The translations under genes were made by a program, and so were the position numbers. From assembly GCA_022795805.1 (NCBI GenBank), contig JAAWHK010000021.1, positions 1 to 33,580 on the forward strand: a stretch of 33,580 nt of DNA, read 5' to 3'. The notes below the pieces were generated by a model. That model ran no database searches and had not been told where the DNA came from. It was given only the letters and a program-made list of their open reading frames with translations. Source of the DNA: Hungatella sp. GTDB lineage: Bacteria; Bacillota; Clostridia; Lachnospirales; Lachnospiraceae. Positions 1 to 33,580 of the stretch are shown here, one piece after another. The stretch's first letter is position 1; every line of letters begins with the position of its first letter.

Positions 1-1299
1 GTAGGCGACCTGGCGGACAGCTGGGAGTACATAGATGATGTGACCGTGGAGTTTACCCTGAAGGAGGGCGTAAAGTTCCACGACGGTTCCACGCTGACAG
101 CGGAGGATGTAAAGTTCTCCCTGGAGAGCCAGAAGGAGTCTCCCAAGGTAGGCCATCTGGTATCCATGATTGACTCCGTTGAGGTTAAGGACGACACCCA
201 TTTTGTGATTCATATGAACGAGCCCTCCAACGCCCTGGTTTCTTCTCTGAACCATTCAGGCTGTGCGATTTTCAGCAAGGCTCATGTGGAGAAGCTTCTG
301 GCAGATGGCAAGAAGATAGAGGATGAGCCCATGGGAACCGGCCCATACAAGTTTGAGAACTGGACCCCCGGCGCTTCCTTCAGCCTTGTGAAGAATCCGG
401 ACTACTTTAACCCGGAGCGGGCGGCTCAGAACGACAAGCTGACCTTCAAGGTTATCTCCGAGGATTCCGCCAGAACCATCGCCCTGGAGAACGGGGAGCT
501 GGATCTGCTTATCAGCGTTCCCACCACGGACGCGGGAAAGATTCGGGACAACGACAAGCTGGCTCTGGACGAGTATGTGTCCACCCATGTGGAGTATTTT
601 ACCGTCAACGAGAGCAAGGCTCCTTTTGACAATGTGAAGCTGAGACAGGCTTTAAGCCATGCAATCAACAAGGCCGACATCGTGGTTGCGTCCGTGAACA
701 ACGAGGGACAGACCTTTGATAACTATATCGGCGCGGCGGCCATCGGCTACTACGATGTGGTTACCAAGTATGACTATGATGTGGAGAAGGCAAAAGCTCT
801 TCTGGCCGAGGCCGGCTATGCAGACGGATTTACCTTCACCTGCTATGTGGCAGGCTCCACCCGCGCGACGACAGCCACCGTTATTCAGGCCAACCTTGCA
901 GAGCTTGGCATCACCATGAATATCGAGCAGATGGAGGCGTCCACCTTCTATGAGAAGACTGGCAACGGAGAGCACGATGCCTGCCTGGCAGGCTGGGTTG
1001 CCAACGCGGAGCCGGACAACACCTATCGTCCGCTGTTTACCAGTTCCAACTCCGGTGCAGGCGGAAACCGTTCCTTCTACAAGAATCCGGAGGTTGACAA
1101 GCTGGTGGACGACGCTGCGGTGAACCGGGACAAGGCGGCGGTTCAGAAGGACTATGAGACCATCCTTAAGACTCTGTCCGACGAGGCGGTTTGGGTTCCT
1201 TTGTACTCCCCGACGGGTCTGATTGCCCGCAATGCCAACTTAAAGGGCATGACTCCGTCCCCGATTCAGATGCATGATTTTTATGCGCTTCACTATTAA
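1..1299 (+). CDS. Peptide ABC transporter substrate-binding protein, 5'-truncated
   Basis: Extracellular solute-binding protein of family 5 (DppA/OppA type), which captures peptides outside the membrane and delivers them to the permeases encoded downstream. The frame is open from base 1, so the start, the signal peptide and probably the first 80-100 residues lie outside the window; the GTG at 40 is internal. About 432 residues are visible. Family hallmarks seen are the early LKEGVKFHDG block with TAEDVKFSLE after it, then GTGPYKFENW, and a C-terminal stretch ending in a typical family-5 tail. The order binding protein-permease-permease-ATPase-ATPase supports the call. A 146-bp gap with a strong hairpin separates it from the first permease. 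The substrate cannot be read from sequence; dipeptide or oligopeptide is the default, and nickel or other small ligands are possible in this family. Confidence 0.93.
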   Translation, partial: VGDLADSWEYIDDVTVEFTLKEGVKFHDGSTLTAEDVKFSLESQKESPKVGHLVSMIDSVEVKDDTHFVIHMNEPSNALVSSLNHSGCAIFSKAHVEKLLADGKKIEDEPMGTGPYKFENWTPGASFSLVKNPDYFNPERAAQNDKLTFKVISEDSARTIALENGELDLLISVPTTDAGKIRDNDKLALDEYVSTHVEYFTVNESKAPFDNVKLRQALSHAINKADIVVASVNNEGQTFDNYIGAAAIGYYDVVTKYDYDVEKAKALLAEAGYADGFTFTCYVAGSTRATTATVIQANLAELGITMNIEQMEASTFYEKTGNGEHDACLAGWVANAEPDNTYRPLFTSSNSGAGGNRSFYKNPEVDKLVDDAAVNRDKAAVQKDYETILKTLSDEAVWVPLYSPTGLIARNANLKGMTPSPIQMHDFYALHY

Positions 1300-1329
1300 T
1301 CCGGAGCGGTATAGTTAGTTAGACGTGTG

Positions 1330-1359
1330 ATTGTCACCAACCCCATGGTTGGTGACAAT
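1330..1359 (+). promoter_or_regulatory. Perfect 13-bp hairpin between binding-protein and permease genes
   Basis: The arms at 1330-1342 and 1347-1359 are exact reverse complements around a 4-base CCAT loop. No T-run follows (the next bases are TATACTAAGG), so it is not a standard intrinsic terminator. In ABC importer operons a hairpin here commonly stabilises or partly terminates the binding-protein message, so that protein is made in excess of the permeases. The structure is seen directly; the role is inferred. Confidence 0.7.
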
Positions 1360-1445
1360 TATACTAAGGAAGTACGCCGCAAGCGTACACTTGTCAATAT
1401 GAAAGCGATATAAAGCGTACCAAAGTATTTAAGGAGGAATTCACC

Positions 1446-2372
1446 ATGCATAAATACGTCATCAAACGTCTTATCATGTTAATACCGGTAGTGATAGGTG
1501 TCTCCTTCCTGGTTTTCTTTATTATGTCTCTGGCGCCGGGAGATACGGCCAGGACCATCCTTGGGGAGGATGCCCCCATAGAGGCCATAGAGGCATTGAA
1601 TGAGGAATTAGGGCTCAACGACCCGGTGCTGATTCGGTACGGGCGTTACATGGTTGGGCTCGCCCACGGAGACCTGGGTACTTCTTACAAATCCGGACGT
1701 TCTGTGTTTACCGAGGTTATGTCCAGATTTCCGGATACTCTGAAACTGGCATTCTGGGGGATGATCTTTGCCGTGGTCCTGTCCATCCCCATCGGCATTA
1801 TTTCGGCCACAAAGCAGTATTCCCTTATAGACAGCGTCAGCATGGTCTTTGCCCTTCTGGGTGTGGCCACCCCCAACTTCTGGCTGGGTCTGATGCTTAT
1901 CATCGGTTTTTCCCTCCATCTGCGGTGGTTCCCCTCCGGCGGTTCGGAAGGGTGGAAGGCCCTGGTGCTTCCGGTTATCACCCTGGGCACCGGCTGTATG
2001 GCCAACATTACACGAACGACCCGCTCCTCCATGCTTGAGGTTATTCGCCAGGACTACATCCGCACGGCCAAGGCCAAGGGCGTGGGCTACAGAAGCGTTA
2101 TCTATAAACATGCACTGAAAAATGCCCTGATCCCCGTGGTGACGGTTATCGGACTTCAGTTCGGCTCTCTCCTGGGAGGCGCCGTGCTGACGGAGGCCGT
2201 GTTCTCCTGGCCGGGAGTGGGCACGTACCTGGTGAACAGCATAAAGGCAAAGGACACGCCTGCGGTGCTTGGATGCGTGATCATTTTCTCCATCTGTTTC
2301 AGCATCGTGAATCTGTGTGTGGATATCCTTTACGCTTACATAGATCCAAGAATCAAGTCAAAATACAAATAA
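1446..2372 (+). CDS. dppB: Peptide ABC transporter permease, DppB/OppB type
   Basis: Inner-membrane permease of the peptide importer, 308 residues, the normal length for DppB. The ATG at 1446 follows the strong site AAGGAGG at about 1430. The N-terminus has one membrane segment (about residues 10-30), and the hydrophobic C-terminal half is the usual set of transport helices. The EAA loop that docks the ATPases is visible as QDYIRTAKAKGVGYRSVIYK (about residues 202-221) followed by HALKNALIP. The next gene's ribosome site overlaps this gene's stop codon, so the two are translationally linked. The symbol is by family; substrate specificity is not proven. Confidence 0.93.
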   Translation: MHKYVIKRLIMLIPVVIGVSFLVFFIMSLAPGDTARTILGEDAPIEAIEALNEELGLNDPVLIRYGRYMVGLAHGDLGTSYKSGRSVFTEVMSRFPDTLKLAFWGMIFAVVLSIPIGIISATKQYSLIDSVSMVFALLGVATPNFWLGLMLIIGFSLHLRWFPSGGSEGWKALVLPVITLGTGCMANITRTTRSSMLEVIRQDYIRTAKAKGVGYRSVIYKHALKNALIPVVTVIGLQFGSLLGGAVLTEAVFSWPGVGTYLVNSIKAKDTPAVLGCVIIFSICFSIVNLCVDILYAYIDPRIKSKYK

Positions 2373-2385
2373 GGAGGTGACAGCA

Positions 2386-3255
2386 ATGGAGAATAAGAAA
2401 GCAAAGAAGCGTTCCATGACCGTGGAAGTGTGCCAGCGTCTGGCCAGAAACAAGATGGCTATGCTGGGACTGGCGATCCTGGTGGTCCTGGTGCTGTGCG
2501 CGGTGTTTGCCGATGCCATAGCGGATTATGAAACCAAGGTTGTCGCCCAGAATATTGCCAACCGTCTAAAGGGGCCCAGCGCGGAGCACTGGTTCGGCAC
2601 CGATGAGTTCGGAAGAGATATTTTTGCCAGGATCATTCACGGATCCAGGGTGTCTTTGGTGGTGGGACTGATCTCCGTGTCCGTTTCTTTGATACTTGGC
2701 GGTATTTTGGGGGCGTTTGCGGGATTTTACGGCGGCAGGATTGACAACGTTATCATGCGCGTCATGGATATTTTCCTGGCAGTGCCCAGCACCCTTCTGG
2801 CCATGACCATCGTGGCGGCTCTGGGAAGCAGCCTGGTGAACGTGATGCTGGCCATCGGCGTCTCCGGTATTCCCACCTACGCCAGGATCGTCCGGGCGGC
2901 GGTTATGAGCGTGAAGGACCAGGAGTTTGTGGAGGCGTCCCGGGCCATCGGGGCAACCAATGTAACCACGATCTTCAGGGAGATTATCCCCAACTGCCTG
3001 GCGCCTATCATCGTTCAGGCCACTCTGTCCGTGGCGGGGGCTATTTTGTCCACGGCGTCCTTAAGCTTTATCGGTCTGGGCGTTCAGCCGCCGGATCCGG
3101 AGTGGGGCGCCATGCTTTCGGGAGGACGGAACTTCCTTCGGGACGCGGTGCATCTGACTTTGTTCCCCGGGCTTGCCATCGTGATCACCATTCTGGCCCT
3201 GAACCTGCTGGGAGACGGGCTTCGGGATGCCCTTGACCCAAGACTTAAACAGTAG
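2386..3255 (+). CDS. dppC: Peptide ABC transporter permease, DppC/OppC type
   Basis: Second permease of the importer, 289 residues from the ATG at 2386. The in-frame GTG at 2377 is rejected because it lies inside the ribosome site AAGGAGGTGA (2371-2380), which is ideally spaced for 2386. It has the DppC pattern: a basic N-terminus, a first membrane helix (about residues 25-45), the conserved [20 protein letters not shown] block, then further helices and the EAA loop [20 protein letters not shown]. Its partners are the DppB-type protein upstream and the two ATPases downstream. The TAGTAAGGAGG junction shows the operon continues without a break. Confidence 0.93.
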
Positions 3256-3269
3256 TAAGGAGGCAGGAA

Positions 3270-4283
3270 ATGGCAGAACATGATACCAACTATACATTGG
3301 AGATAAAGGATCTGGAGGTTCAGTTCAAGACCGTAGACGGCGTGGTAAAGGCGGTCAACGGCATTGACCTGGTCATTGAGAAGGGCAAGACCCTGGGACT
3401 GGTGGGGGAGACGGGAGCAGGAAAGACGACCACGGCTCTGGCCATCCTCCGGCTTGTGCCGGACCCGCCGGGCAAGATCACCGGAGGTTCCATCACATTG
3501 GAGGGAAAGGATCTGTTTTCCTACAGTGAGAAGGAGATGGAGGGCATCAGAGGCAGTCAGGTGTCCATGATCTTCCAGGATCCTATGACTTCTTTAAACC
3601 CGGTTATGACGGTGGGGGATCAGATTGCTGAGGTTATCCAGCTCCATGAGAAGATCGACCAGAAGGAGGCCCTTAAGAAAGCCAAGGCCATGCTTGAGAT
3701 GGTGGGGATCCCGGGGAACCGGGGCACAGAGTATCCCCATCAGTTTTCCGGCGGTATGAAGCAGAGGGTTATCATCGCCATGGCCCTGGTGTGCAATCCC
3801 CATCTTCTGATCGCGGACGAGCCCACCACGGCCCTGGACGTGACCATCCAGGCGCAGGTGCTGGATCTGATGCAGAAGCTGAGGGAAAAGTACGGCACAT
3901 CCATGCTGATGATTACTCACGATCTGGGGATTGTGGCGGAAGTGTGCGACAACGTGAGCATTATGTATGCCGGGCGCATCGTGGAGCACGGCACACTGGA
4001 GGATATTTTCAACAGCACAAGCCACCCGTACACGGAAGGGTTATTCGGGTCCCTGCCCAATATTGACAACCGCAGCGAGGAGCTGAAACCCATCCCCGGG
4101 CTGATGCCGGATCCCACGGATCTGCCGCCGGGGTGTGCGTTCCATCCCAGGTGCAAGTACTGCAAAGACATCTGCAAGAGCCGGGTTCCGGCGGTGACAA
4201 AGCTTTCCGACACCCACATGGTGGCCTGCCTGGCCTATGAGGAGGGTACGGGAGTGACTTTAGGAGGTGACGGCCATGAGTGA
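3270..4283 (+). CDS. dppD: Peptide ABC transporter ATPase, DppD/OppD type
   Basis: Cytoplasmic ATPase driving peptide uptake, 337 residues, a typical length. Visible motifs are Walker [10 protein letters not shown] (about residues 46-54), the Q-loop [12 protein letters not shown], the signature FSGGMKQR, Walker [13 protein letters not shown] and the H-loop ITHDL. The C-terminal oligopeptide extension carries the family's cysteine cluster [14 protein letters not shown], which in relatives may hold an iron-sulfur cluster. The ATG at 3270 has AAGGAGG in front. The stop overlaps the start of the next ATPase by 8 bases, suggesting coupled translation of the heterodimer. The Walker A has T where many relatives have S (GESGSGKS); this is a common, functional variant. 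Confidence 0.94.
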
Positions 4284-5232
4284 TATCCTGTTGGATGTGA
4301 AGAATCTTAAAAAATATTTTAATACGCCGGGCGGGGTGCTTCACGCGGTGGACGACGTGTCCTTTTCCCTGGAGAGGGGGAAGACCCTGGGCGTTGTGGG
4401 GGAGTCGGGCTGCGGCAAGTCCACCACGGGGCGGGCTATTCTCCGGCTTCATGAGCCTACCAGCGGGGAAGTATTTTTTGAGGGCAGGGATATTACGAAA
4501 GTATCCAGCCAGGAGATGCGCCGCCTCCGGTCCCAGATGCAGATCATTTTCCAGGACCCCTTCGCGTCCCTGAACCCCAGGAAGACGGTCAGTGAGATCA
4601 TCGGGGAACCCTTGAGGCTTTACAAGGTACATAAGAACAAGAAGGAGCAGCAGGATCATGTGCTGCAGCTGATGGAGCTGGTGGGCCTTTCGGAGAGGCT
4701 GGTGAACACCTACCCCCATGAGCTGGACGGAGGACGGCGGCAGAGGATCGGCATCGCCAGGGCTCTGGCCATGAGACCTAAGTTTATCGTGTGCGATGAG
4801 CCGGTGTCCGCTCTGGACGTGTCGATTCAGGCCCAGATCCTGAATCTGCTGAAGCAGCTGCAGCATGATCTGGGGCTTACATATATTTTCATTACCCATG
4901 ATCTTTCGGTGGTGAACTATTTCTCCGATGAAATCATGGTCATGTATCTGGGAAAGGTGGTGGAGCACGCGTCCGCTCAGCAGCTCTTTGAGCATCCCAC
5001 CCATCCCTACACCAAGGCGCTTCTGTCGGCCATTCCGGTGCCCAGGCTGTGGGAGAAGAAAAAGCGGATCCTGCTTAAAGGGGAGATCACTTCTCCGATC
5101 GATCCGAAGCCGGGATGCCGGTTCGCCCCCAGATGTGAGTACGCAAAGCCGGAGTGTTTTGAGAGGACTCCGGAACTTAAGGAGAACGAGAAGGGGCATT
5201 TTACGGCCTGCCATTTTAGTGAGGAATTTTAA
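4276..5232 (+). CDS. dppF: Peptide ABC transporter ATPase, DppF/OppF type
   Basis: Partner ATPase of the importer, 318 residues from the ATG at 4276, which sits 5 bases after TAGGAGGTGA. An upstream in-frame GTG at 4267 is inside that ribosome site and is rejected. Motifs: Walker [11 protein letters not shown]-loop [12 protein letters not shown], Walker [14 protein letters not shown]-loop ITHDLSVV, and the C-terminal cysteine segment [14 protein letters not shown]. The ABC signature reads LDGGRRQR rather than LSGGQ, so the serine that normally contacts ATP gamma-phosphate is aspartate. This form recurs in clostridial DppF-like proteins, so one of the two composite ATP sites may be weak by design. 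DppD upstream keeps a canonical site. Confidence 0.94.
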
Positions 5233-5248
5233 ACATATAGGAGATGCG

Positions 5249-6295
5249 ATGATGGAATATAAGATTGATAATGAGTTTGTGTTAAAGTGCCTTGAGGAGA
5301 TTATAGGTACTCCCAGTCCGGTGAGTTACTATGAGGAGATCAACCCGGTGATTGAGAAGTACGCGGGGATGTTCGGGCAGAAGGTGACTTATGACAGGAA
5401 GCATACGGCTTATATTGCGATCGAGGGGGAGGACAACTCAAAGACCGTTATGGTGGGAGCACACCTGGATACTCTGGGCATGGTAGTCCGCAGGATCGAC
5501 GATAACGGATGTCTGCGCATCCGCCAGCTGGGAGGCTTAAATTTCCCCAGCCTGGAGGGGGAGACGGTCCATGTGGTTACCAGGGAGGGGAAGAAGTACA
5601 GCGGCATTATGGCCTGTCAGTCCCATTCCGTCCACGTGTTTGACGACGCCAAGACGCTGGAGAGAAATGAGAATACCATGATCATCAGCCTGGATGAGGA
5701 TGTCCACACCAGGGATGAAGTGAGGGCTCTGGGGATCCGTCACGGGGATATTATCTATCCGGAAACTCATTTCCAGTGCACGGAGAAAGGGTTTGTGAAG
5801 TCCAGATTTTTGGACGACAAGGCGGCTGTGGCGGCATGTTTCGGGATGTTAAAGTACCTGACCGACAACGGGCTGAAGCCTAAGTACAGGACTCTTCTGG
5901 CGTTTCCTCATTTTGAGGAGATCGGTCTCGGGGGGACGTATGTGCCGCCTGAGGTGGAGGAGTTTGTGGCCGTTGATATCGGGCTTATCGGGCCGGACTA
6001 TGACGGCGACGAGCATTCGGTCAGCATCTGCCGCAAGGATGCGGCTACGCCCTATGACAGAGCGCTGACCAACCGGCTTATTGACCAGGCAAAGAAGGCC
6101 GGGTGCAAGTATGCGGTGGATATCTTCTATCGGTACGGAACGGACGCCAACGCGGCGCTGAAGGCGGGAAATAATGTGGCGGCCGGCGCTTTCGGGATGG
6201 CTGTGTTCGGCAGCCATGCCATGGAGCGGTGCCATATGGACGGGATTGAGAATACGGCGAAGCTGATTACGGCGTATGTGCTGGATATAAGATAG
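5249..6295 (+). CDS. M42 family metallopeptidase (glutamyl/leucyl aminopeptidase-like)
   Basis: Probable cytoplasmic dinuclear-metal aminopeptidase, 348 residues. M42/M20-clan ligands are recognisable: H72 in GAHLDTLG, bridging D189 in FLDDKAAVA, catalytic and binding pair E223/E224 in HFEEIGLGG, D243 in VDIG, and H329 in CHMDGIENT. M42 enzymes usually form large tetrahedral particles and trim N-terminal residues from short peptides, so it probably digests peptides brought in by the importer encoded immediately upstream (16-bp gap). AGGAG at 5239-5243 serves two adjacent ATGs, 5249 (5-base spacing) and 5252 (8-base spacing); the latter may be the real start. A long in-frame extension upstream overlaps dppF and is not credible. 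This is the last gene before the terminator. Confidence 0.9.
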   Translation: MMEYKIDNEFVLKCLEEIIGTPSPVSYYEEINPVIEKYAGMFGQKVTYDRKHTAYIAIEGEDNSKTVMVGAHLDTLGMVVRRIDDNGCLRIRQLGGLNFPSLEGETVHVVTREGKKYSGIMACQSHSVHVFDDAKTLERNENTMIISLDEDVHTRDEVRALGIRHGDIIYPETHFQCTEKGFVKSRFLDDKAAVAACFGMLKYLTDNGLKPKYRTLLAFPHFEEIGLGGTYVPPEVEEFVAVDIGLIGPDYDGDEHSVSICRKDAATPYDRALTNRLIDQAKKAGCKYAVDIFYRYGTDANAALKAGNNVAAGAFGMAVFGSHAMERCHMDGIENTAKLITAYVLDIR

Positions 6296-6320
6296 AGATG
6301 AAACATCCGTAAATTTCCAT

Positions 6321-6366
6321 GGTGTAAAGCTCTGTTTAATATGACAGAGGCTTTACACCTTTTTAT
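6321..6366 (+). terminator. Intrinsic terminator of the peptide importer operon
   Basis: GGTGTAAAGC (6321-6330) pairs with GCTTTACACC (6350-6359), extended by TCTGT/ACAGA with a one-base bulge, and is followed by TTTTTATTT. It lies 25 bp after the M42 gene. The T-run is on the + strand only, so its main direction is rightward; the stem also sits just past the stop of the converging minus-strand gene. Confidence 0.9.
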
Positions 6367-6372
6367 TTGCTT

Positions 6373-7959
6373 TCAGGACTGCATCCCCTGTTTGTGAAAG
6401 CAGCTGTTTAAGATACACAGTATAACAGGAAACGCGATTACATAACAAAACGAATATCGAAACGCCGTTGACAAAGGCGTTGACAGAAACAAAGTTCCTG
6501 TGACGCCGAGTACGGGCAAAATGATCAGTATGCCTCTTTTGTCTTTCAGGGAAAGAGACATGAATCCGCAGATAACGGTCAGCCACAGACATTGCCCCGC
6601 TCCCAGGTAATTGACAGAAGAGAAAATCTTTCGGATCAGAGAACCTAACGTTTCCGGAAGTATGGGAATATAGCCGGCCTGCTGCTGCGCTCCGGTTTGC
6701 GGCAGGGTATATACATAGCCTGGATCATGGCCAAAGACGGACTGCATCGACAACCGGCTGTCATTTGCCGAAATAACGGCAGTCCAGATACCGTATGTCT
6801 GATAAAGCCACGCGGTTGTGTACTCTTTCAGATTCTCCCTGGCCATGTGTCCCCAGGTTTTCATAAAAAGCCGTTCATTGTAATTGAGCCAGTACCTGTT
6901 GAAATCGTCACTCCATTTAATCATGTCTACTACCATGGGATTATAGCTTTCTTTCCATCGTTCCAAAGGGAAGAGATTCTCCAGAACTTCTGTATCCTCC
7001 GAAGAAATATCCTTTTCTTTTACCAGCGTGTATGCTATCTGCTGCAGAGGAATGGCCAGCTTCTCCTGAACCAGGTTGCCGTAGGACCAGTCGCGATGAA
7101 GGAGCAGACAGAGGATCATGAAAGCGGACACAAGAATCCTGCTCTTGCGGTCCACTAAGAAAAGTGCGGCAGCCAGCAGCACGATAATAATATAAAAGCC
7201 GTTATTTCGGATTGCCATGGTTCCCACAAACGAGACAACGAGAAGCAGGACATGCCATGGGTTATAGAGCCATTTCCGGGTAACCGTTGTCTCGTAAAAT
7301 GCGATGGAAGCCAGGGTGAGGAAATAGCCGAAAAGCGTATCTTTCACCAAGGATATATTGTAATGACCGATTATGGGCAGAAAGGCATAGTACAGCGTCA
7401 GACATAGTAGAATCTTTTTATTGAATCCCTTTCCGGCGAGCCAATACAGGATATATGATACGGCCAGCGAACAGATGAGAATCTGCACCCATGTCAGAAG
7501 CATCAGTCCCCAGGAGATACTGCCGGTAAGCCATGAAAAGAAGTGTACTCCGCCGGACAGGAACAGGATATAGAGAAAGGAATGCTGCGTTGCCATGTCC
7601 ATGCCGTATTCGATGATATAGTTGGTATCTCCCATGAGAAAGCATGGATTATTGGCTAAAAGCTGCAGGCTCCATGAGGCTGTTGTGAGGGCAAACGGAA
7701 ACCAGAAACATTTCTTTGGGGATATGGGCCCGGCTGGTTTCCGGAAATCGCAGTTTGCGTTTATAAAATGCAATGCGGTGTAACATGCCGTTCCCAACAA
7801 AAGCCCGATAAAAAACCATTTAAAATCTCTGAATTCCAGTTTCAATAATTCTTCCGAATAAAAATCAATTTCTAAAACCCTGTGGGAAAACAGATTGACA
7901 AAACCAATTAAAATCCCGAAACAAGAAGCAATGACCAGATCCTTTTTATTTTTCGTCAT
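6373..7959 (-). CDS. Polytopic membrane protein, DUF6020-like
   Basis: Large integral membrane protein, 528 residues, with about 11-13 hydrophobic segments across its length. Stretches such as NPCFLMGDTNYIIEYGMDMA, the LVKDTLFGYFLTLASIAF region and the charged external stretch near VLENLFPLERWKESYNP resemble the DUF6020 family, common in Firmicutes near cell-surface polymer genes and with a GT-C-glycosyltransferase-like layout; enzymatic function is not established. I chose the ATG at 7959, preceded by CGAGGTAATCTGTCT, over the ATG at 7989, which has no spaced ribosome site. It follows the methyltransferase gene by 67 bp on the same strand and probably shares its promoter. It is visibly richer in A+T and in AAA/ATA-type codons than its neighbours, suggesting separate ancestry. 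Confidence 0.75.
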   Translation of the reverse strand: MTKNKKDLVIASCFGILIGFVNLFSHRVLEIDFYSEELLKLEFRDFKWFFIGLLLGTACYTALHFINANCDFRKPAGPISPKKCFWFPFALTTASWSLQLLANNPCFLMGDTNYIIEYGMDMATQHSFLYILFLSGGVHFFSWLTGSISWGLMLLTWVQILICSLAVSYILYWLAGKGFNKKILLCLTLYYAFLPIIGHYNISLVKDTLFGYFLTLASIAFYETTVTRKWLYNPWHVLLLVVSFVGTMAIRNNGFYIIIVLLAAALFLVDRKSRILVSAFMILCLLLHRDWSYGNLVQEKLAIPLQQIAYTLVKEKDISSEDTEVLENLFPLERWKESYNPMVVDMIKWSDDFNRYWLNYNERLFMKTWGHMARENLKEYTTAWLYQTYGIWTAVISANDSRLSMQSVFGHDPGYVYTLPQTGAQQQAGYIPILPETLGSLIRKIFSSVNYLGAGQCLWLTVICGFMSLSLKDKRGILIILPVLGVTGTLFLSTPLSTAFRYSFCYVIAFPVILCILNSCFHKQGMQS

Positions 7960-8026
7960 AGACAGATTACCTCGATTAATATTTTTCATACCTTTTTATA
8001 ATACCCCCGGAACATGTCGGTATGCT

Positions 8027-8881
8027 TTAAATGCGAAGGATAACGGCAGTTCCATGCAGATCGCACAGGGGAACCAGGGGCAGCGAACCGTGGATTTTCT
8101 CATAGTCGTCCACTGCCTGGGCCGCTCCTCTGAAACGGCGGCTGCTGTAATCGTGGAGCAGGATCATGCCGCCTTCATGGAGACGGGGATAAAAATATTC
8201 AAGCCCTGCCAGGATAGGGGCGTAGAGGTCCGCATCCAGGCTGACCAGGGCATAGCGGCACGCTTCCAGCCCGGCTGCGCTCTCCGGAAAATACCCCTTG
8301 TGGAACAGCGCCCGTTCCGGGTAGGGTAGGCGGCTGCGGACACAGGAAATGCTTGTGTCGGAAAAATCACCTTCCTGAGCCCGGGAACACTCCCGCTTCG
8401 TCTCTTCCCGAATATCGCGGGGATCAAAGCCTTCAAAGGTGTCAAAAAGATGTAAGGGACGGTGGGGAAAAAGGGCATTCAGCTGCCAGGCCAGATCCCC
8501 TCTGTAGACGCCCAGCTCCGCGATATGGCCGGGGACGCCGGTCTGCGTGATGCGGCGGGCCATACGCAAGAGGGTGGCGCTGCGGATGTCAAACCGGCGG
8601 TAGAGCCGATCCAGAAGGAGAAATTCACCCTTAAATCCGGCCGCCTCTGCCTGGCTTTTCAGCTGCGCGGTTCTGGCAGCGTCGGTGACGGCGATGAAGG
8701 CGCAGTCCGGCTGAAGGAGGACTGCATCCTCCACGGACATGACAGGAACCCCTGCGATCCGTGAACCGCGGAGGGAAGGGTTGTTGTCCCCGAAAGCCGC
8801 AAGCTTTGTGTGGGCGGTATTTATAAGGCCGGCGCAGGCCTGACCGAACTGGCCCGCGCCCAGAATAATGATCGTATCCAT
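8027..8881 (-). CDS. TylF/MycF-type methyltransferase with N-terminal Rossmann domain
   Basis: Probable SAM-dependent methyltransferase for a sugar or surface-glycan substrate, 284 residues from the ATG at 8881 (AAAGGAG 6 bases before). Residues 1 to about 95 form a nucleotide-binding fold with GAGQFG at 8-13, resembling the N-terminal half of NeuD/PglD-type proteins. Residues about 100-284 match the TylF/macrocin O-methyltransferase family: SAM loop ELGVYRG (122-128), LFDTFEGF, SLDADLY, and LHDY, the site where relatives bind a divalent metal. TylF enzymes methylate sugar hydroxyls of macrolides; in gut Firmicutes such genes usually sit among glycan genes, so a capsule or other sugar is the likely target. 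The acyltransferase half of NeuD/PglD is absent and replaced by the methyltransferase. An in-frame extension upstream of 8881 lacks support. Confidence 0.85.
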   Translation of the reverse strand: MDTIIILGAGQFGQACAGLINTAHTKLAAFGDNNPSLRGSRIAGVPVMSVEDAVLLQPDCAFIAVTDAARTAQLKSQAEAAGFKGEFLLLDRLYRRFDIRSATLLRMARRITQTGVPGHIAELGVYRGDLAWQLNALFPHRPLHLFDTFEGFDPRDIREETKRECSRAQEGDFSDTSISCVRSRLPYPERALFHKGYFPESAAGLEACRYALVSLDADLYAPILAGLEYFYPRLHEGGMILLHDYSSRRFRGAAQAVDDYEKIHGSLPLVPLCDLHGTAVILRI

Positions 8882-8924
8882 AGAGACTCCTTTAGAGAAA
8901 AATATTTGGTACGTCCTGTCATAG

Positions 8925-8953
8925 ATTATAGCCGAGAACAGGTCAAAGTGCAA
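8925..8953 (-). promoter_or_regulatory. Sigma-A promoter for the methyltransferase/DUF6020 pair
   Basis: Reading leftward, TTGCAC (8953-8948), a 17-base spacer, then a perfect TATAAT (8930-8925). The predicted start near 8918 gives a leader of about 37 bases before the ATG at 8881. Confidence 0.8.
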
Positions 8954-9023
8954 GAAAACTGTGGGACAGGCTGACATTTTTGCTTTCAGGGGCAATAAAT
9001 GATAAAAATGTATCCCCTGCTAC

Positions 9024-9052
9024 TTGTCATAGCGGTTGTTTTCATGTACAAT
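9024..9052 (+). promoter_or_regulatory. Sigma-A promoter of the molybdenum operon
   Basis: TTGTCA (9024-9029), 17-base spacer, TACAAT (9047-9052). Start predicted near 9059, leaving about 30 bases before the first ATG at 9089. That is too short for a molybdenum-cofactor riboswitch, so control is probably at the DNA level. It is divergent from the promoter at 8925-8953, with about 70 bp between the -35 boxes. Confidence 0.8.
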
Positions 9053-9088
9053 AGACAATAACAATCAGAGAAAGGGAATGAAATCTAT

Positions 9089-10027
9089 ATGAAAGTGACA
9101 GGTGCGGTGCTGGTGGCAGCCGGACTGTCGTCCCGCATGGAGGCGTTTAAGCCCATGCTTCCGTTTGGAAACTCCACGATCTCCCTTCACATTGTGAACA
9201 TGTTAAAGGACATGGGGATCGATCCCATCGTGGTAGTGACCGGATTTCGAGGCGACGAACTGCAGCAGCACCTTTCGTTTACAGGCGTACGGTTTGCAAA
9301 AAACGAACGGTATCGGGAAACACAGATGTTTGATTCTGTGTCCATCGGCATCCGGGCCATCAGCAGTGACTGTGACCGCCTCATGATCCTTCCGGTGGAT
9401 CTTCCGGCCATTATGCCGGACACCATACGGCAGCAGCTGATGATCGACGCGCCCATTATCCGCACGGTGTGCCGCGGAGAGCCGGGCCATCCCATTATGC
9501 TGTGGAGCGATGTGGCAAAGCAGCTGCAAAGTTATAAAGGGGAGGGAGGCCTGCGGGGGGCCATCGAGAACTCGGGAATCGCCATCACCAACGTGGAGGT
9601 GGACGACGAGGGGATCTACCGGGATCTGGACACGCGGGAACAGTACCAGGAGCTTCTGGACTGGAACTACCAGAGAGGCCAGGGCTATCCGATCCGTCCC
9701 CAGATACAGGTTCGCCTGACGGCCAGCGAACCCTTTTACGGGCCGGGCGTCCAGCAGCTTTTGCACTGGATCGGACAGACAGGCTCCCTCCAGGAGGCAT
9801 GCCAGCATATGGACATCTCCTACAGCAAAGGGCGGAAGATGATAAAGCAGCTGGAGCAGCAGCTGGGATTTCCAGTGGTGCAGCGCTGGACCGGCGGCAG
9901 CGGCGGAGGCGGATCGGTGCTGACGGATAAGGGACGGAATCTGATGGATGCCTATGAGAAGATGGTTGCGTCCATACAGGATTTTACGGACCAGGCCTAC
10001 CAGACATACATGGGAAAGGGATTCTGA
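9089..10027 (+). CDS. MobA/MocA-like nucleotidyltransferase fused to ModE-like DNA-binding domain
   Basis: Two-domain protein of 312 residues. Residues 1 to about 195 are a GT-A type NTP transferase: LVAAGLSSRM (8-17) with FKPMLPFG after it forms the nucleotide loop, and PVDLPA the metal-binding segment. Relatives (MobA, MocA, YgfJ) add GMP or CMP to molybdopterin. Residues about 210-312 match the LysR-like winged helix of ModE: LLHWIGQTGSLQEACQHMDI, then SYSKGRKMIKQLEQQLGFPV and a glycine-rich wing with VLTDKG. ModE normally senses molybdate through C-terminal MOP domains; none are present here. As first gene of the operon behind promoter 9024-9052, it may both finish the cofactor and control its own operon. 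The dinucleotide made cannot be decided from sequence; MocA-like cytidylyl transfer for hydroxylase enzymes is my first guess. Confidence 0.87.
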   Translation: MKVTGAVLVAAGLSSRMEAFKPMLPFGNSTISLHIVNMLKDMGIDPIVVVTGFRGDELQQHLSFTGVRFAKNERYRETQMFDSVSIGIRAISSDCDRLMILPVDLPAIMPDTIRQQLMIDAPIIRTVCRGEPGHPIMLWSDVAKQLQSYKGEGGLRGAIENSGIAITNVEVDDEGIYRDLDTREQYQELLDWNYQRGQGYPIRPQIQVRLTASEPFYGPGVQQLLHWIGQTGSLQEACQHMDISYSKGRKMIKQLEQQLGFPVVQRWTGGSGGGGSVLTDKGRNLMDAYEKMVASIQDFTDQAYQTYMGKGF

Positions 10028-10029
10028 AT

Positions 10030-11121
10030 ATGAGAAATCTGTATCTGGTCCGCCACGGGCAGGTGGATTTTCCGGACCATATCCCCAGGTGCATCGGACG
10101 GACGGATCTTCCCTTAAGCGAAAAGGGGAGAAAGCAGGGGCGGGAGCTGGGAGATTATTTTCGTTTTCTGACAGCCGCCGGCGTGCCCGTCTATGCCAGC
10201 CCTTTAAAGCGCGCCCTGGAGACGGCGCGGCTTCTGGCGGGAGACGGTTCTGTCTGCGTGGAGCAGGGGCTCTTGGAGCTGGACATGGGGGAGTGGGAAA
10301 ATATGCCCAGGGCCGATCTGAAAAAGGCGCTGGAGTCTCAGCCTGAGACCGGGGAGAGGCGGGAGGACGGGCTTGTGCGGATAAAAGAAACCGTCAGGCG
10401 CATCCTGGAGGAGACGGACGGGGACGTGATCTGCGTGGCCCATGCAGGCATAAACAGCTGTCTTCTGGCAGAACTGACGGGAACCTGCCTTGACCGCTCC
10501 AGGGCCCTTTTCCAGCCTTACGGGGGATTCAGCCGCATAGAGGCAGACGGGGAAGGGCGAATGGAAGTAAGGGAACTGGGGATCATGCCCAAGGGGGCGC
10601 CTGATGAGGAGGAGTGCCGGGATATCTGGGATCATTACGGAACGCCGGAGCGGGTCCGCCGCCACTGCCGGGCCGTGTGGAGGCAGGCCGTGGTTTTGAC
10701 AGAGAGGCTGGCAGCGGCAGGTTACGGAACGGACAGGGCGGTTATCCGAAGCGGCGCCCTGCTCCACGACGTGGCCAGGGCCGAGAAGGATCACGCTGCC
10801 AGAGGCGCGTATATTCTCCGGCGGGAGGGATATCCGGCGGTGGCTGAGGTGATACGACGCCACCATGACCTGGAGTGGGGAGATGTGGAGAGGCTTTTGG
10901 CGAAGCCCTTGTGGCTGGAGGCGGCGGTGGTGTATCTGGCGGATAAGCAGGTGGAGGATGACCGGCCGGTGTCCGTGGACCTGCGGTTTGAAAAGAGCCT
11001 GGAGCGCTGCCGGCAGGCGTCCGACCGGGAAAAAGCCCTGGAGGCCCACGAAAGGAGACGGCGCCAGGCAAAGGCCGTGGAAGACGTGATCGGCAGGCTG
11101 GGAGGTATTTCGAAGGAATAA
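10030..11121 (+). CDS. Histidine phosphatase-HD domain fusion protein
   Basis: Predicted soluble hydrolase of 363 residues. The N-terminal half is a phosphoglycerate-mutase-like histidine phosphatase: LVRHGQ (phosphohistidine H9), ASPLKRALETA, and the second catalytic histidine H138 in VAHAGINS. The C-terminal half (about 205-345) is an HD metal phosphohydrolase: LLHDVAR with H246/D247, a downstream RRHHD and VVYLADKQV. The start at 10030 is 2 bases after the preceding stop, within a tightly packed molybdenum operon, so it probably acts on a cofactor intermediate, a nucleotide by-product or a signalling nucleotide. No established step of molybdopterin synthesis needs either domain. CobC-like phosphatases of cobalamin synthesis are relatives of the first half, but no cobalamin genes are nearby. 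Confidence 0.87.
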   Translation: MRNLYLVRHGQVDFPDHIPRCIGRTDLPLSEKGRKQGRELGDYFRFLTAAGVPVYASPLKRALETARLLAGDGSVCVEQGLLELDMGEWENMPRADLKKALESQPETGERREDGLVRIKETVRRILEETDGDVICVAHAGINSCLLAELTGTCLDRSRALFQPYGGFSRIEADGEGRMEVRELGIMPKGAPDEEECRDIWDHYGTPERVRRHCRAVWRQAVVLTERLAAAGYGTDRAVIRSGALLHDVARAEKDHAARGAYILRREGYPAVAEVIRRHHDLEWGDVERLLAKPLWLEAAVVYLADKQVEDDRPVSVDLRFEKSLERCRQASDREKALEAHERRRRQAKAVEDVIGRLGGISKE

Positions 11122-11179
11122 GACAGACATCCCTGGAGAAAGCAGGGCAGAGATAAACAAAAGACGGAGGCAGAAGACC

Positions 11180-12238
11180 ATGAAATTAATTCGAACCGTG
11201 GATGCGGAGGGCGCAGTGCTGTGCCATGACATTACACAGATTATCAGGGGCGTTACCAAGGACGCCGTGTTTTGCAAGGGGCATATCGTGAAGAAGGAGG
11301 ACATTCCCGTTCTCCTTAGCGTGGGAAAGGACCAGCTGTACGTGTGGGAGAAGGAGGAGGGGATTCTCCACGAGAATGACGCCGCCGAGATTCTCTGCGC
11401 CATGTGTATGGGAGAGCACATGAGCCGGTCCCAGGTGAAGGAGGGAAAGATCGAGATCATCGCGGAGACTGACGGCTTACTGAAAGTCAACGGGGACGGG
11501 TTAAAGGCGGTCAACGGCTTCGGGGAGATGATGATTGCCTCCCGCCACGGAGATTTTACCGTGAAGAAGGGGGACAAGCTGGCAGGGACCAGGATCATTC
11601 CTCTGGTCATACAGGAGGAGAAGATGGAGAGGGCCCGCCGCGCTGCCATGGACGTGACAGGGGGAGAGCCTCTTCTGCGGCTGAAACCGTTTGTACATAA
11701 AAAGACAGGCATTGTGACTACGGGAAACGAAGTGTTTTACGGGCGGATCCAGGATACCTTCACCCCGGTGATCCGTCAGAAGCTGGAGGAATTTGACACG
11801 GAGGTCATTGACCACGCGACTTGGAATGACGACGATAAAAAGGTGACGGATTCCATTCTTGACATGATTAGAAAGGGCGCGGACGTGGTTATCTGCACGG
11901 GAGGCATGAGCGTCGATCCGGACGATAAGACGCCTCTGGCCATCAAAAACACCGGGGCCCGGATCGTGTCCTACGGCGCACCGGTTCTGCCGGGAGCCAT
12001 GTTCCTCCTGGCTTATTATGAGGTGAGGGAACCGGGCAGAGAGCGCACGGTGGCGATTATGGGCCTGCCGGGCTGCGTTATGTATGCAAAGAGAACCATC
12101 TTTGATCTGGTGCTGCCCAGGGTCATGGCGGACGATGAGGTGTCGGCCCGGGAGCTGGCGGCGCTGGGGCAGGGAGGTTTGTGCTTAAACTGTCGGGTCT
12201 GCACATTCCCCAACTGCGGATTCGGGAAAGGAAGATAA
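11180..12238 (+). CDS. MoeA/MoaB-like molybdopterin-binding protein with Cys-rich tail
   Basis: Cytoplasmic protein of 352 residues containing a MoCF-type molybdopterin-binding domain in the C-terminal two-thirds (about 172-320). Visible are GIVTTGNEVFYGRIQD, DDDKKVTDSILDMI, ICTGGMSVDPDDKTP and GLPGCVMY. In MoeA and Mog this fold adenylates molybdopterin or inserts molybdate. The N-terminal part does not show the classical MoeA domains and appears shorter than MoeA (about 400 residues). The extreme C-terminus, GLCLNCRVCTFPNCGFGKG, has four closely spaced cysteines suited to a metal or iron-sulfur site. GGAGG precedes the ATG at 11180. The operon also encodes a separate Mog domain, so this is likely the molybdate-insertion step or a variant of it. 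Confidence 0.82.
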   Translation: MKLIRTVDAEGAVLCHDITQIIRGVTKDAVFCKGHIVKKEDIPVLLSVGKDQLYVWEKEEGILHENDAAEILCAMCMGEHMSRSQVKEGKIEIIAETDGLLKVNGDGLKAVNGFGEMMIASRHGDFTVKKGDKLAGTRIIPLVIQEEKMERARRAAMDVTGGEPLLRLKPFVHKKTGIVTTGNEVFYGRIQDTFTPVIRQKLEEFDTEVIDHATWNDDDKKVTDSILDMIRKGADVVICTGGMSVDPDDKTPLAIKNTGARIVSYGAPVLPGAMFLLAYYEVREPGRERTVAIMGLPGCVMYAKRTIFDLVLPRVMADDEVSARELAALGQGGLCLNCRVCTFPNCGFGKGR

Positions 12239-12240
12239 TT

Positions 12241-13263
12241 TTGAGAGACGATTTCGGACGGAAGATTGATTATATGCGGATATCCATTACGGATCGGTGT
12301 AATCTGCGGTGCAGGTACTGTATGCCTGACGGAGTGAAGTGCGTACCCATGGCGGATATTCTGACTCTGGAGGAGTATGTCCGTATCGCTGCCTGCGGGG
12401 CCCTTCTGGGGATACGAAAGATCAAGGTCACCGGCGGGGAGCCTCTGGTGCGGCTGGGCTGCAGCAAACTCGTGGGCATGCTCAAGGAGACGCCGGGGAT
12501 CGAGAAGGTGACCATTACCACCAACGGTATTCTGCTTGAGAGATACCTGGGAGAACTGGTGGAGGCCGGGATTGACGGCATCAATATCAGCCTGGATACA
12601 TTGGACCCCGCCCTGTACAGCGCCCTGACAGGCGGGGGAAGCCTGCAGTCGGTTCTGAAAGCCCTGGAGTGTGCGCTGAAAGTGTGCGAAAGGAAGGCTA
12701 TTCCCGTAAAGATCAATGCGGTCTCCCTGGATTTAGAGGACGTGGGAGCGCAGCTGGACTGCGGCTATAACGGTCCGGGATGGCAGGAGATGCTTTGGAT
12801 CGCCAGGAAATATCCTGTGGATGTGCGTTTTATAGAGATGATGCCTGTGGGCTTTGGAAAGCAGTACCGGTCCCTGAACCACGAAAAGCTTCTCCATCAG
12901 CTGCAGGCTATGTACCCGGATCTGGAAAAGGATAAGGAGATACACGGAAACGGGCCGGCGGTGTATTACCGGATTCCCGGTTTTGGGGGGAGCGTAGGGT
13001 TCATCAGCGCCATACACGGCAAGTTCTGCGCCGGCTGCAACCGGGTGCGTCTCACCGCTCAGGGGTACATGAAAAGCTGCCTCTGCTATGAGGACGGGGA
13101 GGATTTAAGGCAGATTCTCAGGGGAAACGGGACCGTGGAGGAGAAAGACGAAATGCTTTTTGCAGCCATGGAGAGAGCCATAAAGGGGAAGCCCATGGCC
13201 CACTGTTTTGAACACCCGGAGATGATGACAGAGTATGACAATATGGTGAGTATCGGAGGATAG
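12241..13263 (+). CDS. moaA: GTP 3',8-cyclase MoaA
   Basis: Radical-SAM enzyme that, with MoaC, converts GTP to cyclic pyranopterin monophosphate, the first step of molybdenum cofactor synthesis. 340 residues. The N-terminal cluster motif is CNLRCRYC preceded by MRISITDR; KVTGGEPLVR and TTNGILLE follow; the C-terminal cluster that binds GTP is CAGCNRVRLTAQGYMKSCLC. The tail is NMVSIGG, where a GG end is required for MoaA function. The start is TTG at 12241 with GGAAAGGAAG ahead, 2 bases after the previous stop. The GTG at 12181 would overlap the upstream gene by 58 bases and extend beyond the usual N-terminus, so it is rejected. moaC starts 1 base after the stop. Confidence 0.95.
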   Translation: MRDDFGRKIDYMRISITDRCNLRCRYCMPDGVKCVPMADILTLEEYVRIAACGALLGIRKIKVTGGEPLVRLGCSKLVGMLKETPGIEKVTITTNGILLERYLGELVEAGIDGINISLDTLDPALYSALTGGGSLQSVLKALECALKVCERKAIPVKINAVSLDLEDVGAQLDCGYNGPGWQEMLWIARKYPVDVRFIEMMPVGFGKQYRSLNHEKLLHQLQAMYPDLEKDKEIHGNGPAVYYRIPGFGGSVGFISAIHGKFCAGCNRVRLTAQGYMKSCLCYEDGEDLRQILRGNGTVEEKDEMLFAAMERAIKGKPMAHCFEHPEMMTEYDNMVSIGG

Positions 13264-13264
13264 C

Positions 13265-13771
13265 ATGGAATTTACACATTTTGACGGACAGGGCAATGCG
13301 TGGATGGTGGATGTGGGGGAGAAGGCGGATACCCGGCGGGAGGCCGTGGCCAGGGGAAGTATTTTCATGAGCCCGGAGTGTTTTGAGAAGGTGCAACAGG
13401 GAGCCATGAAAAAGGGGGATGTGCTGGCGGTGGCCCGTGTGGCCGGGATTATGGGAGCCAAGAAGACCTGGGAGCTTATCCCTCTGTGCCATGTGCTGAA
13501 TCTGACAAAGCTGTCCGTGGATTTTGAGATGGATGAGAAGCGGCACGGGATCACCGCCGTGTGCACGGCCCGGACCACGGGGAAGACGGGGGTGGAGATG
13601 GAGGCGCTGACCGGGGCTGCCACGGCCCTTCTCACCATATACGACATGTGCAAGGCCGTGGATAAGACGATGGAGATAGGGGAGATCCGTCTTGAGCGGA
13701 AATCCGGGGGGAAGAGCGGGGAGTTTCGAAATCCCCTGTACAGAGAAATGAAAGAAGCTGCGAAAAATTGA
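13265..13771 (+). CDS. moaC: Cyclic pyranopterin monophosphate synthase MoaC
   Basis: Catalyses the second half of the GTP to cyclic pyranopterin monophosphate conversion. 168 residues, close to the family norm of about 160. Signature stretches are present: MVDVGEKADTRREAVARG near the start, the active-site PLCHVLNLTK, TGVEMEALTGA and YDMCKAVDK. The ATG at 13265 uses a GGAGGA site that overlaps the end of moaA. No moaD, moaE or moeB follows in the window, so the sulfur-insertion step must be encoded elsewhere. Confidence 0.96.
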   Translation: MEFTHFDGQGNAWMVDVGEKADTRREAVARGSIFMSPECFEKVQQGAMKKGDVLAVARVAGIMGAKKTWELIPLCHVLNLTKLSVDFEMDEKRHGITAVCTARTTGKTGVEMEALTGAATALLTIYDMCKAVDKTMEIGEIRLERKSGGKSGEFRNPLYREMKEAAKN

Positions 13772-13792
13772 ACCCAGAGAAGGAATAACGGT

Positions 13793-14743
13793 ATGATAAC
13801 AGGAATTGTGAGAGCTGTCTGTATCAGCGAAAAGAAGGGAACGGAAAAACACAACGTGGACACGGTTCATCTCAGGCCGCGCCACGGAATCGTGGGGGAT
13901 GCCCACGCGGGGGACTGGCACCGGCAGGTAAGCCTGCTGTCCTATGACAAGGTGAAGGCCTTCAACGAGAAGGGAGCCAATGTGGATCACGGCGCCTTCG
14001 GCGAGAACCTGGTGGTGGAGGGAATCGACTTTAAAAGCCTTCCCGTGGGATGCACGTTTCTGGCGGGCACGGCAGAGCTTAAGATGACCCAGATCGGGAA
14101 GGAGTGCCACAGCCACTGCGCCATCTTCAAGCGTATGGGGGAATGTATTATGCCCCATGAGGGGGTGTTTGCCCAGGTGGAGAAGGAGGGGGATATCGCT
14201 GTGGGGGATACGCTGACCGTGGTGCTGCCAAAACCTGACAGGCCCTTTACGGCGGCGGTGATCACCGTAAGCGACAAGGGCGCCAGAGGGGAGCGGACGG
14301 ATGAGAGCGGCCCCGCGGCCAGGGACATGCTGGAGGCGGCAGGTTTTGAGGTGGTGGAAACCATGATCCTTCCGGACGAGCCGGCGGCGCTGAAAACCCA
14401 GCTTAAGCGTCTGGCAGACGGGCGGCAGGTGAATCTGGTGGTGACAAGCGGCGGCACGGGATTTTCCGCGCGGGATCAGACACCGGAGGCTACGATGGCC
14501 GTGGCTGACCGCAGCGCGCCGGGCATCGCGGAATATATCCGGTACCGCTCCATGGAGAAGACAAACCGGGCTATGCTCAGCCGGGGTGTGTCCGTTATAC
14601 GGGGCGGAACGCTGATTGTGAACCTGCCGGGCAGCCCTGCGGCCGTGAGGGAGAGTCTGGAATTTATTCTGGACAGCCTGCCCCACGGGCTGGGGATTCT
14701 GCGGGGGACTGCCGGGGAGTGCGCACGGAAGCAGGCGGAGTGA
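13793..14743 (+). CDS. MOSC domain-Mog fusion protein (molybdopterin adenylyltransferase)
   Basis: Fusion of 316 residues. Residues 1 to about 145 form a MOSC domain, found at the C-terminus of cofactor sulfurases and in stand-alone proteins that handle sulfurated molybdenum: RHGIVGDAHAGDWHRQVSLL, HGAFGENLVVEG and the Cys/His pair ECHSHC. Residues about 150-312 are Mog: AAVITVSDKGARGERTDESG, VTSGGTGFSARDQTPEA and NLPGSPAAVRESLEF. Mog adenylates molybdopterin before metal insertion. The combination is recurrent in clostridia, so the fusion itself is not novel. AAGGAA precedes the ATG at 13793, and the gene sits in the same tight operon as moaC. Confidence 0.92.
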   Translation: MITGIVRAVCISEKKGTEKHNVDTVHLRPRHGIVGDAHAGDWHRQVSLLSYDKVKAFNEKGANVDHGAFGENLVVEGIDFKSLPVGCTFLAGTAELKMTQIGKECHSHCAIFKRMGECIMPHEGVFAQVEKEGDIAVGDTLTVVLPKPDRPFTAAVITVSDKGARGERTDESGPAARDMLEAAGFEVVETMILPDEPAALKTQLKRLADGRQVNLVVTSGGTGFSARDQTPEATMAVADRSAPGIAEYIRYRSMEKTNRAMLSRGVSVIRGGTLIVNLPGSPAAVRESLEFILDSLPHGLGILRGTAGECARKQAE

Positions 14744-14802
14744 ACGCCTGCCGTACCTGATTTCGTGAGATTGGAATATAGTAAGATAAACAGGAGGAAG
14801 CC

Positions 14803-15675
14803 GTGAAGAAAGCATATGCAGTGATGATGGCAGTGATGATGACGGTGGGCTCTCTGGCCGGCTGCGGCGGTACGGCCGCGGGAAGCGCGGCGGGGGTGAA
14901 GGAGGGAGAGCGCAAGCCGGAAGAGAGCGCAGCCCTGCAAGGCGGGGAGACTGTGGAGCTGATCGTGTTTGCGGCAGCGTCCATGACGGAAACCATGACG
15001 GAGATTGCGGGCATGTACAGAGAGATAAGACCTGATGTGGAGATCGTCTGCACCTTTGATTCCTCCGGTACCTTGAAGACTCAGATTCAAGAGGGCGCGG
15101 ACTGCGACATCTTTATCTCCGCGGCCGGAAAACAGATGGATCAGCTGGACATCACGGCGGATCCTGAGGTGAATAGGGACGGCCTGGATTTTGTTGACGA
15201 AGATACACGGTTTGACCTGGTGGAGAATAAGGTAGTTCTGGCGGTTCCAAACGGCAATCCGGCGGGGATTGAGACTTTTGAGGATCTGGGAACGGACCGG
15301 TTAGGACTGATCTGCCTGGGCAATGAAGATGTTCCGGTGGGGGCGTATTCGGAGGAGATCCTGACAAATCTGGGGATTCTTGATAAGCTGGAGGCTGACT
15401 CAAAGATCACTTACGGTTCCGATGTGAAGGAGGTAACTACCCAGGTAAAACAGGCTTCTGTGGACTGCGGCATCATCTACGCCACGGACGCCTATTCGGC
15501 GGGGCTTACAGTGGTGGATGAGGCGGACGGCGATCTGTGCCGATCGGTTATATACCCGGCAGCAGTGTTGAAGATTTCGAAGAATCGGGAGGAGGCCCGG
15601 GCATTTCTGGACTACCTTTCGGGTGAGGACTGCGGGGCCGTGTTTGAGTCGGCCGGGTTTTCCATGGCAGAATAA
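14803..15675 (+). CDS. modA: Molybdate ABC transporter substrate-binding lipoprotein ModA
   Basis: Surface lipoprotein that captures molybdate (or tungstate). 290 residues from GTG at 14803 with AGGAGGAAGCC ahead. Residues 1-20 are a lipoprotein signal with the lipobox LAGC, lipidated at C21. The mature part opens with LIVFAAASMTETMTEI, the ModA oxyanion-site segment, and continues with TFDSSGTLKTQIQEGADCDI, FISAAGKQMDQL and CGIIYATDA, all ModA hallmarks. It is followed 14 bases later by the permease. The 59-bp gap upstream contains no clear terminator, so the transporter is probably cotranscribed with cofactor synthesis genes. Confidence 0.94.
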   Translation: MKKAYAVMMAVMMTVGSLAGCGGTAAGSAAGVKEGERKPEESAALQGGETVELIVFAAASMTETMTEIAGMYREIRPDVEIVCTFDSSGTLKTQIQEGADCDIFISAAGKQMDQLDITADPEVNRDGLDFVDEDTRFDLVENKVVLAVPNGNPAGIETFEDLGTDRLGLICLGNEDVPVGAYSEEILTNLGILDKLEADSKITYGSDVKEVTTQVKQASVDCGIIYATDAYSAGLTVVDEADGDLCRSVIYPAAVLKISKNREEARAFLDYLSGEDCGAVFESAGFSMAE

Positions 15676-15689
15676 CGAGGAGAAGCTAT

Positions 15690-16361
15690 ATGGATTGGTA
15701 TCCCCTTTACAATTCACTGAGGATCGCCCTGATCTCCAGTGTCATCGTCTTTTTTGCGGGCATTTTTGCCGCTTACTATATCGCCAGACTGAATCGGGCG
15801 GTGAAGGGCGTTCTGGATGTGATCCTGACCCTCCCTCTGGTACTTCCGCCTACGGTAGTGGGATATTTCCTTCTGCTTCTTCTGGGCAACAGGCGGCCGT
15901 TTGGGATGTGGTTTCTGGAGCGGTTTGGGGTCAGGCTTGTGATGACCTGGTATTCCGGTATTTTTGCGGCAGTGGTGGTGGCCTTTCCCCTGATGTACCG
16001 CACGGCCAGGGGGGCCTTCGAGAGCTTTGACGAGACGCTGGCCTACTCCGGACAGACGCTGGGGCTGTCCAACACATATATTTTCTGGCGCATCCGTCTG
16101 CCTGTCTGCCGCCAGGGCATCATGGCAGGGGCAGTGCTGGCATTTGCCAGGGCTCTGGGTGAGTACGGGGCCACCAGCATGCTGGCGGGCTATACGCCGG
16201 GAAAGACGGCCACCATATCCACCACGGTGTATCAGCTGTGGCGGACGGACAATGAGGCGCTGGCTTTTCGGTGGGTCATGGTGAATATGGCCATCTCGGC
16301 AGTGGTGCTTCTGACCGTTAATATGCTGGAGAGAAAAAGCAGAAGCGGTTCAAAACAGTAA
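15690..16361 (+). CDS. modB: Molybdate ABC transporter permease ModB
   Basis: Inner-membrane channel for molybdate, 223 residues, normal for ModB, with about five hydrophobic segments. The family block LPLVLPPTVVGYFLLLLLG is at about 46-64, and the EAA-loop region is seen as TLGLSNTYIFWRIRLPVCRQ followed by FARALGEYGATSMLAG, which is highly typical of ModB. The ATG at 15690 has AGGAG about 9 bases ahead. Partners are ModA upstream and ModC 18 bases downstream. Confidence 0.94.
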   Translation: MDWYPLYNSLRIALISSVIVFFAGIFAAYYIARLNRAVKGVLDVILTLPLVLPPTVVGYFLLLLLGNRRPFGMWFLERFGVRLVMTWYSGIFAAVVVAFPLMYRTARGAFESFDETLAYSGQTLGLSNTYIFWRIRLPVCRQGIMAGAVLAFARALGEYGATSMLAGYTPGKTATISTTVYQLWRTDNEALAFRWVMVNMAISAVVLLTVNMLERKSRSGSKQ

Positions 16362-16379
16362 AAAAGGAAGAGAGAGACC

Positions 16380-17492
16380 ATGTCACTGTGTGTGGATATA
16401 GAAAAGACAACGGGTGGTTTTCATCTGGCGTCAAAGTTTGAGGCTGACAGGGGTGTGACGGGAATCCTTGGCGCTTCCGGTTCCGGAAAAAGCATGACGT
16501 TAAAGTGTATTGCGGGAATCATAAAGCCGGACAGGGGCAGGATCGTGCTTGATGGAGACGTCCTGTTTGATTCAAAAACAGGAATCAATCTTCCGCCGCA
16601 GAAGCGCCATGTGGGGCTGCTGTTCCAAAACTATGCGCTGTTTCCCAATATGACCGTGGAGGAAAATCTTCTCACAGGTCTCAGGGCCTCTGAAAAAAAC
16701 AGAAAGAAAGCCAGGGAACAGGCGGCGGAGATGATGGAGAAATTCTACCTGACGGGCCTGGAAAAGCTTCGGCCCGGCCAGCTGTCCGGCGGCCAGCAGC
16801 AGCGAACCGCCCTGGCCAGAATCCTTCTGACCAGGCCCAGACTTTTGATGCTGGACGAACCCTTTTCTGCCCTGGACGGCTATCTTCGGTGGAATCTGGA
16901 GATGGAGCTGACGGACATACTGAAGGAGTTTGGCGTGCCGGCTCTGTTCGTCTCCCACAGCAGGGACGAGATCTACCGGATCTGCCAGAAGGCCTGCGTC
17001 ATGGAGCACGGCAGGTCCACGCCTGTGCTTCCCGTGAAAACCATGTTTCAGGAGCCGGGAACGCTGGCGGCCTGCATGCTGTCAGGCTGTAAAAACTATT
17101 CGTCCGCCAAGCCGCGGCCTGAGGGCGGCAGACAGATCTGGGCCGGCGACTGGGGGGTGACGCTTGACTGCGGCCGCGCCGTGCCGGAGAATATCACCCA
17201 TGTGGGCGTCAGAAGCCATTACATCCGTCTGCTGACGGCAGGGCAGGAAGGAGGCGGGATGAATGTGATGGAATGCCGCATAACCCGGATCGTTGAGGAT
17301 GTGTTCAATATGGTGGTTATGGCGGCTCCTGTGGGGGCCGACGAATGCTCTGACAACGGGCAGCTTCGTCTGGAGATGCCAAAGGATCAGTGGACGGCTT
17401 ACACCCGGGAGGAGAGAGGGGATGTGGGGCAGATGATACGGGTCGGGATTCGGCCTGAGGATGTTTTATTGCTGGTTTGTGCGTCTTATTAG
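16380..17492 (+). CDS. modC: Molybdate ABC transporter ATPase ModC
   Basis: ATPase that powers molybdate import, 370 residues. Motifs: Walker A GASGSGKS (about 31-38), Q-loop LLFQNYALFPNMTVEENL, signature LSGGQQQR, Walker B LLMLDEPFSALDG, and the switch region FVSHSRDEIYR. The C-terminal third (about 270-365) has the layout of a MOP/TOBE-type regulatory region, with HVGVRSHYIRLL and IRVGIRPEDVLLL near the end; in other ModC proteins this region can bind oxyanion and inhibit transport. AAGGAAGAG precedes the ATG. It is the last gene of the molybdenum operon. No clear hairpin terminator is seen before the recombinase promoter at 17554. Confidence 0.94.
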   Translation: MSLCVDIEKTTGGFHLASKFEADRGVTGILGASGSGKSMTLKCIAGIIKPDRGRIVLDGDVLFDSKTGINLPPQKRHVGLLFQNYALFPNMTVEENLLTGLRASEKNRKKAREQAAEMMEKFYLTGLEKLRPGQLSGGQQQRTALARILLTRPRLLMLDEPFSALDGYLRWNLEMELTDILKEFGVPALFVSHSRDEIYRICQKACVMEHGRSTPVLPVKTMFQEPGTLAACMLSGCKNYSSAKPRPEGGRQIWAGDWGVTLDCGRAVPENITHVGVRSHYIRLLTAGQEGGGMNVMECRITRIVEDVFNMVVMAAPVGADECSDNGQLRLEMPKDQWTAYTREERGDVGQMIRVGIRPEDVLLLVCASY

Positions 17493-17532
17493 ATGGTCGG
17501 GATTCAGGGTGAAAAAGTTTGTGGAAGGTTCG

Positions 17533-17554
17533 ACGTTTTTATATCACGAAACGT
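17533..17554. repeat. Short inverted repeat overlapping the recombinase promoter
   Basis: ACGTTT (17533-17538) and AAACGT (17549-17554) are reverse complements 10 bases apart. The right arm runs into the extended -10 element of the recombinase promoter, so it could be an operator. It is only six bases per arm and may be chance. Confidence 0.35.
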
Positions 17555-17562
17555 GGTACAAT
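17554..17562 (+). promoter_or_regulatory. Extended -10 promoter of the tyrosine recombinase
   Basis: TGGTACAAT fits an extended -10 (TGn plus TACAAT, 17557-17562). No good -35 box is seen at 16-18 bases. It lies 33-41 bases before the recombinase start codon, giving a leader of about 25 bases. Confidence 0.6.
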
Positions 17563-17594
17563 AACACCAATACTTTTTTAGGAGGCGCATGTCT

Positions 17595-18440
17595 ATGAAA
17601 AATTACACGCTGACCCAGACCCATATCAGTTCCTATATTCGCTCTCTCAGGGAGGAGGAAAAGGCGGCGGCTACCATCGAGAAATATCTGAGTACGCTGA
17701 AGGAATTCTGCGCATGGCTGGAGGGCAGGGAGGTGACAAAGGAGATTGTGGCGCAGTGGAAGGCGAATCTGCTGGAAAAAGGTCAGGCTCCGGCCACGGT
17801 CAACGCAAAGCTTTCCGCTGCCAACAGCCTGTTTCGCTTTCTGGGGTGGAGCAACCGCCAGGTGAAATTTTTAAAGCTTCAGAGACGGGCCTTTCGGGAT
17901 TCATCCCGGGAACTGACCCGGGAAGAGTACAGACGTCTTCTGGGGAGTGCAGGCAGCATGAAGCTGGAGTGGCTGTCCCTTCTGATGGAAACCATATGCG
18001 CGACGGGCATTCGGGTGTCGGAAGTGAAGTATATCACGGTGGAGGCGGCGCTCTCAGGCAGGGCACAAGTGCATCTGAAAGGCAAGATCCGCACCGTTCT
18101 CCTTCCCGGAAAACTGTGCCGCAAACTGAAAAAGTTTGCCGGAAAGAAAAAAATCGCCTCCGGCGAAATCTTTCGGTCGGAGGACGGAGGCAGCCTTTCA
18201 CGTTATCAGATCTGGAAAGCCATGAAAATGCTGTGTAAAAAGGCGGATGTGGAATCTTCGAAAGTGTTCCCCCACAACCTGCGGCACTTATTCGCGGCTA
18301 CCTTCTATAAGGCTACACGGGACATCGTAAAGCTGGCGGACGTGCTGGGGCACAGCTGTGTGGAGACTACCCGCATCTATCTGCTGACTACCGGCAGGGA
18401 ACATGCGCGGCAGCTGGAACGGCTCGGCCTTGTCAATTAA
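17595..18440 (+). CDS. Tyrosine recombinase, probable DNA invertase for the adjacent switch
   Basis: Site-specific recombinase of the XerC/D-like tyrosine family, 281 residues. The N-terminal SAM-like core-binding domain spans about 5-85 and the catalytic domain about 105-275. Catalytic residues are all present: R140 in TGIRVSE, a lysine in the LKGKIRTV hairpin (about 163), H227 and R230 in HNLRHLFA, H253 in LGHSCVETT, and nucleophile Y262 in TRIYLL. AGGAGG at 17580-17585 is 9 bases from the ATG at 17595 and only 3 from the ATG at 17589, so I prefer 17595. Four bases after its stop lies one of two perfect 20-bp inverted repeats, making it the likely enzyme that inverts the segment. It is not XerC/D itself by context, and no phage or conjugation genes accompany it. 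Confidence 0.92.
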   Translation: MKNYTLTQTHISSYIRSLREEEKAAATIEKYLSTLKEFCAWLEGREVTKEIVAQWKANLLEKGQAPATVNAKLSAANSLFRFLGWSNRQVKFLKLQRRAFRDSSRELTREEYRRLLGSAGSMKLEWLSLLMETICATGIRVSEVKYITVEAALSGRAQVHLKGKIRTVLLPGKLCRKLKKFAGKKKIASGEIFRSEDGGSLSRYQIWKAMKMLCKKADVESSKVFPHNLRHLFAATFYKATRDIVKLADVLGHSCVETTRIYLLTTGREHARQLERLGLVN

Positions 18441-18444
18441 CGGA

Positions 18445-18464
18445 CACGGAATCCGTATTCTGTT
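18445..18464 (+). repeat. Left inverted repeat (IRL) of the invertible segment
   Basis: CACGGAATCCGTATTCTGTT, an exact 20-base reverse complement of 18725-18744. Within it ACGGA-A-TCCGT is itself a palindrome, the kind of two-arm site bound by tyrosine recombinases. It begins 4 bases after the recombinase stop codon. Confidence 0.93.
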
Positions 18465-18498
18465 CCCTGGCAGAACGACGGCTACATATTTTTAGTAT

Positions 18499-18528
18499 AT
18501 TATACCATATTGGAAGTTTTCATTGCAA
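18499..18528 (-). promoter_or_regulatory. Strong leftward promoter inside the invertible segment
   Basis: On the minus strand: TTGCAA (18528-18523), an 18-base spacer ending in TGG, then perfect TATAAT (18504-18499), giving an extended -10 TGGTATAAT. As printed it fires through the left repeat into the 3' end of the recombinase gene in antisense. After inversion it would map to about 18661-18690, facing right, with a leader of about 80 bases to the ATG at 18780. Confidence 0.78.
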
Positions 18529-18540
18529 CAGGAACTTACA

Positions 18541-18562
18541 AATTAGTACAGAATTAGTACAG
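18541..18562 (+). repeat. Tandem 11-bp direct repeat within the switch
   Basis: AATTAGTACAG occurs twice back to back (18541-18551 and 18552-18562), starting 13 bases beyond the -35 box of the leftward promoter. It is positioned like an upstream activator or recombination-accessory protein site. The repeat is seen; the role is unknown. Confidence 0.7.
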
Positions 18563-18566
18563 AAAA

Positions 18567-18599
18567 GAGAGGCCACAAGAATTTGTCCTGCGGTCTTTT
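18567..18599. terminator. Imperfect hairpin, possible bidirectional terminator in the switch
   Basis: GGCCACAAGA (18571-18580) pairs imperfectly with TTCTTGTGGCC-like complement TCCTGCGGTC (18586-18595) around a 5-base loop. On the + strand it has two A/C mismatches and runs into TCTTTTATTAT. On the minus strand those mismatches become G-U pairs, and TCTCTTTT follows. It could block read-through from the recombinase into the polysaccharide genes in either orientation. Confidence 0.4.
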
Positions 18600-18612
18600 A
18601 TTATCATAGAAT
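18583..18612 (+). promoter_or_regulatory. Weaker rightward promoter candidate inside the switch
   Basis: TTGTCC (18583-18588), 18-base spacer, TAGAAT (18607-18612). It faces the polysaccharide operon in the printed orientation but overlaps the hairpin and is a poorer match than the leftward promoter. It might give basal expression. Confidence 0.3.
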
Positions 18613-18724
18613 TTATGCATCTGTCAAAATCCGGCAGGTGTATTTTTTTGCGTACAATGGCAAAAAAAATCACCTGGAATCTCTTTGGTTTTTTCGGATA
18701 TTATCATGTGTATCGGTTCCATTC

Positions 18725-18744
18725 AACAGAATACGGATTCCGTG
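18725..18744 (-). repeat. Right inverted repeat (IRR) of the invertible segment
   Basis: AACAGAATACGGATTCCGTG, the exact reverse complement of 18445-18464. The bases immediately outside and inside differ from those at the left repeat, so the repeat ends sharply at 20 bp. Three further matching bases (TGG) occur 3 bases inside. Confidence 0.93.
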
Positions 18745-18779
18745 GCGAAAAGAGGGCGGCGTGGAGAGGGGAGAAGGGA

Positions 18780-19271
18780 ATGGGACATTCCACGAAAAAA
18801 CTGAACCTGGCCGGACAGAGATTCGGAAAGCTGACCGTACTGGAACCGGCTGAAAATATCGGCAGTAAGACGGTATGGCGGTGTCGGTGCGACTGCGGAA
18901 AAGAAGTTGCCGTGAAAACCTGTTATCTTCGCAGCGGACACGTGGTCAGCTGCGGGTGTGCGCTGCCCCAGGGCCGCAGCTGCGGACTGGCCAGTCTTAC
19001 ATACGTAGACGGGACCTGTGTGGAGATGCTGCGGGCCAGGACGGTGAGACGGAACAATACCAGCGGCGTGCCGGGGGTAGACTGGAGACCGTCCAAGGGG
19101 ACCTGGCGGGCCTCTATCTGCTTTAAGGGCAAAAGGCATTATCTGGGGAGCTATCACCGGTTTGAGGATGCGGTACAGGCCAGGAAGCGGGCCGAAAGGG
19201 AACTGCACGACGAATTCTTAAGTCAGTTTGCCCTGTCCGGGGAGAAAAAGATGAAGCAGCCGGCCGGCTGA
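18780..19271 (+). CDS. Zinc-ribbon/AP2-domain protein heading the polysaccharide operon
   Basis: Small probable DNA-binding protein, 163 residues. Residues about 10-60 are the LAGQRFGKLTVLEPAE-type module with the Cys pairs C37/C39 and C58/C60 that suggest a metal-binding ribbon. Residues about 92-147 match an AP2-like domain: NTSGVPGVDWRPSKGTWRA, then KRHYLGSYHRFEDAVQAR. The same two modules usually accompany HNH homing endonucleases of phages, but no HNH motif is present here. As the first gene after the switch it may be a regulator of the operon. The ATG at 18780 follows a purine-rich GAGGGGAGAAGGGA. An in-frame ATG at 18615 would put codons across the right repeat and has no ribosome site. 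The gene could instead be a domesticated relic of a mobile gene. Confidence 0.8.
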   Translation: MGHSTKKLNLAGQRFGKLTVLEPAENIGSKTVWRCRCDCGKEVAVKTCYLRSGHVVSCGCALPQGRSCGLASLTYVDGTCVEMLRARTVRRNNTSGVPGVDWRPSKGTWRASICFKGKRHYLGSYHRFEDAVQARKRAERELHDEFLSQFALSGEKKMKQPAG

Positions 19272-19326
19272 TGCGCGACCCGAAGATACGGCGTGAGACG
19301 GCGGCGGGAAAATCCAGGGGGCGGAT

Positions 19327-20361
19327 ATGATGTGCCACAAAAAGAAAACGAAATCTCTGGTTATTGTGACGGTGGAGGAGACGGCGGCCACGGTTATCGA
19401 AAATGTAAAAAACAGCAGATACGGCAGACAGTACATGCTCAAAGGCGTTCTCATGGATAAGGATGGGACTGAAAAAATAGGGGAAAGAATCAAAGGTGTG
19501 GAGATGGTGGCCGGAAGCGACACGGTGACGGAGTTTGTCTGCCGGGAGTGGGTGGACGAGGTCCTCATAGCACTGCCGCAGGAGACGCCTTTTCCGGAGA
19601 CATTTTACAGTTATCTCCTGGAGATGGGGGTCACGGTTCATCTGAATCTCCTGAAAGCGGCAAAGCTGGAAGGGCACAGACAGGATGTAAAGCAGATCGG
19701 GGATTACACCCTTTTGAGCAACAGTTTTTACCGGACTTCCCTGAAGCAGACGGTGTGCAAGCGGCTGATGGATATTGCCGGAGGTATAGCAGGTTGTTTT
19801 TTTACCGCGGTTTTGTGCGTTGTGATTGGGCCGCTTATTTATATCCATTCACCGGGCCCTATTTTTTTTGCCCAGGAACGGGTGGGTAAAAACGGAAAAA
19901 GGTTTTGTATGTACAAGTTTCGCAGCATGTACCCGGACGCGGAGGAGAGAAAGAAGGAGCTGATGGGGGAGAATCAGGTAAAGGACGGTATGATGTTTAA
20001 GATCGAAAACGACCCCAGAATCATCGGAGGAGAGAAAGGAATCGGAGGTTTTATCAGACGGTTTTCCCTGGATGAATTTCCTCAGTTCTGGAATGTGCTC
20101 AAGGGGGATATGAGCCTTATAGGAAGCAGGCCGCCTACAGTGGACGAGTGGATGAAATATGAGAGGCATCACCGAATCAGACTGGCCACAAAGCCGGGAA
20201 TCACGGGGCTGTGGCAGATAAGCGGGAGAAGCAGGATTAAGGATTTTGAGGAAGTGGTGAGGCTGGACAAAGAGTATGTGGATAACTGGAGTATAAAAGA
20301 AGATATCCGAATCCTTTTAAAGACCGTGAAGGTGGTTCTGACAAAGGATGGGGCATGGTAG
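19327..20361 (+). CDS. Undecaprenyl-phosphate sugar-phosphate transferase, short form
   Basis: Priming enzyme that moves a sugar-1-phosphate onto undecaprenyl phosphate to start the polysaccharide repeat. 344 residues. The C-terminal bacterial sugar transferase domain (about 140-335) has KRLMDIAGGIAG then one membrane hairpin, SPGPIFFAQERVGKNGKRF, MYKFRSMYPDAE, RRFSLDEFPQFWNVLKGDMS, LIGSRPPTVDEW and KPGITGLWQISGRS. The N-terminal part (about 10-110) resembles the CoA-binding-like Rossmann region of long WbaP/CpsE-type enzymes, but the four membrane helices that normally precede it are absent (family about 460 residues; the AP2 gene lies directly upstream). ATGs at 19327 and 19330 have only a weak site, GGGGGCGG. 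The sugar cannot be predicted. Confidence 0.9.
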   Translation: MMCHKKKTKSLVIVTVEETAATVIENVKNSRYGRQYMLKGVLMDKDGTEKIGERIKGVEMVAGSDTVTEFVCREWVDEVLIALPQETPFPETFYSYLLEMGVTVHLNLLKAAKLEGHRQDVKQIGDYTLLSNSFYRTSLKQTVCKRLMDIAGGIAGCFFTAVLCVVIGPLIYIHSPGPIFFAQERVGKNGKRFCMYKFRSMYPDAEERKKELMGENQVKDGMMFKIENDPRIIGGEKGIGGFIRRFSLDEFPQFWNVLKGDMSLIGSRPPTVDEWMKYERHHRIRLATKPGITGLWQISGRSRIKDFEEVVRLDKEYVDNWSIKEDIRILLKTVKVVLTKDGAW

Positions 20362-21341
20362 AGGACACGGGAAAAATCTGGTCTGGAGGTATGCGGAATA
20401 TGCACAGGAAACAGGAAGGCGAAAAAGACATTGAGCGGGAAGAAAAAAACGGCACGATATCGGACGGGGAACTAAAAAAGAGAGGGAGAAGAAGGCGGCG
20501 CAGGCGGATCATATTCTGGGGGCTGCTTATGATCCCAGTTCTTATTTTCGGCATCCGATATCTTTTGTCAGACGAGCTGGAGGTAACCTTTCATCACCTA
20601 TACTCCCGCAAGATGGCGTGCGGGGAGACGGTGCGGGTAGTAGTCCTGTCGGATCTGCACAACCGGGAGTTCGGTCCGGACAATGAGGACCTGGCGGCAG
20701 TGATCGCCTCCCTAAAGCCGGATCTGATCGCCGTGGTGGGGGATATGGTCAACGGGGATGACGAGAATCTGGACGTTATCCTGACCCTGTGCGACAAGCT
20801 GGTAAAGATCGGGCCTGTATACTACAGCCCGGGCAACCATGAGAACAACCTGCTTTACGAGAAGGGAAGCCCTCTAGAAAATTTGCTGCTGGAAAAAGGC
20901 GTTCACGTTCTGGTTAACCGGGCGGAGGCGGTGACCATACGAAAAACCCCCTTTCTTATCGGCAGTCTGACCACGGCCCCGGACGGGTATGAGGAGTACG
21001 GCGCCGTATTTTTTGACGAGTACGAAAAAAGCAGGGATTTTAAGCTTCTGCTGGCCCACTATCCAAGCCTTTACTATGAGGCTCTGGCGGACGGTGACAT
21101 AGACCTTGGGATCTGCGGGCACTACCACGGAGGGCAGGTAAGGCTTCCCTTTATGGGAGGCCTGTACCATGGGGATACCGGATTTTTCCCCAAATATAAC
21201 GGCGGGATGTATGTTCTGCCAAACAGCACGATTTTTGTTTCCAGAGGTTTGGGAGGCCACAGCGGCCTTCCGCGGATCAATAACAGGCCTGAACTGGCTG
21301 TCATTGATATCAACGGCAGGCAGGAGACGGAAATACCGTGA
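20355..21341 (+). CDS. Membrane-anchored metallophosphoesterase (YkuE/YaeI-like)
   Basis: Predicted phosphoesterase of 328 residues with an arginine-rich cytoplasmic start (KRGRRRRRRR), one membrane anchor (about 55-73) and an external catalytic domain. Calcineurin-type metal motifs are complete: SDLHN (D100, H102), VGDMVNGD, SPGNHEN, LLAHYP and GHYHGGQ. Relatives include the YkuE/YaeI phosphoesterases, some linked to lipid or envelope phosphate metabolism. Inside a polysaccharide operon it could recycle undecaprenyl pyrophosphate or process a lipid-linked intermediate; this is inference. The ATG at 20355 overlaps the previous gene by 7 bases and has AAAGGA 6-7 bases ahead. The ATG at 20400, with GGAGGT about 9 bases ahead, is an alternative start. 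Confidence 0.85.
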   Translation: MVEDTGKIWSGGMRNMHRKQEGEKDIEREEKNGTISDGELKKRGRRRRRRRIIFWGLLMIPVLIFGIRYLLSDELEVTFHHLYSRKMACGETVRVVVLSDLHNREFGPDNEDLAAVIASLKPDLIAVVGDMVNGDDENLDVILTLCDKLVKIGPVYYSPGNHENNLLYEKGSPLENLLLEKGVHVLVNRAEAVTIRKTPFLIGSLTTAPDGYEEYGAVFFDEYEKSRDFKLLLAHYPSLYYEALADGDIDLGICGHYHGGQVRLPFMGGLYHGDTGFFPKYNGGMYVLPNSTIFVSRGLGGHSGLPRINNRPELAVIDINGRQETEIP

Positions 21342-21365
21342 CTATAACAAAGGAGTGAGTGCAAC

Positions 21366-22820
21366 ATGATAGCAGTAAGCGCAATTACGCCGGTTTTGAC
21401 CGGGTGTGTGGTTATCCTGTACATAATCCTGATTCGGCGTTTTTTCAGCGTAAGGTCAAAGCTGCCCCTTTTGGGGCTGCGGGACGGGATTGGTCATCTG
21501 ACCGGGAAAAGGAGATGGATGGCAGCACTGGGGGCGGTGTTCTTTCTGGCCTCCTTCGGCGCCGAGGTGAGCACCAAACTGTGGTCCCCGGGCATGCTGA
21601 TGGTTTTTAATTACGAGGAGGCAGCCAGAGGACAGAACCCCAATATTACCCGGTTCAACGAGTCCAACATCCTCTCCGATCGGATTTTGGAGAAGGTGGT
21701 TCAGCGGGGCGGGCTGAAAGTAAGCCCGGAGCGACTGGCAAAACTTCTGACCATATCCACCCGGCTGGACGCGGAGAAACTGGATGTAACCCAGGAATCG
21801 GATATGAAGATATCCACGGAATACTGGGTACACTGCCAGGGGACCGTGTCTTTGTACGGCACCAATCCCAAAACGGTGCTGAATCTGCTGGCAGATGTGT
21901 ACTGGGAGGATTTTATTCAGAATTATGCGGAGAATGACAGTGTTTTGGATCTGACTTTTGACGAACTTGAGGGCATGGAGTATCTGGATGTAAAAGATTA
22001 CCTGCAGATGCAGGCTTACAAGCTGAAGAATTATCTCCCTGTGTACAGCAGCGCCAGCGGCAGTTTCCGTGCGGCGTCAAACGGGGAAACCTTCGCGTCT
22101 CTGTCTCAGAAGATTGACAATTACATCGACATAGAGCTGGAGCGCTATGAGGCTTTTGTGCTGGAGAAGAGTCTTTCCAGGGACAAAACCACCTATCAGT
22201 CCAGGATGCAGTATGCCAACCGGCTTCTGGATATTTCCAGGAAGGAGGACATGGCGGCCTACGATGTGCGCATAGAGACCATCAACATGTATAATGCCTT
22301 TATGACCCGGTTTGTCCTCATACCCACCTACGACACAAATAAGGAATTCTATATGTCAAAGACAAAGGTGGGGGTGGACTACTTCGCGGATGAGGCCAAG
22401 GAGTACCTGGAGTCAGCCACCAAGCTGGTGGAGGAGATGGATCATAACACCTACGCCTCCGCGCAGATGGGAAAAGGACAGACTTCCGTGGATGTATATG
22501 CTCAGGCGGACAGGCGCATAGAGGAGCTGAAAAGCGAACTGCTCAACCTGTCTGCTCAGTGCAGGGAGCTGTGCAGCGCCTATGTGAAGGAGAAGCGGGA
22601 CGGGTACATTCAGGTCAGCTTCGCCGCTCCGTCCGTCACCGGGGAGGCTGTAAAAGCTCTTATGCTCACCCTTCTCTTTGTGGCGGCCCTGGGCGGAATC
22701 ACCATACTGGATCCCTTCTACCGTGCCTGCCAAGCGATGCCCCAGGGCGGAAGAGGAAAGGGGATCAGGCCGGGGAAGGGCGCAAAAGGCCAGGAAGACA
22801 GGAAGGAGGTTGCACCATGA
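21366..22820 (+). CDS. Wzz-like membrane protein (chain-length regulator candidate)
   Basis: Membrane protein of 484 residues not matching a named family at sight. It has N-terminal hydrophobic segments (about 5-25 and 50-68), a large predicted external region (about 75-430) with a long helical, coiled-coil-prone stretch (about 330-415), and a C-terminal membrane segment (about 440-460) followed by a basic tail. The segment after the first helices, YEEAARGQNPNITRFNES, parallels EYTGTRAKEGLSPDGTDIDT in the next gene, so the two look like paralogous Wzz-type co-polymerase subunits. Wzz proteins set polymer length with Wzy. The ATG at 21366 follows AAAGGAGTGAGTGCAAC, and the stop overlaps the next start (ATGA). 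No kinase motif is present. Confidence 0.65.
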   Translation: MIAVSAITPVLTGCVVILYIILIRRFFSVRSKLPLLGLRDGIGHLTGKRRWMAALGAVFFLASFGAEVSTKLWSPGMLMVFNYEEAARGQNPNITRFNESNILSDRILEKVVQRGGLKVSPERLAKLLTISTRLDAEKLDVTQESDMKISTEYWVHCQGTVSLYGTNPKTVLNLLADVYWEDFIQNYAENDSVLDLTFDELEGMEYLDVKDYLQMQAYKLKNYLPVYSSASGSFRAASNGETFASLSQKIDNYIDIELERYEAFVLEKSLSRDKTTYQSRMQYANRLLDISRKEDMAAYDVRIETINMYNAFMTRFVLIPTYDTNKEFYMSKTKVGVDYFADEAKEYLESATKLVEEMDHNTYASAQMGKGQTSVDVYAQADRRIEELKSELLNLSAQCRELCSAYVKEKRDGYIQVSFAAPSVTGEAVKALMLTLLFVAALGGITILDPFYRACQAMPQGGRGKGIRPGKGAKGQEDRKEVAP

Positions 22821-24694
22821 AAGAGCTTGATGTTTTTCGCTATCTGAAAAAATACCGTGCCTTTATTGCCGGCATATCCATTCTGGCCGGCATCGTATTT
22901 TTCCTTATCGCCCAGTTTTATATACAGCAGTACACGGCAGTCACGGTGATCGAATACACCGGAACCAGGGCAAAGGAGGGGCTTTCCCCCGACGGAACCG
23001 ACATTGACACAACGGAGATTTACGCCACCAACCTGGTTGCCCAGGCTATGAAGAAGCTGGATATCCCCTATACGGAGGCCACCACGGACGATATCCGCAT
23101 GAATATTCATGTGGAACCGATTATCACGGAGGAGGACCTTCTGGTGCAGCAGGCCAAGCTTGACAACGGCGAGAAGGACTATGAGATCATACCCACCAGA
23201 CATCTGGTATCGTTCAACTGCGGCGTCAAGGCCGGAAGGGATTATCCCCGGAAGGTCTTAAACCAGATTCTGCAGGAGTATGCCAGCTACTATGGGAAGA
23301 CCCATGTAAACACGTCCGTGTCAGCCAACCCGGTCAGCGACATTACATCCAAGGGGTATGATTATCTGGAGATGGCCGAGGTTATGGATGATACCCTTTT
23401 AAACATCACGGAACACCTTTCGGACAAGGTTAACTGGAACGGGGAGTTCCGCTCCAGCAAGACGGGGCGGAGCTTCCAGGACCTTTACGATGAATTCAAG
23501 TTCATCAAACAGGTGGAGGTCCGCCAGCTGTTCTCCGAGATTCTGGCAGGCAGGATCACCAAGGATCGGGACGTGCTTTTAGATAAATATCAGAACCGGA
23601 ACAACAATCTGGACATATCCAACAACGCCGCATCCTTTGAGATTGATCGGATCCGGGGGATTATCGGGGCTTATGAGGGCGCCATGGGTGAGTTCGGTAC
23701 TCCTGCCGTCGCGGATGAGGACGACGAAACCACAGGCACCACCTTGCAGAACAGCGTGCTGCCGGACGTATACGACGATTGGAACCGGGATGAGGACGGC
23801 AACTGGCAGCCGGTGGACCGGACGGCGGAGTACGATCAGCTGCTGATGCGATACATTGAGGACAGGACCCTTTTTGAGCACAATCTCATCGAGAAGGAGT
23901 ACAACAACTACATACTCAGTGTGTTTAACGGGGCGCCGTCGGCCTCCTCCCAGGAGGCTCAGGAGAGAACCCAGCAGGAGATTGAGCGCCTGGCACAGAA
24001 GATAAACGCCTTACAGACCGTATATTATGAGACCAATGACGAGTACAACGACTATCTGGGCGCCCAGAATATTATGGTGCTCTCCAGCGTCAGGGTGACG
24101 GAGCGTTTTCCCATATTCGTCTTCACCATTCTCATCGTGGTAATCTTCGGGGCGCTGGGATGTGCCGGAGCGGCCCTTTTTGGCAGAATCGAGGACTTTA
24201 TCGAGTACTATGCCTTTACCAACAAGGTGGACGGTCTTCCCAACAGAGCCAAGTGCGACCAGTTTATCACCTCCAGGGAGAGCCGGCCGATTCCGGAAAA
24301 CTTTGCATGTATCGTGTTTAAGCTGGCCAACCTTCAGTCTGAAAACGCAAGGCTTGGAAGAGAGGCCGGAGACAGGATGATAAAGGATTTCGTCGCGGTG
24401 CTGACATCCGTATTCGCGCCCTCTGACAAGATGTTTGTGGGCAACAACGGAGCCGGCCAGTATCTGGTCTTCGCGGAATCTCTGGGGAAAGACCAGGTGA
24501 ATGCGGCCCTTCTCCAGCTTGACATCGTCATGGAGGAGAAGTCCGGGGATCGGGGCTACCATATAGAGCTGCACAACGGCTTTGCATGTGCAGGGGAGGA
24601 GCAGTGCTATTATATCCGCCAGCTTCTGTCCACTGCCATGAAACGGGTTCACGGGGCCGAAACCGAAAAAACGGCTGACACGGCGGCTGTCTGA
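22817..24694 (+). CDS. Wzz-like chain-length protein fused to a degenerate GGDEF domain
   Basis: Membrane protein of 625 residues. A first membrane helix (about 13-33) is followed by the Wzz-like external part (about 34-425), with a helical stretch near 370-410, and a second helix (about 430-455). The cytoplasmic C-terminus (about 465-610) is a GGDEF fold: KVDGLPNRAKCDQF (compare DxLTGLxNR), FKLANLQSENARLGREAGDR and VGNNGAGQYLVF. The catalytic GGDEF motif is replaced by GAGQY (545-549), and the I-site RxxD position reads SDKM, so cyclase activity and classical c-di-GMP product binding are unlikely. The domain may bind another nucleotide or a partner and sense cytoplasmic state where other systems use a tyrosine kinase. 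The ATG at 22817 follows AAGGAGGT and overlaps the upstream stop; an earlier in-frame extension inside the preceding gene is rejected. Confidence 0.8.
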   Translation: MKELDVFRYLKKYRAFIAGISILAGIVFFLIAQFYIQQYTAVTVIEYTGTRAKEGLSPDGTDIDTTEIYATNLVAQAMKKLDIPYTEATTDDIRMNIHVEPIITEEDLLVQQAKLDNGEKDYEIIPTRHLVSFNCGVKAGRDYPRKVLNQILQEYASYYGKTHVNTSVSANPVSDITSKGYDYLEMAEVMDDTLLNITEHLSDKVNWNGEFRSSKTGRSFQDLYDEFKFIKQVEVRQLFSEILAGRITKDRDVLLDKYQNRNNNLDISNNAASFEIDRIRGIIGAYEGAMGEFGTPAVADEDDETTGTTLQNSVLPDVYDDWNRDEDGNWQPVDRTAEYDQLLMRYIEDRTLFEHNLIEKEYNNYILSVFNGAPSASSQEAQERTQQEIERLAQKINALQTVYYETNDEYNDYLGAQNIMVLSSVRVTERFPIFVFTILIVVIFGALGCAGAALFGRIEDFIEYYAFTNKVDGLPNRAKCDQFITSRESRPIPENFACIVFKLANLQSENARLGREAGDRMIKDFVAVLTSVFAPSDKMFVGNNGAGQYLVFAESLGKDQVNAALLQLDIVMEEKSGDRGYHIELHNGFACAGEEQCYYIRQLLSTAMKRVHGAETEKTADTAAV

Positions 24695-24733
24695 GGGACG
24701 GCCGTCAGAGGAAAACGTGGGGAGGGTTGAAGT

Positions 24734-26017
24734 TTGGTTTCCATCATTTACATGATACTGGCAACCGCAATGTTTTTTTTGCAGGACACCTATTTTCTGG
24801 TGGGCGGTGTTGAATTCAGCCTGAAGAATCCCTGCATCATGGGGATTCTGTTCCTTGCGCTTTTGAACTTTATCGTGACCGTCAGGCTGGACCGCGCCAT
24901 CATTCTGGCGCGTCACGGTTTGGTCCAGATGCTGCCTGTTGTGATTCCGTTTCTCTTCTCATCGGTCATATGGGTGGCTGCAAAGGCTGACAGCATCACC
25001 ATCTTTAACGGTGTGGGCATGATGATTCCCCAGGTGCTGTCGATTTTGGTGGCCGCCTCAACTCTGTACCTGCTGGGGGAGAAGGGGATCTGGTACTGCC
25101 TGGGAGCCATGTGTCTGGCCAATCTTATGAGAGTTCTGGCGGTGATTGCACAGGGAGGAGCGGGAGTCTTTTTTCAGGAGTTTACGGCACTTCTGACATC
25201 TTTCAGCGGAGAGACAGGGGACCTGATGATCCAGCTGGAAATCAATGATCTGACATTTGCCTTCGGCCCCTTTCTGATCTACCTGCTTCTGAACCGGAAG
25301 GAGACGTCCCACTGGGCGCTGTGGTTTATAGGTTCCGTGATTTTCTTTCTCGTGGGCTTGAAGCGGATTGCCGTTCCGGCTGTGGCGCTGGGCTTTCTGA
25401 CTGCCTTCCTTGTGGGCAGGATGCCTGAGCGGGCGGCGCGGCAGACGGCGCTGTGCCTGGGAGCGGGGATGATATTCTGCAGTTTCATGTATATAGCAGG
25501 GATACGGATGGGGCTGTTTCGGTATCTCCAGGAGCGTCTCGGAATCAATGCCATGGGCAGGGTACAGATGTTTGCCAATCTGGAGCCCTATTATGACATA
25601 AGCATTACTTACATGGGAAAGGGAACCGGGTTCGAACGGTTTGTGGACTGGGCCTCAGGGGTTGTGTATGATACTCCGCGGCGGACCATCATGCAGATCC
25701 ACAACGATTTTCTGAGGATGTACCTGAATATCGGGTTTACAGGCTATCTGGTATGGATGTGGGGGTATGTGATCGTGCGTCTGCGGTACTGGTTCCGGCA
25801 GGGGGGAAAACGTGCGGGGTGTCTGTTTTTGGGTATCTGTGTCTACTGTTTCGTCCTCTATGCCACGGACAACACCGTCTACTACCCATACACCATGCTG
25901 GCCTGCGCTCTGGTTCCCATGTCCTGCCGTTTTGACACCCTGGCGGAGAAGATCCTCAATGAGCGCTGCGCTCAGTGGAGCCGGCAGGGAGGGGAGGAGA
26001 TTCACAGTGAAGGATAA
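24734..26017 (+). CDS. Polysaccharide polymerase, Wzy-like
   Basis: Polytopic membrane protein, 427 residues with about 10-12 hydrophobic segments and a large external loop at about 260-335. The loop contains MGRVQMFANLEPYYDISITY and ends in IHNDFLRMYLNIGFTGYLVW, matching the Wzy/O-antigen ligase pattern (HND followed by a glycine-containing helix). It would link lipid-carried repeat units outside the membrane, with length set by the two Wzz-like proteins upstream. The start is TTG at 24734 with GGGGAGGG about 8 bases ahead; the ATG at 24752 is possible but has no ribosome site. The gene ends 11 bases inside the next one. Wzy proteins diverge strongly, so no repeat-unit prediction is possible. 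Confidence 0.85.
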   Translation: MVSIIYMILATAMFFLQDTYFLVGGVEFSLKNPCIMGILFLALLNFIVTVRLDRAIILARHGLVQMLPVVIPFLFSSVIWVAAKADSITIFNGVGMMIPQVLSILVAASTLYLLGEKGIWYCLGAMCLANLMRVLAVIAQGGAGVFFQEFTALLTSFSGETGDLMIQLEINDLTFAFGPFLIYLLLNRKETSHWALWFIGSVIFFLVGLKRIAVPAVALGFLTAFLVGRMPERAARQTALCLGAGMIFCSFMYIAGIRMGLFRYLQERLGINAMGRVQMFANLEPYYDISITYMGKGTGFERFVDWASGVVYDTPRRTIMQIHNDFLRMYLNIGFTGYLVWMWGYVIVRLRYWFRQGGKRAGCLFLGICVYCFVLYATDNTVYYPYTMLACALVPMSCRFDTLAEKILNERCAQWSRQGGEEIHSEG

Positions 26018-26492
26018 AAAGGGGAAGTGTAAAAGTAAAAAGCTGTGTTTTGCCGCGTCTTCCGGCGGCCATCTGGAGGAGCTTTTTATGCTGAAACCTC
26101 TGATGGAGAAGTACGACAGCTTTCTTGTGACGGAGAAAACGGCTTACAGGGCAGAGTTTGGAGGCATGAGATGCTACTATCTGCTCCAGGTCAACCGCCG
26201 GGAAAAAAGCTGCCTGCCCAGATTGATTGCAAATACCTTCCGCTCCGTAAGGATCCTCCTTGGGGAGCGGCCTTGGGCGGTCGTCACCACCGGCGTTCTG
26301 GCCACCGTTCCTCTCTGTCTTCTGTGCAAGGCGTTCGGGGGGAAACTTATATATATTGAAACGTTTGCCAATGTAAAAACGCCCACCATGACCGGAAGAC
26401 TTCTGTACCGGTTTGCGGACCGTTTTTACATACAGTGGCCGCAGCTGCAGAAATACTATCCCAAGGCCGTGTACTGCGGCGGTGTTTATTGA
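26007..26492 (+). CDS. pssD: Glycosyltransferase subunit PssD (Alg14-like)
   Basis: Membrane-associated partner of a two-part glycosyltransferase, 161 residues. The N-terminal CFAASSGGHLEEL is the Alg14 glycine motif, and VVTTGVLATVPLC, KLIYIETFANVKTPTMTGRL and FYIQWPQLQKYYPKAVYCG are highly typical of PssD. Alg14-type subunits hold the lipid acceptor and recruit the catalytic Alg13-type subunit, encoded next. The start is GTG at 26007 with GGGGAGG ahead, inside the end of the polymerase gene. The pair usually adds the second sugar (glucose, galactose or glucuronic acid in characterised systems). Confidence 0.92.
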   Translation: MKDKKGKCKSKKLCFAASSGGHLEELFMLKPLMEKYDSFLVTEKTAYRAEFGGMRCYYLLQVNRREKSCLPRLIANTFRSVRILLGERPWAVVTTGVLATVPLCLLCKAFGGKLIYIETFANVKTPTMTGRLLYRFADRFYIQWPQLQKYYPKAVYCGGVY

Positions 26493-26502
26493 GGTGAGTG
26501 TG

Positions 26503-26982
26503 ATGATTTTTGTGACGGTTGGTTCTCAGAAATTTCCCTTTAACCGCCTCATAGAAAAGGTGGATCAGATGGCGGGGGACGGCGTGATCCGGGAGGAAGT
26601 CTTGATTCAGACGGGTACCAGCGATTACATTCCCCGTCATTGCCGTCACCGGGATTTCTATGACCGGGAAGAATTTAAGACCATGATTGATACATGTACC
26701 GTTCTCATAACCCACGGGGGTGTAGGGACGGTGATTGACGCCGTAAAGCGTGGGAAAAAGGTGGTGGCGGTTCCGCGGCTCGCCCGGTACGGGGAGCATG
26801 TGGATAACCATCAGCTTCAGCTTTTAGAGCAGTTTCACAGGATGAACCTGATTGAAGGATGCAGGGACGTGGAGAAACTTCCCGGGGCTCTCCGAAAGGT
26901 GAAAACCCGCACCTATGCGCCGTATCCGTCCAACACCCAACGGTTCGTGGCGTCCGTCGGCAGGTATATCGGTTCTCTGTGA
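26503..26982 (+). CDS. pssE: Glycosyltransferase subunit PssE (Alg13-like)
   Basis: Catalytic donor-binding half of the split GT28 enzyme, 159 residues. MIFVTVGSQKFPFNRLIEKV is the Alg13/PssE N-terminus; LITHGGVGTVIDAVKRGKKV and RLARYGEHVDNHQLQL form the nucleotide-sugar binding C-terminal region. GAGGTG lies 6 bases before the ATG at 26503, 10 bases after the pssD stop. It must pair with PssD to act at the inner face of the membrane. Confidence 0.93.
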   Translation: MIFVTVGSQKFPFNRLIEKVDQMAGDGVIREEVLIQTGTSDYIPRHCRHRDFYDREEFKTMIDTCTVLITHGGVGTVIDAVKRGKKVVAVPRLARYGEHVDNHQLQLLEQFHRMNLIEGCRDVEKLPGALRKVKTRTYAPYPSNTQRFVASVGRYIGSL

Positions 26983-27015
26983 TGGGAAGGGGATTTCATC
27001 GGCGCGGGGCGCCCG

Positions 27016-27071
27016 ATCCGGTGCAGAAAAAGGACGTGATTCGGCGGAGGAAGGCTGTTATCCGGTGCAGA
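27016..27071 (+). repeat. 12-bp direct repeat upstream of the GT4 gene
   Basis: ATCCGGTGCAGA occurs at 27016-27027 and again at 27060-27071, in the 100-bp gap between pssE and the next gene, the second copy ending at its ribosome site. It looks like a small local duplication. No promoter or terminator is evident in this gap. Confidence 0.6.
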
Positions 27072-27082
27072 GGAGGAGAGGG

Positions 27083-28141
27083 ATGAAAGTTCTGGTAATC
27101 GGGCCCAGCGATACGGGTTCACAGGGCGGCATGGCCGCGGTCATCAGGGATATAAGGGAGAGCCGTGAACTTAACGGGGAGTTTGACATAGACATATTTC
27201 CTTCCTACATAGACGGCGGTCTGGTCCTGCGGATTCTGTATTCCGTCTATGGATATCTGAGATTTCTGCTGTGCTTCAGAAAGTATGATTTGTTCCATAT
27301 TCACACTGCGGAGCGAGGAAGCACCTTCCGAAAAAACATGTACCTGCGGACCGTAAAGAAGGCGGGAAAACGGGCTGTGGTTCAGATTCACGGCGCTGAA
27401 TATCTGACCTTCTATGACGGGCTGGGAAGCCTGGGAAAGGGGATTGTGGACCGCTTTTTCGGCCGGGCGGACCTGGTGCTGGCGCTGTCGGACAGCTGGA
27501 GAGAGCAGCTGGAGTCCCGCTTTCACATCGGCACCTTAAGGACTTTGAACAACGGGATTGACACTTCTTTGTTTAAGAGGGCCGCAGGGGACGGGGAAGC
27601 CAACCGAAACTCCTTTCTGATGCTGGGAAGGCTGGGGGAGAGAAAGGGAACCTATGACCTGATCCGGGCGGCGGAGATTGCCGTAAGGGAAAATCCGGAG
27701 ATTTCCATCTGTCTGGCAGGGGATGGGGAGGTGGAAAAGGTCCGCAGGATGGTACGGGAGAAGGGGCTGGATAAGCATATAAAAGTTCCCGGCTGGATCG
27801 ACGGGGAGAAAAAGCTTATGTACATGAAGGAGGCCGGGACTCTGGTTCTTCCGTCCTACCATGAAGGTCTGCCCATGGCCGTCCTGGAGGGGATGGCCGC
27901 GGGGAAGGCTGTCTTAAGCACGTATGCCGGCGGGATTCCGGAGGTGGTTGGGAAGGAAAACGGCATCCTTGTGAAGCCGGGAGACGTGGAGGGGCTGGCG
28001 GCAGGACTTTTGCGGCTCAGCAGGGACATTGATATGCTGAAAGCCATGTCCCGGAAAAACATGGAGAAGGCCGAAACGTATTTTGATGTCAGGCAGATAC
28101 ACAGACAGCTGGCAGAGTATTACCGGCAGGCTGCTAAGTGA
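27083..28141 (+). CDS. Glycosyltransferase family 4 protein
   Basis: GT-B fold retaining glycosyltransferase, 352 residues, cytoplasmic or peripheral. The N-terminus IGPSDTGSQGGMAAVIRDI includes the acceptor-side glycine loop. The C-terminal half carries MLGRLGERKGTYDLIRAAE, CLAGDGEVEKVRRM, VPGWIDGEKKLMYM and the donor-binding EX7E block PSYHEGLPMAVLEGMAAGKA. AGGAGGAGAGGG precedes the ATG at 27083. It would add one sugar of the repeat unit; donor and linkage cannot be assigned. The frame is open for about 170 bases upstream, but that region lacks conserved GT4 sequence. Confidence 0.93.
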   Translation: MKVLVIGPSDTGSQGGMAAVIRDIRESRELNGEFDIDIFPSYIDGGLVLRILYSVYGYLRFLLCFRKYDLFHIHTAERGSTFRKNMYLRTVKKAGKRAVVQIHGAEYLTFYDGLGSLGKGIVDRFFGRADLVLALSDSWREQLESRFHIGTLRTLNNGIDTSLFKRAAGDGEANRNSFLMLGRLGERKGTYDLIRAAEIAVRENPEISICLAGDGEVEKVRRMVREKGLDKHIKVPGWIDGEKKLMYMKEAGTLVLPSYHEGLPMAVLEGMAAGKAVLSTYAGGIPEVVGKENGILVKPGDVEGLAAGLLRLSRDIDMLKAMSRKNMEKAETYFDVRQIHRQLAEYYRQAAK

Positions 28142-28179
28142 CGGTCTGCGGCAGGATGTACAAAAAGAGGGGAGGAAGG

Positions 28180-29169
28180 ATGGTGGCAAAAGAGGACAGA
28201 CCGGTTATCAGCGTCATTGTGCCTGTGTACAATGTGGAGTCATGGGTCGGAACATGTCTCGACTCCATCAGGGCGCAGACCTATGAGAATCTGGAGATTA
28301 TTGCCGTGGACGACGGTTCGGCGGACGGCAGCGGCGATATCTGCGACGGATACGCGCTGGAGGATATACGGCTGTCGGTGGTACATCTTCCCGCAAACAG
28401 AGGGCCTTCCGGGGCCAGAAATGAGGGAATAAGAAGGGCATCGGGAGAGTTTATATCCTTTATAGACGCGGACGACCGGGTGGAGCCGGATATGCTGGAA
28501 AAGCTGTACAATAACCTGCGGGAGAATGGAGCGGACATAAGCGCCTGCGGGGCGGACGGCATCGTGATCAAGGACGGCCCTGCCGCCTCCTACTCCCGGG
28601 AGGAGGCCATGGGCTGTCTGGCAAAGGGCACGCCGTTTAACCATGTGCCGTGGGGGAAGCTTTACGCCGCCGCAGTCGTAAAAAGGCATCCCTTTGACGA
28701 GAGGATTTTCTACAGTGAGGACCTTTTGTTTCTCTACCATATTATGAAGGATGTAAACAGGGTCAGCTATGTGCCGGATAAACTGTACCATTATGTGTGC
28801 AGGGAGGGGAGCCAGGTGCACAGCGGCGTCAGCGAGCGGAAATGCACGGCTCTTGAGGTTTACGACATCATCTGCCGGGATGCCGGGAAGAACTTTCCTG
28901 AGACGGTTTATGATTTTCGGCAGCAGGCCCTGGATGTGGATTCCCGTCTGGCCATGGCGGCGGTGGAGCACTGCCGCTGCCAGAGGGAGGCGTTTGCGTA
29001 TGTAAGGCGGCTGCGGGCCCATATCCGGAATCATTTCAGCAGGGAAGCGTGGCGGCGCTGTCCCGGCGCCAAGAGCAGGGCGGCGGTTCTGCTTCTCTGC
29101 GCAAGCGGGCGCGTCTTCTGGGGCACTGCCCTGATCTACAAACACATAAAGCGGTTAAAGGACAGATGA
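28180..29169 (+). CDS. Glycosyltransferase family 2 protein (first of a paralogous pair)
   Basis: GT-A fold transferase of 329 residues. Signature segments: VISVIVPVYNVESWVGTCLD, QTYENLEIIAVDDGSADGSG, RGPSGARNEGI, and ISFIDADDRVEPDML with the metal-binding DAD. The C-terminal half, WGKLYAAAVVKRHPFDERIF with SEDLLFLYHIMKD and LYHYVCREGS, is typical of CpsI/WcaA-like enzymes. The ATG at 28180 has GAGGGGAGG ahead; a GTG at 28138 overlaps the preceding stop (GTGA) and would add 14 residues but lacks a ribosome site. It adds one sugar to the lipid-linked repeat and is strongly similar to the next gene. Confidence 0.92.
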   Translation: MVAKEDRPVISVIVPVYNVESWVGTCLDSIRAQTYENLEIIAVDDGSADGSGDICDGYALEDIRLSVVHLPANRGPSGARNEGIRRASGEFISFIDADDRVEPDMLEKLYNNLRENGADISACGADGIVIKDGPAASYSREEAMGCLAKGTPFNHVPWGKLYAAAVVKRHPFDERIFYSEDLLFLYHIMKDVNRVSYVPDKLYHYVCREGSQVHSGVSERKCTALEVYDIICRDAGKNFPETVYDFRQQALDVDSRLAMAAVEHCRCQREAFAYVRRLRAHIRNHFSREAWRRCPGAKSRAAVLLLCASGRVFWGTALIYKHIKRLKDR

Positions 29170-30170
29170 AAATGAAGAGTGAGACACCGTTAATCAGTGT
29201 CATTGTACCCGTGTACAATGTAGAACCCTATGTTGACAGATGCCTGAATTCTCTCAGGGCACAGACGTATCCGAATATTGAGATCCTGGTTGTGGACGAC
29301 GCCTCCACGGACGGCAGCGGCCCCGTCTGCGACCGTCATGCCGCAGAGGACAGCCGGGTCAGGGTGATGCATCTTCCCGCAAACCGGGGATTGTCTGCGG
29401 CCAGAAACGAGGGAGCGGGGCAGGCGGAAGGAGAATTTGCGGCCTTTGTGGATTCCGACGATTATGTGGAGCCGGATATGCTTTTCAGACTGTACGACAG
29501 TCTGAGAAAGAGCAGAGCGGACGTAAGCGTCTGCGGGTGCGTGGGTCTGGATATGAGAAAGGCAGAGGCACGGGTCTTTTCCCATACGGAGACGGTTTAC
29601 TGTCTGGCCAGGCGGGGGCCGTTTCTCTGGAACGCGTGGGGAAAACTGTTTCCCATGGAGGTTGTGAAGCGCCATCGTTTTCATGAGAGGGCTTTTTACT
29701 GCGAGGATCTGCTGTTTTTCTATGAGGTTCTCAGGGAGATTAAGAAGGTGAGCTACGTGCCTCGCAGACTGTACCACTATGAGTACAGGGAGGGAAGCCT
29801 GATCAACAGCGGCATCGGCAGAAAACGATGTACGGTTCTGGCGCTCATAAACGGAATCTGCCGGGACGCCCGGGTGAATATGCCTGAGGCACTGCCGGGA
29901 TTTTTGCAGATAGCCATGGACACCAGCGTGCGTCTGGCCATGGAGGCCGTGGAGAAGGGCACCAAAGAAGGGAGCATCGGCGGATACCTCCGCGTATTTC
30001 AGAAAAATATCCGGAACCATTTTACCTGGAGGGCTTTGTTTGTGAATCCCGACATAAAAAATGTGACAGGGATTTTGGCGCTTTACGTCAGCCAGAGGCT
30101 TTTTTTTGACATTGCATCCGCCTGCAAAGGGATCAGAAGATTAAAAGAGGGAAGGAAGAAAACGGTGTGA
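29166..30170 (+). CDS. Glycosyltransferase family 2 protein (second of the pair)
   Basis: GT-A fold transferase of 334 residues, sharing the layout of the preceding protein segment by segment: ISVIVPVYNVEPYVDRCLNS, VDDASTDGSGPVCDRHA, HLPANRGLSAARNEG, FVDSDDYVEPDML, WGKLFPMEVVKRHRF and CEDLLFFYEVLREIKKVSYV. The metal motif is DSD here and DAD in the neighbour. The start ATG overlaps the previous stop (ATGA). An AAAGGA at 29157-29162 would suit the ATG at 29172 (9-base spacing) at least as well. It probably adds a different sugar or uses a different acceptor after a tandem duplication. Confidence 0.92.
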   Translation: MKMKSETPLISVIVPVYNVEPYVDRCLNSLRAQTYPNIEILVVDDASTDGSGPVCDRHAAEDSRVRVMHLPANRGLSAARNEGAGQAEGEFAAFVDSDDYVEPDMLFRLYDSLRKSRADVSVCGCVGLDMRKAEARVFSHTETVYCLARRGPFLWNAWGKLFPMEVVKRHRFHERAFYCEDLLFFYEVLREIKKVSYVPRRLYHYEYREGSLINSGIGRKRCTVLALINGICRDARVNMPEALPGFLQIAMDTSVRLAMEAVEKGTKEGSIGGYLRVFQKNIRNHFTWRALFVNPDIKNVTGILALYVSQRLFFDIASACKGIRRLKEGRKKTV

Positions 30171-31711
30171 AAGACCCAATGGACAGAGCAGGGCATGTTG
30201 TAAAAAACTTAAAATTTACAGCTTTCAGCGAACTGGTGCTGGCTTTGCTGAAATTTCTGTCCCGCCGGGTGTTCGTCCTTCTTCTGGGGAAAGAATACCT
30301 TGGAATCAACGGTCTTTTCACGGATATACTGTCCATGCTCTCACTGGCGGAGCTGGGGTTTGGCGTTTCCGTCACTTACAATCTCTACCGCCCTGTGGCC
30401 CAGGGGGACACAGAGCTTATAAAATCCCTGATGCGCCTGTATGGACGGTTTTATCGGGCGGTGGGCGGGGCTGTCCTGGCTGCAGGCCTGTCTTTGCTGC
30501 CTTTTCTCGATTTTTTTGTAAAGGAAATGCCTGAAAATGTCTCAAATCTCTCTCTTATCTACGCCCTGAATGTAATCAATGCAGGCGTTTCCTACTTCTT
30601 TTCCTACAAATCCACGCTGCTGTTTGTGTGCCAGAAAAAGTATGTGGACTCCCTGATTCGGGCGGCTGCCTCCCTGGCGGCTGTGGCTGCCCAGACAGGG
30701 GTGCTTCTGATAACCCGGAATTATCTGTACTATCTGTATATCGCCATACTGTCCACCGTGGTGCAGAATGTGGTTATGTCCGTAAAGACGGACAGGCTCT
30801 ACCCCTATCTCAGGGAAAAGGATGTGCTGCCTGTGCCGGCCGGGATCATGGAGGATATCCGCCGCAACGTGAGCGCCATGGTGCTTCACCGCATAGGCAG
30901 CGTGGCGGTCTTTGGCACCGACAATCTGCTGATCTCGAAGTTTGTGGGTATCGGGATGACAGGGCTGTACTCCAATTACATCATGATTCGGAATTTTCTG
31001 AATACCATGATCAACACGGTGTTTAATGCCATCACTCCGGCCATGGGAAATCTGAATGTGACAAAAACCGGTGAGGAGAAGGTGAGAACTTTTAACCAGC
31101 TTAACTTCTTTGGGGCGTGGCTCTTCGGATGGATGAGTATCTGCCTTATGTGGCTCTATGACCCCTTTATACGAATCTGGCTGGGGGATGATTTTCTGCT
31201 TCCCGGGCCGGTGGTGCTGCTGATTGTGGTGAATTTCTACGTGAACAGCATGCGGATTCCGGTGGCGAACACCAAAAGCGTCATGGGGCTGTTCTGGGAC
31301 GAGCGCTACAAGTCCATTCTGGAAGCGATTATGAATCTGGCGGTTTCCGTGATTCTGGCAGGGAGATGGGGGATTGGGGGCATCCTTATGGGGACGCTGG
31401 TGAGCACATGGTCGCTGCCCTTCTGGATTGAGCCTTTAGGTCTCTACCGTCACGGTCTGAAGAGGAGAGTGAGAACGTACTTTGCCCGCTATTTCTGCTA
31501 TCTGTCGGTGACGGTTTTGGCAGGCCTGCTGACAGGCCTCATGTGCACAATGGCGGGAGGGGCGGTGCCGGGCTTTCTGGTGAGAACGGTGCTGTGTCTG
31601 GTGATCCCAAACGGGGTGTATCTGGCGGCTTACCGCCGGACAGAAGAATTTCGCTTTATCAGAGGGCTGTTGAAAGTTATGGTCAAAAGGATGTTATTGA
31701 CACGTATATAA
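30167..31711 (+). CDS. Polysaccharide repeat-unit flippase, Wzx-like (MOP superfamily)
   Basis: Integral membrane protein of 514 residues with about 12-14 hydrophobic segments. It would flip the undecaprenyl-linked repeat unit to the outer face for the Wzy polymerase. The N-terminal stretch SRRVFVLLLGKEYLGINGLF and AELGFGVSVTYNLYRPVA is typical of Firmicutes Wzx/RfbX-like flippases, as are the internal IGSVAVFGTDNLLISKFVGI and MIRNFLNTMINTVFNAITPA. The start is GTG at 30167, overlapping the preceding stop, with GGGAAGGAAG ahead; the ATG at 30179 is an alternative. Its last codons contain the -35 box of the next gene's promoter. It is the last gene of the polysaccharide operon; no terminator separates it from the next promoter. 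Confidence 0.92.
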   Translation: MKDPMDRAGHVVKNLKFTAFSELVLALLKFLSRRVFVLLLGKEYLGINGLFTDILSMLSLAELGFGVSVTYNLYRPVAQGDTELIKSLMRLYGRFYRAVGGAVLAAGLSLLPFLDFFVKEMPENVSNLSLIYALNVINAGVSYFFSYKSTLLFVCQKKYVDSLIRAAASLAAVAAQTGVLLITRNYLYYLYIAILSTVVQNVVMSVKTDRLYPYLREKDVLPVPAGIMEDIRRNVSAMVLHRIGSVAVFGTDNLLISKFVGIGMTGLYSNYIMIRNFLNTMINTVFNAITPAMGNLNVTKTGEEKVRTFNQLNFFGAWLFGWMSICLMWLYDPFIRIWLGDDFLLPGPVVLLIVVNFYVNSMRIPVANTKSVMGLFWDERYKSILEAIMNLAVSVILAGRWGIGGILMGTLVSTWSLPFWIEPLGLYRHGLKRRVRTYFARYFCYLSVTVLAGLLTGLMCTMAGGAVPGFLVRTVLCLVIPNGVYLAAYRRTEEFRFIRGLLKVMVKRMLLTRI

Positions 31712-31725
31712 GCTTTGTCTATAAT
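31697..31725 (+). promoter_or_regulatory. Perfect consensus sigma-A promoter for the diguanylate cyclase
   Basis: TTGACA (31697-31702), exactly 17 bases, TATAAT (31720-31725): both hexamers match consensus. The -35 lies in the last codons of wzx and the -10 just past its stop. The leader to the ATG at 31781 is about 49 bases. It should make this gene transcribed independently of the switch. Confidence 0.9.
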
Positions 31726-31780
31726 AGAGGTAACAAAGGGACTTTTACAGAAGTTTCCAGAGACCTACAGGAGAGTAGAC

Positions 31781-32698
31781 ATGGAAAAAATATTAATTGT
31801 TGATGACAGTTCGACCCAGGCACTGCAATTAAAATCTATTTTGGATGATGATTACGATATAACGGTTGCCCATACGGCCGAGGAAGGGCTTTCCCATGCC
31901 AGCACCGAAGATTTCTCTCTGATTCTTTTGGATGTGGTTATGCCGGGAATGGACGGCTTTACGCTGCTGAAGAAACTGCAGGAGGAGATCATCACCCAGA
32001 GTGTGCCCGTGATTTTGATTACAAGCCTTTCCGATATCCAGCATGAACAGCTGGGATTGACACTGGGAGCTGTTGACTATATATCGAAACCCTTCCATCC
32101 GCTGATCGTAAAGGCGAGAGTTAACACCCATATCAAACTGTACAGATACCGCAAACAGGTGGAGCACCAGTCCATGACCGACCAGCTGACAGGCATCGCC
32201 AACAGGCGCCAGCACGACTGCTACAGCATCATAAAGTGGAACGAGGCCATCCGTTTAAAAGTCCCGTTTTCGGTATGTATGTTTGATATTGACTATTTTA
32301 AAGTGTACAATGATACCTTTGGACACCCTGCGGGAGACAAGGTCATCGCCAGCGTGGCCAATGTAATTTCTTCCCATCTCCAGCGCAGCACGGACTTTGT
32401 GGCCCGCTACGGAGGAGAGGAGTTTGTGGCCTTCTTTTTAGGCGACAGTGCATCCTCCGCGTTCGAGTACCTGAAAAAGATCCGCAAGGCTGTGGAGGAG
32501 CTGCATATTCCCCACAATCCGTCCAAATCTCAGTGGGTAACCATCAGCATCGGCGGCATCACCCTGGTGCCTCAGAGGGAGAATTCCTATGAGGTTTATC
32601 TGAAGCTTGCGGACACCATGCTGTACGATGCGAAAAAGCTTGGACGAAACAGAGTGGTGTGGGCCAATGAGAAGATGAAGCAGTGGTATGAAGAGTAG
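31781..32698 (+). CDS. Response regulator diguanylate cyclase (REC-GGDEF)
   Basis: Cytoplasmic signalling enzyme, 305 residues. The receiver domain (1-120) has acidic D8/D9, phospho-acceptor D51 in LLDVVMPGMDG, T81 and K103 in ISKPF. The GGDEF domain (about 130-298) starts with MTDQLTGIANRRQ, has FDIDYFKVYNDTFGHPAGD and the intact active motif GGEEF (211-215), and carries the inhibitory site RSTD (202-205) exactly five residues before it. It should convert two GTP to c-di-GMP on phosphorylation and be product-inhibited. AGGAG lies 7 bases before the ATG at 31781. No histidine kinase is in the window. Its position after the polysaccharide operon suggests control of polymer export or synthesis. 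Confidence 0.93.
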   Translation: MEKILIVDDSSTQALQLKSILDDDYDITVAHTAEEGLSHASTEDFSLILLDVVMPGMDGFTLLKKLQEEIITQSVPVILITSLSDIQHEQLGLTLGAVDYISKPFHPLIVKARVNTHIKLYRYRKQVEHQSMTDQLTGIANRRQHDCYSIIKWNEAIRLKVPFSVCMFDIDYFKVYNDTFGHPAGDKVIASVANVISSHLQRSTDFVARYGGEEFVAFFLGDSASSAFEYLKKIRKAVEELHIPHNPSKSQWVTISIGGITLVPQRENSYEVYLKLADTMLYDAKKLGRNRVVWANEKMKQWYEE

Positions 32699-32712
32699 GG
32701 ATGACGCGCATG

Positions 32713-32744
32713 CAGCCTTCCTGAGTGGAGGGCTGTTTTTCTTT
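32713..32744 (+). terminator. Intrinsic terminator after the diguanylate cyclase
   Basis: CAGCCTTCC (32713-32721) pairs with GGAGGGCTG (32727-32735), one G-U pair, 5-base loop, then TTTTTCTTT. It lies 14 bp past the stop codon. Confidence 0.9.
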
Positions 32745-32815
32745 CAGGGAAACTGGATCTTATGAGACAGCAACGCCCCGGTGGTATCACGCCGGAGCAA
32801 GGAGGAGGAAAACAT

Positions 32816-33262
32816 ATGGACAGAGACAGGCATGGGCCGGAAGCCGGAGGCCGGTATGACGATATAATGGATTTGCCCCACCACGTTTCGGCGGTTCATC
32901 CGCAGATGCCGCTGTCTGACCGGGCAGCGCAGTTTTCACCCTTTGCGGCCCTGACGGGATACGGGGACGCCGTGCGGGAGACGGCCCGGATTACAGACGC
33001 GTTTGTCTGCCTGGATGAGGACAGCAGGGAGAGCCTGGACGGGAAACTGTGTATTCTGCAGGAGCACATAGGGGAGAGACCGGAAGTGACGGTGACGTTT
33101 TTCAGGCCGGATAACCGGAAGGACGGAGGGACCTATGAGACGGCGACGGGAAATCTGAAGAAGATTGACACCTGGGGGAGAAAACTGGTGATGAGTGACG
33201 GGACGGTTGTCTCCATGGACTATGTGATACAGATGGAGAGCGGATTGTTTTGGAAAGCATGA
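32816..33262 (+). CDS. YolD-like family protein
   Basis: Small cytoplasmic protein of 148 residues. YDDIMDLPHHVSAVHPQMPL and RAAQFSPFAALTGYGDAVRE with the C-terminal VTVTFFRPDNRKDGGTYETA and MSDGTVVSMDYVIQME match the YolD-like family, a small beta-domain protein usually next to Y-family DNA polymerases (UvrX/DinB) in Firmicutes. Here no polymerase lies upstream; a polymerase further downstream cannot be excluded. GGAGGAGGAAAACAT gives a strong site for the ATG at 32816; an in-frame ATG at 32762 is unsupported. The function of the family is not firmly known. Confidence 0.85.
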   Translation: MDRDRHGPEAGGRYDDIMDLPHHVSAVHPQMPLSDRAAQFSPFAALTGYGDAVRETARITDAFVCLDEDSRESLDGKLCILQEHIGERPEVTVTFFRPDNRKDGGTYETATGNLKKIDTWGRKLVMSDGTVVSMDYVIQMESGLFWKA

Positions 33263-33278
33263 TGAAAGAGGATGACAA

Positions 33279-33580
33279 ATGCAGGGCAGGAACCGATTAT
33301 TGGGGCACCCGTTTTTTAAAAACGTGGAGCCGGAGACTGCAAAGAGGCTGTGGCGCTGCGGCCAGGTGAAGGAGTTTTCCAAAGGCAGTCTGGTTATAAG
33401 GGCAAAGGAGCCCATGGACTATGTGTGTTTCCAGCTTTCGGGAAAGTCCATGATCTACAACATGACCCATCACGGAAAACGGAAGATCATTTTCATACTG
33501 GGAAGCGGAACCTTGCTCAATGAACATGTGTTCCAGGAACATCTGACTTCCCTGTACTGTGAAACCATGGAGAAAAGTCA
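33279..33580 (+). CDS. Crp/Fnr-family regulator, 3'-truncated by window end
   Basis: First 100 residues of a probable cAMP-receptor-like transcription factor. LLGHPFFKNVEPETAKRLW, then EFSKGSLVIRAKEPMDYVCF, LSGKSMIYNMTHHGKRKIIF and ILGSGTLLNEHVF follow the order of a cyclic-nucleotide-binding beta-barrel. The barrel glycines are present, but the cAMP phosphate-contacting Arg-Ser pattern is not recognisable in the visible part, so the ligand is unknown. The start ATG at 33279 has AAAGAGGA ahead and is 16 bases after the YolD-like stop. The helix-turn-helix end, which would confirm the call, is outside the window. Confidence 0.8.
   Translation, partial: MQGRNRLLGHPFFKNVEPETAKRLWRCGQVKEFSKGSLVIRAKEPMDYVCFQLSGKSMIYNMTHHGKRKIIFILGSGTLLNEHVFQEHLTSLYCETMEKS

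Follow-up and report, generated by a model that had tools for sequence, protein, structure and literature searches.

A putative recombinase-linked invertible promoter at the head of a polysaccharide operon in Hungatella

The invertible promoters of Bacteroides capsule loci (Mpi, UpxY) are inverted at the head of polysaccharide operons, and in these organisms a global recombinase serves many loci. The locus described here resembles the Bacteroides capsule switches in that a promoter inversion would head a polysaccharide operon whose first gene encodes a small, putative regulator; however, each recombinase in the loci examined here has an adjoining repeat pair, and the head gene is AP2-like instead of UpxY. 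For Clostridia, the relevant passages of PMC11892184 describe 33 invertons, 32 of them clostridial, that are significantly linked to a group of nearby tyrosine recombinases, and report orientation shifts in culture for two invertons, in Clostridium sp. D5 and Intestinimonas; UpxY genes near invertons are also mentioned there. In the corresponding part of PMC5903667, Clostridia make up 14 of the 15 Firmicutes species with signs of inversion, the nearby functions being mostly signalling and chemotaxis. A review (PMC11868660, in part) belongs to the same literature.

In its short invertible promoter and linked recombinase, the locus is also like the E. coli fim switch (FimB/FimE), where, according to the part of PMC2784873 that deals with it, orientation affects the recombinase transcript; fim differs in having two recombinases and in controlling fimbriae, and the likeness does not extend to a comparison of sites. 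The C. difficile RecV system, with its cwpV and flagellar switches, differs in another way, as the passages of PMC2784873 on cwpV place recV away from cwpV and describe switching through termination, not promoter inversion, within an inverted part that lacks a promoter. A further likeness is to inverton group 139/invertase group 35 of PMC11892184, which, as far as its passages go, comprises Clostridia with short inverted repeats, almost every member having a tyrosine recombinase close by. The present locus is likewise clostridial and has its recombinase well within 5 kb, at 4 b from the repeat arm, the likeness being drawn on these general features; the group 139 passages name no polysaccharide operon, whereas the putative switch described here heads one. 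Among the open-licence papers found, no title or abstract opening dealt with a Lachnospiraceae polysaccharide operon under a promoter switch and its linked recombinase. An earlier note on this DNA had called such a switch much less described in Lachnospiraceae, which is right only in part, since clostridial invertons with linked tyrosine recombinases have already been catalogued (PMC11892184, in the passages cited). This kind of switch is already known; the present account sets out this member with its OFF state, hairpins, site and head gene.

The window, by which we mean the whole stretch of 33,580 nucleotides that was analysed, is one contig of a Hungatella sp. genome (GCA_022795805.1) assembled to 2.55 Mb in 131 contigs and 78% complete. 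Its features are collected in Table 1. We consider it very probable that the locus is a self-contained phase-variation switch, in which an XerC/D-like recombinase would invert a 260-b segment and the promoter carried by this segment would set the EPS operon ON or OFF.

Table 1. Features of the recombinase, putative invertible segment and EPS operon in the window
Feature	Position	Strand	Basis
Extended -10 (TGG-TACAAT), possible own promoter of the recombinase	17554..17562	+	read from the sequence, putative; no good -35
Tyrosine recombinase, XerC/XerD-like	17589..18440	+	Pfam, catalytic residues, XerA-like and XerD solved relatives
Left inverted repeat arm, putative recombination site	18445..18464	+	repeat scan, site-family alignment
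Putative invertible segment, 260 b	18465..18724	.	flanking arms, promoter, comparison with relatives
Putative invertible promoter TTGCAA-18-TGG-TATAAT, facing the recombinase (OFF)	18499..18528	-	promoter scan, conserved in the genus
Hairpin T1, T tract towards the operon	18568..18602	+	common fold in a consensus of 7 genus segments, with paired base changes noted by eye
Putative terminator hairpin T2 with a run of seven T after it, directed at the operon as assembled	18615..18649	+	scans, consensus fold
Right inverted repeat arm	18725..18744	-	repeat scan
AP2-like small protein, likely DNA-binding, first operon gene	18780..19271	+	Pfam AP2 1.3e-4
Initiating sugar-phosphate transferase (EPS)	19327..20361	+	PF02397 9.8e-61; TIGR03025 above cut-off
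Metallophosphoesterase	20355..21341	+	PF00149 1.2e-13
Protein without family match	21366..22820	+	Pfam and NCBIfam scans
Possible chain-length-type membrane protein, weak, apparently degenerate GGDEF	22823..24694	+	PF00990 25.6 bits; rest by eye
Multi-span membrane protein, possible Wzy-like polymerase	24734..26017	+	no family match; position, by eye
ORF with possible PssD/Alg14-like glycosyltransferase subunit, putative start	25812..26492	+	position beside PssE, by eye
PssE/Cps14G glycosyltransferase	26473..26982	+	NF041548 above cut-off
GT4 glycosyltransferase	27083..28141	+	PF00534 8.2e-31
GT2 glycosyltransferase	28138..29169	+	PF00535 1.3e-40
Second GT2-like glycosyltransferase, start inside ORF	29049..30170	+	likeness to neighbour, by eye
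Flippase-like protein (Wzx-like)	30167..31711	+	NF041503 1.9e-4, below cut-off; no Pfam match

As the earlier note had claimed, the tyrosine recombinase has its full catalytic set (R142, K166, H229, R232, H255 and Y264) and ends 4 b short of one of two perfect 20-nt inverted repeats, the other of which lies 35 b before the ATG of a ~13-kb operon; residues and coordinates agree with this. The two arms are 100% complementary and 260 b apart. With its R-K-H-R-H-Y set and two integrase domains (PF00589, 1.3e-20, and PF02899), the 283-aa protein belongs by sequence to the Xer type and is classed here as XerC/D-like, while its scores of 107.9 bits for XerD and 101.5 bits for XerC, against NCBIfam cut-offs of 329.6 and 335.15, do not identify it as a housekeeping XerD or XerC. 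The catalytic residues are largely retained among 78 aligned homologues, the lysine being replaced by arginine in two and R232 by tryptophan in one, with one gap in each of the four other catalytic columns. The named relatives of the enzyme are found in two Hungatella sp. MAGs, at 86% and 73%, and in a 'Clostridiaceae bacterium', at 69%, the last one being distant, at 26%. The operon genes behind the right arm are present as long ORFs; the first is referred to only as AP2-like, its 22.7 bits being below the AP2 gathering score of 33.3. The operon would presumably be expressed and direct the synthesis of a polysaccharide.

In a scan for inverted repeats, the window pair scored 20, while random positions in the same loci reached 15 in 3 of 1057 cases and never more; thus, the window repeat is not due to chance. 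Exact matches to the 15-b core of the site in the assembled genome were restricted to the two copies in the window. With two mismatches, 14 more matches were found, scattered over the genome (a reversed control pattern gave 2), and for this reason weaker sites may be present elsewhere.

The segment between the facing repeats contains an outward promoter, as is characteristic of invertons; this promoter, of the extended -10 type, is the best in the segment, and its -10 ends 34 b from the left arm. As this promoter faces the recombinase and not the operon, the assembled window is interpreted as being in the OFF orientation. The earlier note did not mention the OFF state of the assembly. Another promoter-like match on the minus strand (18627-18600, 11 of 12 positions) was set aside, its counterpart in locus L025 having just 9 of 12. 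Both T1 and T2 lie between the minus-strand promoter and the operon, and both fold in the consensus of the 7 genus segments. Simple scans picked up T2 on the plus strand, whereas T1 scored as a terminator on the minus strand alone, so that T1 may work in both directions.

On this basis, we propose that the recombinase acts on the two facing dif-like sites and thereby inverts the segment, with its single strong promoter near one end. In the OFF state, transcription would run from the promoter towards the recombinase gene, and T1 and T2, lying before the EPS operon, would block read-through. After inversion, by simple arithmetic, the -10 would end near 18690 and transcription would start near 18697, some 80 b ahead of the AP2-like gene; T1 and T2 would then be behind the start, and the promoter would drive the polysaccharide operon. 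Both the switching in cells and its effect on the operon are predictions from sequence. An arrangement as in cwpV, in which transcription would start outside the segment, at the recombinase promoter, and inversion would move terminators into and out of its path, appears improbable to us: T2, and probably T1, do separate the recombinase from the operon when the segment is OFF, and they are kept in 7 genus segments, and cwpV itself is described as switching by termination, but the window has a strong, genus-conserved promoter inside its segment, where the inverted part of cwpV has none according to the passages on it (PMC2784873), and T1 may stop transcription both ways.

The distribution of this layout was examined in relatives. 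The recombinase was found in 10 of 26 genus genomes, including that of the window (E <= 1e-40, up to three per genome), and homologues occurred in 65 of 397 family genomes (E 1e-60). The family search gave 115 matches beside the window (counted by eye), of which 63 were examined, 60 as loci of ~9 kb and three (L064, L068 and L070) as loci supplied by the search; L116, with the same recombinase as L096, was dropped, leaving 62 family loci, and L069 and L072 repeat L099 and L101. Rank and spread over genomes decided which loci were taken, irrespective of what they showed. Together with 16 genus loci (window included), this amounts to 78 distinct loci.

An inverted repeat with a score of at least 15 was found beside the recombinase stop in 61 of the 69 loci with at least 450 b of 3' sequence, window included (control, 3/1057), and also in L064, where 284 b are left after the stop. 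Relative to the stop, the left arms begin at -32 to +71 b (median 5), and the arms are separated by spacers of 178-603 b (median 242). No repeat of this score was present beside the stop at the other eight loci (L036, L037, L081, L082, L083, L086, L087 and L088), whose recombinases are all 54-62% identical to that of the window; L037, L087 and L088 have weaker repeats, scoring 12-13.

The consensus of the site over 61 loci is roughly ACnACA(T/G)AAT-NNNN-ATT(A/C)TGTnGT, which resembles the dif site of E. coli, where CATAA and TTATG are separated by a 6-b spacer. The central tetramer is the same in both arms at all 61 assigned loci (L124 is without assignment), an identity that is partly built in, as the scan was seeded with exact 8-mers. 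It occurs in 42 kinds across loci and is non-palindromic at 60 of 61, and identical, non-palindromic centres are as strand exchange and inversion would need. Among the 11 genomes with at least two assigned loci, a centre was common to only 1 of 17 within-genome pairs; that paralogous loci mostly have different centres suggests that such switches do not cross-recombine. In addition, the more alike two recombinases are, the more alike their arms tend to be (Mantel r 0.30, p 0.0005) and, more weakly, their centres (r 0.15, p 0.0005), with no correction for kinship in either case; each enzyme would act on its adjoining site pair.

Xer-type enzymes also serve mobile elements, and with an Xer-like recombinase and a site that is dif-like in the comparison just made, the repeats might be conceived as a mobile-element or resolution site, such as a decayed cassette or a second dif, without any switching of expression. 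Nevertheless, we consider a mobile-element or resolution site highly improbable: sites that face each other would lead to inversion and not excision, dozens of loci share the repeats, the outward promoter and a gene closely following the right arm, and inverted homologues exist.

Promoter orientation was called when the score was at least 11.8, the -10 ended 20-60 b from the faced arm and the lead over the other strand was at least 1 point; in shuffled segments, each strand reached a score of 11.5 in 2.7% and of 12 in 1.2%. Among 62 segments, 48 were OFF, four were ON (L027, L105, L122 and L132) and ten were without call; the last include L123 and L135, ON under a looser rule, and L084, L089, L090 and L133, OFF under that rule. 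The excess of OFF (48/52) differs from one half (p 1.3e-10), with the qualification that the loci are related and that an assembly records one form.

Homologous segments of different loci are found in opposite orientations. In 11 genus loci, the promoter motif occupies the minus strand; a profile built from these 11 promoters detected that of L027 on the opposite strand (E 1e-6). Aligned with L030, the L027 segment scored 76 reversed and 27 in the same sense (maximum of 200 shuffles, 40), its only clear reversed match: it scored 38 in either sense with the window, and against 13 others, the reversed alignment was better in seven and the same-sense one in five, with one tie. L102 and L122, modules approximately 11 kb apart on one contig, scored 197 reversed and 37 in the same sense. 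For L132, five weaker reversed matches were obtained (51-64; pooled shuffle maximum, 50), and for L105, there was none among the segment pairs aligned. Altogether, 51 same-sense and 11 reversed pairs exceeded the limit; one of the latter, L029-L109 (52), is between two OFF loci, so that scores near 50 are unsafe and can mislead. Inversion is well supported by the comparison of homologous segments at different loci, and within a cell it would be reversible. As a possible sign of mixed orientation, contig ends just 3' of the recombinase were also considered and rejected, as their enrichment within 400 b was not significant (7 versus 2 of 76, p 0.18).

The strong OFF excess in assemblies could also indicate a module that formerly switched and is now locked OFF in this lineage. 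This is unlikely in our judgement, as the recombinase is open with its catalytic residues, the arms are perfect and the operon genes are long ORFs. Terminator-like hairpins were directed opposite to the promoter in 26 of the 52 oriented segments and along it in 23 (shuffles, 36/260); with such similar numbers across all relatives, the one-way arrangement of terminators would be at most a genus feature.

The genes behind the right arm were also compared. Of the 60 loci with at least 200 b beyond the arm, 54 have an operon-strand ORF of at least 60 aa whose start is no more than 140 b from it. For these downstream genes, family scans took in 47 of the 52 genus ORFs, each of the 47 family first genes and 55 of the 82 other family ORFs; three long proteins missing from the genus set were scanned separately. 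The 47 genus ORFs included three sugar transferases and three matches to the AP2 model at E 0.001; the 47 family first ORFs included five signal peptidases, three HA-domain, two Rrf2, two SpaA and two LPXTG proteins; and the 55 next ORFs included four sortases, four SpaA, three camelysin-like proteins and one sugar transferase. The layout precedes genes for EPS, for SpaA/LPXTG proteins and for sortases, and likewise signal-peptidase/camelysin pairs and an S-layer protein. Plasmid and phage records matching the recombinase numbered 54 and 21, respectively. The best of these matches (60.7% identity) is on a Pusillibacter faecalis plasmid, where the recombinase is followed by facing repeats (found by script) and an S-layer protein. 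Many further cargo families occur once, metabolic ones included, so that the cargo is not a surface structure in every case.

When the genus was searched with the AP2-like protein, 6 of its 26 genomes yielded 12 matches in all. Eight of these, the window's included, adjoin a tyrosine recombinase, and a ninth, with two internal stops, adjoins that of L028. Two others (L154 and L155, in the genus mate G004) are located behind a serine recombinase with a Resolvase domain, after which come a pair of facing repeats (22 nt at 91% with 113 b between them in one case, 20 nt at 95% with 117 b in the other) and a minus-strand promoter. For the twelfth (G005, 37%), the 3.5-kb locus contains no match to the tyrosine recombinase. 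Of the genus serine recombinase loci with at least 300 b after the stop, 7 of 22 have a repeat scoring at least 15 (control, 1/246) and 15 have none.

These observations led us to a tentative and, as a whole, rather doubtful reading, in which the AP2-like head gene, and not the recombinase, would be the constant part of the phase-variable surface loci of the genus. As two AP2-headed loci of G004 have a serine recombinase and others the tyrosine recombinase, unrelated switch enzymes might have been swapped before one and the same regulator. It would fall to the AP2-like protein to regulate, in cis or in trans, which surface locus is expressed, as a functional counterpart of Bacteroides UpxY. 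In the same reading, the OFF promoter would run antisense through the recombinase gene and lower the amount of enzyme, and such a hold on the recombinase would explain the OFF excess.

The central proposal of the earlier note, that an invertible promoter with a linked recombinase heads a Lachnospiraceae polysaccharide operon, is well supported by the conservation of the promoter, the reversed relatives and the recurring unit of repeats and recombinase. The locus places a probable single-locus ON/OFF switch, complete with its own enzyme and open to testing, before a surface polysaccharide operon of gut Lachnospiraceae. Moreover, as the recombinase is found in 65 of 397 family genomes (the full layout having been checked in 62 family loci), genomes and reads could serve to follow surface heterogeneity in the family.

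Putative recombinase-linked switches of a second kind were found in the genus. In one genome (G004), two loci headed by an AP2-like gene, L154 and L155, carry a small serine recombinase in place of the tyrosine recombinase, each with its own facing repeats and a promoter in the OFF direction, that is, directed at the recombinase and away from the operon. Facing repeats were also observed at further serine recombinase loci of the genus (L159, L160, L166, L167, L171, L176 and L177). Those of L171 and L176 score only 12-13, below the cut-off of 15 used for loci, and those of L177 are spaced 162 bases apart and are unlike the others in sequence. At L166 the plus strand has the better score. By eye, a sugar transferase lies downstream of L171 and a CpsB-like gene downstream of L176.

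The tyrosine recombinase family itself, again with facing repeats, is present at L141, a locus of a Pusillibacter faecalis plasmid (NZ_AP023421.1, 504 kb) that was typed as conjugative; the next gene there encodes an S-layer homology protein. Within the genome of the window, the 15-base core of the recombination site gave 14 scattered matches at 2 mismatches, compared with 2 for the reversed control pattern.

Features of the window and of related loci
Location	Feature	Remark
Window 9089-17492	ORFs resembling molybdenum cofactor genes and a molybdate-type ABC transporter	5' of the switch; candidates, by eye
Window 22823-24694	EPS operon protein	Weak GGDEF domain, 25.6 bits
Window 31775-32698	PleD-like response regulator	Strong GGDEF domain; immediately 3' of a flippase-like gene
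L154:1923-3222	AP2-headed locus, G004	Serine recombinase
L155:1633-3018	AP2-headed locus, G004	Serine recombinase
L141:9001-15050	Plasmid locus	Tyrosine recombinase
G004:C5:63600-63806	AP2-like head gene adjoining L028	2 internal stops

The weak GGDEF domain of the EPS operon protein seems, on inspection of its sequence, to lack the catalytic motif. The response regulator gene is perhaps part of the operon.

Next to L028 the AP2-like head gene is interrupted, while the recombinase and repeats are retained. At L132, L135 and L138, and at L102 and L122, the first gene past the switch encodes either an HA-domain protein or an Rrf2 regulator, as assigned from domain results for L132, L138 and L102, and by eye and from family tallies for L135 and L122. 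These first genes suggest that the switched operon is sometimes headed by a small protein that is likely to bind DNA.
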